Below, piece after piece: positions 1 to 64,000 of a DNA stretch of 64,000 bases. This DNA comes from Omphalotus guepiniiformis. Lineage: Eukaryota > Basidiomycota > Agaricomycetes > Agaricales > Omphalotaceae. Within the stretch, counting starts at the first letter, position 1; each line of letters starts with the position of its first letter. Under the pieces are notes generated by a model. It was not told where the DNA came from and searched no databases. It saw nothing but the letters and a program-made list of their open reading frames with translations. The translations under genes and the position numbers were made by a program. The stretch is from NCBI GenBank assembly GCA_028554645.1, contig JAQOOI010000031.1, positions 124,001-188,000 on the forward strand, in the 5' to 3' direction.

Positions 1-571
1 CTTTTTACTCCTCCTCTGGTCTTTTCAGGTGGTGTCACAATGGGAACATGTCCGACAAAGAGTTCATGTGTAGAGCAAGTGCGACCCTCAGGGAGAAATG
101 GAAGAATCATAGATTAGACTTGTGGAAAACTGGCATAGAGCTACTTAGACCTGTGCCTTAGATAGCCTTAATGTTTATTCTTCAATTTTGTCTCCCTCTT
201 GAAAGAAGTGGCAATAGGTTGAGACCATGCGAGCTAGTATTACCTTAGGTACATATGTATAGTGAACACGGAGAATAAGACTCTGACTTTGACCCTGTTA
301 TAACTTCTTTCTACGTCCATAAAATGCATTCAAAAATTTAGAATAGGTCATAACTAGCTTGGTCATTTGAAGTCTACCATTTTTTCTGATATTAAATGTG
401 TTGATGAACGTGGATATGAGATTTAGAGCTTAAGGACAAACTCGAAAAACACCATTCTGAGATTGATCCAAATTCCGCATGTAATCATACCTGCTCTTCC
501 AACTACTTCAACCATCGTCAACCTCGACCTCACTTATACATATTATTTTCTCACTATTTTGTCTACTCTCA
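1..571. other. intergenic, nothing recognised
   Basis: No coding exon, repeat or RNA gene was recognised upstream of the first gene. The only ORFs are short and lack splice-compatible extensions. Confidence 0.4.
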
Positions 572-1168
572 ATGCCAAGAAAACGAACTCAGACAGCAAT
601 TGATAAAGCAGAGCGTACACCTGAAGAAAAAGCAGCTGCGAAAGAGATCAGTCGATTTTGCGCCAACCGGTGCTATCGTCGAAAGTAAGTTCCTCAATCT
701 CGTTGCTCGATGTCAAGTCAAAACTAACTGTATTCTATTATTCATACTCTCATTTTCTATTCTACCACAGGTTGAAGCGTGAAGCGCCGGAGAAAGCTCG
801 TGAAAGGATGGCTACACGGCGTGCTGCTATGACGGAGGAGGAAAAGGCAGCTGCCAAAGAAAAGCGAAAGCAGCATGATTCTACATATTATTTGACGTGT
901 GTCCATGGTTTTTTTCTCTCTATAGTACTACGCTGACTTTTATATACTCTGCTCTAGTCATCGTGATCAAATCCTTGCGCAATCATCGAGACAGCGTGCC
1001 AGGTGCGTTTTCTGCTGTTCTTCTGCTGCTCAAACCAACATGCCCAACCTTTTTAGTTCATTCATTCAGAAGCATGGTGAATATGCATATTTCAATGATT
1101 ATCCTAGCCGGAATGTGAATCTTCGCAAGTCCTTGGGCGAGGGTCTATTGCCAGACACTGTAGAATAG
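572..1168 (+). CDS. small conserved basidiomycete protein, 4 exons
   Basis: I read a four-exon model: ATG at 572, donor GTAAGT at 685, acceptor CAG at 768-770, a second intron about 897-956, a third from about 1001 to the TTTTAG before TTCATTC, stop TAG 1166-1168. The product is short, basic and Lys/Arg/Glu rich, with an ARERMA-x-RRAAMTEEEKAAAKEKR-like segment followed by an HRDQILA segment. I have met this arrangement repeatedly in Agaricomycete hypothetical proteins. The two halves carry similar EEKAAAKE blocks, suggesting an internal repeat. No catalytic domain is visible. It could be nuclear given its charge, but that is inference. The product is real if transcripts confirm the introns; function unknown. 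Confidence 0.55.
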
Positions 1169-1310
1169 GAGCTATACCCAGCCTTGTTCTCGTAGTCTAT
1201 AATTGAACACTTGCCTTTTCATGAATCGTGTCCACAGTTCGAGCTTCTTTCATCCATTCTCTTGTCAAAGTCACTGTCACCAAGTATTGAATTGAAGTAA
1301 CTACCAACAA

Positions 1311-2415
1311 TCAAAAAGTGCTACGAGAAGAGTGTGTACAGCTAACTAATCCTTCCCTGTCCCACCGATTGTACTGGGCAAAAGCAGTCCCTCGAGTCCC
1401 CTCCACACGATAAACTGTTCCACCTCGAAATTGTAACCCATCCATAATCAAACTCTTTCGCGTTGAATACACACCAGGTTTTACACCTCTAACTACAACA
1501 AAATGTTCGTCGTCTCCGGGTGCCCTTTCCTGTAAGAGCATTGGTATGCCTGAGTCCACAAACTCCTGATAGAAATCAGCGGCGCGCTGGGGGTCAGAGA
1601 ATTTTCGAACGACATGATGGTGGTTCAAAGAGTTGTATACATCGGCAGCACCGGGAACACCTGGGACAGTGAACCTGAACAATGGTGAGAACAAGTAAAA
1701 AAAGCCAGACAGAATTGAGGAGCTGAGACTGTGCTTACCATGCACGATACAAGCCATGGATATTATTGACTCCAGCGTACACAATGTAGGCTGGGGCTTG
1801 ACTGCCCGGATGAACTACAATGGTAGAACTTGGGGGTGGCCGGATTGTAGTGGAATGAGGGAGACCTCTTTCGCTGGAAGTGCCGCCGGATCGAGATTGA
1901 CGAGACGGCGAAGGGCTCGCTGGCGGTGTAAGAGAGGTCAGACCAGAACCAGAGAGAGACGTGGGGGTCTTTGGTTTGCGAGGAGTCGAGGGGGGAGAGA
2001 AAGTTTGATTGATGTTCGCTGCAAGATACATGGATTAGGGATATCAATGCAATGCAAGTGTACTTACCCATGGACATACTCATGCTTTCGAAGATCCTGT
2101 TCATGCTCTCTACTTTCTGGTTGAGGTCTTGCTCTGCGGCTCTCAAACGGGCTTCGGCATCTTGACGTTGCAGTTCAGCGTGACCCAGATCTATCAAAGG
2201 ACTTTCATCGTCAGTTATCAGGTGCAACTTGTCTTAATTTTAGGTACTTACCTGTCTGGCTTTGAGCCAACTCAGCACTCTCCTTCATTGCTTGCTGAAT
2301 GGCTTGCAACCGGCTAGTATTCTCGGGCGATAATAGCGGCGTCGATGAACGGGAAGCTACAATTATTCAGACTCCAGAGAATATTATGGAGAAAATGAAA
2401 TGACTTACCTGCCAT
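1311..2415 (-). CDS. protein with RNase H1 N-terminal (Cauli_VI)-like modules
   Basis: Five exons on the minus strand, starting at the ATG 2415-2413 (only two codons in exon 1), with consistent GTAAGT donors and in-phase joins down to the TGA at 1311-1313. The N-terminal third has a Gln/Glu/Arg-rich predicted coiled coil (HAELQRQDAEARLRAAEQ). The middle is Pro/Ser/Thr rich. The C-terminal half has AYIVYAGVNNIHGLYRAW and later FVVVRGVKPGVYS, which resemble the small VxxGxxxGIYxxW fold found at the N-terminus of RNase H1 and in caulimovirus protein VI, where it binds RNA/DNA hybrids or ribosomes. No RNase H catalytic domain follows. Such orphan modules are common in basidiomycete accessory proteins. 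Assignment rests on motif resemblance only. Confidence 0.6.
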
Positions 2416-2619
2416 TACAGGAGTGAACGAACATACGATTGTCTTGTAGTTGTCTTGCAGTCAGAGAGTGGGCACTGGGAACAATGTGGTTTGAGAACAA
2501 CCAACAAACCTTCACGTGAGGCCAAAAACGCGACATGTGACTAGATATTCTGAATGGGTCAGGCGCTCAACGCGTCTGTTGACTGAAATTCTGCAGCTTG
2601 AGCTTGAGGGCTTACCAGC

Positions 2620-3833
2620 ATGTACAACCAACCTCCCGCCCAGCATCAGTTCTCTAACACGCATAGACGCGTCGATCTTGAACAAGCGCCTCAATGGCGT
2701 CACCAATTCAGTTCGCCCAACACGGTTCCTTTTACGTCAAAGAACACATTCAATTCAGTTGGCCAGCATCACCTGCTGCCGGCTTCTCACGTTGAAGGTC
2801 TGCTCTACCTGCTTATTACAATCATTATTATGTATTCTAAGTGTGTACTAATTGATTCTAGGTTCACCTGTTAGTACCTGGCCACCGGCACCTTCGCTTC
2901 ACTCAAAACACCTTGAAACACAGTGGAGTCAAAGTGAGTATACGCTGTTTGTGCTCAATGTGAACATCTTCAAACTAATTATCCTTGGGAATAGATAGGT
3001 CTCAAAACCATTCACCATTTCCGCTTTCACAGACACCTGTGGGATCCAGACCTCCGTCTGCATATGGATTAGGCCCGAGATCTTTGGTGCAGTCAAGACC
3101 AGCCTCAACAAATCAGTTTTGGTCCGGCTCTCAGGTGTGTACCATGACTTTCGGGTTGGTACCAGTGCTCTGATTCTGTATTCTATTTGTCAGGGCATTA
3201 CACCGGCTCGTGTAGCATATCTTCAAACTGATATCAGTCCTCCTCCCGGGCGTGGTCAGTTTAGTCAATGGACCAACACAGCTTCTCAAGATCCCGCGTT
3301 CCGTCGAGTCGGCTCGAATACTCCTCAGCTTGCGTCTCCACATCGTCCTCCCTCCTCATTCTCTGCGTCTCCACATCGTCCTCCCTCCTCATTCTCTGCC
3401 TCTCCACATCGTCCTCCTAACTCCTCATTCTCTGCCCTCCCGCACACTGTTCCTACGACTCAGGTCAGAACGTCAATTTTAGAGCAGAACGACACTTCAA
3501 GGCAGTCCATCCCTCTCCAACCCTCTGCTGCGGCCAATGTCCACCAGCCAGTAGCTCGTCCAACCTCTAGGCAGAGCGTTCCGGAATTAAGATGGGATTC
3601 TACCATTTTATGTCGCAATGTCGATGCTGCCGCACTACCACGAGGACCTCCACCTATCATTCATACCCCAGCATTGGCAGAGGAGTCTGCTTCTACCACC
3701 ACCTCGAACCTGTTCGTACCTTTAACAGGTTCAAATGTTCCACCTGCATCCAATCGGACTATGCATCTCGACTCGCTGTTGCAGTCGGATGAAAATTCCG
3801 CGAGCTCACCTTCGTCAATCCACCCGCCTACGT
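2620..3833 (+). pseudogene. 5' part of host gene split by two retrotransposons
   Basis: Exons 2620-2797, 2862-2933, 2995-3134 and 3194-3833 splice in frame through GT-AG introns and encode a Pro/Ser/Gln-rich N-terminus with three tandem SPHRPPSSFSA-type repeats (about 3334-3440). The exon runs into the first LTR at 3834, where translation would end within the LTR. The same reading frame resumes at 18026 after the element and one copy of ACGT are removed, and again at 25848 after the second element. In the current allele the product is truncated, so I call it a pseudogene although the exons look undamaged. The complete gene spans 2620-26006, of which about 20.4 kb is inserted DNA. The family is unknown to me beyond being Agaricomycete-like. 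Confidence 0.75.
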
Positions 3834-5072
3834 TGATGTGCTTGGTATGGGGTATGAATGAGAAGAAGTGCTAACTAACTCGAATGAATCTATCAAGCAC
3901 TCAAAACACACACACAACACACAAAGACTTTTAAGTTCGTGGGGTTTGGGAGACCAACAAACTCTGTGAAGCGAATAAGGTTGTTGTAAGAGGAACGCGG
4001 AGACACAGTCAAAACCGACGCGGCACAGATAACTCTATGCTACACACCACTCAAACGAACTAACGCGTAACTTTAACAAATCACCGCGACCAGTGACTAC
4101 AAACGATACAACAACCAGACGATTGTTGGGAGATGCCAGACGACTTCTCACTTAGTGGAGTTGGGTATAGGAGGATTTCAGAACTGCCAGACGACGAGTT
4201 CAACGAGTGACCAGACGATCCACTCTTATTCGCACTACACACACAGGCTCCGCGGTACCAGACGATCCCGCTTGTAAACACTTAGGCACACTGACTTATG
4301 AACTAACGCGACGGTTAACACTTTAAAACTTCTAATCACTCAGAGGGACTTAAGCTTTTCCACACACAAATGCTATTAGCTCTATGGGGGGCTCGGGAAC
4401 CTGTCCTTCCTTGCCCAGGTTCTATTTCTTATATACAGTATCTCTATTTACATAGTACAAACAAATGTCGCGATACTTGACAGTTATGAGATATATGGTG
4501 CATATGGTGCACCGCGTAAGGTAGGGATGAAGTATAGTACGCGGTAACAGGGTATCCTATATCGGGTTATAATCTTGCCGCTTTTAGAAAGTATCGCGGT
4601 AGTTCGCTAACGCTGTGTCTCCTTACGTGTTCTACTTCCGCGTCGTCGGAAGTACTTCGTGTTACATCGTACGTCTAGACCCTTCTGTGGCTCAACAGTG
4701 GTCATTAGATATGACTAGTGCACGGAGCTACTGCTACCTGGTTTCTAAGTCTGGCCTTCTGAGTAGTGCCGCGGTACCTCGTTACCTACGCGTTGGTTTA
4801 TACAGTATTGGGGCCATCAAGTTATACACGTCGGACCTTAGAACAAGTGCCGCGACGCTTTACTTGAGTGCATACTTAGGTAATACCTACACTGAGAAGA
4901 CCCATTTAGTGCCGTTCTACAGTCTTGTACACCTTTGTACACATATACTAGTGGTTGAATGTGCGTAATACACCGCGGAACTTAGGACTATACAGTGTAC
5001 TTAGTAGGTTTGTACTGGAGTGATCAATCCCGCGAGGCCGAAAATGGTAGTGGTATTCCCGCGGTCGTATCA
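3834..5072 (-). repeat. 3' LTR (element sense) of the 14.2 kb Gypsy
   Basis: 1239 bp, matching 16783-18021 with two visible substitutions. It contains 17 CGCG tetranucleotides and five copies of CCAGACGA between about 4106 and 4268. ORFs inside it (for example 4615-4968) are identical in both LTRs but show no recognisable protein features and are left out. Confidence 0.93.
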
Positions 5073-5083
5073 TCTCCCCCTGA
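5073..5083 (-). other. polypurine tract
   Basis: On the minus strand the purine run AGGGGGAGA ends directly at the 3' LTR, the expected position for second-strand priming. Confidence 0.6.
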
Positions 5084-5453
5084 CTAAAATATCGACTGTC
5101 CCAGTCGCTGGGGTCCTACTCAGGGTCTATCCCGGAAAGGCGCATCAACCTCCCTTTTCTGGATATCACAAACTTCTTTCTGACTCATGTAGCGCTCTCC
5201 CTCCTTCTTGTCACATCACATGCCATCACGTTACCTTATTGGTAAATCGCCGCGTCTCTTCATTCCTCATCGTCCGGTTACGTTAGTTCCCGGACATACC
5301 GGTTATTCAGTTAATGGATTGCCATCGCTTCTTTGTCAAAGCTGTATGTCGTACCCTGAATAAGTGTGTAATACATCAAACTTTTGCTCTCGCGTCTTCT
5401 AGGAATGGAACTTGATACTGGCACCATTCTGAGGACCCCATCGCCGCGAGGTG

Positions 5454-5460
5454 TATATAA
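5454..5460 (+). promoter_or_regulatory. TATA box of antisense gene A
   Basis: TATATAA lies 58 bp upstream of the ATG at 5518 inside the retroelement, on the strand opposite gag-pol. This spacing suits an independent RNA polymerase II promoter. Confidence 0.5.
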
Positions 5461-5517
5461 CCTTCAGCGCCCGGGTGTCGAACTTCAACTTTTTGCTCCC
5501 TCTTTCATCACTGGTTT

Positions 5518-7795
5518 ATGCCTATCAAGGCTGAACCCCTTGACTATAACTCTTTAATAGTAAGTGACGCGGTACTTTTTGCGTGTCTTCTTTGCTTAGC
5601 TCCGTTTGATAGGCTTTTTCTCCTACTGCTTCTGAGGCCGCCTTTATTATGCCTTCTTCTCAACCCTCGACTTCACGCGTACACAAACGAAGACGACGCG
5701 ACGCTTCGCCTCGACCCTCTTCTACTTTGCCTTCCGTCCCGGACAGCTCACAGCGGTCTATATCCGCCGCGGAGCTTATCTTGCTTGAACAGATCCGTAC
5801 CGGGCAACTTTCCGTTCAACCTTCCGCGGTACTTCCCATTCCTTCGAACATTCCCGAGGCTTTAGCACCCGTACGCCGTCGTCGAGAGCGCCGTGATAAG
5901 GCTTTGTCTGTTCTCAAGAAACGTCGTGCTCGTCATCCTAGTCAATCTGCTCTGGTTAGTTCCGCGTTCGTTTTATCTGTTGTATTTAACTAACTTGCGG
6001 TAGCTTACTCCCGTTACCGCTGAGGATCAGGCAAAATTCGCCGATGACTTTTTGGCGTTCCGTGACGAGACCTATTCGCTCCCTCCCGCGACTCCTGTGC
6101 CTACTGCCGTTGCAACTCGTCCGCGGCCTCCTCGTACTTTGTCTGACTTGGAGCGCCAACCCTGGCCCACACGTCTAGTAAGTACTCCTTTGTTCCTTGT
6201 CTACTAACTCTTCTTCTCATTCTTATCCTTAGTTTGACGACGAGGCGGTCGAGTCTTCCAACGAGGGCTCTCCTCCTGCTGCCAAGCGTCGCCGTGGCCC
6301 TTTGCGCAAACGAGTAGAGAGTGATTCTGAGGCTTCCGCGGAGCCTGATAACTCCGTTGGTATTGTGGCTGCTGTATCCTCAGTGACGCGAGACTTGCCT
6401 CCCACAGCGCCAACTCCTCGCTTCGTGAGTAATTCCTGTTATTCCAACTAGTTTTACTCACTCTACTTCCCAGTCTTTTTCTCGTTCTCCCCCTCCTGTG
6501 GACTTATCGCAAGGGTTCACTGTTACTGCCGCGGAACCTTCGGTTCCTACGAACCTTATTCCTGTCACTCCTACACGGTCCCCACTGGTGGAATCTGGTC
6601 CCGCGCCTCTCACTCCTTCTGGTGTCCCAGCCGCATTTTCTCCTCTGACTAGTACCGTACCCGTTCCTCCTGCTGTACCTGTGCTACCTTCAACTTCCGC
6701 GGTTCCTTCTTCTGTGGCAGGACCCTCGACTTTCGTGGAGCCTCCTGCTACTACTCAGGTTGGAACCAAGGTGAGTTCCTTCCCTGTTTAAGCTGCTTCG
6801 TTGCTTATTTCTTTTTCAGGGCAAAAGAAAAGCTTCGCGGAAGTCTAAACTAGCGACAAAAACTACCGCGTCAACTATTCAAGAGGCCGACCGCTTTCGT
6901 ACTCCCTCTCCTCGCCCAGGCGACCTCGAAACTAGACGTCGGTTCCTTCGTGAAGTCGAGGGTTACCCCCAATATTGGTACGAGAAAGTTTTCCCCGCCG
7001 CGGAGCACTTTGGTGCCTTTATTCCTCACAACCTTCATCCCATCGAGAAGGGGGACAAAGCCACCACGGTGCCTACTACCGTTGGTGGCTCTTACGAAGG
7101 AGGGGTCCGCTGGTATACGGCTAACAACATCCCCGCAAATGGTTTCATTAACTATGACCTACCGGGTATGGTACCTCTGCTGATGACAAGTCACATTCGC
7201 CTTCGCCAGATTGTGGCTTCTTCCGTGAACCTGGTAAGTTCTTCGATACTTTTTCTTCTTACTTCTCTGATTACTTCTTAGCCCTCCATTCGCTGTGGGT
7301 CGTGCATTATTCACGGCAAGCCTTGCGTCTTCGTCAAGGCTGGGGAGTCATGTAACGAGTGTCTTAGCAAGAAGGACTCCGCGTGCACCTTTCGTTATGG
7401 GATTCGCAAGATCGCGTTGGAGGATGAAGCTTTTCACAACCGCGGACTCTTTTCTGCGCGCCGTATGTCTTCTCCCTTACTACTTTCCCTTTTCTCTGAT
7501 CTTTCCTTTAGATGCTATGTCTCTGCAACTTGAAGCGTCAATGCTTACTGACCGCTTGAATGAACAAGTTGCCGCGATGCACGGTATTCAGAAAATGGCT
7601 CAAGCCAAGATCGACGAACTCGCGGATGTTTTAGTACAGGGTTACTATAACTTCGGTCGCGACTATTTGACGCAGGTCCGCCTTAGTGGTGACCTTGCTC
7701 AAATGATTGTGGATGAGAAGATCCTGCCCGCCATCGAGGCTGGGCAGCTCAAATCAATCAACGCGGCATCCGAACATCAGGCATATCAGAAATAG
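5518..7795 (+). CDS. antisense accessory gene A: nuclear-type protein with Zn2Cys6-like cluster
   Basis: Eight exons (5518-5559, 5637-5954, 6004-6177, 6233-6424, 6474-6770, 6820-7233, 7282-7462, 7512-7795) join perfectly through GT-AG introns of 48-77 nt into a 633-residue protein with no frame break. The N-terminal third has Arg/Lys clusters (VHKRRRRD, VRRRRERRDK) suggestive of nuclear localisation. Then comes a long Pro/Ser/Thr-rich region and a globular segment containing EGYPQYWYEKVFP. In exon 7 the cysteines are spaced CX2CX6CX8CX2CX7C, which fits the fungal Zn(II)2Cys6 DNA-binding consensus. The last exon is helical and probably coiled coil. It is antisense to gag-pol, so its introns are not removed from the genomic RNA and can persist through retrotransposition. 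DNA binding is inference from the cysteine pattern. Confidence 0.85.
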
Positions 7796-8231
7796 TGGTC
7801 CCTGCCTTCTCTGTTCATTTTCTTGCTCTGGTTCCGCGGAAGTAAAAGCTCTTAGTCTCGTAGTGTTTGTAGTATCGCGGAGCTTGTTTGTTCTTTATTT
7901 TATTACTTGGAAATGTTATTAGCTTTGTCTCGAGTGATTTTAAACTGTGTGACATTTTCCTTGTTCTATAAAATCAAAAATATTCAAGAAATTCTACGCG
8001 GCACTTTTCCCAAATTCACGCGATTCTACGCGGTACTAAACTGTACGCGGTGCTTTCTATTCCTATGACCCTTCCCCATCTTTGAAATCACAACTGTCCC
8101 CAGTTGTTCAGAACACTCGCGACGCTTGGTAAAGTACCATATGTTCCACCGCGTCAACTTTGAAGGACGGTGCGCGGAATTAGAATTCTACGCAGACAAG
8201 TTTCCTTCTGGTCCAGACTGCCCTGGCCAGT

Positions 8232-8238
8232 TATAAAA
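8232..8238 (+). promoter_or_regulatory. TATA box of antisense gene B
   Basis: TATAAAA is 40 bp upstream of the ATG at 8278, again on the strand opposite gag-pol. It gives gene B its own promoter rather than read-through from gene A. Confidence 0.5.
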
Positions 8239-8277
8239 GGACCTCCAAACACTAAGTTCTTCCTATCTTAATCACTT

Positions 8278-9717
8278 ATGTCTACTGATACTTCTTCTGT
8301 TGACGTCCAGTTTCTCGTGGAAGAGGTAGCACCTCTTTACAAGTCGTTTAGCGAGCGTCGAGTCAAACGTGGTGCCGACGATGCTAATCGCGTCGCGATG
8401 TCGTGTGCACAAAAACTCGCAAGTTTTCTAATGTTCTGCCTTCTGTTCCTGCGCCTTACTTCACTCTTTTTAGCTCGAGCTCTGGAAAGCTCACCCTGAT
8501 GCCGCGTTGGCTAACGCTGACATTCGTACTTTCACTCTGTTCTTCTTTGAACAACTGCCGCGGGACCCAGTTACCGCGAAGTATACACCAACTCATCATT
8601 TACTTGGTCCGTACCGTGGTAAATGTGTTCAGTTTGGTAAACCCAAGGAGGTTCCCAAAGTCGCCGCGGCTGCTCCTGTTCCAACTGCTGTAACCCCAGT
8701 GCCCGTCAAAGGCAAAGGTCGCGTTCGTACTAGCCGCCGCGTAAGTAATCAGTTCTTTTTCTTGAATAACCACTGGTACTAAAACTTTTTCCTAGATTCG
8801 CAAGCGTATTGCATCCCAAGCTCGTATTGATAGTAGTGACGAGGAGGTTGACAACGACGCGGCGGGTAGCGATATTGCTATGGGTGACGATGAATCCCCC
8901 TCTATTGCAGATTCCACTACTAATACCACGGTAGGTCGCCACCCTACCCCGAGCCAGCTTGCTCTGTTGCTAAAACTATGTACCTCGCTTCAGACTCTCG
9001 ACCTCGCAGCAGTTGAAGAAGTTACCCGCGTTGCCCCCTTTACTCCAAAGGTTGAGCCTAGCGTTGCGGCAGTTAAAAGGGTACGACCACCATTCCTTCT
9101 CCCAATGTTATTCTGACTTAACGCTCCTTTCATAGCCTCACGCGTCGACTAATCACCTTGTAAGATATCTCCACTTTTCTGAGATACCACGCATGCTTAT
9201 TACTTCACGGCAATACCTTAAGGCAGTTGCCGCGGTGGATAAGAGTACCATCAATCCTCCTGCCAAGAAAGCTAAGATGGAGGTGGTTAGTGTCGCGGCA
9301 GCTCCTCCTACTTGGGCGCACAACTTCTCTATGCTCGATCCACCTCTGGCACCCCCTAGTACGTGTCACGTTTTCATACTGCCGCTAGCGACTTTTCAAC
9401 TAACCTATCTTTTGGTAGACCCTGTCTCCACTTTCTCTAACTCGGTTGTGCAGTCACTCGTTGATCGTGCCAATCTCGCGGTGCTCGAACCCGTTAGTGG
9501 GCCTACTGATCGTAGCCTCACCATGCTGGAGTTCGAGACTCGCTCTAAACTTATCGCGGTCAACCATCAGATCAGTCTCCAGCTCCAAATGCGGGATTTG
9601 CTGATGAAGAGCTACCAGAGCATCGCGTCGCAGCAGAAGGAGCTGGTTAATAAAACTAACGTTCCCCTTATCGATATGACTGGCGACGAAGATATGCCCT
9701 CCGTGACTGATACTTGA
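8278..9717 (+). CDS. antisense accessory gene B: basic/acidic protein of unknown function
   Basis: Exons start at 8278 and end with TGA 9715-9717. The first intron appears to be GC-AG (donor GCAAGT after 8418, acceptor TTTTTAG). The others are GT-AG, with one optional intron about 9160-9220 that is open if retained. The N-terminus is a compact helical region (LELWKAHPDAALANAD, FTLFFFEQLPRDP, GPYRGKCVQFGKP). A basic stretch (TSRRIRKRIASQARI) precedes an acidic one (DSSDEEVDND). The C-terminal part is helical with heptad-like spacing and ends in VPLIDMTGDEDMP. No known domain was recognised. It sits 163 bp from the convergent pol end and pairs with gene A in the same strand and style, so the two probably act together. 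Confidence 0.8.
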
Positions 9718-9879
9718 ACTGCTTCTGGAACTTTTCTTGTGCTTCCGCGACACTTTTTAATCTTCTTGTCGTGAATAGAGGTACCGCGTAACTTTCCGTT
9801 TCCCTTCCGCACTTGTATTCAAAGATCATACACTCGTTTTTATAATAAAACTGCCATGTGGCCCTATCTTTTGAGTGAT

Positions 9880-12800
9880 TTACTGAAAGATCTTCGGCTT
9901 CGATATCCAGTGCTTCGCGTCGTATACTGAAACGTCCGCGTGAATTTCACCATCTAGGTCTGCTTGATCGTGTTCTACGGATAAATCTTCTTCTTCTTCT
10001 TTTAGGTTCTCAGGGAGTTCAATGTGCGACCTTGGCCAATATGGAATTACGCGGAAGGCTCCGATTTTATTCTGGAACACCGCACCATTTAGGTCTGCCA
10101 CAATGTAACTGCCACCTGTGGTACGCCTGAGTACTACCATAGGTCCTAAATAGCGCGGCTTCGTTTTAGAGTTCAAAGATTTTTCAATCTGAGTATTCCT
10201 GACTAATACCAAACTACCTGGCTTAAACGCGTAGTCTTTAATAACATACTTATACTCTTTTTCGAACTTCAACAACCGTGACCTTTTCTCGCGTGTTATG
10301 CGTTCCCGCAATTCAACTACGTGCTTCGCGTGCTTAGCCAATGCTTTCGCCCGTAGTCCAATTAGTTCCGCGTCACTTATGAAATGATCAGGATATTCTA
10401 CAAGCCATGTTGCCTCAATGATATCAAAAGGTAGCGAGGGGTGCGCACCAGTTACTGCGAAGAATGGGGAGCACCCAAATCGCTTTCTTATGGTACACCT
10501 CCCGCGGCCTTTATGAGACTGTGTCGCACATCATAATGCGCGTGTTCCACGATACCGTTGGCTTGGGAGTTATAAGGTGATATGCGAATACCGCGCACGC
10601 CATATTTCTTCTCTAACCATTCCAACGCCTTTAGAAAAGGTCCGCCATTATCTGTTACTATCTCTATAAGACAGCCCCAGCGGCATATAATTTCTTCCCA
10701 CAACCACTGCCCAATCGCTCTTGCGGACTCTGCTTTCAACGGTCTTCCTTCCATCCAGCCGGTTAACGCGCACCTACCATGTACAATCAGCTTGTAGCCA
10801 TTCGACGCCGGCATATACATGGTGTCAGCGTGAATTTTCTGAAAGATTGACGGTGTCTTCGTCTCGGTAGGAGGAATCCTGATCTTTGTCTTTTGTCTTA
10901 CTTGGCACGTATGACAGGTCTTCACATACTCATAGATGTCTTTCTCCATTTCAGGCCACCAAAAGCGTTCCATAAGTAAGGATTTAGTAGCGAAGAAGCC
11001 GCGGTGCCCCAGACTATCATGACAAGCATGGATCATGGCGACGCGACGCGACTTCTCAACTACCAGCTTATGTTTTGCCTCAATTCCACGTCGATAGAGT
11101 TTTCCGTCTTGTATAAAGAAGTTCCGCGCTAACCTTAAAAAGTTCTTGAAGCGTTTGTTATTCTCATAGCCTACAGGCCTCTTAGAAGTGTCTGTTAGCC
11201 ATTTGAAAACCTCCGCGACTGTTTTATCTTGGTTTATCGCTCCCTTCGATCGCTTAGACTCATCATACTCTGTTTCGTCAATATGCTCAGGTGGCTCCTC
11301 GAGTTCTGGTACTTCACTAGCCAAGTTCGCGGCTACAAACTGTTTTACTTCTGGTATGTCGCGGAACTCTCGTTCTTGCTTATAAGCACGCGTCAATTCT
11401 TCCTTAAAGTCGTCTACCGACGCGGCTAAACCAGTCATATAATTACTTTTCCATTCCTCTTTCTCATCAACTAATACTTGCGCGTAACCATGCTTAGAGT
11501 CAATCTTATCTACAAACTCCTCTAATTTATAGGGTTCTTGAACTTCACCATCTTCAGGATTGTCATACTCATCGTCTCCTACTTGCTTATCCCGCCGTGA
11601 TAGTCCATCAGGTCCGTGAACCTTGCCTGGTACGTGCTTCAGTTTAAAATGAAACATCATGATCGACTCTATCCACCTATTTATCGCGGCGTTTGGCATT
11701 TGATCAGGATGCTCTAACATGCCTTTAATGTACTTCGCGTCAGTTTCGATTATAAGGTTGCGAATACCAAACAACCAATACTGGCACGCTCGTAACGCGC
11801 GATACAAACCAAACAACTCCCGTTTCGGCTGTGAAAACCTAGCTTCGCGATCACTTAGTGTAATCGAACCGAATCTGGAGTAGAACCTTCGTCGCGGATT
11901 CTCTGGATCCACTTGACAAATATAGAACCCAACCGCTTTCCACGACGTATCTACTGCCAATATAACAGGGTCTTCCACATCATACTTTAGTGGTCGTAAT
12001 GCCTTGCTATTCTTTACTGCCTCTTTCAACTTTGCCAACGCGTCACTTTGCTCTTGTCGCCATTCGAACGGAATATCTTTACGCGTAAATCGGGTTAAAG
12101 GCTCCGCGATCTTTGCATAGTCTTTGACGAACATTCTTACTAGTCCCGCGGTGCCTAAGAATGGTCTTATATCCTTCTCTTCTAGGATATTCTCAGGTCC
12201 ACCCCAGTTGGTAATAGTTTTCGCTCGTTCCGGGTCGATCTCTCTTCCTTCTCGTGTACACCTATGTCCGACCACGGTAATCTCGCTTTTACACAATACA
12301 GCTTTGGGGCCTGAGAAAGTCCCACCACAGTACTTCATTCTTTGAATGACTCTATTCATATTGGTGAAATGTTCCCAAATAAACCTCCGTATCCCATCAT
12401 TACCAGGAATGGTCTCGTACGTACCATCTTCACTTTGATAAGTCGTTTCAGGACCGCGTACAGGAACATCATCAATGTATGGTTGCGTAAACTCCGGGAT
12501 CTCTTCTTGTAATATGTGTGTTACATCATCGTGGAAGATTGGTACTGAATTCGTCCATCCCATCGGTAGTGTTACTAACCTCAGGGCTCCAAAGGGAGTC
12601 TGGAATGTAGTTAAGTCTCGCGATGCTATTGCCAACTCTCTTTCATCATAGCCAACATATAAATCTAGAATTCCTCCACAAGCTCTACCACAGAATTTCT
12701 CCGCGAGCTCTTCAGTAGCAGGCGGTATACCAGAATGTGCTATTGTTACCGCGTTCAACGGTTCCAGACTATGTACTAGTCGAATACTCTTTCCGTCTTT

Positions 12801-13721
12801 CTTTAACACCGCGAACCACTTCGATCGGTAAGACGAGTTCGATGGTTCGTAAACTCCCGCGTCAATCTTTCGTCTAACTGCCGCGCATACTTCATTAAAA
12901 ATACCAGGGGGAATAGGAATGTTCCTCTCAACCCAAGGTGTATGAGGTATCACTGGCATCTCTACAGAAGGAAAGAAATCGGTTCTGAATCTTCCGCGTT
13001 CACTGTCGTCCCACGCGAATCCTTTCTCTTGCTGCATCATCATATGATGCATCAACTTCCGTTCTTCTGGCCAAAGGAACTCTTCCTTATGTATCTCGTC
13101 TATTATCTCTTTACGTTCCTGAGTATACCTACCAGTCGGCGTGAATTCTGGAGGATTAGGCGAAAGCTGCGGCATATCAGCCAATGGATCTCCTTTAATC
13201 TCTCTTATGATTCTAAACTTCGATGGTAAATCTCCTAGAACAGGGCGTGTTTTCAACGCGACAGGTTTGTATTTCTTCCCTGCCAAGATACTAACTGGTT
13301 CGTAATGTTCCTTCCACAGCCGCGACGCGTGCCTCCTCACTTCATCTTTCATATCAGGGGATACATCAAGCATCGCGATGCTCCTTACATCAAACAGGGG
13401 AATTTGTTGTAACTCTTCTACGCCGTCTTCTAGCTCTATTTCTTGCACCGTGAAATTTGCTTGAGAGTACGCGGCAGGATTTTGCGCTCCATACACCGAA
13501 CTCAAATAGGATCTCAATACGGGTTTCGTCGTTTCTTTATCACTTTTTAGATCAATATACTTCTCCGCGGCAGATAAGTATAGATCGCGTAACTCTCGCT
13601 TCTCAAACTTTGATTTTTGCTCTTCGTTTATATCTGCAAATACTACATCACTTATGCCAATGGGAATACCTTCGTCATTTAATTCAAAAACCACCGCGGC
13701 TTCTCCTTGATCTGGGATCAA
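9880..13721 (-). pseudogene. pol (RT, RNase H, integrase) of the 14.2 kb Gypsy, frameshifted
   Basis: The main frame (10488-13721) carries RT with the YIDD active-site box, RNase H (VDTSWKAVGFYI), an integrase HHCC zinc finger (HACHDSLGH...CHTCQ), and a core with D (HADTMY), D (VTDNGGP) and E ([10 protein letters not shown]). It stops at 10488. The same protein continues one frame over from about 10500 through 9880 ([20 protein letters not shown], then a [26 protein letters not shown] C-terminal domain), so there is a 1-nt shift near 10500. A second shift occurs at an A5/T5 run near 13735 at the N-terminal side. Because the LTRs are nearly identical these are recent mutations, sequencing indels, or (less likely) programmed shifts. 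Confidence 0.85.
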
Positions 13722-14923
13722 TTCCTCGAAGCTGCTGAAAAACCCTGAGTCTGTTCCTTGTCTTTGCTTATAGGTACAGAACCTTTCCCTCGCTCATAGG
13801 TAGGTACAACAGCTCGCTTCTTAGTGTTAGGGTCCTGAATAACGAGGTCCTGCGTTCCATCTGCATGATTATCCACTAAACTCTCCGTGATCGTGTCAAA
13901 AGGCCGTCCCAGTAGCAATTCATACGCGGGGTCTCAAATTACGTGTACTTGTAAGTACACGGTGATTCCGCCTAGTAAGAATGGTACATTACGCGCCAAT
14001 CCCAAAGACTTCTCAACACCCTTGTTAGCCGATTGCATAAAGATTACTATGTCCGGGTCCCACGATAAACCTGCTTCGCGAGCTCTTTTCTCCGATGTAG
14101 AGATAATCTGTGAACCCGAGTCTAGTAGACTTTCGATCTTCGCGGTACCATTTACCAAAGGATACACGCATCGAAGCGACTCTGAATCTCTTGCCACGTA
14201 GATCTGAATTGGGTTATCTTTGCTTCCCAGGCTTTCCACGTACTGTTCAACTGGATCGCTAATCACAACCGCTCCTGCTGGAAGATCTCCTTCCGCCTGT
14301 TTCAGAACAAAAACTTCCGCGGTGACATTAAGGTCAGCTAACGCGACTGTATTTGCTGTTACGTGAACCTCTCCTACATTTTCCTCGCTAAAAGGTAATA
14401 GGGGGCTTTTGGCTAGGATCTCTCTCAAACCTCCCGCGGTCTCTTCAGGCTTCAATTTGACTCTTGACTTGATCGTTCCTCTGAGTGAAATTTCTGATTC
14501 CACTACTGTTTCTTCCGCGTTAGGATGTTTAGTTAACGGAATAACAGGAGACTCCGCGGCCTTCTCATTCCTTGTCTTCCAAATTATCCCCCTCGGGTTC
14601 TCTAACCGCTCTTTCTGAGCTTTCAGTTTCTCTTGCACAGTTGGCGAATACGACACATCAGGTACGTTTGCGTAAGGAACCTCTGGTACGCGGCTCTTCT
14701 TCACTACGGTAGGTAGTGGAGGCATCTCGACACCATCGAATCTCAAACGTTTTTCTTTCCTGACTAACTCCTTATACTTATCTTTCTCTAGGCTCGCGTC
14801 CTTTTCAGGTTCCGCGTCCTTTTCTTTCCACAACCGTCGTTCATTACCCTTGTTTTCAGTATCATTCTCAGGTGCCGCGGCCCTAACAGGATTTTTCTCT
14901 TTTGTAGGGGCCTGGCTTTCCAT
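13718..14923 (-). pseudogene. aspartic protease and linker of the 14.2 kb Gypsy, with premature stop
   Basis: The minus-strand frame from ATG 14923 has a charged N-terminus, then a retropepsin-like active site LLDSGSQIIS (about 14130) and an FLLGGITVYLQVHVI strand. It meets an in-frame TGA about 13934. The next codons read DPAYELLLGRPFDTITES, the expected continuation, so a CGA-to-TGA transition explains the stop. It begins 9 nt after the gag stop in a different frame. Confidence 0.8.
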
Positions 14924-14931
14924 CCTCGAAC

Positions 14932-16695
14932 TTACCGAAAACCCTCCTCGAACCTTCCTTTCTCATTGTTACTAACTGCCACGTTACTTATTGAATCTCT
15001 TGCCGACCCTCGAATATAGGCCGCGCTGAGATTGGATTCTAACACCCTTTCTTGAGCACGCTTCGCCTCTTCATATTCTTGCCAAACTCTAGTGTACTGT
15101 TTATTGTACGACTCGACCTCCTCTAGTTGCATCTGTAGTACCTCAACCTGAGAAGCTTGTACTTTCTTTTCAGACAGTCTTCGGTCCACAAAGTCTTTCT
15201 GAGGAGGCCCATTTGGAGCTTTCTGTGCTACTGGCTCTCCATCTGGCATACAAGTGATCCCTTCTTTCAAAATGATCTTTCCATCATCTACGTACTGCTT
15301 GCGTACCATACATTGCCCTGCCATATGTCCGTTTAAGCCACAGAACCAACACGTCGCGGCTCGAAAGTAGTCGGGACGGTTGTCATTCAACGCGGTTCTC
15401 CCGTAGTCCCGCGGCGCCATATAGGGTATACGTTCTGGATGCCTGGTACCGCTACTCGTTCCAGGTGCCGCGAGCTTTAATTGCTCTAGCAGTTTACCCA
15501 TCATTTCTTCTTCTCTCGTGGCTCTCTGGGTAAGGTTCTTTGTTTGAATCGTGATTAGATCTTTCAATTCCGCCACCCATCCTTCCGTTTGCTCATGCTT
15601 CACTTTTTCTACTTTCTTTCCTCTATCTTCCTTCGCGGACCTTACGTTCCCAAGACTAATTACTTCCTCAACCTGAGATCTCGCGTTAAATTCTGCCTCG
15701 TCCAGAATCTCTTCTGCTGTATAGGCATCATCTCTCGGTCTAGCCTCTGCAGGTGGGTTCGCACGCTTTTGTAACTTCAAAGTCAACGTGATGGATCTCC
15801 AAAATTCATCTTCAAACATTCCGCGGAGGACTCTGACAATTTCTCTGTTAGTATACAACGCGGTCGTAGTGTAGTGCTTAAGGAACGGCCTTAGGGTATT
15901 CCTCATTCTTAATACATCTTCGAGATCTTCCATCGTTATATTCTTATACTTCTTCGCGGCTCTTTCGAATTTTGCGAAGGAGAAAGTTCCCTCGTCCGAT
16001 CCTCCATCATAACTCTTCAAAATCTCGTCGCGGAACTCGATAAACGTCCCTTCCTCTTTCTCGTACGTAGGCAACGCCTTCCACTGTTCTCTTATAGTTG
16101 CGGGTAGGTAACGCAACGCGACTGATTTCTTATCCGCTTCTTCCTCTATTTTGAAATCTTGGATAATATCCTCAATCTCCCCCAGATAGTCTCTGACGTC
16201 GTCTACATCATGATCGCGACGCAAATCTGGTGCTCCACGTTCTCTTCTCCTCGGAATCTTATCCATAGCCGGCATTTTTATGATATTTTCTTGAATTATA
16301 GGTAAAATAGGTGCAGAGTTCGGTGAAATATGTAAATCAAATAGAAGTGTGTGGACTTCGGATAGTTCCTCGTCCGAATGAGAATGTCTATCAATAGTTG
16401 GTGGGACTACTGAGTTTCGACGCGACGGTGGGTCTGGCCTAGGAAATTGAATTGAAGTACCTTCTCCGTAATCAGATAGTTCTTCGTCAAAGTTCCGCGA
16501 CTGTCTAATACTCGAATCTTCCGCGTCAACTACGTTAATCGATTCTCGGGGTTGAGCAACAACTTCAGGATGTGACTTCCTGTAGCTACTAACTCTTTTG
16601 ATTGCCTTTGCACGTGCTAACGACTCTCTGGTATTCTCTACCGTTGAAGGCCGTGAACTTCGCCTAGACGTTTTGTCTGATTGTTGGTTAGACAA
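14932..16695 (-). CDS. Gag of the 14.2 kb Gypsy
   Basis: An intact 587-residue frame. It has an N-terminal Ser/Arg-rich segment, then a capsid-like helical region with repeated Trp/Leu-rich helices (YLPATIREQWKALPTYEKEE). A zinc knuckle CWFCGLNGHMAGQC (CX2CX4HX4C) typical of nucleocapsid sits near 15330. The C-terminal part is predicted coiled coil. Start at 16695 is 69 nt from the primer-binding region, consistent with a short leader. The pol frame follows in another phase, so expression of pol requires frameshifting, reinitiation or the GTAAGT at the gag stop acting as a splice donor. Confidence 0.85.
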   Translation of the reverse strand: MSNQQSDKTSRRSSRPSTVENTRESLARAKAIKRVSSYRKSHPEVVAQPRESINVVDAEDSSIRQSRNFDEELSDYGEGTSIQFPRPDPPSRRNSVVPPTIDRHSHSDEELSEVHTLLFDLHISPNSAPILPIIQENIIKMPAMDKIPRRRERGAPDLRRDHDVDDVRDYLGEIEDIIQDFKIEEEADKKSVALRYLPATIREQWKALPTYEKEEGTFIEFRDEILKSYDGGSDEGTFSFAKFERAAKKYKNITMEDLEDVLRMRNTLRPFLKHYTTTALYTNREIVRVLRGMFEDEFWRSITLTLKLQKRANPPAEARPRDDAYTAEEILDEAEFNARSQVEEVISLGNVRSAKEDRGKKVEKVKHEQTEGWVAELKDLITIQTKNLTQRATREEEMMGKLLEQLKLAAPGTSSGTRHPERIPYMAPRDYGRTALNDNRPDYFRAATCWFCGLNGHMAGQCMVRKQYVDDGKIILKEGITCMPDGEPVAQKAPNGPPQKDFVDRRLSEKKVQASQVEVLQMQLEEVESYNKQYTRVWQEYEEAKRAQERVLESNLSAAYIRGSARDSISNVAVSNNEKGRFEEGFR

Positions 16696-16763
16696 CCGCG
16701 ACTATAACTCTTCGGTCTCGTACGAAACCTAAAACACTTTACTTAGTTTATTAATCAGAAACC

Positions 16764-16780
16764 CCTCGCGGTGGGCTCCA
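16764..16780 (-). other. primer-binding site, tRNA type
   Basis: On the minus strand, two bases after the LTR, the sequence TGGAGCCCACCGCGAGG begins with the TGG expected to pair with a tRNA 3' CCA. I did not identify the tRNA species. Confidence 0.6.
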
Positions 16781-16782
16781 GA

Positions 16783-18021
16783 TGATGTGCTTGGTATGGG
16801 GTATGAATGAGAAGAAGTGCTAACTAACTCGAATGAATCTATCAAGCACTCAAAACACACACACAACACACAAAGACTTTTAAGTTCGTGGGGTTTGGGG
16901 GACCAACAAACTCTGTGAAGCGAATAAGGTTGTTGTAAGAGGAACGCGGAGACACAGTCAAAACCGACGCGGCACAGATAACTCTATGCTACACACCACT
17001 CAAACAAACTAACGCGTAACTTTAACAAATCACCGCGACCAGTGACTACAAACGATACAACAACCAGACGATTGTTGGGAGATGCCAGACGACTTCTCAC
17101 TTAGTGGAGTTGGGTATAGGAGGATTTCAGAACTGCCAGACGACGAGTTCAACGAGTGACCAGACGATCCACTCTTATTCGCACTACACACACAGGCTCC
17201 GCGGTACCAGACGATCCCGCTTGTAAACACTTAGGCACACTGACTTATGAACTAACGCGACGGTTAACACTTTAAAACTTCTAATCACTCAGAGGGACTT
17301 AAGCTTTTCCACACACAAATGCTATTAGCTCTATGGGGGGCTCGGGAACCTGTCCTTCCTTGCCCAGGTTCTATTTCTTATATACAGTATCTCTATTTAC
17401 ATAGTACAAACAAATGTCGCGATACTTGACAGTTATGAGATATATGGTGCATATGGTGCACCGCGTAAGGTAGGGATGAAGTATAGTACGCGGTAACAGG
17501 GTATCCTATATCGGGTTATAATCTTGCCGCTTTTAGAAAGTATCGCGGTAGTTCGCTAACGCTGTGTCTCCTTACGTGTTCTACTTCCGCGTCGTCGGAA
17601 GTACTTCGTGTTACATCGTACGTCTAGACCCTTCTGTGGCTCAACAGTGGTCATTAGATATGACTAGTGCACGGAGCTACTGCTACCTGGTTTCTAAGTC
17701 TGGCCTTCTGAGTAGTGCCGCGGTACCTCGTTACCTACGCGTTGGTTTATACAGTATTGGGGCCATCAAGTTATACACGTCGGACCTTAGAACAAGTGCC
17801 GCGACGCTTTACTTGAGTGCATACTTAGGTAATACCTACACTGAGAAGACCCATTTAGTGCCGTTCTACAGTCTTGTACACCTTTGTACACATATACTAG
17901 TGGTTGAATGTGCGTAATACACCGCGGAACTTAGGACTATACAGTGTACTTAGTAGGTTTGTACTGGAGTGATCAATCCCGCGAGGCCGAAAATGGTAGT
18001 GGTATTCCCGCGGTCGTATCA
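16783..18021 (-). repeat. 5' LTR (element sense) of the 14.2 kb Gypsy
   Basis: 1239 bp and begins/ends with the short inverted repeat TGAT...ATCA. In element sense it drives gag-pol leftwards. The downstream primer-binding site abuts it after two bases. Confidence 0.93.
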
Positions 18022-18025
18022 ACGT

Positions 18026-19579
18026 CGACACTTAATCCCACTTCAACGCTGCCATGTCAAGTGCCAATGGAAGCATTACAAGACCACAATGAGTCGCCAC
18101 AGTCCTCCTCCTCATTACCTCATGGTACATGGGCCATACCTTCATCTGCTCCGACATCCTCTGTTCGCCCCTCTATGGGCAGCGCTGAAAGACAGCTGAA
18201 GAGTCAGACTACTGACACAAAGCTTCGAGATGAGGTCTCAAAGCTTATAGACCAGCAAGTGGATGCAATGAACCATTTGGCCACCCAATTCCGAGTCCCG
18301 CTGTCTCGAGTCCGTCGGTTGATGGGCATACAGCGTACCTTTCGGTTTGCGAAGGACCCCAGCGCATACAATGCGGCGCTGTTCTACAAGGCCTCTGAGG
18401 TTAATAAAGGTATGCTATCCTTGTCTGTTTCGAGCATCTCACACTAAAAGCAGTCTATCAATCCTTTAGACCGACCTAAAGGACACAAGGTTCCTTTGAA
18501 AGAACTTCATACCCTACTTCAAGATGACCAGGACATGATGAAGGAGGTGAACAATCGGAAGTCAAAGAAGGTACAGCAATGGAAGGAGATGCTCAAGGAC
18601 GCGCGGGCTGATACGTTTGTGGGAACAAGAGGGTCAGGGAAAGCAGCGCAAGTTCACGGCACTGCGGTCTTGAGACGCTGCAAAGAAGAGGTGAGTAGTT
18701 GTTTCTTTTCCAGCAATATCTATGCTAACAAATACACATTCTCAGTGTGAAAATCTTTCCATTCAAACCGGCGCCTTCACCTTTGGCTTCATGTGCCAGT
18801 CCGACTTCAGAACTGATATCACACCAGCCTTCTGGGGCCAAGGACCGATGGAAGATTTTCTCATGGACCGATTCAACATGAATTGCTTCGACTTCGTCAA
18901 GGCTGCACAGGGATTTTCGCAGGTCAATAGTGTCGGAAGAAAGGGTCTTACCGCTGATACCATGAAGGCAGCCATAGCAAGTATGATTGGGAAAACACTT
19001 CGTGAGTTTCTTTGTATTCTAGTAAGGTATAATACGGCACGAGTAATAACCATACACACAGGGGAGATCACTGGAAAACCGAACATTAACATGGAGTACA
19101 AGCATTACAGAATCAAGATCGTCAAAAAATATCATGTCCACCTCACCCCCTGGCCCAACCACATCCCGTTTGGAAACGCGCACGGCCTCAAGCACGATGG
19201 GATGAAGGAGCTTTATGACCTGTTGAGGAGCGGTACCCTTCGATGGAAGGTCTTGAGTGCAGCAGAGTACCGAGAGATGATGAGGGAGTTAGAGAAAGAT
19301 ATCGAGCAGGGAAAGGTGGAGCAACCGAAGCGAGGGCCCCGTTGCGACAAGAATGGAAAGCACAAGAGTTCAGGCAAGAAGGGTAAGAAAAGACCTCGTT
19401 CTGCAGGAGATGGAAGAAGCTCTATCAAGAGAGCACGGACCAATCAACCCAAAAGCTCCGAGTTTGTCAGCGACAATCACCTCCGAAACGACGAACTTAG
19501 TGGTGATGAGGAGGAGAACAATGAGGAGGAGAACAATGAGGAGGAGAATGATGATGAGGAGAACAATGAGGAGCACCTC
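18026..19579 (+). pseudogene. middle part of the split host gene
   Basis: This continues the gene begun at 2620. Probable exons are 18026-18399, 18454-18690, 18746-19001 and 19062-19579. The 18400 donor (GTTAAT) is weak but is the only phase-compatible one I found. The protein has a charged region with LRDEVSKLIDQQVDAMNHLA, then a conserved-looking globular part (MCQSDFRTDITPAFWGQG, YKIVKKYHVHLTPWP-like, WKVLSAAEYREMMREL). It ends in a Lys-rich then Glu/Asn-rich low-complexity tail (EEENNEEEN repeats). The WP-N-x-PF motif followed by a helix with an LxxAEYxxMMREL pattern resembles multi-copy Agaricomycete hypotheticals. No enzymatic motif is evident. The exon is interrupted at 19579 by the second LTR element. 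Confidence 0.7.
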
Positions 19580-20031
19580 TGTCAGCGACTCGAGTTATAA
19601 ACTCAAATAACCAAACACAATGATCTTAGTTTTACACGAGTAAGAGAAAAGCAGAAAATGGAATTGAGAACAGAGACGATACAAGGAAGTATGCTAAGTA
19701 CAAGTCTAAACTCGAGGAGTTATTGACAAGATCGAAGCTAAAGAAATATCTACCTAAGCGGACTTATTATATACGTAAATAAAACCCTAAACCCTGGGCT
19801 ATAACCCTTGACTAATACACCGTGTGTCTACCATGAGTTCGATCGCCTCAAGTACTTCATTAATGATCGTGATCGCCTTGAGGTCTACATGCTTGATCTC
19901 GATCATCATGCTACATACGTATGTATTTAATATAACCCTAGATCTATAACTTACGATGTTATCTACTGATAATAAAAGTGTCTATATGTACAAACAATGA
20001 GATAAGATGAAAAAAGAAAACATTCGTAACA
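19580..20031 (-). repeat. 3' LTR of the chromovirus
   Basis: 452 bp. The pol reading frame runs into it and stops at 19982. It contains an AGGGTTTAGGGTTTTA-like telomere-style stretch in element sense. Confidence 0.93.
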
Positions 20032-23000
20032 TGACCCCCTCCTTAGGGACGGGACATCGTCCTAACTTCACTGCTAATGCTTCTGTCGGCATCTTCTTCG
20101 TTTCTACTACTTCCGTACATGCTTCAGGGATAGGTCGTAACAATGATGTCGGGAATAAGGAAATTGGGACCTCAATCTTTCTTAACTGAGGTGGTCGTGG
20201 TTTAGTGGGGAATTTTTTATGGAACTCTTCGATTGCTTCTTTTGCGTTTGCAAGGTTTGCTAATGGTTCCCATGTTTGTTCGTGCCGCGAGTATCCCTTC
20301 CATTGGACTTTGTATCCAAATCTCCCTCCCCTATATTTCCCTGAATCTACTATCTCTTCCACTTCGAACTCCGGTTCTTCTCCTTCTATCACTGGTGGCG
20401 GATTATCATTCTTAGGCTGCTCGGAGAATTCAGGCGGATGATAGGGTGACAGTAGAACTTCGTTAAAGACTGGATGTATCCTCTTCCAAGTCTTCGGTAT
20501 CTTTAGTTGATACGATGTCGCTCCAACTTTCTTTACGATTTCAAAAGGACCAAATCGTTTATCATCCAACTTCTTCATTGGTCGATCAGAAGTCAGGTTT
20601 GTCGCTTCAAGCCATACTTTGTCATTAGGCTTATATTCGACTGATGGTTTCCTCTTCTTGTCGTAATACCGAGTCATGTCTTCCTTTGCCTTCTTAAGCG
20701 CTGCCCCTACTTCATCCCTGATCTTGATCATCTTATCGGCAAATTCCTGTGCTGTGGGATTTGCCGACGGAGTTCTTGGAGCTGTTCCCTTATACGGATG
20801 TCGTCCCATATCCGCATAGAACGGAGTGACACCCGTCGCTGAGTGTATTCTGTCATTCAACACAAATTCTGCTGTTGGTAACCATTCATGCCAGTCGTTC
20901 TGATGTTGATTGATGAATAACCGGAGATAATGTTCAATCTCTTGGTTCATCCGTTCCGTCTGTCCATTCGTCTGTGGGTGATATGCCGTTGTGAAACTCC
21001 CCTGAATGCCTAATAACCGGTATAGTTCCTTCATGAATCGGGAATGATATTGAGGTCCCCGATCATGAATAATCTTTCTCGGTAATCCATGTATAGGAAA
21101 GATTTTGTCCCTATAGATTCTGGCCATTCCTTCAGACGTTAACGACATGTGTGTGGGTACCAAACGTGTTCGTTTGGTGAAATGGTCCACAGTCACACTT
21201 ATGGCATTAAAACCTCCAGCTTCCGGTAGTTCTCCGATCAGATCCGTTCCTATGACTTCCCAGGGACCTTGTGGAACATTGTTTGTGACTAGTGTTCCTG
21301 TTGGTTTGGTTCGATGAATCTTAGTGGCCTGGCACTTTTCACACCCTTTAACGTATTTCCGTACATCCTGAGTGATTCCCGGCCACCAATAGTTTCTTGT
21401 CACCAATTCCATGGTTTTGAACTGTCCTGGATGTCCCGTCAGAACGGTATCATGATGTAGTCCGATGATCTTTCCCCGTAACCTATTATCAATAGGCACG
21501 TAAATCCTATCCTGCCACGTCACAATTCCTTCCTCTGACTCGACCCAATCCTTCTCTTTTCCTTCTAAAGCCTTATTCACTAGATTATCCCGTACTTTTG
21601 ACTTTTTCTTGATAAGATCTAAGATCTCGTCTTCGGGCATCTCTAGTCTGTTGATCGAAAAAAGTTCCGGCTTTAAAAGTACCACATCCTCATTGTCTTT
21701 CTCCCCCGTCTCATGATTGGCCATCCTGGACAATGCATCTGGCTTTCCCATCGACTTTCCGGGTTTATGAATCAATGTAAAGTCATATTCGGATAATTCA
21801 GTGATCCATCGGGCTTGTCGACGATTCAATTTCTGAGGCTTTTTGAAATACTGAAGATTCTGATGATCTGTATAGATCTCAAATGACTCTTCCGCACCCA
21901 TCAGATACTGTCTCCAATCTGCTAAGGAATCCATAATGGCCATCATTTCCTTATCATAGATCTCATAATTACGTTCCGTTTCATTTAGAGATCTAGATCT
22001 GAATGCAATAGGCCACCATTTTCCATCTATCTTTTGCGATAAGACAGCTCCGTTCGCATAATCTGAGGAATCTGCCTCGACTCTGAATTGTCCATGATCA
22101 CGGGGTATGGTTAGAACAACTTCTTTGGCAATTCTACTTTTGAGTTCTTCGAATGCCTGCTGTTGCTGCTCTGTCCATTCCCACTTTGAATTCCCAGTCA
22201 GTGATGACAATGGTTTCGCCACTTGACTGAATCCTCGGATAAATCGTCGGTAGAAATTACAGAAACCCAAGAAGGACTGTACTTCCTTCTTGTTTCCTGG
22301 TATTTTCCATTCTTTTACCGCTTTGACTTTCTTTGGATCCATCCGCACTTGTCCGTTTCCAACAAACACTCCAAGGTACTCGACATTACTGGTCTCGAAT
22401 TCGCACTTTTCAGGTCTAAGATACAACTTGTGTTGTCGTAATATATCTAACACCTGTTTTACAATTGACTCGTGCTCTTCGATTGTATTTGTAAAAACCA
22501 AAATGTCGTCTAAGTACACCATGACATGACCTTCATTGATCAAATCCCTTAAGATATGATTCATGAATGCTTGGAAGGTCGCCGGAGAATTTGTGAGACC
22601 AAAGAACATAACCGTTGGTTCAAAGAGCCCCCGATTAGTCCTAAATGCCGCCTTCCACTCATCACCTTCTTTGATCCGGATATTATTGTATCCCCATCGA
22701 ACATCCATTTTCGAAAATACTTTCGAATCCTTCAGTTTATCAATGAGTTCTTGAATGAGCGGCAACGGGTATTTGTTCTTTATCGTTGCTTCATTCAATT
22801 TCCGATAATCCTGGACGGGTCGAAGTTTCCCATCTTTCTTTGCCACAAAGAAGAATGGTGAGGCCATCGGTGACTTTGATGGTCTAATTCGTCCAGATTT
22901 CAGATTTTCCTTAATGAACTCATCTAAAACTTTCTGTTCCGAAGGATTTAATGGATAAACCTTGCAATCTACTGGCGTAAAGTCTGGCTTCAGTTCAATT

Positions 23001-24133
23001 GCATGGTCCCAGGGTCTTCGTTCGGGTAAATTTTGGAAATCGGCTTCATCAAAAACATCCTTGTACTCATTGACGTACTTGTCTGCTTTTGACTCAGTCT
23101 TTTTGCCTTTTCCAAAGTTCATACTCCGAAGATATCCATCCCAATTCAGGTAAAACAAGCGATCCCCTTCTTCCAGTTCCCGGACTTCAGCGTCGGATTC
23201 AGGTTTTAGGTAATACGGTATGTAACCACACTTCTTAGGACATCGATCAAACTTTAAGGTTGAATCGTTCCAATCTATATTGGGGTTATGACATCTTAAC
23301 CAATCGAGTCCCAGAAATATGTCCGTTTTGCCTAAATTTGTAACAGCAAGTTCAATGCGTTCTGCATGATCTCCCATTACCAATCTGACTTCTATGAACC
23401 CTTCAATTGAACCGTCCTCGTTTAAGGTACCATCAGCATTGTATACCGGCATCTTTACTGGTAATTTCTTAACAGTTAAGCCATGTCGCTCTACGAATTC
23501 TTTATTGACGCAAGAACCCGTTGCTCCACTGTCAAGTAATGCCGATGTTTCTATCTGCTTGCCACTTTCGATGTCATCGATTGTAACAGACAGCTTGAGA
23601 TCTCTGCCCTTAGTACCTTTTACGAACCGCAAGTTTTTCTTGAGTGACTTTACGGCTGTGACGGCTTCGCTAATGTCCAATGACCGGATCTGGGCAACCG
23701 TTTCTTCCGATGCTTCCCTGGCCCGACAGGTTGGCATCCATGCTCTCAAAATTCCCACCGCTCGTTCTGACTCATCCTCCCTTACTCTCTGCGCTATCCA
23801 TTCTGGTGAATTCGGCGGATAATGTTCTCTCACAGGTTTTGAATCGGACTTTGTAGATACTGAAGCAAATTTATTCTCAGGATGATTAAATACAAAGTGA
23901 AAATTGCTGTCCTTGTGATCTACACTAGACTGTTCCGATTCTAACTCAGAAGGACCTGTATTCACTTCTGAGCTCTGACAAAACCCGTGTCCGATTTCAA
24001 CCAGTTTAAGAACCAGCTCGGCGGCTGTTCTTCTTTCTTCTCTTCTTCCTGCACGTTCACCTGCCTCACTCTCTGACCCCGCTTCGCTGGACAATCCCGC
24101 GGGATATGCCCCCTCTGTCCGCAATTGAAACAC
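19982..24133 (-). CDS. Pol polyprotein of the chromovirus with C-terminal chromodomain
   Basis: A 1383-residue frame (from the first Met; the frame overlaps gag by 172 nt). In order it shows a retropepsin with LLDSGATGSC, RT with VYLDDILVF, RNase H (VEADSSDYANGAVLSQ), an integrase zinc finger (HHDTVLTGHPG...CEKCQ), a core with D (GTDLIGELP), D (IIHDRGPQYHS) and E (NGQTERMNQEIE), a GPY/F-like module (RFGPFEIVKKVGATSYQL) and a chromodomain (VEEIVDSGKYRGGRFGYKVQWKGY split over the usual aromatic positions, ending WEPLANL). Chromodomains of chromoviruses can guide integration to methylated histone H3. The last residues are encoded in the LTR. The frame differs from gag, implying frameshift expression. 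Confidence 0.93.
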   Translation of the reverse strand: MFQLRTEGAYPAGLSSEAGSESEAGERAGRREERRTAAELVLKLVEIGHGFCQSSEVNTGPSELESEQSSVDHKDSNFHFVFNHPENKFASVSTKSDSKPVREHYPPNSPEWIAQRVREDESERAVGILRAWMPTCRAREASEETVAQIRSLDISEAVTAVKSLKKNLRFVKGTKGRDLKLSVTIDDIESGKQIETSALLDSGATGSCVNKEFVERHGLTVKKLPVKMPVYNADGTLNEDGSIEGFIEVRLVMGDHAERIELAVTNLGKTDIFLGLDWLRCHNPNIDWNDSTLKFDRCPKKCGYIPYYLKPESDAEVRELEEGDRLFYLNWDGYLRSMNFGKGKKTESKADKYVNEYKDVFDEADFQNLPERRPWDHAIELKPDFTPVDCKVYPLNPSEQKVLDEFIKENLKSGRIRPSKSPMASPFFFVAKKDGKLRPVQDYRKLNEATIKNKYPLPLIQELIDKLKDSKVFSKMDVRWGYNNIRIKEGDEWKAAFRTNRGLFEPTVMFFGLTNSPATFQAFMNHILRDLINEGHVMVYLDDILVFTNTIEEHESIVKQVLDILRQHKLYLRPEKCEFETSNVEYLGVFVGNGQVRMDPKKVKAVKEWKIPGNKKEVQSFLGFCNFYRRFIRGFSQVAKPLSSLTGNSKWEWTEQQQQAFEELKSRIAKEVVLTIPRDHGQFRVEADSSDYANGAVLSQKIDGKWWPIAFRSRSLNETERNYEIYDKEMMAIMDSLADWRQYLMGAEESFEIYTDHQNLQYFKKPQKLNRRQARWITELSEYDFTLIHKPGKSMGKPDALSRMANHETGEKDNEDVVLLKPELFSINRLEMPEDEILDLIKKKSKVRDNLVNKALEGKEKDWVESEEGIVTWQDRIYVPIDNRLRGKIIGLHHDTVLTGHPGQFKTMELVTRNYWWPGITQDVRKYVKGCEKCQATKIHRTKPTGTLVTNNVPQGPWEVIGTDLIGELPEAGGFNAISVTVDHFTKRTRLVPTHMSLTSEGMARIYRDKIFPIHGLPRKIIHDRGPQYHSRFMKELYRLLGIQGSFTTAYHPQTNGQTERMNQEIEHYLRLFINQHQNDWHEWLPTAEFVLNDRIHSATGVTPFYADMGRHPYKGTAPRTPSANPTAQEFADKMIKIRDEVGAALKKAKEDMTRYYDKKRKPSVEYKPNDKVWLEATNLTSDRPMKKLDDKRFGPFEIVKKVGATSYQLKIPKTWKRIHPVFNEVLLSPYHPPEFSEQPKNDNPPPVIEGEEPEFEVEEIVDSGKYRGGRFGYKVQWKGYSRHEQTWEPLANLANAKEAIEEFHKKFPTKPRPPQLRKIEVPISLFPTSLLRPIPEACTEVVETKKMPTEALAVKLGRCPVPKEGVMLRMFSFFILSHCLYI

Positions 24134-24855
24134 TGCCCATTCCTTCGGGCCGCGTCAATGTCCATGGGTTTACCTGTACCCCCAAAGGTTGTTCCTGTGG
24201 CGTCTCTCCGATCACCACTTCCTGCTGCATTTTGCGGACTTTCTCTTCTTGGCGTAAACGCCGGTCGGTTCTGATTCTGATTCTTGCGCCATTCCTGACG
24301 CCTTCTCCATAGTTGATCAATCTTGATCACTACGTCCTTCCATTCCTCGTACACTTTGGGCAACTCGTCCCTCGTGTAGATGGCATCAATAGTTTTCTCG
24401 TTAATGCCCTTCTCAATGAGCCGCACCACATACGGGTCATCCTTCTTGTAATCCGCCTCCGTCAACAGTATCTCCAACTCCTGGAAATACTCCTCCGCCG
24501 TCCCCGCTCCCTGCTTTAACAACTCCACCTTCTCCTGCGCTGTCCTTTGCAGACCGGAATCTAGGAACGCCTTGTTCAAGGCTTGCTTGAACTGCGCCCA
24601 GTCCTTCTGCCACTTCTCATTGTCTTGGTCAAAATGGGTATTATAGTAATTATTGACCCATCCGTCTACAAGCTTCCCATTCATGAAAGAGATCGCAACA
24701 TCAATCCTTTCATCGTCGGTTGTGATACCGTTTTTCTTATCACGGATGTATGTGAAGAGTCTTCGACGCCAATTCTTGAATTCGGATTTGACGCCGGTGA
24801 AGTTATCGGGTTTGTTGAGGAGTGATTTTCCTCGCGAAGTTTCGATTTCAGACAT
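23962..24855 (-). CDS. Gag of the chromovirus
   Basis: A 297-residue frame with a capsid-like domain (AQFKQALNKAFLDSG, EYFQELEILLTEADYK), an Arg/Gln-rich linker and one CX2CX4HX4C knuckle (CFNCGQRGHIPRDC). Typical of small Gypsy Gag proteins in basidiomycetes. A leader of about 535 nt separates it from the LTR. Confidence 0.9.
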   Translation of the reverse strand: MSEIETSRGKSLLNKPDNFTGVKSEFKNWRRRLFTYIRDKKNGITTDDERIDVAISFMNGKLVDGWVNNYYNTHFDQDNEKWQKDWAQFKQALNKAFLDSGLQRTAQEKVELLKQGAGTAEEYFQELEILLTEADYKKDDPYVVRLIEKGINEKTIDAIYTRDELPKVYEEWKDVVIKIDQLWRRRQEWRKNQNQNRPAFTPRRESPQNAAGSGDRRDATGTTFGGTGKPMDIDAARRNGQCFNCGQRGHIPRDCPAKRGQRVRQVNVQEEEKKEEQPPSWFLNWLKSDTGFVRAQK

Positions 24856-25375
24856 TCTGATAGGAGTATGAGGTCGGGTAGAATAGGGAGATGATGCAAG
24901 AGATTTGTATGAAGGTGTGACAGGTGATGGGATAGTGGTTTCTTCGAAGAGACTGCTAAAGTTCCCCCAAGATTCCGTAATGGTAGAGTTTACTTCGGTC
25001 CGTCAGTAACCTCACGAAGAGATTTCGGGACCTTTTCTGCCTCTAATAGACGAGTTCCTAATCTGTGCTTGCTTGCTGAGTAAACCTGGGCGTGCCTTTC
25101 TAGGAGTGCACCTCGTTCCCCAAGCGCAAAGTCCCCTCCCCGAAGGTTGGTTATCAGACGATGCTTTCTGCTGCCAGTACCGAGTCGGACTCAACGTTAC
25201 TCGTTTGTACTATAGGCGCAATTACTCTAATGGAGCACAGATTCCTAATTCAGACGGAAACCCGAATATCAAAGGGAGAAAATGAAGTAAGCGTGTGAAG
25301 GTGAAGAGAAACTTACTTGCTACTGAAATAGCAACAAGAAGGCAAACTTGAATTGTGTTGGTCGGGTGAGTTGTG

Positions 25376-25390
25376 TTAGCTTCGATCTTA
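25376..25390 (-). other. self-priming primer-binding site
   Basis: Immediately inside the 5' LTR the minus strand reads TAAGATCGAAGCTAA. Fourteen bases are an exact reverse complement of an LTR segment at 25539-25552 just downstream of the TATA box. It does not start with TGG. This is the arrangement used by Tf1 of fission yeast, where the folded 5' end of the transcript primes reverse transcription. Confidence 0.65.
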
Positions 25391-25842
25391 TGTCAGCGAC
25401 TCGAGTTATAAACTCAAATAACCAAACACAATGATCTTAGTTTTACACGAGTAAGAGAAAAGCAGAAAATGGAATTGAGAACAGAGACGATACAAGGAAG
25501 TATGCTAAGTACAAGTCTAAACTCGAGGAGTTATTGACAAGATCGAAGCTAAAGAAATATCTACCTAAGCGGACTTATTATATACGTAAATAAAACCCTA
25601 AACCCTGGGCTATAACCCTTGACTAATACACCGTGTGTCTACCATGAGTTCGATCGCCTCAAGTACTTCATTAATGATCGTGATCGCCTTGAGGTCTACA
25701 TGCTTGATCTCGATCATCATGCTACATATGTATGTATTTAATATAACCCTAGATCTATAACTTACGATGTTATCTACTGATAATAAAAGTGTCTATATGT
25801 ACAAACAATGAGATAAGATGAAAAAAGAAAACATTCGTAACA
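25391..25842 (-). repeat. 5' LTR of the chromovirus
   Basis: 452 bp. On the minus strand it has TATATAA (plus coordinates 25578-25584) about 26-32 bp before position 25552, where the segment complementary to the primer-binding site starts. That is the expected place for the transcript 5' end in a self-primed element. Confidence 0.93.
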
Positions 25843-25847
25843 ACCTC

Positions 25848-26006
25848 AACCAAGACGACAACGGCGATGAAGATGGAGACCAAGACGAGGATGACGACAG
25901 CGACCACCACAGTAGAGGCGGGGGCAGCAAAGAGCAAAGGGCACATGGCCTTACTCAAGAGGAGTTGGATGAGCTTTCATGGGACCCTGATGCCAATGAG
26001 GAGTAG
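25848..26006 (+). pseudogene. 3' end of the split host gene
   Basis: After the second element and one ACCTC copy are removed, CAC CTC joins AAC CAA in frame. The sequence continues the acidic Asp/Glu/Asn-rich tail and ends with a TQEELDELSWDPDANEE-type C-terminus and TAG at 26004-26006. The match of composition and frame on both sides of a 6.3 kb insertion is strong evidence that these segments were one gene. Confidence 0.75.
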
Positions 26007-27352
26007 AGCTCACATCTAGAAATTAATAGCTTAAGTAGATAGCTTAAATAGACAATTTAGTTTCAATTTATTCTCTTTTTCCTTCATACTGCATCTAAAA
26101 CTAAGTCTATGGACTTTAAAAGGGCGGGAGAGGGGCGCGAGGACCGTCGGGCATAGAGGGAAGCCGCCCCGGACCGCCTACACCCGTTTCCGACCATGTC
26201 CGAAAGTCCTACTAGGTCCGATTACACGTTACTAATACTACTCGTACTATAACTCCCCTGGGCACCCAACTTTAAGCAACTGGCCGATTCCAAGGGGAAT
26301 CCGCTTGTACAGCGTCGGATCAATGGGTCCACATGTCACTTCTGATCAATATTATATTTGGTAATATTAGGTGAGCGCTGCTAGGCGCTGCTCCTGATCT
26401 GCGCAGATCTGCGCAGATCGATCAGGACTCGGAGCGCTGGACAAGTTTGAACTTTTTTACCAAACTTGAAACCGGTGCCCGCCCATACATACTCCATACG
26501 TCAGCTCTAGCAGGGTCCTCACCGGACAAAAATATTTGGCACGACAGGCGCGGGATTAGAATTCGGTTTGGATTTGGGAAGGGGTATTTTCTGATTTCGG
26601 ACACCACGGCGGGATTAGAATTCGGTTTGGATTTGGGAAGGGGTATTTTCTGATTTCGGACACCGCGGCTGGATTTCGATTTCGGTTTCGATTTCGGACA
26701 CCACGGCTGGATTTCGGGCACTAGTTTCGATTTCGGTTTCGACTTCGATTTCGGACACCACGGCTGGATTTCGGGCACTAGTTTTGATTTCGGTTTCGGC
26801 TTCGATTTCGGACACCGCGGCTGGATTTCGGGCACTAGTTTCGATTTCGGTTTCGGTTTCTATTTCGGCTTCCTGAGGGCCACCCCAGCACTTTTCCACG
26901 GGTGCCCAAAAGCCGCGCGCTTACCATTGTTTATATGTATGGATGCTTACAAAATTGCCTGGCGCAACAGCTCTCTGCTGTTTCTTTGCGTACGCCACAC
27001 ACCTAGTTGCAGAAATTCTCTTGAAGGAGATCCAAGCTGGAAATAAGAGCCTTGGCTAGGTTCCAGCCATCTTTGGGTGATGGACATGCCAATGACCTTT
27101 GATGCTATATGTTTTATGTTTCATTTCTGCCTCTCATTTCAATTCCTAGTTTTTGTTTTACTGTGCCAAAGCAGGTGTTAGGCCTTGAAAATTCATGCTG
27201 GTGGTTTCTGAGGTAAGCTCACTTTCCCTCTTATATCAAACTTTCTTTCTTCACTAATGTCATCACCTTGGTGCTTTCTGGGTTGATAGTTGTGAAGAGT
27301 TTGTGCACACAATTTATATACAAATTAATGTTTATAAATAAAAAATATACTA
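26007..27352. other. noncoding tract with a palindrome and a minisatellite
   Basis: No gene was recognised. A GC-rich patch lies at 26120-26200, and a near-palindrome with CCTGATC/GATCAGG arms around TGCGCAGA repeats at 26393-26426. The rest is low-information AT-rich DNA. Confidence 0.5.
26547..26875. repeat. minisatellite with TTTCGG-rich units
   Basis: Two units of about 60 bp containing GATTAGAATTCGG are followed by at least three diverging units of about 60 bp built from GATTTCGG/GGTTTCGG blocks and TTTCGGGCACTAG. The minus strand is open across it and would encode PEIQPWCPKSK-type repeats. That is a by-product of the repeat rather than evidence of a gene. Confidence 0.7.
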
Positions 27353-29186
27353 TTAATTTCTATTCTGTGCTGCATGTCTTGCAAAGTTCATAGCTTCAAG
27401 CCACAAAGCCTTGTGAGACTGAGCATCTATCCCACTGTAAAAGGGAAAGCTGCGCAAGTGAGCTTCCATTCTATCCACAGTATCTCCAGACAGAGGACAT
27501 GAAGTTTCTGGAACCTCCACATGGTTCATGTGCTCTGGCACTGCACTATCAAATGGATTATCTTGAGCTTGATCTGGATGCTGAGTCTGATGATGTGCCC
27601 GCAATCTTGAATTATCAAGATCATTCCAATCAATTCCATAATGATCATATTCTCCGTCTGCAAAGTGTGGATCATCTTGAGGGATCTGTGCTAGATGCAT
27701 AGAGTAATCACCAATCTGAGCTGCTCCAAGTGTGTACATGACATGTGGAGATCGGTAAGTGTTGGTTTGGCTTCCCAAAGTATGGAAGTTCCAAGTCTGC
27801 ATAAAATCATATGCATCTTGGTTAATGCGAGGAAGAAAGAGAATGTGAAGCAGCCAGAGATGGGCATCATTGTTGATATTGAGACCATGGTTGATTTCCA
27901 AGTCTTCAAAAAAGTTCTTCCACTTTTTTCCAAAAGCAGAAGTGACATCAACCCAAAGGCGCTCAATGCGGATATTATGGACTGATCTATAGATATTATT
28001 GAGTAAATCCAACTATAATATAAACAAACACAATACTTACTTTCCATAGATATATGAACCACGCCCAGGGCCTCGAACCTCATTCATCCGAGCAGCTACC
28101 ATGACATTTTCTGTACCATGATCACCTCTAACTCTGCTTGGATATCCGCGCACATCACATATAGCTTCAAATAAGTCATAAGTTGTTTCGCAGCGATTAT
28201 TATCACTTGCGCGAATGCCAAGTAGATATCGGCTAAATCCATCAATGAATGCATGGATTACAATGCGGTATTTGATAAGACCTGCACCAAATTAGAGCTA
28301 TTTGAGTTTGTTTTGAAGGAATAACCTACCATGCTGCCCATCATGGTGCCATAATGAGTTTGGACCAGGCACTGAATATGGAGCACGAGGTATTCTCCGG
28401 TGAGCAAATGATCTTGTGCTTGGACCAGCTACTCGACTAAACGAATTCTGAAGTTTACTTCGGGGAACTCGATATCCCATTTGCAGCAGATATCCATCAA
28501 TCATTCTTCTTCCAAAAGAAGGAAATTGTACATGAATCTGATGCACAAGTTGATCTAACTCTTGATCCGATAGTAAAGCCAAGTCACTACTGCGACCCGG
28601 ATGATATTGTCTGATCAGAGTTCCATCAGCTTGTGCAATAGTATCATATACTGCAGGACCAGCGGGTGAAAATCCATGTTCTACTAAGCGCCTCCGAATT
28701 GTCCGGCCACTGCAATGGAAAACAGATCCAATCTCATTGCAAGAAGTTCTTGAAGCATTTGTGAATTTTAAGAGTGCTTCTGGATCAATGTATTTGCGAG
28801 GTCTACCACGGCGGCCAGATGATGACACAATCTGCTCTTCTACTGCAAATGGTGGCTGAGCTGGTGGTTCTGGACAGCGGTTCTGCGCAACTTCTACATC
28901 GTGAATCATTTGCTGGAGAGACCCACTATAAATTCTGAAGTCCCATTCTGCGACCATATGTGCATACTATATAAATATAATTTGATATCTGAATTTATTC
29001 ATAATCAAGCAAAATACACACCTGAAAAAATTCATTGAGTAAGGCCTGACAGGCTCTCATGACAATGCTCAGTTGGAAAGAGTTTCCCAGCTGTGATTGC
29101 AATGCATGTGATACCTGCTCCTTCATTCTGTTGAATTTTTCATTTAGAGTAACAGCAGCAAGTTGGCTAGTTTCTGTGATAGACAT
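27353..29186 (-). CDS. integrase-core (rve-like) transposase family protein
   Basis: Four exons (29186-29022, 28966-28330, 28281-28041, 27986-27353) join in phase. The protein has an N-terminal helical region and a GRPRKYIDPEAL element with a following helix-turn-helix-like segment (NEIGSVFHCSGRTIRRRL). The integrase-type catalytic core shows D in LWHHDGQHG, D in RVRGDHGTEN and E in NIRIERLW. These three acidic residues and spacing match the integrase-core proteins common in Agaricomycetes, which resemble domesticated or mobile DDE enzymes. A longer first intron to ATG about 29505 (MDI then KTSQLAA) is a possible alternative start. No flanking terminal repeats were recognised, so mobility is unproven. 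Local base composition is AT rich. Confidence 0.75.
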
Positions 29187-29658
29187 GAAGCAATAAAAGT
29201 AGATGTGGATATGCAAGATATCTTGATTCCAGTCAGCTATTTAAATTTCTCATATATAGCTAGTCATTTCCAAAAGTATCAAAGTGCAGTTATGTTTTAC
29301 AGATTTTTGCAAAAAAGGAAAGTTTGTAGATATCAATCTTTATTTGAGTTTTATCAGAATCAAAAGCATATCATAGTCCAACTTGACTGCGCAAAAAATG
29401 AGCATATAGTACTGTTCATATTTAAAAATCACAATTGCAATTTTCTGGCCTTGAGTCCTAATTCCCATAATCTATTCAAATTCAATGGAAATTGAAACTC
29501 ACTAATATCCATCTTTCTTTCTTCAATAAAATGCTCCTGGTTAAGTAGATGGGTGAAATCTGGCTGTATTTGGCTTTTACAAGCAAAAACCAAAACATCA
29601 GATCAAAGATTAAGAATCTGAAGAGACAAGGGGAATAGCAAATTTGATGGGTTGATAA

Positions 29659-30789
29659 TCACAAGGAGAGGTGCTGAGTAAAATTGAAGTGTGTCCAAGT
29701 TGAAAGCTGCATCATAGGTGAAAGTATCCAGGCGCATGAAAAGATGTGAAAGCTTGGGCAAAAGCGAAAGTCTAATTGCTCATGCAGATAAGATGTTCCT
29801 GGATCACAATGATAAACAATAGTGAGGCGTTCAACTTGAGGCCAGAGCTGCCTATATATGAGATAGTTGATGCTTTGGAAAGATAAGCCGCGATGGATCA
29901 GAAGTTCCGGATTCACAACCTCAATAGAAGCATATAGCTCAACTAAATGAGGGAACACTATCAAGGGGTCCTCGGAACGCAGTTCTGGCACACCCGGTAG
30001 GCCGGTCGGTTGGTTCCCAGGGTCCTTAAAAAAATTTTTGGGTCAATATTTTACACAGCAGATGCAGCATTTTGGGCAGTCATATACATTGTCAGAGTAA
30101 TTCATACAGCTATATGGTCTTGATTTAATTTAGTTTATCCAAATATGAGTACAAAAGAGCTCAAAAGAAACAAACAAACTGTATACTGCAAGACATTGTT
30201 CCGTGAGTTTAAGTGTTTTTTCTGAGTAAGTATCAATACTAATGATGTTATAGTACAATGATTTGTCCCTCAAAGAGACTGCAAGACTGTGTTTGTGAGT
30301 GATTATTACATCTAATATCATTCAGTACTCACAGCCCATTCTTCGTAGTATCACATAGTGTGTGTTGGGTTGGAGAGAAAGTGATCTCGTTGGGAAAGTG
30401 TTTCAAAAAGGGATGAACCGGATCCCCTGGCCGCAACACAGATCATGTGCTCCCTACCCAATATAGTATATCATTCTCACAGCCAGCTGGTTGGTTGGTC
30501 GTGAACCCACAAAAAAAAAAAATAGACCCTATATCACATTCTGAATTCCCGACACCCCCTTGAACACTATACTGCTCTGAGATAGAGTCTGAGATAGTAA
30601 ATAATGAAGTATGTCGGTGCAGATATAGAGATGGCTGATATATTGGGATGTGAGCTCAAGCAACTTGAATGCAAGCTGCGAGTCATCTTCATAGTTAAGA
30701 GATTGATCAATATCTGACCATGCAGGAGCCCATAGAAAATAGAATGTGATATTCTTGATATATGCTGCAAGTTCTGCAGAATTTATCAA
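29659..30789 (-). pseudogene. F-box/LRR-like gene remnant with internal insertion
   Basis: Two minus-strand open segments look like parts of one protein: 30529-30789 (INSAELAAYIKNITFYFLW, then LSQTLSQSSIVFKGVSG) and 29659-29991 (PELRSEDPLIVFPHLVELYA...). Leu-rich spacing and the order CRSL-helix-LxELY suggest an Agaricomycete F-box protein with degenerate LRRs, but no F-box itself was identified. The intervening 29992-30528 has stops in all frames and ends with poly-A and GGTTGGTTGG motifs on both sides, so an insertion is likely. Low confidence on family. Confidence 0.35.
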
Positions 30790-33101
30790 AGATCTGCAAA
30801 GTCTGAAAAAATATGTTGGAGAATTGATAATATGCCTAGCATAAAATAGAGGATATAAACTGATAATATTTTAGCTTCAATCCAGTGCAGAAAAGAAACC
30901 TACTCACTGCTTGTTGATGCTCTTTCTCAAAAGTAGTAAGTCTGAATTCCCATAACTCCCATCTCTCAGCAACACCCTAGTGATGATATCAATCATCACA
31001 TCATCCACCACATAGTAGGAATATTGTGGACAGTACTCTGTAGTGATTTCTGGCATTCTGATGAAGCAGTAGAAAAAGTGAAGACAAAAGTGATCTAAAG
31101 ACCTGACACTTTTTTTCAGTTTATATATGCTAGTATAACTCTTATCAACAAAAAATAATTAAGGTGATCTATTGAATAGAGTATATCTAATATACCTCAG
31201 ATAGCTCTTACTTTGCCAGCATGCTATTTCTAATCTCTGAAGCTTAATCTTTGCAATGGAAAAACTGGACATAGATCAGTATACACTCTGAACTTTTTAA
31301 AAAAACCTTTGAAATAAATTAGTGCCTGATTGAGTTTAAACCTTTGATTTTAGTAATCTCCTGCTACCTTCTATCTACACCTGTTAGTACTCAGATGGGA
31401 AGATGGAAGTACTAAATTCCTTCTCTACATCTCTTAGCAACTCTTCAAAAATATCTGTTCCTATATACCTCTCTTCTGTGATATTGAAATTTACTATTTC
31501 TTGCAAGAGCATATAATTCTAGCTATTCAGTAAGTTTATTTTTGTTCTTCATTTCTTTCAAGTCCAGTATGTTGTTTCTATGTTCTGACTTTGAGTTTAG
31601 TTATATATCTTAGTCTCCTGATTCTGATAGCCAAGGTTGTACTCTATCTGCAAACTTTACATATTTACTTACTCACATTATCTGGGTGCAGGCAGTAAAA
31701 GTCAAGCTTCCTTCCTATCCAGATATTACTAAGAACTCTTAGTAGTTTCACACTATTGAAGGATGATAGCAGAAGATAAGTGGAGTCAAGTGTTGGATAA
31801 GAGGTAGCAGCTATAATACTTCATCACAAAAATACTTGCCTATATGCACTTCATGTGTGATAGCAAAATAAGTGAGATAACAATCTAAATTGGGAGCATA
31901 AGTGCAGGAGAAAAGTGTGATGAGATGTCAGACCTCAGAAAAGTTCTAATAAAACCTGATTGCTTTATATTGATTCTTACTATACTCTAGAAACCAAGTA
32001 AAGTGCAATTTCTATATGTCTATATTTGTGCAATATGCACAGTAGCACCAAATGTAGAATACCAAAGTATTACACACTTTAAGACATAATTCTACCTTTT
32101 TGAAATTGGTAGTTTAACTTGAAGATCATTTCAGGCATAGCATCTTTACTGCTTGAAACTAACCTAAAGCCTTCAAATCTTTGAACTTTGACACCTTTTG
32201 AGTTCAAGAAAAGTAAATTCTTTGATTTTAGTAACCTTCCTTTTTATTTACATTCTTCTGATAATCCCTTAGAAATATAATTATTATTAATAATACCTGT
32301 ATACTCCTTTCTGTGATATTGAATTCATTGTATCTCACTTATAAGAGTGTATTGATTTAGCTGCCCTCAAAATGGGTATTTGAGTTTAGTTATCTATTTT
32401 AGCCTTCTGATTCTGGTGGCCAAGTTTCTACTAAATCTGCTACTGTTGCATATCCACTAATCCTCATATTAGCTGGGTGTAGAAAGTAGAAGTTAAGCTT
32501 CCTTCTCATTCAGAAGGTACCAAGAATACCTGATAGTTTGGCAGCAGCTGAGTGAGCAGTGAGTTCCAATAGTGACCTGTGAGTTTAAAGACTTTTGCTT
32601 ACTTGACCATTGACTATCACATTGTCTATTAGCTAGTAGGAATATTGCAAAAGTGCTAACATTTTAATAGAAAGTTGGAGTGAGATAAAAGAAATAAGGT
32701 GATATGCAAATCACAACTTCAGCTTTTGTGAATAAAACCAGTAATAGAGCCAATATAATATTTTTCTACTGACATTGATCTGAAAGCAACAACAAATACA
32801 ATTCAGAGTTAAACTAGTCATCATGCACCATACACCTGCTTCCTTCCTCTTCCACTTCTTCTACTGAAGGATGAGTCTTTAACAACTTCTCTAGTGCACT
32901 AGGCAATCTAGGAGAAGTAACTATAGCTATTCCAGATTGCACAATGCAATCAGGCAGGTAATAAGGTAATGTAGGCTCAATATCCTGCAAACTTGTGGCA
33001 TGGAAAAGCCTGGGCTTCCACAATACCACTGAGTTGGCTGCTGCCTTAATGCAGATCCCATACTCTGACAAGAAAAAATGTCCACCATCAATATTGGAGA
33101 G
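30681..33101. other. CpG-free AT-rich tract containing a diverged duplication
   Basis: Reading every line from 30681 to 33101 I found no CG dinucleotide. No gene was recognised from 30841 to 32813. Segments near 31325-31760 and 32200-32560 are diverged copies of each other (shared TTTGATTTTAGTAA, GAGTTTAGTTAT, TCTGATTCTG and AAGCTTCCTTC in the same order). Confidence 0.75.
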
Positions 33102-34374
33102 CCGCGCTGTGGTCCATGCAGAAGCCCAGTCATGAGGCTGATTCTCTTTGTGTACATGACTAAAAGAACACATTAGTTTCAAAGAAACAAAAATATGTGC
33201 ACCAACTTACCGGGCATAATTCACAGCACACACACCCTGCACTGGTGCCATTTCCGCATTGTGAAAGCTGAGCTTTTCACCATAGTACTCTATGGTAAAC
33301 ATCTCTTGCTCACCACCAGTGTGTATCCCAGTATCCATAGGTGGATAATACCGCCGACCCAGGCTTCGGAAGTCTTCAATTACTTCTTCCGGAAGCACAT
33401 CGACTGACAAATTCCAAAACAGCGCAAATGCTGAGGCTACCTTATACTGCAATGACTCTTTCTCCTCTTCACTGTATTTCCGGCCAGTAAAGTTGCGGAC
33501 CCAATCAAAGCAGCCTCTGCTGCGCGCACCAGCAGACCAACCACTAATGACAATATTCCCTGCATCTTCATACTAAAAACAAAATAAATGCATAGTTTTT
33601 AAGAAAACAAAACAGAACTCACTCTAACACTCTTTGTGGCTCCAGTGTACTCTAGTACAAGCCTGTTGACTTGCTCTACCACTTCCTTATCACTGCAAAA
33701 ATCCCTGATGACTATTGCTACAAGCTCTCCTATGAATAGATTAGACAATATATTTAGACTCTGAAACTAGACTCTCCATCTTTGGTCCGGAATTCCACAC
33801 TTTCATCAGGCTGCACCACATGTTTGATTTTTGACCAATCAATGCGAAGAATATCCTTTGGATGAACTCGCTTGTCAAAGTTCCGCTCCTCAAGATGTTT
33901 TTTCCATCGGTTTTCAATTGAATCAGTTTCTATGAGCCAGTGTCCGGGTGTGGGATAATTCACACCTGTCTCTACCTCAATTTTAGTAAGAGACTTGTGT
34001 ATTTTGCGCCTGCGCTCCTGACCGCGGATAGAGTTTGGATTCAAGCCAAGTGAATCTACAAATTGCCGCTTGGGATCTGCACTTTGGCGGATCTTACGAG
34101 CATGTAGAGCACCCTGGACGACTTCAGGAACTTGTGAGATGTTTTTGTTTAGCCAAGACAAAAAGTCCTGGATAATCAATGATGGAGAAGGATCATCTGC
34201 ATATGTGTGCACAACATGAGGATAAAGAGCTACAGTAAGTGCAGAAGGATGATTGTTGTGGTACAAAGTCTCTGTTGGAGTTGCTAGCAGTCTGCGAAGC
34301 TCACCAGCATCAGATGAGTTGATAGAAAGAAAGTCTTGGGAGAATTTGAAATAGAGAGATGGGCGTGCTGACAT
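32814..34374 (-). CDS. 2OG-Fe(II) dioxygenase-like protein (TET/JBP-like fold candidate)
   Basis: Five exons (34374 to about 33768, 33729-33623, 33572-33211, 33159-32814, with the first donor uncertain) give one frame. The C-terminal half contains GWSAGARSRGCFDW, then HVHKENQPHDWASAWTTARL with GG, SEYGI, NSVVLWKPRLFHATS. The order H-x-(H)-x-E ... GG ... H-x-T resembles the double-stranded beta-helix iron site of 2-oxoglutarate oxygenases, with Glu in place of the usual Asp. A similar Agaricomycete family has HLHTDP at this site. TET/JBP-type enzymes oxidise 5-methylcytosine, but this identity is only a candidate. A CpG-free tract adjoins and overlaps its 3' end. Confidence 0.5.
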
Positions 34375-34459
34375 TGCTAGAGATGAGCTGTGAGTTGCCC
34401 TTTTACTTTTGAAATCATCCAGGCTTTATACTCAGAACATGAGAGCCATACCATAACTG

Positions 34460-34680
34460 CCTTTGAAGTGGCACTGCTGAATGTACTGCCTGTAAACTGC
34501 CTTGAAATAACACAGCATGAGTATATGTATGATATGAATGTACTGCTTGTGTACTGCCTTGAAATAACACAGCTTAAAACTAAGTATATGGATGTACTGC
34601 TTGAATACATACAACTGCCTTGAAATGATGCAGCATAAATATATTAATGATATGCATGCACTGCATACACTGCTTGAGCT
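34460..34680. repeat. short tandem repeat with ACTGCCTTGAAAT units
   Basis: At least three units of roughly 60 bp share ACTGCCTTGAAATAACACAGC-like cores (34497, 34554, 34615), preceded by a diverged one at about 34460. ORFs across it are repeat artefacts. Confidence 0.65.
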
Positions 34681-34689
34681 AGAAACACA

Positions 34690-35006
34690 AACCTGTCCAT
34701 TTCATAGTACATCAAATCTGTGAGGAACTGCAATTTCATGGCACATTAAACCTGTGCTGTGAAAAACTGGATGAATTGAACTTGAAGGCAGTAGTAATGG
34801 TGTTTGATTGGCTTCAGATGTTGACACAGATAATTAGTTATTCACAGGGACTCAAACTGCCATTTTTTTATTGCCAACTTCTGCAGCAGACATCTGGGAG
34901 GTACATGTACATAACTAAACATGGCCATTTTTGTAAAAGTGTGGTGGCTGTGCAAGCATTTTCTTGGTTCACAGCCACGATCGCCTTCGACCCACATTCT
35001 CTGAAC
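34690..35006. other. intergenic, nothing recognised
   Basis: No splice-supported exon or repeat was recognised between the tandem repeat and the F-box-like gene. Confidence 0.35.
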
Positions 35007-36403
35007 TCACCACACATGAACCCTACCTGTCTCGTGTGCACATCCATCTGCGTGTGCAAGTCCGCGAGTTACTCTCCCACCTCCGCGTAGCACACCTGAC
35101 AAAGAAGGATTAGGACCAGAAGGCGCGCCAGTTCTAGCCAAACAGAGTGCAGGGGCTCTTCCGCGTCCAGTGTCGGTGACATCAATGTCAAATTCTTCCT
35201 CATGTTCAACCTCTACAAGCCCCGCAAGTCCTTCGCCTTCTTGATCATCCTCGAGATCACTGATAGTTGATCGCAACGGCGACGGCAAAACAGAGACATC
35301 ACCTTTGCTTGAGTTCTTATCGGTTTCGGTGGAGCTTTGAAACCGCATGACTCTTACTAACTTATTCCTCCAGCTGGTCTTGATCAGCCCGCGCCTCTTC
35401 ACTAACAGTGAGATACCTTCAGCCCATCCCCTCTCCCACTCAGATTGAATATCCGCGAGGAGAGAGCCATATACGATCTGCGGGTCTAGCGGGGCCGTAT
35501 CATTTGATGCTTCCGGTGCTTCAGGAATGAAGGAAGCAGGGACTACCAGTGTAGTCGTGAGCGATTGGAGAGTTGGAACAGGAGGCAGGATACGCATGCG
35601 TTGAGAACCCTCTAGGTCGAGATGGATTGATGACGATCCAGCCACAACAGATTGGGAAGTGACAGTAGGAGTTGTATTTTCTGTTCGCAAAGAGATAGTT
35701 GCAGCTGCCAGACCTTTCCTTCCCCGGCGCGAAATTTTCGGTGGAGTTGGAGCCCCTTGAGGTGGGGTATTTTCCCTATCAGCTGTCTGCCCTTTGTCCT
35801 TCGTAGCTTCCAAAGAAGCCAGCTGAGCAGCTAACCAATTTGCCACTTTCTTTTCTCGTTCCTTCGCCTTGTCAACACCAGCCGATGCGCATTTATGAGA
35901 TAATACCCCCCACTCGCGTCGACGATCACGTACCGATGAATCGCCAAGTAATAATGCACAATCGTCCAAGACGATATGCCTGAGAGCTGGGTACCGTGCT
36001 ATCGCGAACTGCACATGATTCTCCGTGACGAGGGTAGTAGACGCGTCAAGAAAGGTGAGATGAGGCGAGGGAGTAAGATGTGCCGTTGGAATGGGTCTGT
36101 AATATCTTTCGCGCAAAGTATCTGGGTCAGAACCTGCAGCAATGGGGGCGCCAAACGACGGAGGCTTAGGCGGGGCGACCGTGTGAGTGCTTGCGTGATA
36201 TTCCGCCCTGGAAGACGAATACGCAGCGATTTCAAGGTAAGTCTCAGGCCGGGTGACCGGAGAAGTTCAGGTATTGTAGACTCTAACTGGAAGAAGACGA
36301 TTGGCTGTGCAAAGCCTGATCGAAGTGTGCGTTTAGGGAGGCCGAAAGAGAATGAAGGAGGTGGTAGAGAGCCCATTGTTCTACCTTCAACCAAAGCTCA
36401 GTT
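35007..36403 (-). pseudogene. 5'-truncated, frameshifted F-box/LRR-like protein
   Basis: The minus strand encodes GRTMGSLPPPSFSFGLPKRT, LESTIPELLRSPG and SLRIRLPGRN, then after a 1-nt shift at a CCCC run near 36172, GSDPDTLRERYYRPIP, LTFLDASTTLVTENHVQ, ARYPALRHIVLDDCALLLG and a C-terminal region rich in Pro and acidic residues. This order is familiar from Agaricomycete proteins that pair F-box-like domains with LRRs. The usual N-terminal exons are absent: beyond 36403 the sequence belongs to a coiled-coil gene on the other strand. I judge it a truncated copy; the frameshift could be a homopolymer error. Confidence 0.55.
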
Positions 36404-36439
36404 GCGGTCAAGTCGAAGGTGTTTCCTAACATCGGTACA

Positions 36440-37492
36440 GGTATGGATGAGAGGTGGGAGGAGAAGGCAGACAGACGGGCGACCAAGGAGTTGGATTGGA
36501 TGGAGTTGAAGGACATGGTCAAATCTTTGTACAATGATTTCCAAGCGGAGCGAGACAGGGCGGATGCAGAGAGACGTGAAGCCGAGGGTAAACCAGGTGG
36601 GAGATCATTCTGCATTCAGCAAGCGTTTCTTATTCATATGCTGTGGCAGGTATCGATAAAGTACTGGAAGAGCTGACTCGTCAAAACAACGAACAGCGAG
36701 AGCTTTTACAAGCATTCTCCGACAGTGAGTACCCATACTGCATAATAATCTCATGCCCTCTTAAGTGTCCCCTTTCTTCTTTAGCTTGGCGTAGCGAGTG
36801 CGAGCAGCGTCAGGCGGACACGATCAACGCTGTCCGTGAGACCGCTCAAGAGCAAGTGCCATTCAATGTGCAAGGAGTCAGTGCAATAAGACAATCCTCG
36901 TTGCCATGAACTGACTTGTATTGCCATCTAGTATCTCAACGAGTTCAGTAAAGCCCTCGCGTCTGAAGTCCGGATGCTGCTTGGTGAAGTAGGCAAGCTA
37001 CGCGAAGAGCGACGAGGGCTCCAGAAGTGAGTGACCTCATGTTATATTGACGGGTTCGGCTGCTGAATTGTCTCTTCCTATTTTACTAGTGAAATTGGGT
37101 ACTTGCTGTGCATGAGGTCTAAGTATGGACCAGGAGGAGAATTTGAACCAGATTGGAAACCACCTCCAGGTGCACCTGGTGGACCCCCAGCTGAGCCACC
37201 ACCACCTCCCGAGCCCCCTGTGCCACCTGAAGTGCCACCGGCAAGGCCAGCCTGGCGTACAGTCACGCAGCGAACGAGGAGGTCTAGGAGGAATCAAACT
37301 GCGCCTGCGCCACCCCCGGAACCACCTGCTGGCGCTATGCCGGACATGCCTAGACAACAAGTAACGAGGTCTTGGGCTACCTGGCAACGTGAGTTTTGCT
37401 GAATTTGTGTGCGAGAATAACTGATCGACGAAACTTCCTCCAGCTGATCCTCATATGATGCCTACTCCGCCTTCGGTTGAGCCTACGCTACT
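36440..37492 (+). pseudogene. coiled-coil YGPGGEFxPDW-family protein, 5'-truncated and split by KDZ
   Basis: Exons (36440-36587, 36650-36724, 36785 to about 36880, about 36930-37027, 37092 to about 37390, 37443 onward) encode DERWEEKADRRATKELDW, a long charged coiled coil (SLYNDFQAERDRADAERREAE), FNVQGYLNEFSKALASEV, LLGEVGKLREERRGLQ, YGPGGEFEPDW and a Pro-rich tail with WATWQPDPHMM. This architecture recurs in Agaricomycete multi-copy hypotheticals. In the present allele the frame runs past 37492 into the transposon end and stops at 37515-37517. The genuine C-terminus lies at 58863-58929. N-terminal exons were not found. Function unknown. Confidence 0.7.
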
Positions 37493-37501
37493 CAAAAGTA
37501 G

Positions 37502-37562
37502 AACCAGGTTTGATTAATCAGTTTCGGTCATGCCCAAAATATGATCTGCATTTGAAACAGTA
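37502..37562 (+). repeat. left terminal inverted repeat of KDZ element
   Basis: Matches the reverse complement of 58786-58846 at 58 of 61 positions, with differences at 37508, 37521 and 37550. Similarity outward of AACCAG is weak, so the outermost 8-9 bp are less certain. Confidence 0.8.
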
Positions 37563-37593
37563 CCTGTAACTGGATTATTAATATAATTTAAGA

Positions 37594-37930
37594 ACTTGTA
37601 AATGAACGGTAAATGAACGTCAATTGAACTAGTAACTATTTGAACTACAAATGAACTCGGGTATATAAATGAACGATTATTGAAATGAACGACTATTGAA
37701 ATGAACGACTATTGAAATGAGCGGCAATTGAAATGAACAGCAATTGAAATGAACGGCAATTGAACCGGTGTATTTGAACCACAAATGAACTCGAGAATAT
37801 AAATGAACGGCAATTGAACCGGTGGGTATTTGAACCACATATGAACCGGCAATTGAACTGCAATTGACCTAGGGCATTTGAACTGGAATTGAACTTGAGT
37901 CAAATGAACGGCAATTGAACTTGAAAAAAC
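37594..37930. repeat. left subterminal array of TGAAC motifs
   Basis: Dense irregular repeats of AATGAACGRC, AATTGAAC and TTTGAACYAC at 10-30 bp spacing. The reverse-complement motif forms the right array, so this is a symmetrical subterminal feature rather than random simple sequence. Confidence 0.8.
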
Positions 37931-40647
37931 TGACGACGAAACTAACCTGTTAAGGTCTTCACTTGCGGCGCTTGTACCCACGTTTCTTGGGAGTAGCGCT
38001 TGTCGGGCGGGTAGGACGATCGCGCAAGCTCACGCAGTGACCGAATACATCGCGCTCCACTATCTTTCCACTGGCTGGGTCAACCTCCGCAAAACCTAGT
38101 CCCGCAACCCACTGCAGTAGGACGACTTTGCCTTGAACAGTGACCTCTGGAGACCATCCCGTCCACCCTGATGGAGCTCGAGTGCGCCAGAGTGTCTTCT
38201 CATCCCAGTCTTGATCCCAGTCTTCCCTCTCCACCTCCGCGTTGGCTGTAACAGCAGCCCCACTCGCAACCTTTCGCCTTTTGGAGTGTTCACCTCTGCC
38301 GATAGCGACTTCCTCCTCGGTGTTGCGCTTGCTGGGGACACAAGGAGCAACCGTCGATGCTTCCATATCCCTATGGTTGTTGCGAGCAGAACAGCGCACT
38401 GTGGTATCTGCCGTTGCATCACTACTGCCAACGCCTACCTGTTGTTGACCTGCTAGACGTCGTTCTTCTTCAACAGCTGAACTCGGCCTGACACTGACCA
38501 CAGTATCGTCAAGTGGCAAACCTGCGTCAAGCGGCAAACCTGCCAACGACGACCGTGGCGTCATCGCAACTCCTGTCACTCCAACAGATCCACCTTCCAC
38601 ACTGCCTTTGCCTGCCAAATTTCTCCCTGGCATTTCGCTGTTCTCCGATTCATCAACAGCCTCACTGACACCCTCCGTAACCCCAACTTCTTCGTTCTCC
38701 ACTTCGCCTCTGTATGCCGTGTCACTCTCTGACGCAGGACGTTTCTCCGGTTCATTGACACCGTTCCCGACTTCAGCTTCCTCATTCTCCACTTCACCTC
38801 TGACTGCCGCATCACTCTCTGGTGCAGGGAATTCCTCCACTACGCCTTCGGGACATTTCTCCGGTTCATCAACACTGTTCCCGACTTCAGCTTCCTCATT
38901 CTCCACTTCACCTCTGACTGCCGCATCACTCTCTGGTGCAGGGAATTCCTCCACTACGCCTTCGGCTTCTTCTGCCGTCCCGCTCTCCGTCGCAAGGATC
39001 TCCTGGCCCGCATTTACTTGTTCGTCATCCAAGGCCAGTTGTGCCGCCAGATGGGATTGGATCAAAGGCTTCGGGAAGAAAACGAACGGGTCTTGGGCTT
39101 GAATACCAGAAGATTCCGCCAGGTATGCATTGACCATAATAATGTTTAGCAGCTTCATTGACTCCTTTCCGGCCAGCGCCGCTGGCATGCGGTATTTTAC
39201 AGTATCGTAATACAAGTGGGGATGGTCCGAGATATCGGACCAGGGAATGCTGGGCATGTCGGTGTCCTTTGGCCAGGCATAATCTATCAAAAGCGTGAGC
39301 AGTCAAAATGTTGTACTATATTAGAAATCATACCCCAGATTTGTCGGAAATATTTTGAATAGAGTTCGACCTGGTCGGCTCCTGCCAGTTTCTCCACCTC
39401 CGCACTTGGAAAGACTGGTACCCCGTGGGCATTCAACGGAATGTCAATTGCTGTGTTCGCCACTTCGGCAGGCGGCTTCCGTGGTTCTAGAAGACATGGG
39501 TCAAAGATCAGCGTCCCAGAGCTAATATTTATGATACATGCACCTACTGAGATACCTCCCAGCCCACGTCGCATACCTCTCCAAGTATTTTGTATCATCG
39601 GTGAAGTTGCACGACTCGTCTTTTGGCTTAAATGCGGGATTCACGGATAACCTGAAGTCCTCATGTCAGTTCACAATCAACATGGTACATACGATAATGC
39701 ACTCACGAAGTCGCTCGTACACCTTCAGGAGTCGTATATGCGATCAACAATTGCATGCTGACCTCACCGATGCGCTTTGAGTCCCTTATTGCATTGAGAG
39801 TGGCCATTGTCGCTCTCAGAAACTTCCTACGATTGCTACAAGGTTAAAATCAGGTGAGAACATTCGTAACTGAAAGCAAGCAATCACACTCACATATCAA
39901 CATCCTCGTTGATGACCTTCGCCCGCTCTTCGTATTCTTCAGCAGACCCACACGCCGAATATAGCTCCGAAGCTGCCGCCTGAAATAAACCACCATTGTT
40001 CATCAACACTTCCTCAGACCCTCGAAGCTCTTTTGCCCTCGCCTGTATCTTCTCCTTATTTTCCTCGATAAACAGTTCCCTCCCAGTTGCATGTATTTGG
40101 AAAGAGAAAAAGACAGCAGCTTCCTTCGACAAATCAGCTGCTGCGCTGGCTGCCACATTGCCAGATGAAGAGCTCGCTGGGAGGTTAGGTCGCCTGCCTT
40201 GTTTGTACCAACGACGATAATTCTTGAATATCAAATTGATGCACTATATAAAAGCTATTAGCATATGTATACTGCACGATTGAAGCCAAATTTACCGAAA
40301 GGACAGATGGCTGTGATCTCGTGGACTCAAACTCTGGGGACTCTTCAAAAATCCTTACAGAAACGTCGCTCGCCCAATTCCGCAGCTTTTCGGGAGTCCA
40401 CTGCCCAGGTGGTTTGTTGACAGCGTTGAGTGAATCCAGACACTCCACCCACAACGGGATGAGCATCCATACACGTGTTCTCTGCTCTACTGTCAACGTA
40501 CCCTTTATCCCCTTCGTAGAGGGGGCCACTGCAAGAGTATACGCGTCAGTACTAAGCATGAAACCAAGAAATTCATTGAAACTTACTTCTCGAGTTGAGC
40601 GGCGCAGTCAAGAGACTAGTGACAGATGCATCGTTCGGTGAGGATAC

Positions 40648-41102
40648 TGATGCAATCTGAGAGAGATGAGTACTAGTAAGTACGAGGTCGCGATACTCAG
40701 ACGATACACAAAAGTGGGAATCGACTCATTATTAAACAAGACTACAGTACCTGAGAGAGATGAGTACTAGTAAGTACAAGGTCGCGATACTGTAGACAAT
40801 AAAGTGAGTAAAGACATAAAGAGTGGAAAGGGAGAAAATACACACCTCAGACGATACACAAAAGTGGGAATCGACTGAGGTGCAAGCGAAGCCAATGGGT
40901 AAGTATATGTGGTCGATCACTCGACCGGTACCAGAAATGGTAAGTATGGATGAAATCGGTAGGTAACGATCGACGAAGTATAGGAGTGAGTTACTAAAAC
41001 GGAAGTCGTGTTTCTATAAGTGGAAGCGAAATAAATAAGAATGACCGTGGATGAAACGAAGGTATACTAGAAGCGCTAGGGCTTCACCTTAATACTCCAA
41101 CA
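40648..41102 (-). repeat. 3' LTR of Copia
   Basis: 455 bp. It contains an internal near-duplication of a segment with GAGAGAGATGAGTACTAGTA and a second one with CTCAGACGATACACAAAAGT. A polypurine tract (minus strand CAGGGGGAG) adjoins at 41103-41112. Confidence 0.92.
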
Positions 41103-41134
41103 CTCCCCCTGAAGCCCGAGAGGCTTCCGTCTAT

Positions 41135-44100
41135 TCAGTCTCTGAGTCCTAATCCTTTGGTGAATCCCTCAACGGCCGGACGAGGCAACAATTTCGTTAG
41201 AATATCTGCCAGGTTCTCAGCGGATGGAACATAAGAGAACTTCATCTCCCCCTCGCGGACTACATCTCGGATCCATGCCCAGCTGGTATCGAAGTGTTTG
41301 GTGCGAGCATGATGAGTGGTGGTCTTCGTAAGAGCCAGGGAGCTCTGATTGTCGACTTTGATTTCTGGGACTCCTGCAATCCGTCGACGGACGCCCTTTA
41401 GAAAGTTGACCATCCACTTAGCCTGTTTCCCAGCATGGACTAGCGCAAGATACTCGGCCTCAGTGGTGGAGAGGGCGACTACGGTCTGTTTCTTGGAGCT
41501 CCAGGACACGGCCGCGCCCCCGACTAAGAACACATACCCCATCGTTGACTTACGCGTAGCCTCTCCATTCTTGTCACGTACATCTGCGTGAGACGCATCG
41601 CTATATCCGGTGACAGAGACTTCGTCTCCTTCTTCACCAAGAGCTTCGCGTGAACAGTAGGTTAGTCGGTACTGGGAGGTCGCACTGAGATATGCCAGAA
41701 TGTGTTTACCAGCTGACCAATGGATGGGTCGTGGGTCAGAAGCGAACCGTTGAAGGAGAGATACAGCGTAGGCGATGTCGGGTCTGGTGCCCTGGGCAAT
41801 GTGGTTAAGACATCCGAGGAGGCCCATGTAGTCCTTGTCATGCATAAAAGCTGTGTCCTCTGGCGAGATAGGGTTAGGTTGGCTTCCAGATAGATCAAGT
41901 CCAGGAGAAAGGGGAGTATACTTCGGCGAACATCCTATCATCTCAAACCTCTCCAAAGTGCTCTCGATGAGCGGTCGTTGATGGATCGAGATGCTCCCGT
42001 TGTCATGATATTCCAAAACAATCCCTAAACACACACCCGGCCTTCCATCCCTTCTGAACTCGAACTTCTCGCCTAATTCCTTCTGTACCTCCTCCGCATC
42101 CTGATCTGTTGATGACGCTCCCATAACATCATCCGTATACGTCGTGGTGATCGTTTCCCCTTGGTCCGTAGCTCTGTATCGAACACATGGGTCAGCGGAG
42201 ATAGAAGAGTGGTCAAGTTTGCGGAAGGTATCATCCAGGAGTTGGTACCAGTTGTTACCTGCATCCTTCGTCCCGTAGAGGTTTATATTCTGTCGAAGGA
42301 CTGTCTCCTGACCGTCTCGGAGGCCGTAGTGTTGTTGATATCCGTCAGGAATACGAAGATAGTTCGTTGTTTGTGGTTTAGCATTTAGATACGCCGCTGC
42401 GAAATCTCCAGCCCACAACTTGAGGTTGAAGTACGCAGCTAGTGCAATGACGAATCTGACAGACTCGTACCGGACGGTTAGGGAATATGAGTCGAAGTAA
42501 TGCACTCCCTGCTTCTGTGTGTGTCCCTGTGCAACCAGCCTCACCCTCCGCTTGACTACCTTCCCTTCCTCGTTGGTGACTACGTCGAAGACAAATCGTG
42601 TCCCGATCAACTTCATACCTTCCTCCCGAGGTACAGGAGTGAATGCCTTCTTCTCATCGAGACGTCCGATCTCCTTGTTTAGCGCAGCACCCCATAAGTC
42701 GAGTCTTGTCGCGGCTTCGGCATATGTCATCGGGACCCATTTGTTGTCCGGTTCTTTGGCTAGCGGCTCGTCTTGGGCTATGAGCGCGATTGACCGGTCA
42801 TCTTCGTCAAATTCTGGAAGCAATGGTTGTTCGTCCTCCTCCCAATTACCTGCCCAATCCGCCCCTTCTCTCTCTGCTTTTCTTTCCTCTTCAAGAAACT
42901 CTTGGGAGTCTTTCATTGCTTGAGTGAGTTTTCTGACGCGTGATGATCGCCTGATGGGTCCGGTTGGTACATTTCGAGTGCGAGTTCGTCGAGGAGCAGG
43001 TGGAGGTGTAGGAGGTTGAGCTGGGATGACTGGTTTGAGATGTGGCGTTAGTGGGGTATTAGCCGAATTTGTCATCACGGTTTCGTCCTCGACTCGGGCC
43101 GGTTCGACGTCGGTGCTTAATTGGGGTTGTTGACCGCTGTGGGTCCCGGCTGGCTCTGTGAGAAACTCGAAGTTTACTTCTTCTGTCTCCCCCTCAGAGT
43201 CAGAAGTCCAATGCCCATGACCTTCGTCAAACACCACATCGCGAGAACGGAGGACCTCGCGGGAACCCCAGACCTTGCATCTATAGATACCGGGACCGTC
43301 GTAGCCAATGAGCTGACACTTGATGGATCTGGGATCGAGCTTGCTCTCTCCTTTCTCCTTAGGGATGTGGACGTAGCAGATACATCCCCAAACTCGAAGG
43401 TGAGAAACATCTTGTTTCTGTTTCGACCACCGAACCTCCGGAATTTGGCCAGGGCATCGAGATGAAGGGAGAAGATTTCCGACATATATTCCTGCAGCGC
43501 ACGCTTCTGCCCACCACTCGGCACCCAACCTTGCTTCGAGCAACATGACTCGTACATTGCTGGTCAACACACCTATTGCTCGTTCAGCCACCCCGTTCGA
43601 AGGAGAGGAGTAAGCCGCTGTGAACTCGTGAATGATGCCGTGTTTTTCGAAGTATGCGGTCCATGTCTGAGACCGGAACTCAGGCGCATTATCGGTGCAG
43701 ACAATTTTCAGCACACATCCAGTTTGTTTCTCTGACTGAACACGATAGTTATCGAATCTTTCCAACGTCGTCTCAGCGGTGCGATTGTCGAGGAAGTAGC
43801 CACTCTTTCGCGCTGTAGCGCCATCGACTATTACCATCGCATAACTCGCGCCGCCAACTGACACTACACGAGTGGGGCCGAAAAGATCCATGTAGACACG
43901 CTCAAGGGGGTTGACCTCACTCCCCCTTTCGCCGTCGAATGGTCGGCGTCGTTGGTTGGCCAAAATACAATCTTCGCATATGTCCTGGTCTGTAGACGTG
44001 ATCTCCAACCCACTGACCAGCTTCGACGCATCCTTGATACATCCCGTCCCTGCATGGGCAAATCTTCTGTGCCAAAGCTTGCTGTCTCCCGGATTGTTTA

Positions 44101-45496
44101 ACGATTTAGCTGCTAGCGCTACGGGGATGGAAGTAACAAATGACCCCTCCACAAGGTATAGTCCCCCAGTGAGTTTACCAGTGAAGACTTCCAAGCCCTT
44201 AGGTTCGTGAAAGACCATTCTGCCGCCGCCAATGACCATTCTCCACTTTAGGTCATCGAGGACTCCGACCGATATGAGATTTGACGCGATATCCGGAGCA
44301 TGAAGCGCATTGCGGAAGGTGAGGATATGAGATTGACCGTTATGGACAACTCGAATCTCAACATCGCCTGTGCCTAGGATCTCGAAGTTGACCCCTTCTT
44401 TGGACGAACTCCCGACTGACCCACACTTGGAAGTGTATGTTTTGAACATTTCTCGGTTTCGGAAGAAGTGAGCTGAAGCCCCTGTATCAGCGAATGTACG
44501 ACCACCGTCTTTGGATGGCGAGGTGATTGCTGCATGAGCTACTGCTGTCAGGGCATAATGAGGACCGTCCACGACACTGGAGGTCGTTGTGGTTTGGTTG
44601 GCAGTCGGGGTGAGGAGGGGTGCGTCTCTCTTCCCCTTCCACCACTTGGGATACTGCCCTTGTTTCCCGCCTCCCAGCTTCCAACAGTTCTCGATGGTGT
44701 GTCCTTTACCCTTGCAATTTGTGTTGGTGCATACTAAGTCAGGGTTACTAGGTCCTCGGGTAGAACTTCGCGTAGAGGCCAAAGCTGCTCTTAGCTCTGC
44801 CACTTCGGTCTGTAGCACGGTAACTCGGTCTCCGCCTGTCGTCGCAGTGTCACCTCCGAGATGAAGGTAATATTCGTCCAGTCTCGATATTATAGCGTTA
44901 AAGTTCTTTTCGCCCATAAGGGATCCTGTGATGACCACCCACGTTGGAGTTCGGGGAAATGAGTCTAGAAAAATGGTCGTGAACTGTTCCTTGGAGATCG
45001 CTGCGCCACAATCATTGGCGTCTTTCAGAAGCAGTTGCATCTTCTCAGCATACCCGCCTTCTCCTCCGATCCTCATACCCTCCGTATACCTACACGCGCG
45101 GAGGTTATCCTCCTTGCGTTGACGTGCAATATTCGTGGCCTGAATGAACTCGGTTTCGAGGTAGTTCCAAAGGTCTTTAGAGGACAAGCCTCGGGGGATA
45201 CCTAGACCGTCTGGATTCCTGATGTTCTGCCATAGCGTAAGGTACGCTACCGATTCCCGAAGATCGAACTCGAGTACGTTCGGATTAGGGTCGTTGATTG
45301 CCGTTGAAGGTGGGGGATATACACTTGGAAGATTATTGGGATTTGCTACTTTGCCCGTCCAATATAGGTTGAGCCCCTTAAGCTTCCTGATGGGTAAGAT
45401 ACTTTCTTTGAAGGGAATGAGGTTCTCCCCATTGAACCTCTGTTCTTCAGGGAGTAGTTGAATTGTGGTGTAATTACTCGGGGTATGCGAGGCCAT
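41135..45496 (-). CDS. Copia polyprotein (Gag-PR-IN-RT-RH)
   Basis: One uninterrupted 1453-residue frame. In order: Gag (LRACRYTEGMRIGGEGG), a variant zinc knuckle CX4CX4HX4C (CTNTNCKGKGHTIENC), protease (FADTGASAHFF), integrase zinc finger (HRRFAHAGTG...CEDC) and core (YMDLFGP, CTDNAPEFRS, NGVAERAIG), RT with YLNAKP and TYTDDVMG, and RNase H (YSDASHADV...TTEAEYLAL). Integrase before RT defines Ty1/Copia. No frameshift was found, so it is probably active or recently active. Confidence 0.95.
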   Translation of the reverse strand: MASHTPSNYTTIQLLPEEQRFNGENLIPFKESILPIRKLKGLNLYWTGKVANPNNLPSVYPPPSTAINDPNPNVLEFDLRESVAYLTLWQNIRNPDGLGIPRGLSSKDLWNYLETEFIQATNIARQRKEDNLRACRYTEGMRIGGEGGYAEKMQLLLKDANDCGAAISKEQFTTIFLDSFPRTPTWVVITGSLMGEKNFNAIISRLDEYYLHLGGDTATTGGDRVTVLQTEVAELRAALASTRSSTRGPSNPDLVCTNTNCKGKGHTIENCWKLGGGKQGQYPKWWKGKRDAPLLTPTANQTTTTSSVVDGPHYALTAVAHAAITSPSKDGGRTFADTGASAHFFRNREMFKTYTSKCGSVGSSSKEGVNFEILGTGDVEIRVVHNGQSHILTFRNALHAPDIASNLISVGVLDDLKWRMVIGGGRMVFHEPKGLEVFTGKLTGGLYLVEGSFVTSIPVALAAKSLNNPGDSKLWHRRFAHAGTGCIKDASKLVSGLEITSTDQDICEDCILANQRRRPFDGERGSEVNPLERVYMDLFGPTRVVSVGGASYAMVIVDGATARKSGYFLDNRTAETTLERFDNYRVQSEKQTGCVLKIVCTDNAPEFRSQTWTAYFEKHGIIHEFTAAYSSPSNGVAERAIGVLTSNVRVMLLEARLGAEWWAEACAAGIYVGNLLPSSRCPGQIPEVRWSKQKQDVSHLRVWGCICYVHIPKEKGESKLDPRSIKCQLIGYDGPGIYRCKVWGSREVLRSRDVVFDEGHGHWTSDSEGETEEVNFEFLTEPAGTHSGQQPQLSTDVEPARVEDETVMTNSANTPLTPHLKPVIPAQPPTPPPAPRRTRTRNVPTGPIRRSSRVRKLTQAMKDSQEFLEEERKAEREGADWAGNWEEDEQPLLPEFDEDDRSIALIAQDEPLAKEPDNKWVPMTYAEAATRLDLWGAALNKEIGRLDEKKAFTPVPREEGMKLIGTRFVFDVVTNEEGKVVKRRVRLVAQGHTQKQGVHYFDSYSLTVRYESVRFVIALAAYFNLKLWAGDFAAAYLNAKPQTTNYLRIPDGYQQHYGLRDGQETVLRQNINLYGTKDAGNNWYQLLDDTFRKLDHSSISADPCVRYRATDQGETITTTYTDDVMGASSTDQDAEEVQKELGEKFEFRRDGRPGVCLGIVLEYHDNGSISIHQRPLIESTLERFEMIGCSPKYTPLSPGLDLSGSQPNPISPEDTAFMHDKDYMGLLGCLNHIAQGTRPDIAYAVSLLQRFASDPRPIHWSAGKHILAYLSATSQYRLTYCSREALGEEGDEVSVTGYSDASHADVRDKNGEATRKSTMGYVFLVGGAAVSWSSKKQTVVALSTTEAEYLALVHAGKQAKWMVNFLKGVRRRIAGVPEIKVDNQSSLALTKTTTHHARTKHFDTSWAWIRDVVREGEMKFSYVPSAENLADILTKLLPRPAVEGFTKGLGLRD

Positions 45497-45600
45497 TATA
45501 ACGAGCGAGTAGACGGTCGAATGAACGGAATTTATCCACTGGTATAGTGAGTCGAATATGGGATGTTATTTGTGTAATCGTCTTGCAGGGTTAAAGCGCG

Positions 45601-45612
45601 GGGCCCATAACC
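45601..45612 (-). other. primer-binding site, half-tRNA type
   Basis: The minus strand reads GGTTATGGGCCC directly after the LTR. Its complement GGGCCCATAACC resembles the anticodon arm of initiator tRNA-Met. This is the half-tRNA priming known from Drosophila copia. It lacks the TGG of ordinary CCA-end priming. Confidence 0.6.
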
Positions 45613-46067
45613 TGATGCAATCTGAGAGAGATGAGTACTAGTAAGTACGAGGTCGCGATACTCAGACGATACACAAAAGTGGAAATCGACTCATTATTAA
45701 ACAAGACTACAGTACCTGAGAGAGATGAGTACTAGTAAGTACGAGGTCGCGATACTGTAGACAATAAAGTGAGTAAAGACATAAAGAGTGGAAAGGGAGA
45801 AAATACACACCTCAGACGATACACAAAAGTGGGAATCGACTGAGGTGCAAGCGAAGCCAATGGGTAAGTATATGTGGTCGATCACTCGACCGGTACCAGA
45901 AATGGTAAGTATGGATGAAATCGGTAGGTAACGATCGACGAAGTATAGGAGTGAGTTACTAAAACGGAAGTCGTGTTTCTATAAGTGGAAGCGAAATAAA
46001 TAAGAATGACCGTGGATGAAACGAAGGTATACTAGAAGCGCTAGGGCTTCACCTTAATACTCCAACA
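45613..46067 (-). repeat. 5' LTR of Copia
   Basis: 455 bp, with the same internal duplications as the 3' copy. In element sense it ends at 45613, next to the primer-binding site. Confidence 0.92.
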
Positions 46068-46467
46068 GATACCATAGCAGGTGCGTGGCGCGAAACAAGA
46101 CACTGCACTATCTACCGTTACTGAACCAGTCGTGGACTTGCAGCATCGAAACTCTGAAACATTCGTGCGGCCGTCTCTGAGAGCAACCCTGGTGAAGCTC
46201 CTGCCACAATTGCAAATCAACAACCCTTTGTTGTCACCCTAGATTCATCTTTCCCGACCGTTTTGCATCCATCTAGATCGTGTTCCGGGACCATTTTCAA
46301 CCAAAGATCTCATCTGTTTCATTCTCGTAATTCTTGTTGAATACTGAATGCTGACATTGAGACAAGTTGGCCCTTTTGTGACATATATTAGAATTTGCAT
46401 CGTGTATAAGTCCTAAAAAAAATAACCCACTATCGTTCTTTCTCAGACATAAGTCACTTCTAACCTC

Positions 46468-47497
46468 ATGCGCAGAGACGGGTACATCGCACGATACGGC
46501 GACGTCGCGAAAGTCTATGACGGGGACAAAAAGGCGATGGCAGAGGCCATTGAACAGGATATTCGCGACTTCCTTCGTAAAATCACGCCACGTCCCGCTG
46601 CTTCTGGCCGACTCGTGCTTGATACTGGCGAGCAAGACCTTAAGAATATAGGCCGCTGGTATAAAGAGGTGAATGATCTTGTTTTCCTGTGTAGCCTGAG
46701 GTCCTCATATCATTTTAGATCCTAGTCGAAGGGCTCAGGACGTTTTGGATCGATAGGGCCTACATTACGGATGTGAATCTGCCTGAAAGTCGTCCCGACC
46801 TCTTTCGTAGCGGGAGGCTTGCAGACCTGCTCGGATACCGGGCAGCTCTCAACCGACGTGCTTCCAGGGATGATCCCGACATCGGCCCTGCCCGGTCCAC
46901 CCGATCTCGAACCGGTGCACACCCGTATCGCAGTCCACGCACCCCGCATAGGAGAGTGTCAGCCATGGCCAACAGCTCATCCCCAGCTGCGCCGTCATTA
47001 CCAGCTGTGTCGTCCTCACCAGCTGCGTCGTCCTCAACGGCTCCAACCCCTCAAAGGCGTTATGATGGCTCCTCGAGTAACAGCAGCACAACATTCTGGT
47101 CACCTAGTAGCAGTGCCAATAATACTGGCCCACCCATGCCCGGTAAAGCGACACTACGGTTTTGGCTTCGGGTGAGTACTCGTCTCTGACTGCCTCAATC
47201 TGAAGACTGACTACAGTTCCGCAGAACGGTGAACCTGCCAAACGCGTTGTAGTAAATGCGCTCGGCTCACGAGTCTCTCTCGGCTCACGAGTCTCTCTCG
47301 ACTCGTGCAAAATTTTGCTCGCATTGCAAGGGGTAGAGCACCCCGATCGTTTTGAAGCAATTACAAAACATACTCCCCGGTGGAAACCCATAACCTGGAC
47401 CACTGACCTAAAAGCTGATCCTGGGGACGTGTTGCTCTATCGCAAAGTCGGCGTTAAGTACACGCCAGGCGCAGCTGAAGCGGTCGAGCACCTCTGA
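46468..47497 (+). CDS. KDZ cargo protein, unknown function
   Basis: Three exons (46468-46668, 46719-47171, 47225-47497) join in phase from ATG to TGA. The first and second exons encode a helical region (KAMAEAIEQDIRDFLRKI, IGRWYKEILVEGLRTFWID). A Ser/Ala/Pro low-complexity linker follows, then a C-terminal part with two SRVSLGSRVSL repeats and a YTPGAAEAVEHL end. No domain was recognised. It lies between the nested Copia and the hairpin cluster within the KDZ element and is read in the same direction as the transposase. Confidence 0.55.
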
Positions 47498-48781
47498 TCG
47501 CAATTTGTTCTTTTCAAATTCCCTCTCTTGAGTACATTAAACTTGATTTATCATTTTACCTAGAATACCAGACAGAAAATACACGTTCCCTTTCGTCAGT
47601 ACGTAGTCATTCGTTTAGCATTATTCACATACCTATCAAAAATAATCTTGAACCAAGATACCCATATTCTATCTATTTTCCGTGCCGTGAAACTCCTGGC
47701 GACAAGTATGAGCCGACATCTTGCATATTTGCAGACCCTGAACAATAAAATATTTAATTTTGGACCCATCTATAGCCGAGACATACCTCCTGGTAGTCAA
47801 CAAACTCCCAATCATCAAGTATGAAGTCCGACCTTCGACCCTAGTCGCTAGAGAAATATGCAGCCTAACCCAAGAAACGCATTGGAAGCTGTGAATGACG
47901 CTCAGTCATTGCCTAACCGACACTAAGTCGGTAGGACCAAACCACACAAAGTGGTTGGCATAGAAGTTGAACGAAGTGTTGAAGGTGGCAGCAACGTGAA
48001 CATCAAGTCTAAGGCCTTTGGAAACATCAAGCACAAACAAGAGTGTTTTGCCAGTCGCTGCTTGCGCTTCTAAAAGTACATCTACTTCTCACTCACTTCT
48101 ACTTTCTCTTGTCTCGCTGACGACTTAGCGTCGTTCAGCAACGATCAACTCCGAGTTGAATCGTGTACAACGCCTAGTTGTCCTCATCATCCCTGGTCGC
48201 TCTATCTGTGGAACATCCTCAAGTTTTTTCCGGTTTCCCCTGAAGCCTACATCCGAGATTCTGATGAATCTTTACACCCTCTGCCTTCTGCTTTGTATCC
48301 GTAATCCGCCACCCATCCACATGTATTCGTGCTGAAACTCGTCCAAGATGGTTTTCACGATGCCGTAAAGCAAAAGTTCCAATGCGCGCGCAATAGCCCC
48401 AATGCTTCAGATCCCGCCGTAACGATGTGACTTAGTACCTTTCATGTCGTCCGCCGCTCGCGTCCCTGTGTAGTAGTGGCTTTTCATATCGTCCGCCGTC
48501 CGCCGTTCGCATCCCTATGTAAGTTATTCTCTAATCAGTCTAGTCCAATGGATTGTTATTCATGAAACACATCTTAGATTTATTGCATTGCAGTCCAAGA
48601 TGAATCTGTAAAAGGAGCTTCACTCGAACCTGACTGATGCATTCGGGTGTAACAGGCTCTTACTGGGTGTAACATGCGACTGTCCGCTTGTGTCCATGCT
48701 ATCTAACTCAAAGTCAATCTGAAGTCATTTAGAAGCCATCTCAAGACTCGCACCCCAAATTCGCCTTACCCTGCTCTAACT
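47498..48781. other. noncoding KDZ interior with cluster of short hairpins
   Basis: No gene was recognised. Six short inverted repeats with 5-6 bp arms and a constant 5-nt spacer lie at 47894-47910, 47916-47932, 47940-47956, 48142-48156, 48169-48183 and 48122-48136. A CGTCCGCCG motif repeats near 48450-48510. Confidence 0.6.
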
Positions 48782-49627
48782 ATGAGTCTGTCTTCTTGGC
48801 CTACAGTCAGCTCGTCGTCCTTGGATATTTTTGCTGAACCTCCACGTTATCTTGCGGATCCTACACACCTTGCAGAGCTTTCCGACTTCGGTCATAGCTT
48901 TGAGGCGTTCCTAAAAAATTACATTTTGTATATAATTGGACCCCCCCAGCCCATTCAGCAGTCTCCCGGATGTGAAGTTGTTCGCTGGACAGACTTCGGT
49001 CGGCTCGACTACACAGAAATCGGCACCAGTGTACTGACTGTAAGTCTGGTGTCCTTTTCAGATATCTATCATACTGACGTATCTGTATTGCTAGTGCATC
49101 AACCCAAACCACCGTTCCCGCTCTTGCACCCCAATCACTCGCAGACCATTTGACACGAGCAACTTCCAGCGCTACATGATCGGCATTCTCGTAGTGTACT
49201 ATGAGCGCTATACCCAGTTGCCTTGGTCACTCTCTCATTGTCCCACCTCCCTTTTGAGGATGTCGATTGCTCCAGGACCTTTGTTCTCTCCACAAGATCC
49301 TAAGAGGTTCATTCTCAGTCTACGGGGACTGGCTCGTCTCGGTTTTCTTTCATTCTCGCGCATAGTTGGCGATCCAAAACTCATGAAACGTTATATCCAC
49401 CCCCCAGAAGACCTTCTGACAGTAGAAATGACTTATGACAGGCACAAAACGCGTGTCCCGAAGTTGCTAGCACGTAAGTTTTGAGTATATCATGTATTAC
49501 CATTGTCTGATCCCTTGCCCTTTCAGCGGTCTCAAATGCTTCGAGGTCGATAAACGAAGCTTCCACTGAGCTGGCTAGACTGTTTGAGTCGGACGAAGAA
49601 CCTAATGCTGCCGAATTCGAGGGATAG
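48782..49627 (+). CDS. KDZ cargo protein, unknown function
   Basis: Three exons: ATG at 48782 with donor at 49040, acceptor TAG before TGCATCAACC, donor after CTAGCAC (about 49471), acceptor CTTTCAG, and stop TAG 49625-49627. The joined protein has a Ser-rich N-terminus, a hydrophobic helix FEAFLKNYILYIIG, WTDFGRLDYTEIG, and a helical middle (NFQRYMIGILVVYYERY). It ends acidic (ARLFESDEEPNAAEFEG). It may be membrane-associated through the two hydrophobic stretches, but that is only inference. No known family recognised. Confidence 0.55.
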
Positions 49628-49857
49628 ACTATTAATGGAGTTACAGTACCATGTGTAGTTTCGGCTATCCCGCGGATCGTATCATGTATTGCAAGGTTGA
49701 TCATATGCCAATTGTTGAAATGTTCATTCTCAATGTTTTCGTGACAATCAATCTCAGATAGACGGGCCCGGTCGGTCAAGTCGGTCACACGCATCTCATA
49801 AAAGGTATACTGTCACTTCTTATTAGTTTGTTCTCTCTCAGAGTCTCTGTCTCCTTG

Positions 49858-50676
49858 ATGTCTGCTGGGAACGATGGATATGCCCATGACCCGCGACGCG
49901 GCTGCAGCCCTCCACTGTATTCTTTGGCTACCTCCAACCCGAAAAAACCATCAGTCTACTATGTATTACTGATTGGTGAAAGACGCGGCATCTACGATAA
50001 TTGGTGAGCACTCTGCAACGCATCTTATCCATCCACTCACTGACCTTCTTAACGCAGGGATCGGGTGAACCTACAAGCTCGAAAAGTCAAAGCAACTACT
50101 AAGAAGTGTACAACACAGGAGGAGGCTCTTCAGTATTGGCGCTTTGCTTGTCTTGATAGCCACGACCACCAAGAGGGAGAGGATAATTCCTTCCGAAACC
50201 CCTGGACCGGAACCAAGCACCCCTTCCTCGGGTATCCGTTCGCCTCGTCTGCTAGGGCCTCCTCGTCGACTTCAACGTCTACCCCTCCTACGCCTTCCTT
50301 GTCTTCCCATATAGCATCACCGGGTCATCCACCGTCACCTAGGCTTCCGCATACGACAAACACTTCTGTGGAGCTTGGGGGTTCGGTTTTGGAACTCACT
50401 CAAAGTTTTCGCCTATTGTCCACTCCGTCGCGTCCTAGCTTTTTGCGGGTTAAAGAGAAGCAGAGTGGCGCTAAGCAGCAAGTATACGACCGCCACTTGG
50501 TCACATGGCACAATCAGTCTCGCGTTTTTGAAGATATGTAAGTACAATCAACTATCGTAGATTCACTCGTTGATGATGGATTGGTTGATAGAGAGAGCGC
50601 ACTTGCCCTTTATAGAGACATTTTCGCGCGGGGATTTGCAGTGCAGGTCAAAGCTGTCAGTCATCATGATTTGTAG
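49858..50676 (+). CDS. KDZ cargo protein with RNase H1 N-terminal-like module
   Basis: Three exons: 49858 to the donor in AATTG|GTGAGC, then GATCGGG to GATAT|GTAAGT (about 50538), then the exon after GTTGATAG to TAG 50674-50676. Exon 1 carries VYYVLLIGERRGIYDNWDRV, a good fit to the VxxGxxxGIYxxW core of the RNase H1 N-terminal/caulimovirus VI module. The C-terminus ALALYRDIFARGFAVQV resembles the helix and strand that normally close it, with a Pro/Ser-rich insertion between. RNA/DNA-hybrid or RNA binding is suggested by the family but not shown. Catalytic RNase H is absent. Confidence 0.6.
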
Positions 50677-50754
50677 AAATGACTTAATCTATGTACGGTT
50701 GTTTATATCACTTTTTTACTTGAACAATCATCATCTGTCGTTGCCGCTACATCT

Positions 50755-52907
50755 ATGTCAGAAGTGCTTGAGTTGAACATCGCAAAACTAACTCGAAATC
50801 AGCTCGTAGAAGGAGGGAAAATCACCTATTCAGATGGACTCACAGGAGCACTGCTACCCACGACCCGGGACTTTATAACTTCACCGAACATGACTCGAAT
50901 CCCAGAGCCACCTTATGGTTCCACTCGCGATCTTTATCGTTGTAGCGATGCTCGTTATGGCCCGGACGATCCTTGTCGCTGGCCTCAACCATTCAACCCA
51001 CTATATCCTTACCTCGCATGTATCCCAGTGCGACCTGAAGATGACGCCTGGAGGTTTTATGAGTACAAAGTGATGTGGCACGACATTACGAACGATTGCG
51101 TAGATTCTACATCGGAGGAACTTGCTCGAGGGATGGGCTTGGTCGGCGGGGAACACGGTTCGGGACGGATGTTCAAGGAGAAGCTGAAGCTGGCAGTCAC
51201 CGCAGTTGAAGAGCGTGTGGCGATGTTTCTCTTGCGTTCTACGGATGCTCACGATAAGGCGCTGGTTGGGGAATTGCGGCAGATTATGGATGTATGCTAT
51301 ACACACATCACCACGATCTCGTCGCCTATACGGGATCTCCAACGTGGTTTGGTCGAACTTCAGCGGGCTTGGCTGACCTTACAAGCAATCTTCGATTACG
51401 CGGAAATCTTTGCTAAACGGATGAGGGGTGAGGAGGATGCGGTGGTAACTCACGTAGAACGTATAGGGGCTTTCGTATGGGATGACATGCAGGCGGCGGC
51501 ACTCGTCCGTGCAGGTCTACCCGTGTACTTCATTCGTCCGTATTCACAATTCAGTCGACAAATCGTTTTGCGCGCAGTGTCATTGGTGCAGCCTCATTCA
51601 CCTCTCGTTGTCACGGCTCCAGCAAACCCACCCTACCCCCCGATTATAACTACTCAGGCAGGTGCAGAGGAGAAGTTTGTTGCCATTCGTATTGCTGCTA
51701 TAAAATGTCTATCAGAACCGAGTCCATTTCAAAACGGTCATTATAGTGGTGCCTACAAGTCCTCTTATACTGTGGGTCATGGCTCAATCACCTCGCCGGT
51801 GTTCTCTGGTCCTAGTAGTCACAATGTCGCTGTCGGATATCCTGCTGCGGGGCTGGTTCGAACCAAGCGGGTCACTCACGCTGGAGAGGAGCCGTATCAC
51901 AAGCCGAGTAACCTCTCATCTGGCAACCTTCGTTACGGTAAGGGAACAGGAAGTAAGTGTGATGCAGTACTCCCGAACGTTATGGTGAAACTCATGGTAT
52001 CTTCTTAGCACCTTCCGGGCAGCGCAATCCTTTCGACGACTTACCTGGTGATGATCCGATGACACCCCCCAGACTGAAAGCGTGGGAGTGCGTGAACATG
52101 GTCATACAAAGGATGGGTGTGAAACCGGCCAAGAAGTTGTTCATCGTACCTGACCCTGGTTTGTTCTTTGGTGCAAAGGAAGCCGGGCGACAGTCTCAGC
52201 AGCTACATCAATGGGAGCACTTTCGCTGTGCTTGGCTAGCCAGGTGCTCCAGTCAGTCTAAACCAGCTGAACCACAGACCACGGAGACTTGGCGCATAAT
52301 CTTGAATCTACCGATGTTGAAGGTGAACCATGAGCGCGAGGCGAAGACCAAGAAGCAGGCACAGACAGATGAAGTCTTCCGAATGATGCGCGAAACGATG
52401 GAGCTGTTCGGTGAAGGAATTTCCACAATTGTGACCTCATCGCATGGTCCATTTGATCCTCGTCGGGGGCAGGTGCTGATATGGGAGCTGTCAATGATGA
52501 ACTTTGTTCACGAGATACAGTATACGGATCGCATCTTGGACCAGACGAGGCCTAGGCCGTCTATCAATGTCAGCGCAGCGCAACTCGCAGTCGCAGAGGC
52601 ACGACATTGCCATGAACGAGAAGCATTGGCAAGGCAGGTCTTCAATGGCATTGAATGCAGCGGGGGGAACCTTGGTATAGCATCTACCTTGTGGTCTGAG
52701 CGCTACCAGGCTTTGAAGGTGTTCTGGAAGATAATGGACACCTGGCCAGGCGCAAAGTCTACCAACTGGCAACGCGGTATCGATATGGATCTCACTCAGC
52801 TGCCGAAGTTAGGAGAGAATTGGGAACGCGAATTAGCGCAATTTTATGTTCAGTGTGCGTTCAATGTTCTTAAACGCCCGCCAGTCCTGCCTTGTTGTCG
52901 TGTGTAG
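50755..52907 (+). CDS. large KDZ cargo protein, unknown function
   Basis: Two exons (50755-51952, 52009-52907) joined in phase give about 698 residues. It begins MSEVLELNIAKL and contains PEPPYGSTRDLYRC and DARYGPDDPCRWPQPF. A helical region (FKEKLKLAVTAVEERVAMFL, LVELQRAWLTLQAIFDYAEI) precedes a Pro/Gly/Ser linker. The second domain has RMGVKPAKKLFIVPDPG and LKVFWKIMDTWPGAKSTNW. The PYGSTRDL-RC-DARYGP motif pair looks conserved, but I could not place it in a named family. It has the same orientation as its neighbours and precedes the transposase by 0.86 kb. Confidence 0.65.
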
Positions 52908-53766
52908 CATGTCTTTAACACTCAAAGTAGTGTGCTGCTCTTGTCCTTAGTTGTGATGAATTGCTTGAACTTAATGCACTATGTACTTTCTTTCTTAAGC
53001 TTCAACTGAGACGAGATTCAACATAATTATTCAGTCTTCAAAGTTCAAGGCTCTAAAAATTCGAGAACCTCATATATATTATTAAATAAACAACCAGCAT
53101 AACAAGAGTATACACAAACAAAAGAGAAATCTATCACTGTCAGCAACTGCCAGCAACCGCCACCAGCTCTGACTCCTCTTTCTGACTATGCAGTTGTCCC
53201 GTATCGTGCTGAGTGCCGCTCAGCTGCATTGGAATTCAAGAAAGAAGGGTTTCAGCATGGGTGGCTGGTTGCAGCACCACTGGTCAAGATAGCGAGCCTG
53301 TGTTGTTCTGTATTTATCTTCGAGTTTTTTTTTCACTTTCTGCTTGCTAACTGTCTCGCACTACAGGTACTGCTCAGGTTTATTCTATTGCCGCCACTCA
53401 GTGTGGTTCGTGCAGTCTACGGCTTAGTGTCGTTAGACAAATCGGCTTTGTCCCGATTTTCACCATCCCCCCACCCTACCTTTGCAAATTCTTGGCCACC
53501 GCCAAAGGGTACCACCTTCAGCAAGGTCAGTGCAGCACTTCAGTTGCCCAGGCCGAAAGCTGACGGGCACACCTAATCTCAGTATCTTCTACTCCATCGT
53601 CTTTTGCGCGTGTGGAGGCCTTTGGCTTGTTTACCAGTTGAACGAGCTACGTGGCCAGGACACGTCAGGCTTACTCAACCAAATCTTCTCTATTCGTCGA
53701 GGTCGAGGTCAGTTTTGAGTACGCAGGTTCAATGACTTCTTGCTGATTGCGCGCGCTTCCCAACAG
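52908..53766 (+). other. spacer upstream of KDZ transposase, no gene recognised
   Basis: Contains repeated CAGCAACTGCCAGCAACCGCC near 53140 and short unconnected ORFs. It presumably holds the transposase promoter and 5' UTR; no clear TATA box was identified. Confidence 0.35.
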
Positions 53767-56700
53767 ATGGCTCCGAGGCGCCCTCAAATGGTGGATGAAG
53801 AAGCTTTTAGGAGGGCCATTGTGGATGTTCCCGGTATTACGGAACCATCTAGTTTCACGTCCCCAGCTCTTTCTGCTGCAGCAACGGCTCCGTCACAGAG
53901 CTCAGCTGGAGGGGCAGAGGCATCTAGTGAAAGCGTGAAGGGCGCACCTGAGAATAGTGCGAAGAACAGGGTTAGTACCGGCATCCTCTGAAACGTTTTC
54001 AATGCTAAAGCAGAGTTTATACATAGCGTGCTACGGTGCTTGAGCATTACGATATGAAGCTCGATAAAATGCTCTCTGCGTACATCGCAAGAGACGCTGA
54101 CGCGCGCATCGGTCAGCCCTGCACCTGCGCTATCAATACTCGGACGACACGATGCAGAGAGTGTTTCTTGCTCCCTCCTATGTGCAACGACTGTTTCTTG
54201 GCAGTGCACCAACACAATCCGTTCCACTGGGCGGAGGTCTGGAATGCGGAAGAAGGGTTTTTCACGCGCTCTGACCTCTCTGCTCTTCGAGAAGGATGGG
54301 CATTCAACTTGGGCCACGACGGTGAACCTTGCAAGCACTCGTCTACTCCATTCAATATCAATGTAGTCGACACTAATGGTGTTCATGGGACGCGGGTTAG
54401 ATACTGTGGATGCAAAGGTCCACGGAAATGGGAAAACCTCTTTGAGGCTGGGCTCTTTCCAGGGACAGTTTTAGACCCAGGAACAGCATATACATTTAGA
54501 GTACTGCGGGAGTATCAAATCCACTCTGAAGCTTCCAAAAAACATGCCTATGATTATGCGCGAGCGCTTGCTCAGCTGACTGATTTTGCGTTCCCTCATA
54601 AGGTACCGACTTTTTACACTAATTTCCAACTCATCTCGCGAATCTGGGCTTTCTTGAGGACTTCGAAGTGGTGTGGGCAAGGGCATGGGATCGATGCTCC
54701 CTTGCCGCATCGTGTGCCGGGAAACATGGCTGTGTACTGCCCCAGTTGTCCTGAGGAGTGCATGAACATGGAACAAGGTTGGGAGCAGACCCCGGATTCG
54801 TTGAAACATCTGCACTCTTGCCGCCGAACATTGGACGGCAACTTTCAGTTAAATCATTTCAAGAAGGCACACGATCCGAAGGACGTCTCTTTGTACGAGG
54901 GCAGATCTATCTTTCCAAATCATGATGTCGAGGCGAATTACATCGCTGAAGTGCCTCAACTTCAAAAAGATCGGAAACGTATGCTTCGAGAATCTAGGCA
55001 GGAGGGTAATGAAGAAATAGGAGTGGTAATAGAGAGGATGAAGGCTGAAAGGAAGGAGGAAGCGCGGAAACGAGAAGAAAAGGTTAACTGCTCATACCTG
55101 AGCGCAATCGAAAAGCAGAATAAGAAGAAGTTCAAGGGCATGGACATCACTGGTGTTGTTAACGTCATGTGCGACCATGGTGTGTCCGAGGGGATGGTGG
55201 ATTTGCAGCTGGGTGAGCGGTTTGCCAACACCGACCTTGCTCTTGCGCATGCCATGTCGTGTCGTGGGTTCAGCAAAGGCGCAGTGCCAGACCATCTTCT
55301 GAGCTATGATAGTCAATGCAACTATAGTGTTCACCTGCACGAGCGTTTCAGCGAAAATTTCCCGCACCTTGCTCACCTCCTCCAAAAAATGCGCTTCACT
55401 ATCCCAGCAATGCATGTACGCAATCACCTTGATATGTGCATGTACCTGTATGCTGCTGCGTATAAAACTTGCATGGGCCACTTTCATGGAGAGTCAGCGG
55501 AAGTAATCTGGGCTGAGCTGAACGGGTTGGGCACTGCAGTCCGGCAGATGAGCAATGGTCATCGGCAAGACACCATTATTGAGATGATATACTCGTGGAG
55601 TTCTCGCAAGGTGTACAACATGAGTTATCAGCTCCAGAAGGACTTAGAATATGCTAAGAAGAAATATTCGCAGACGAAGGAGAACATGGAGGGATTGTGC
55701 GTCATTCATCGCGATAAGCTCGAGCGCTGAAATGCGGAAGATCGCTCACCCAGAGTCGATGCTAAAAACAAGCGCCTTGTGCATTCGGTGTACGCCCAGG
55801 AGCCGAATAAGAGTTTGAGTTTCACTCAGCTCATTCAGAGGATGATCAAGTCGGAGGCAGCAATTCTTTGCGGGTCGGATACTGTGGTCAAGGAGAGTCT
55901 GGTCGGAAGGTTTCTGAAAGAAGCGTTACACATACAAGATGCGCAGGTAGAGTTGAAGCGAAAAATTCAACACATACGGGATACTGGGAGAGTAGCAGAC
56001 GAGAAGGCGGCAGAAGAGCTGGTTGAGAGACGAATGAGGTTGATGCACCAAATCGAGGCGTTGCGCAAGCAGCAGCCTATGGTGATGCCAGGCATTGGAG
56101 ACCTTGTGCACTCATCAGAGGCTTGCGAACCTGAAGAGGAGAAGTTGTGGTTACCTTCAGATATTCATGCAAGTGAGCATGAAATGTTTGGTCTGCGGGC
56201 ATTGGCAGAGAAAGAGGTGGAGCTTCGAGAGGGAATGGCTTGGGACTGCATCGTCGAGTTGCAGGCGATAGTACGAATGCTGTCAGCGGTGTATAGCTAC
56301 AAGGATATTCATGATCGTGGCCAGGAGCAGAACACGAGAAGTGCAACTGCTATCATGCATTACAATGAGAGAAGGGCTGAGCAGTTGGAAGATTACAATA
56401 GGCACCGAAAAGCATTAGTGAATCTGGGAGCGGCTTCGGAGGAATCAGAGAAGTGGAGAAAATTAGATGTCACTGACACGTACCGGAGGTCGACGACCGC
56501 AAAACGAGGTCTAGGAGCCTCACGGCGCGTAGATGGCGTACTATGGAGGATGGGCACAGGTGCCGAGAGTCCAGGGACAGACGGTTCGGCAGAGATACTA
56601 GTTCAGAGGGGTCAGGATACTGGACCTGTTGGCACTCAAATGTCGAGGCGGAGGGGTGAGTTTTTCCGAAATTGAGTGAACTGCTAGAGCTGATGATGAA

Positions 56701-57578
56701 TTCGTCTAGCAATTGGTCAGCCAAAGTCCCCTGTGAAAGTGGCTGCTACAAAAGGTGCGAAACTTGTCTTCATGCGGCTATAAGCATACTCAAAAACAAT
56801 ATATATATAGCTCACCACAACGAAGATGCTCACAACGCAAACGCAGAACGGCCTGCTAAACATTTGAAGACAGGTGATAATCAGTGCAGTGGAGAGCCGT
56901 CTTCAGCGCCAGAACGAGATGGTTGGATTTGGCGACGAGGACTGCAGGAGGGAAAGGTCGATGAATGGGCAGAGGAACGTAAGTCCGTAGTACATGGTGT
57001 TGTGTTGTTGCCCTTGTCTAATGGTTGGAAGCGCAGAAGAAAAGGTAAAATTCTTTCGCGATGAAGCCGAGATGGAGAGGTGGAGGGAACAAGTAGAAAT
57101 AAAACACGCCGAGTTTGCGCGTTGCATACGTTACTTTACCAAGATGGCGGCGGTTTGGCAGAATCTATCGGATCAGAAGACGTGGAAGCCGCATAAGACA
57201 GCAAGCAGAGAGATAGCAGCAGAGTCAAGGGCAATGTCACCTGGTCATGCTGCGTATGCACTCAAGCAGGCGAGATTGTACACGGTTTTGCAACGAGACT
57301 GTACTAGACGATTTGCGGAGTCAGGGCTAGAAAAACTTCGCAATGAAGGGGCGGGAGAGCTACTTGCGGACAGAGTTCAAAAGTGGCGCGTGATGGAAAT
57401 GCAAGGGTTCCCGGTAGTTGAAAGGTAAGAGCTTTGAATTCTGAAAAAAAAGCCTTGACTGATCATGTTCACTCGCAGTGAACGACCAGCTTTCGTCGAC
57501 CCAACCGCCAACGCGGGTGACGTAACTTTGCCGGAGTCGGACAGCGAAGACAGTGAGGTCGATGAATTACACGCGTAA
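53767..57578 (+). pseudogene. KDZ transposase with CxC2 domain, in-frame TGA
   Basis: Six exons (53767-53970, 54027-56655, 56710-56754, 56811-56978, 57037-57424, 57479-57578) form one frame broken only by TGA at 55728-55730. Exon 2 starts with a CxC2-type cysteine region (CTCAINTRTTRCRECF, CNDCFLAVH, RVRYCGC). An FYTNFQLISRIWAFLRTSK segment and CPSCPEECMN then lead into the KDZ core. The catalytic acids are D in GMDITGVVN, D in LLSYDSQCNYS and E in HGESAEVIWAELNG. The C-terminal exons carry WIWRRGLQEGK and EAEMERWREQVEIKHAEFARCIR, usual KDZ tail motifs. The TGA lies after the core and removes the coiled-coil tail; it may inactivate the protein or be bypassed. Confidence 0.85.
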
Positions 57579-57608
57579 ACAAGTGTCCCCGAGACAATCT
57601 CTCACTCA

Positions 57609-57890
57609 AAAACGCTCAGTCGAGGTCAGTACTTGTTTTTCTAGTTCACAAATGCCGCTGAACCGTCTATTCATCAGTCTCCAACTCTCTTCAGCACCAT
57701 CAACCGCCCTTCACGCGCCATCTTTTCGTCTTTTCGTCTTTTTGTTCTAACTACACTCCAATTCAAGGTGAGTACTTGTGTTTTTAGTTCATAAATGGTG
57801 CTGAACCGTCTATCCATCAGTCTTCAACCCTTTTCAGCACCATCAACCGCCCTTCACGCGCCATCTTCTCCTCTTTTCGTCTTTTCGTTC
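57609..57890 (+). repeat. two-copy tandem duplication of about 145 bp
   Basis: The segments about 57625-57745 and 57769-57890 share GCTGAACCGTCTAT, TTCAGCACCATCAACCGCCC and ACGCGCCATCTT in order. They lie between the transposase stop and the right end of the KDZ element. Small ORFs through them duplicate each other and are not called as genes. Confidence 0.7.
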
Positions 57891-58399
57891 CCGCTGCGCT
57901 TCAACTTTCGCTCCCAGCTTCGTCTCTCTTCTACTCCCCACCGCCACCTCACGCGCTGTATTCGCGTCGCTATTCGAAGCGTACCAACCGCTATCATTCA
58001 AAACACTTTCGTGCAGACGATTCTCGGTTCACGAATGTGGGGGATACACGTTGATGCGGAGTGGCACCAAGAGGACGATAATGGTGAGTAATCTATATAG
58101 TAGTTCATATGCCTTCGCCTCACTTCATATGCAGTTCAATTCAAACTTACACTTCAAATCGAGTTTTCGCTTCATACGATCAGGATCTTTTCATTCCGTT
58201 CAGTGGTGAGTTCGTTCATTTTCGTTTCAAGCGCATGCATTCACCTCTTTGGCCTCAGTTCCAAAAGGATTTCAAAAGGCGCCATGCGAATACCGAGTAG
58301 CTCAACCGGCTGGTAGTTGTAGTTGCATTCATACCGTGCGTCGCGTTCTACACATATGCGATAACTCACAGTTGATAGCGTCTCGCAGGTTTCGACGCC

Positions 58400-58785
58400 C
58401 TGATTCGTGGTTCATTTGTGGTTCAATACCTTCCCTTGCAGTTCAAATGTCCTCATCCGCGGTTCATTCGTCCTGATTCGTGGTTCATTTGTGTTTCAAT
58501 ACCTTTCTTGCAGTTCAAATGTCCTCATCCGTGGTTCATTTGCGGTTCAATTGCTCACTTGTAGTCGCGAGTTCATTCACGGTTCAATTGCTTGCTTATA
58601 AGTTGCGGGTTCAATTGCGGTTCAATTGCTTGCTTGTAGTCACGAGTTCATTTACGGTTCAATTATGTTTTAGTTCAAAAGCTAGTGTACAGTTCAAATA
58701 CAATTCATATTACATCGTGTTCAAATGTGGTTCAAATCATAAGTGGTTCAAATCATAACTGGTTCAAATCATAAGAACACTTAGC
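58400..58785. repeat. right subterminal array of GTTCA motifs
   Basis: Repeats of GGTTCAAT, GTTCATT and GTTCAAAT, the reverse complement of the left array motifs, running to the right inverted repeat. ORFs through the array are repeat artefacts. Confidence 0.8.
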
Positions 58786-58846
58786 TACTGTTTCAAACGC
58801 AGATCATATTTTGGGCATGACCGAAAGTGATTAATCAAAACTGGTT
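58786..58846 (-). repeat. right terminal inverted repeat of KDZ element
   Basis: Partner of 37502-37562. Its outer palindrome TGATTAATCA lies at 58828-58837. Confidence 0.8.
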
Positions 58847-58862
58847 GTCTTACAGCGCTACT

Positions 58863-58929
58863 TGTTCCTGATCGAGGTAGTCCTGGACTATGGGGCCCCA
58901 GAAGTCCAAGAGATTCAAGGATTGGTTAA
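58863..58929 (+). pseudogene. displaced C-terminal end of the coiled-coil gene
   Basis: Joining EPTLL from 37492 to this segment gives VPDRGSPGLWGPRSPRDS and a TAA at 58927-58929. That is the C-terminus I expect for this family. The segment is directly after the KDZ element and a GCGCTACT copy of the target site. Confidence 0.7.
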
Positions 58930-59477
58930 GCCTTCAAGCTTCAAGTTCAATCATTCAGTCTTGTGGTATTTTTGGATGACAAGACTTCAAAAAGTGTTTG
59001 TCTTTCTATGGGAGAGTATCCTCCCCGCGTTGTATTTCCTTTCGATTTCTCCTGTTTTGATTTATTCCTCATCTCTATTTTGATCCCCTCATACTTCTCG
59101 ATGCCTGTTACGCTATTTACGATACGCTTACGACCTGTTATCCCGATCACGACATTGACTGTTTCTGGTCTTGCTCATCATGCTTCATATGCTTGCTTCG
59201 TTCGTTACTCTGCGACCTTCTTTTCTTGATCTATGTTCAGGTTCTATGCTCTATGGTCACCCCCCATCATATTCATTCACTCTCACTTATGGATTTCTTG
59301 AGACTATTAATCCAGCTATTTCAATACGATCCAGTATCTTTTGTTGTATATCTGTTCCAAAATTATAATGTTCTATTCTTTTGTTGGATGCAGTGCACCC
59401 ATGAGCCCATATACTCCAACCGCGTCGGCCCAAATGTGCAGAAACTAGTAGCAACCCAAGTCATTCAAATCCTGCAT
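58930..59477. other. intergenic, nothing recognised
   Basis: Chromosomal sequence between the displaced exon and the next gene. Short ORFs without motifs. Confidence 0.4.
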
Positions 59478-60324
59478 TCATCGCCCTTGCCTCGCACGCT
59501 CCCGTAACAATTTGTATAGATGCTCCGCGAGACCTGGTGTGAGCTGTGTGAGGCCGTCAGAGGTGCAAAGGCGATAGGCTGGCATAGGTTGGTATGTCTC
59601 TGAGAGAATCTGTTGAAAAAGCAGAATGAGCAAGTGTGAGGAGGTTTGGGACAGGAGATCAGCGTACTTGACTGTCTTCGACGAGGACGGACGCTATGAT
59701 ATCGTCAGGGTCACCAATTCGGCCTAATGCTGGAACGTTTCTGTCATCTATTTGAGCATATATTAGGGACCGAGTTATAATGAGTCTTGAATGCCCTTCC
59801 AAAGACTCACCATGAACGTGCATCCACCCATATTGCAGCTGCTTAGCTCCGTTGCTTTGAATCTCGTCTACGTCCTCTCGTAGGCCAGTCTGGATAGCTT
59901 CATGTAAGAGGGCACAGAATTTCACTGTTGGAACTTGATTAGAAGGGCAAGATATCACAAAGTGATGGAATCTGAACAGACGGTTCTCTTTGAAATCATT
60001 CAACCCCGCTCCGCCTTCACCTTCACTTTCATTTTCAGCTTCTTCTCCTGCTGCTGCAGCACCGCTCGCAGGTAACCAGCCTACAACTGTACACGAATCC
60101 GATGTTGGCGGAGGATCTGGGAGAAACGAGATGGCAAATGCTGGAAGAGTGCGCGAGAGAGGTGAAGGTGGTTGTATGAGATGGTAAAATAGGTTTCCAC
60201 GAGACGGGTCGGGGAACGAAGTAGGTGCACTGGAGTGCTTATTTCGAAGGGGAGGAAGACGCGTAGGCCATTGTCGTCGACTTGCAAGAAAGCGAGTAGT
60301 CGCTGTTCGTAGCAAAGTTTGCAT
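59478..60324 (-). CDS. conserved mitochondrial-type protein of unknown function
   Basis: Three exons: ATG at 60324, donor after CATGTTCATG (about 59812), acceptor AAATAG, donor GTACGC after GACAGTCAA, acceptor CAACAG, and TGA at 59478-59480. The N-terminus MQTLLRTATTRFLASRRQW is Arg-rich, amphipathic and lacks acids, as in a mitochondrial presequence. Conserved-looking blocks are GNLFYHLI, SCTVVGWLPASG, AGLNDFKENRLFRF, LHEAIQTGLREDVDEI, GWMHVHDDRNVPALGRIGDP, DDIIASVLVED and YRLCTSDGLTQLTPGLAE. I recall this as a widespread single-copy basidiomycete protein. It is unrelated to the transposons and marks normal chromosomal DNA. Confidence 0.8.
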
Positions 60325-61351
<1,027 letters not shown>

Positions 61352-61753
61352 TTAAAACAGAGCATACGTCTCAGTCAAGTCCATATTGCTTGTCTTCTCG
61401 AAGATTGCCGCTGAAGCCTTCTGAACATCACGCGTGACGGACTCGAGGTTGGAAGGAGACAAGTGTGTCTTAAAGGACGCTATCAACTCCTCGTCGATGA
61501 TCCTGTCAAGACCATCAAGGAACTCCTTCTGGCGAGCGCGCAGGTCCAGTGCTATATGACAGTTAAGCATCGGCGAGAGATAGGAGCAAGAAATGATAAC
61601 CCACCTTGACACAAGACGTACAGATACGAAGAAATCAGGATCGATAAGACCTCTAGTGAGTTGATCGTTGACCTTGCGGAAATGAGGGCAGGTGTGACGG
61701 GCTGCGGTCGCCGAGAACCGCCTTGCCAGCCTGTCATCGCGGTCGGCGTTCAA
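61352..61753 (-). CDS. small helical protein, unknown
   Basis: A 133-residue open frame from ATG 61753 with [18 protein letters not shown] and, after a hydrophobic insert that may be a retained intron of about 60 nt (GTCTTG donor or similar; TATAG acceptor before CACTGGACC), [20 protein letters not shown] and [18 protein letters not shown]. Predicted all-helical. I considered a kinetochore subunit such as Nnf1 but the motifs were not convincing. It is divergent from the SRP19-like gene with only 64 bp between the two ATGs, so they probably share a promoter. Confidence 0.5.
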
Positions 61754-61817
61754 GAAAGAAATAGCGCGTCTGGTTTTCGTGGGAAGCTCCAGCTCTGTTT
61801 GCCTCTGCTCATCATCA

Positions 61818-62124
61818 TGTCCAGAAAACCGACAATCGAAGAAGAATTCGACGACGACACAGACCTTCCTTTGCCCCGAGCACCTTTGCCAATTACTGGC
61901 GTTCGCGGGCCTCTCTTACATCGGATGATGACGTCGACGATGGCGGCGAAGGCAATTCGTTTTCGCAGCCTTGCAGATCCAGCATCGCCTCCACCATCTC
62001 AACTGAAGAATACGGTGACGGATATTACACCGTATAAATCGTACGTATCGTTGTTTGTTTTGAAGATGTGATCATCGAGTTTGCGCGTTCACAGATGGAG
62101 GTGTAATACATTGACCGAGTGAAC
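61818..62124 (+). pseudogene. SRP19: truncated SRP19-like gene
   Basis: The ORF begins MSRKPTIEEEFDDDTDLPLP and reaches ADPASPPPSQ and NTVTDITPYKS, then a 51-nt intron (GTACGT...CACAG) leads to SWRC. These resemble the N-terminal part of basidiomycete SRP19, the signal recognition particle subunit that binds SRP RNA, where TDITPYKSW-C is followed by the RNA-binding domain. Here the frame ends almost at once (stop TGA by 62124) and the domain is missing. The stretch 61920-61975 also reads better in another frame (TSDDDVDDGGEG), suggesting two compensating shifts. SRP19 is essential in fungi, so a complete copy should exist elsewhere. Family call is from memory. Confidence 0.5.
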
Positions 62125-62177
62125 AAAAAGTGTGTCAACTTTTTCTATAATCAAGCCGAAGTTTGACTTCATTGCTT

Positions 62178-64000
62178 ATGGCTGCAGACAGGACAGCTTC
62201 TAAAAAACCTCATGTTGATGAACGTTTGAAAAGTACGAAGAAACGAAGCCGGCCGGTGACTTCTTCCTCTCGAAAGGACAGTTCAGATTCTGAAGCAGAT
62301 GATGATGATGGCGAGGATGGCATTAATTTTGCTGACGAGGGGGACCAAGATGACTGGGTAGATGAAGACGAAACGATGGAGGTGGACGAGGCTCAGTCAA
62401 AAAAAAATTAGCGCCTGCTAGTGCGAAGGATCCTGCAGGTACGGTTGGTTTCTGAATCGTTTCTACGGTCAAGACTTACGCTAGTCGTGAAAAGCCGCCC
62501 GCGAAGCACATGAAGTGCAAAAAGCTCTTCACGAACGGAGGAAAGCTGCAAAAACCACATTCAACATTGCTCACCGACGCGAAACGGGTATGGTCCCAAG
62601 CACGTCAGAAGAACTTACCCGCTGCTGAGCGACAGAAACACATCAGAGAGCTGATGGATGTTATCCGGGGCAAAGTCAAGGATATCGTCTTCAAACATGA
62701 TGCAAGCAGGATCGTACAGACGGCAGTGAAATACGGACAAGCAGCTGAACGGAACGAGATCGCTGCCGAGTTGAAGGGAAACTACAAAGAGTTGGCTCAG
62801 AACAAATATTCAAAAGTACGCTTTCTCATTCTTCCATATAGCAACCATCATTCATGTCGGGCTAAAGGAAAATCAAGTTCTTAGTGACGAAACTCATTCG
62901 ATTCTGTCCAACACATCGCCCGTCTATCCTTCTGGAATTTCAATCTCATGTGTTGAAACTTCTGCTGCACCGTGAAGTGTTGTCAGTTCTAGCGGATGCC
63001 TTCGAGCTGTATGCAAACGCATATGAACGATTGATACTATTGCGAGAGTTTTACGGGAAGGAAGTCGCTTTGTTTTCGTCTTCAGCGGATGTGGACAAAG
63101 AACAAGCGAAGAAGGGCCTGGGTGGTATAATCGACGGTATTGACAAGGAGCGCAGAAAACGGATACTAGCAGCGCTGAAGGAGAACCTCGATTCCATGTG
63201 AATATCACATTTATGAATAATCTTTTCTACCATTGACTGCTTTTGTTAGCTTCAACAACCCAGACAAGGGTGCCGTGACTCACGCAATAGTACACAGATC
63301 ATTATGGGAATACCTCGCCGCCATCAACTCGATGGAAGACGAAACTGAGCGAGAAAAACTCAGAAGAGATGTCTTTGAAAAGTGCGCATACGCACGACTC
63401 GACCTCTTCCTTTTCTAATGTCCTGCAGTTGCCAAGAAGTTCTTGCTGAAATAGTACATACAAAAGACGGCAGTCGAGTAGTGCGTAAATTCCTTGCACG
63501 AGGAAACGCAAAGGTAAGACAACTTCACCGTCCAATTAATTATGACGAGACATTAACAGAAAATGATGTAGGATCGGAAACAGATTCTTAAAGCTAAAAC
63601 CACACATCACACGAATGTGTACAGACGACGAAGCTCAAATGGTCTTATTCACAGCGATCGATGTTGTCGAGTAAGTCCCGTGCTTTCTCATACGACGCTC
63701 ATATCAACTCATTTCTCCCAGCAGCACAAAACTAGTCCAAAAAAAACATTGTCGCCGAAATGACCAACTCCGCCTCTGACCTCCTCACCACGCCCCAAGG
63801 TCGTCGTGCTCTCTTTTACCTCTTCGTCCCTCGCACTCGTAGGCACTTTACCCCAGCTCAAATCGCTTCATTAGCGGAAACGGACGAGGCGCGTACCGCA
63901 ACGAGCAAAAAAGCTGTTGATGTTCGGGAGGCGGAGATTTGGACTGGCGCCAGTTCAGGCGCGGATAGCAGAAAAGGGCGATGCCATCTCTCGTGAACCC
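62178..64000 (+). pseudogene. PUF6: PUF6-like Pumilio/CPL protein, several frameshifts, partial
   Basis: From ATG 62178 the gene encodes a Lys/Asp-rich N-terminus (DDWVDEDETMEVDEAQSKK), then REAHEVQKALHERRKAAK, PHSTLLTDAKRVW, VRIVQTAVKYG-type Pumilio repeats (HDASRIVQTAVKYGQ, LLLHREVLSVLADAFELYAN, FNNPDKGAVTHAIVHRSLWEY, HTKDGSRVVRKFLARGNAK) and a CPL-like tail (LTTPQGRRALFYLF). This matches nuclear/nucleolar Puf6, an RNA-binding protein acting in ribosome assembly and mRNA control. Introns at 62817, 63199, 63378, 63513 and 63671 are plausible. The frame slips at A-runs near 62399 and 62553, by two bases near 63592, at an A-run near 63737, and near 63940. It runs off the window end. Either a decaying copy or homopolymer errors. 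Confidence 0.7.

Follow-up and report, generated by a model that had tools for sequence, protein, structure and literature searches.

Antisense gene pairs and family-specific dispersed motifs in Ty3/Gypsy-type retrotransposons of Omphalotus guepiniiformis

A full-length Ty3/Gypsy-type retrotransposon in the window (the whole 64,000-nucleotide stretch of O. guepiniiformis DNA analyzed here) carries two multi-exon genes, A and B, on the plus strand between integrase and the 3' LTR, antisense to a minus-strand gag-pol. A and B occupy this slot in four pol groups of the same genome, two of which are sisters, and the best reading is that the pair is a heritable module carried by a clade of Ty3/Gypsy-type elements. 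Each element family is dotted with a private DNA motif, which suggests that element-encoded proteins recognize their own DNA. On our analysis, the chances are roughly even that A and/or B carry out this recognition through the family motif and control the chromatin or transcription of the element, much as VANC does for VANDAL transposons. The motif enrichment over the whole element and the diverged alleles of gene A are additions to a preliminary description of this locus.

Architecture of the window element

The element is of the Ty3/Gypsy type: its paired LTRs are flanked by a target site duplication, and RNase H precedes integrase (Table 1). Pfam recovered RNase H followed by Integrase_H2C2 in the pol of the window copy and returned no row for its reverse transcriptase domain. 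The purine-rich stretch adjoining the 3' LTR is presumably the polypurine tract.

Table 1. Coordinates of the window element, its antisense genes and the sites of missing sense-strand segments.
Feature	Position	Strand	Basis
Ty3/Gypsy-type LTR retrotransposon, full-length, 14188 bp, with antisense pair	3834..18021	-	LTR pair, TSD, pol
Target site duplication ACGT, left copy	3830..3833	.
3' LTR, 1239 bp, TGAT...ATCA	3834..5072	-	versus 5' LTR: 2 differences, zero gaps
Candidate polypurine tract	5073..5082	-	sequence
Gene A TATA-like box, upstream	5454..5460	+	sequence, by eye
Gene A exon 1	5518..5559	+
Gene A exon 2	5613..5954	+
Gene A exon 3	6004..6177	+
Gene A exon 4	6233..6424	+
Gene A exon 5	6474..6770	+
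Gene A exon 6	6820..7233	+
Gene A exon 7, six-cysteine cluster CX2CX6CX8CX2CX7C	7282..7462	+
Gene A exon 8, including stop	7512..7795	+
Gene B TATA-like box, upstream	8232..8238	+	sequence, by eye
Gene B exon 1, followed by GC donor in window copy	8278..8418	+
Gene B exon 2	8474..8740	+
Gene B exon 3	8796..9080	+
Gene B exon 4	9136..9358	+
Gene B exon 5, including stop	9419..9717	+
Point where first GT..AG segment is absent (58 bp elsewhere)	9822..9823	-
Remainder of integrase, second frame	9880..10530	-	ORF, position, other copies
Point where second GT..AG segment is absent (54 bp elsewhere)	10001..10005	-
Pol frame through N part of integrase, 1101 aa, shortened by third missing segment	10488..13793	-	ORF, Pfam
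Point where third GT..AG segment is absent (52 bp and coding elsewhere)	10496..10500	-
Gag/protease region	13934..16700	-	inferred: ORF 13934-14962 and position
Likely primer binding site, adjoining 5' LTR	16763..16782	-	position (inferred); no tRNA matched
5' LTR, 1239 bp	16783..18021	-	LTR pair comparison
Target site duplication ACGT, right copy	18022..18025	.

Genes A and B

The preliminary description had placed two multi-exon genes in this slot, each with its own TATA box and with the exons of A joining in frame, and our models bear this out. Gene A (5518-7795) comprises eight exons that encode 641 aa without a frame break, and every intron has GT..AG boundaries; gene B (8278-9717) comprises five exons and encodes 404 aa. 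Both genes have a TATA-like box, recognized by eye, and apparently each has its own promoter. The gene B box is retained in the other copies shown, one of which has an extra A, and the GC donor of the first B intron is GT in seven more diverged copies shown. Counting the window copy, translation is unbroken in 14 of 16 rows for A and in 22 of 23 for B. The dN/dS comparison across copies that had been proposed gave 0.085-0.154 for gene A across seven diverged copy pairs. Both genes of the window family are real and under purifying selection. Full exon models were built for this family, and A and B of the remaining pol groups (the 51% family and the 68% and 69% groups, the last two being the sisters) were read from open frames. 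Besides the six-cysteine cluster, the gene A product has basic stretches.

No Pfam domain scored above cut-off in A, B or the A fragment (A'') of the 51% family, and the Transposase 28 domain (PF04195, TRP28) was absent from all three; gene B gave a single unrelated sub-threshold match. When gene A was searched against a set of 5.8 billion proteins, none of the 7997 candidates scored reached E<=1e-3, a result of small weight. The genome has two partial cytosine-methylase matches.

Loss of sense introns and survival of antisense introns

Three segments of gag-pol with GT..AG ends on the gag-pol strand are missing from the window copy. They are kept in all other rows that have both anchors (34, 35 and 34 locus rows, partly overlapping on the same copy), with a changed donor in one row. 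On this contrast, the window copy most likely derives from spliced RNA. The third segment is coding elsewhere, and its loss breaks the integrase: the pol frame is 1101 aa in the window copy versus 1337-1340 aa in 20 of the 21 rows that span query positions 1 or 2 to 1099 (one of the 20 has an inner stop). The gag-pol damage noted in the preliminary description consists in the absence of these three GT..AG segments. All eleven introns of A and B are present despite this loss. The earlier proposal that introns survive retrotransposition because A and B are antisense to gag-pol thus holds, and the window copy amounts to a natural intron-loss experiment that shows why such genes sit antisense.

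Recurrence of the module in the genome

In a first count, an A match lies downstream within 7 kb of 43 of 52 pol places and is opposite to pol in 42 of these 43; nine pol rows have no A within 7 kb, and two A matches sit up to 7 kb upstream of some pol. The input was 52 of 54 pol rows and 92 of 133 A rows, the rest being judged second pieces by eye. A second count used 51 of 58 pol rows and 52 of 56 weak A rows. Here 39 of the 52 weak A matches were paired with pol, all of them opposite, and 13 had no pol within 7 kb; by eye, ten of the 13 have a same-strand B within 9 kb and three do not. The expectation that homologues are always antisense holds in this genome for 42 of 43 and 39 of 39 paired matches; the three of 52 weak A matches that have neither pol nor B nearby may be stand-alone genes. 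Gene B keeps to its family even more closely than A. One-off capture of A and B, raised in the preliminary description, is ruled out by the recurrence of slot and orientation in four pol groups.

Each family carries its own dispersed motif

The motif comparison covered three separate families, one of them having a sister group, plus two short control elements. The enriched words are CGCG in the window family, TC(G/T)AGC (TCKAGC) in the 51% family and GAGTTAGATACT in the two sister groups, each being high solely in its own family or sister group; the covariation of motif and gene type is confounded because both share family history. CGCG occurs at 11.7/kb in 3834-16782 versus 2.7/kb elsewhere in the window, with two control elements excluded, and reaches z 22 where shuffles went no higher than 4.7 (for CCGCGG, z 24 and no higher than 6.4; 20 shuffles). 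The window pol frame of 1101 codons holds 41 CGCG sites versus 13.8+-3.2 (maximum 24) in 500 codon-preserving shuffles, and 877 pol codons of the 51% family hold 18 TCKAGC sites versus 5.7+-2.0 (maximum 12) in shuffles of the same kind. With at most one mismatch allowed, two stretches of 9.9 kb contain 10 and 11 sites for GAGTTAGATACT, where 0.04 would be expected, and the window contains one; its exact matches number 644 genome-wide, versus 8 for the reversed control.

The best 6-mers and 7-mers of the four groups reached z 9-24 and 12-17, respectively, and those of the controls (two short LTR elements and two host stretches, 10 shuffles) were lower, at 5.0-6.9 and 4.9-7.9. All four control 4-mer maxima exceeded their own shuffles, and the best 4-mer of the 51% family (z 8.7) fell below that of one host stretch (ATAT, z 9.7). 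The motif signal of this family is weaker and takes two forms. In an EM motif search CGCG held and the 51% family gave a weak two-form motif; for the 68% and 69% groups the search drifted to low complexity, and sites were listed directly.

The motifs are spread evenly (KS p 0.96, 0.80, 0.14 and 0.20), so there is no motif clustering, and in the parts read they extend over LTRs, pol and antisense genes. The exons of A and B contain 22 and 15 CGCG sites, the count for the B coding sequence merely equaling its shuffle maximum (15); outside coding sequence there are two in 577 bp of A and B introns and three in the 445-bp A leader. Individual CGCG sites are no better conserved between copies than other 4-mers (45/54, 33/54 and 28/54 versus mean rates of 0.83, 0.61 and 0.60), and site-by-site conservation is thus unsupported.

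Diverged A alleles and the six-cysteine exon

Two families contain gene A in deeply diverged allelic forms, carried by elements that are otherwise 96-100% identical in LTR/leader, B and pol. When the two allele classes of the window family are compared, exon 7, with its six cysteines, is conserved better than any other part of A (dN 0.10-0.12 at pS 0.76-0.77), and both classes sit in CGCG-rich elements. In the 51% family the similarity of this exon between alleles is only about 63%, which barely exceeds that of the remainder of A.

The Zn2Cys6 consensus spacing is CX2CX6CX5-12CX2CX6-8C. The six cysteines recur in all four groups, and their spacing in the window family fits this consensus, as in Gal4-type factors; the 51%, 68% and 69% groups deviate from it. 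Unlike Gal4-type proteins, A lacks a basic run between the second and third cysteines (by eye) and had zero matches to Pfam Zn_clus (PF00172), and none of the 34 PF00172 matches in the genome fell at the A loci examined, as compared by eye. The label Zn2Cys6-like given in the preliminary description fits the cysteine count in four groups and the window spacing, but not the profile result or the other spacings. An AlphaFold model of the exon was uninformative (mean pLDDT 47). The best hit in a PDB profile search with this exon, a ferredoxin at E 0.11, was taken as chance.

Discussion

Under the self-recognition reading, A and/or B would enter the nucleus, bind the family motif repeatedly along each copy, and either hold the element's chromatin open or activate its transcription (anti-silencing or self-activation). 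Element-wide, family-specific recognition could then come from numerous weak sites, as for VANC on VANDAL. The conserved six-cysteine exon is the putative DNA reader, and the variable remainder of A may interact with a host partner or silencing factor that itself changes. We counted the conservation of the six-cysteine exon in the window family, selection on A and B, the shared slot, the family-specific motifs with their spread and the cytosine-methylase matches for this reading. Against it we counted the lack of a Pfam domain, the uninformative fold, the closer tie of B than of A to the family, the absence of extra conservation at single CGCG sites, the B coding count at its shuffle maximum, the sparseness of CGCG in introns and leader, the weak 51% signal and the low conservation of the six-cysteine exon in that family. 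A more elaborate version, which we advance tentatively and rate somewhat short of an even chance, is a two-protein antisense system. One partner would read the family DNA word and mark copies as self versus silencing, the other surface of A would come in old, interchangeable alleles that template switching exchanges, in the manner of immunity or compatibility types, and anti-silencing would have evolved independently of VANDAL/VANC. If the self-recognition reading is right, sequence-specific anti-silencing has more than one origin, with cases in both great transposon classes.

A and B might instead bind the motif and repress the element, as copy-number control or superinfection immunity, with exchange of A alleles serving as a newcomer's escape, as with phage immunity types. 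Diverged A alleles within nearly identical elements of two families fit such switching, and the motifs are family-specific. Escape should alter both the reader and its sites, yet the window family preserves the six-cysteine exon, the likely reader, across its alleles, and elements of either allele class are rich in CGCG; we consider repression rather unlikely. It is unlikely, too, that each family uses its motif to recruit a host DNA-binding factor (for transcription, insulation or nuclear positioning) while A and B do something different. No Pfam domain or usable fold links A or B to DNA binding, as this alternative would have it, but families of one genome differ in motif, each without the others', which element-encoded readers fit better, and the motifs extend into coding regions.

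That the motifs act in RNA, for Gag packaging or export, with the antisense genes as unrelated accessory genes, is improbable. GAGTTAGATACT sites occur on both strands, and 15 of 21 GAGTTAGATACT-like sites are in the gag-pol sense, as an RNA signal might be; CGCG, however, is palindromic, and TCKAGC is found on both strands (43 and 32 of 75 sites). Hardly credible is the view that A and B are host genes picked up as passengers, with base composition or codon usage behind the motif bias. Retroelement gene transduction is known, according to a plant review (PMC7264820), and the three weak A matches lacking nearby pol or B could be so explained, but dN/dS is about 0.1 and one slot is shared by four pol groups. 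Moreover, the motif counts in pol and A exceed both dinucleotide and codon-preserving shuffles, and enrichment of CGCG is not accompanied by enrichment of GCGC. Since this one genome provides different dispersed motifs in three separate families, one of them having a sister group, along with two natural A-allele sets, the protein-word pairing and silencing effect that self-recognition implies are directly testable.

VANC proteins of the Arabidopsis DNA transposons VANDAL21 and VANDAL6 are anti-silencing factors that bind a family motif of their own element (YAGTATTAY; AGTTGTCC/AC); VANC and its targets coevolve, its localisation follows motif density, and VANC21 motifs lie mainly in non-coding parts, in tandem repeats (PMC5735166). 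The fungal elements resemble them in combining a dense family-specific motif with a variable element gene, but are LTR retrotransposons with evenly spread motifs, coding regions included. Our literature search found no report of motif-based anti-silencing by LTR elements or of such a fungal antisense pair. The earlier statement that no described fungal element resembles this one stands, within this search, for the pair, but not for a single gene: Boty/BcGypsy1 of Botrytis cinerea, likewise a fungal Gypsy-type element, is reported to have an antisense gene, brtn (Zhao et al. 2011, via PMC7264820, PMC8365987), the one gene named in that title versus two in the window element. Plant Tat/Retand/Grande elements carry antisense ORFs between pol and the 3' LTR; the Retand TRP28 protein is probably able to bind DNA, and what antisense genes do in LTR retrotransposons is described as unsettled (PMC7264820, PMC11963269). 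The fungal pair shares with them the slot, the strand and a long pol-3' LTR region, but differs in comprising two genes of eight and five exons, in having a six-cysteine cluster in A in place of TRP28, and in its element-wide family motif and diverged A alleles.

An antisense gene pair shared by four pol groups

The window element carries genes A and B between integrase and the 3' LTR, antisense to gag-pol. Its LTRs begin with TGAT and end with ATCA, the flanks are ACGT, and the pol frame contains RNase H and Integrase_H2C2 domains.

Features of the window element and of other repeats in the window
Feature	Position	Strand	Description
LTR element	3834-18021		complete; gag-pol on minus strand
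LTRs of the element	3834-5072, 16783-18021		1239 bp each; two substitutions, zero gaps between the pair
Gene A	5518-7795	+	eight exons, every intron GT..AG, 641 aa
Gene B	8278-9717	+	five exons, 404 aa
Insertion flanks	2999-3833, 18022-19600	+	open frames; look like one gene split by the element
Direct repeat pairs	19580-25690, 40647-45911		300 nt reported, 99-100% identical; putative LTR elements, used as motif controls
Short tandem repeat arrays	26672-26868, 38647-38964, 57620-57904		
Inverted repeat	37502-37565 / 58783-58846		64 bp, 94% complementary, separation 21 kb

The genome that contains the window (42.5 Mb, 80 contigs) was searched with pol. Of 576 candidates 42 were scored, giving at least 42 rows, 33 at 95-100% identity and nine at 51%, a few of them fragments of a single copy. 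Using 877 residues of the 51% family's pol as query, we obtained 54 rows, including further groups at 68% and 69%, which are sisters with pol about 92% alike. Of 52 pol places, 43 had a gene A match no more than 7 kb downstream, and 42 of these matches lay on the opposite strand; the sole same-strand match, 6.4 kb from pol, is part of a neighbouring element. Weak A matches of the 68/69% type lay downstream of a pol in 39 of 52 places, all 39 opposite. The last exon of gene B matched at up to 100% in the 51% family, about 34-41% in the 68% and 69% groups and about 30% in a further group, and a six-cysteine exon (exon 7 in the window copy) occurs in gene A of all four groups. The recurrence of slot and strand across pol groups of this genome shows that the pair is not a one-off capture. 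The matches at about 30% (C20:2173344, C46:82753, C72:245681 and others) likely represent a further family with an antisense gene B.

Antisense genes in the same slot are already known from plants, as passages in PMC7264820 and PMC11963269 describe, and a single antisense gene is reported for Boty (Zhao et al. 2011, cited in PMC7264820 and mentioned in PMC8365987). The earlier statement that no fungal element with an antisense pair like this is known must be set beside Boty, for which one antisense gene is reported; the window element has a many-exon pair. Among the open-access papers listed, we found no report of such a pair, its spread over four pol groups, its private motifs or its A alleles.

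Coding capacity and intron retention

By exon projection, gene A is open in 14 of 16 rows (these include the window but neither the partial L022 nor the diverged allele class); the breaks in L023 and L024 are either real indels or misplaced exon borders. Gene B is open in 22 of 23 projected rows, with six further copies left out and a one-base shift in L032. At the intron 1 donor of gene B (window 8419), the window copy and L012 have GC, and seven more diverged copies (L017, L021, L023, L024, L026, L027 and L034) have GT. Against the window, gene A dN/dS was 0.085 (L021), 0.092 (L025), 0.094 (L023) and 0.114 (L024), and among L021, L023 and L024 it was 0.117-0.154; intron divergence reached 34%. 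Gene B gave 0.08-0.23 in the more diverged rows. The ratio is noisy in near-identical rows, exceeding 1 in L017, and L012 lacks synonymous changes.

The window copy lacks three segments, 58, 54 and 52 bp long, that are kept wherever both anchors could be located in another row (34, 35 and 34 rows, some being the same copy twice). On the gag-pol strand each starts with GT (GG in one row) and ends with AG. The simplest account is that spliced gag-pol RNA was the template for the window copy or for its parent. Elsewhere the third segment is coding, and 20 of the 21 full-span rows have a frame of 1337-1340 aa; absence of this segment breaks integrase in the window copy. All eleven antisense introns are retained in this same copy, which supports the earlier proposal that antisense placement explains intron survival.

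Each family carries its own sequence word

CGCG occurs 151 times in 3834-16782 (11.7/kb), whereas elsewhere in the window the density is 2.7/kb; it falls off at the LTR edges, and 31 of 37 CCGCGG sites in the window lie within the element. GCGC showed no such enrichment (2.0 vs 3.5/kb). The 51% family (C20:1855000-1871500) is instead rich in TC(G/T)AGC (5.5/kb vs 0.7/kb). The word of the 68% and 69% groups is GAGTTAGATACT, with 11 and 10 sites (at most one mismatch) compared to 0.04 expected; across the whole genome, in or outside elements, it has 644 exact matches, compared to 8 for the reversed control. Sites of non-palindromic words lie on both strands.

We used 20 dinucleotide shuffles each for the element groups, 10 for the controls, and 500 codon-preserving shuffles for coding frames. 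Under the codon-preserving shuffles, CGCG exceeded expectation in pol (41 vs 13.8±3.2, maximum 24) and gene A (22 vs 10.4±2.4, maximum 19), and in gene B equalled the maximum (15 vs 7.9±2.1, maximum 15); pol of the 51% family held 18 copies of its own word (5.7±2.0, maximum 12). Two LTR elements and two stretches of host sequence, all from the window, served as controls; their best 6-mers (z 5.0-6.9) and 7-mers (z 4.9-7.9) were at or slightly above their own shuffles. The best 4-mers (z 5.0-9.7) exceeded theirs in all four controls, so an excess of a 4-mer carries little weight by itself, the exception being CGCG (z 22). Two observations count against the motif reading: conservation of individual CGCG sites is no higher than that of other 4-mers, and few CGCG sites fall in antisense introns.

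Old gene A alleles in nearly identical elements

The element at C74:745600 ff. matches the window copy in LTR (100% over 157 bases fetched), A leader (99.8%), gene B (98.3%), integrase (97%) and pol (99%), yet its gene A DNA aligns in short pieces only, and the protein outside the six-cysteine exon is 44-49% identical by piece. At C74:729600 ff., LTR (98.7%), leader (96.9%), gene B (96.0%) and pol (100%) compare with 41-44% for gene A; the spacer between genes A and B shows about 83-85% similarity. The two C74 alleles show 81% DNA resemblance to each other. For the six-cysteine exon, the window and C74:729600 share 85% identity, with dN 0.10 and a saturated pS of 0.76. The 51% family offers a parallel: at C76:1131700 ff. 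gene A reaches about 46-57% by piece (63% in the six-cysteine exon), with gene B frames at 99.5% and pol at 100%. Old A alleles thus reside in nearly identical elements and probably arrived by recombination, perhaps through template switching between co-packaged RNAs. CGCG stands at 12.4/kb in the L040 stretch, mostly diverged gene A, and TC(G/T)AGC at 3.7/kb in the L045 stretch, which includes gene B.

A possible self-recognition system

These features could reflect an element-encoded, sequence-specific self-recognition system in which A or B would read DNA. Private words across the element, a variable gene with a cysteine exon (conserved within the window family) and a conserved partner would fit this pattern; together with two partial matches to cytosine methylases in this genome, they are what such a system predicts. 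The worked example of element-encoded sequence-specific recognition is VANC, the anti-silencing protein of VANDAL transposons (PMC5735166). The output may well be self-activation or anti-silencing; that recognition would instead end in self-repression seems rather unlikely.

CpG content differs between the groups, at 61 per kb in the window family, 27 in the 69% group, 30 in the 68% group and 40 in the 51% family (stretches compared: L041 with L042; L043; L044). The groups may therefore have been methylated differently in the past.
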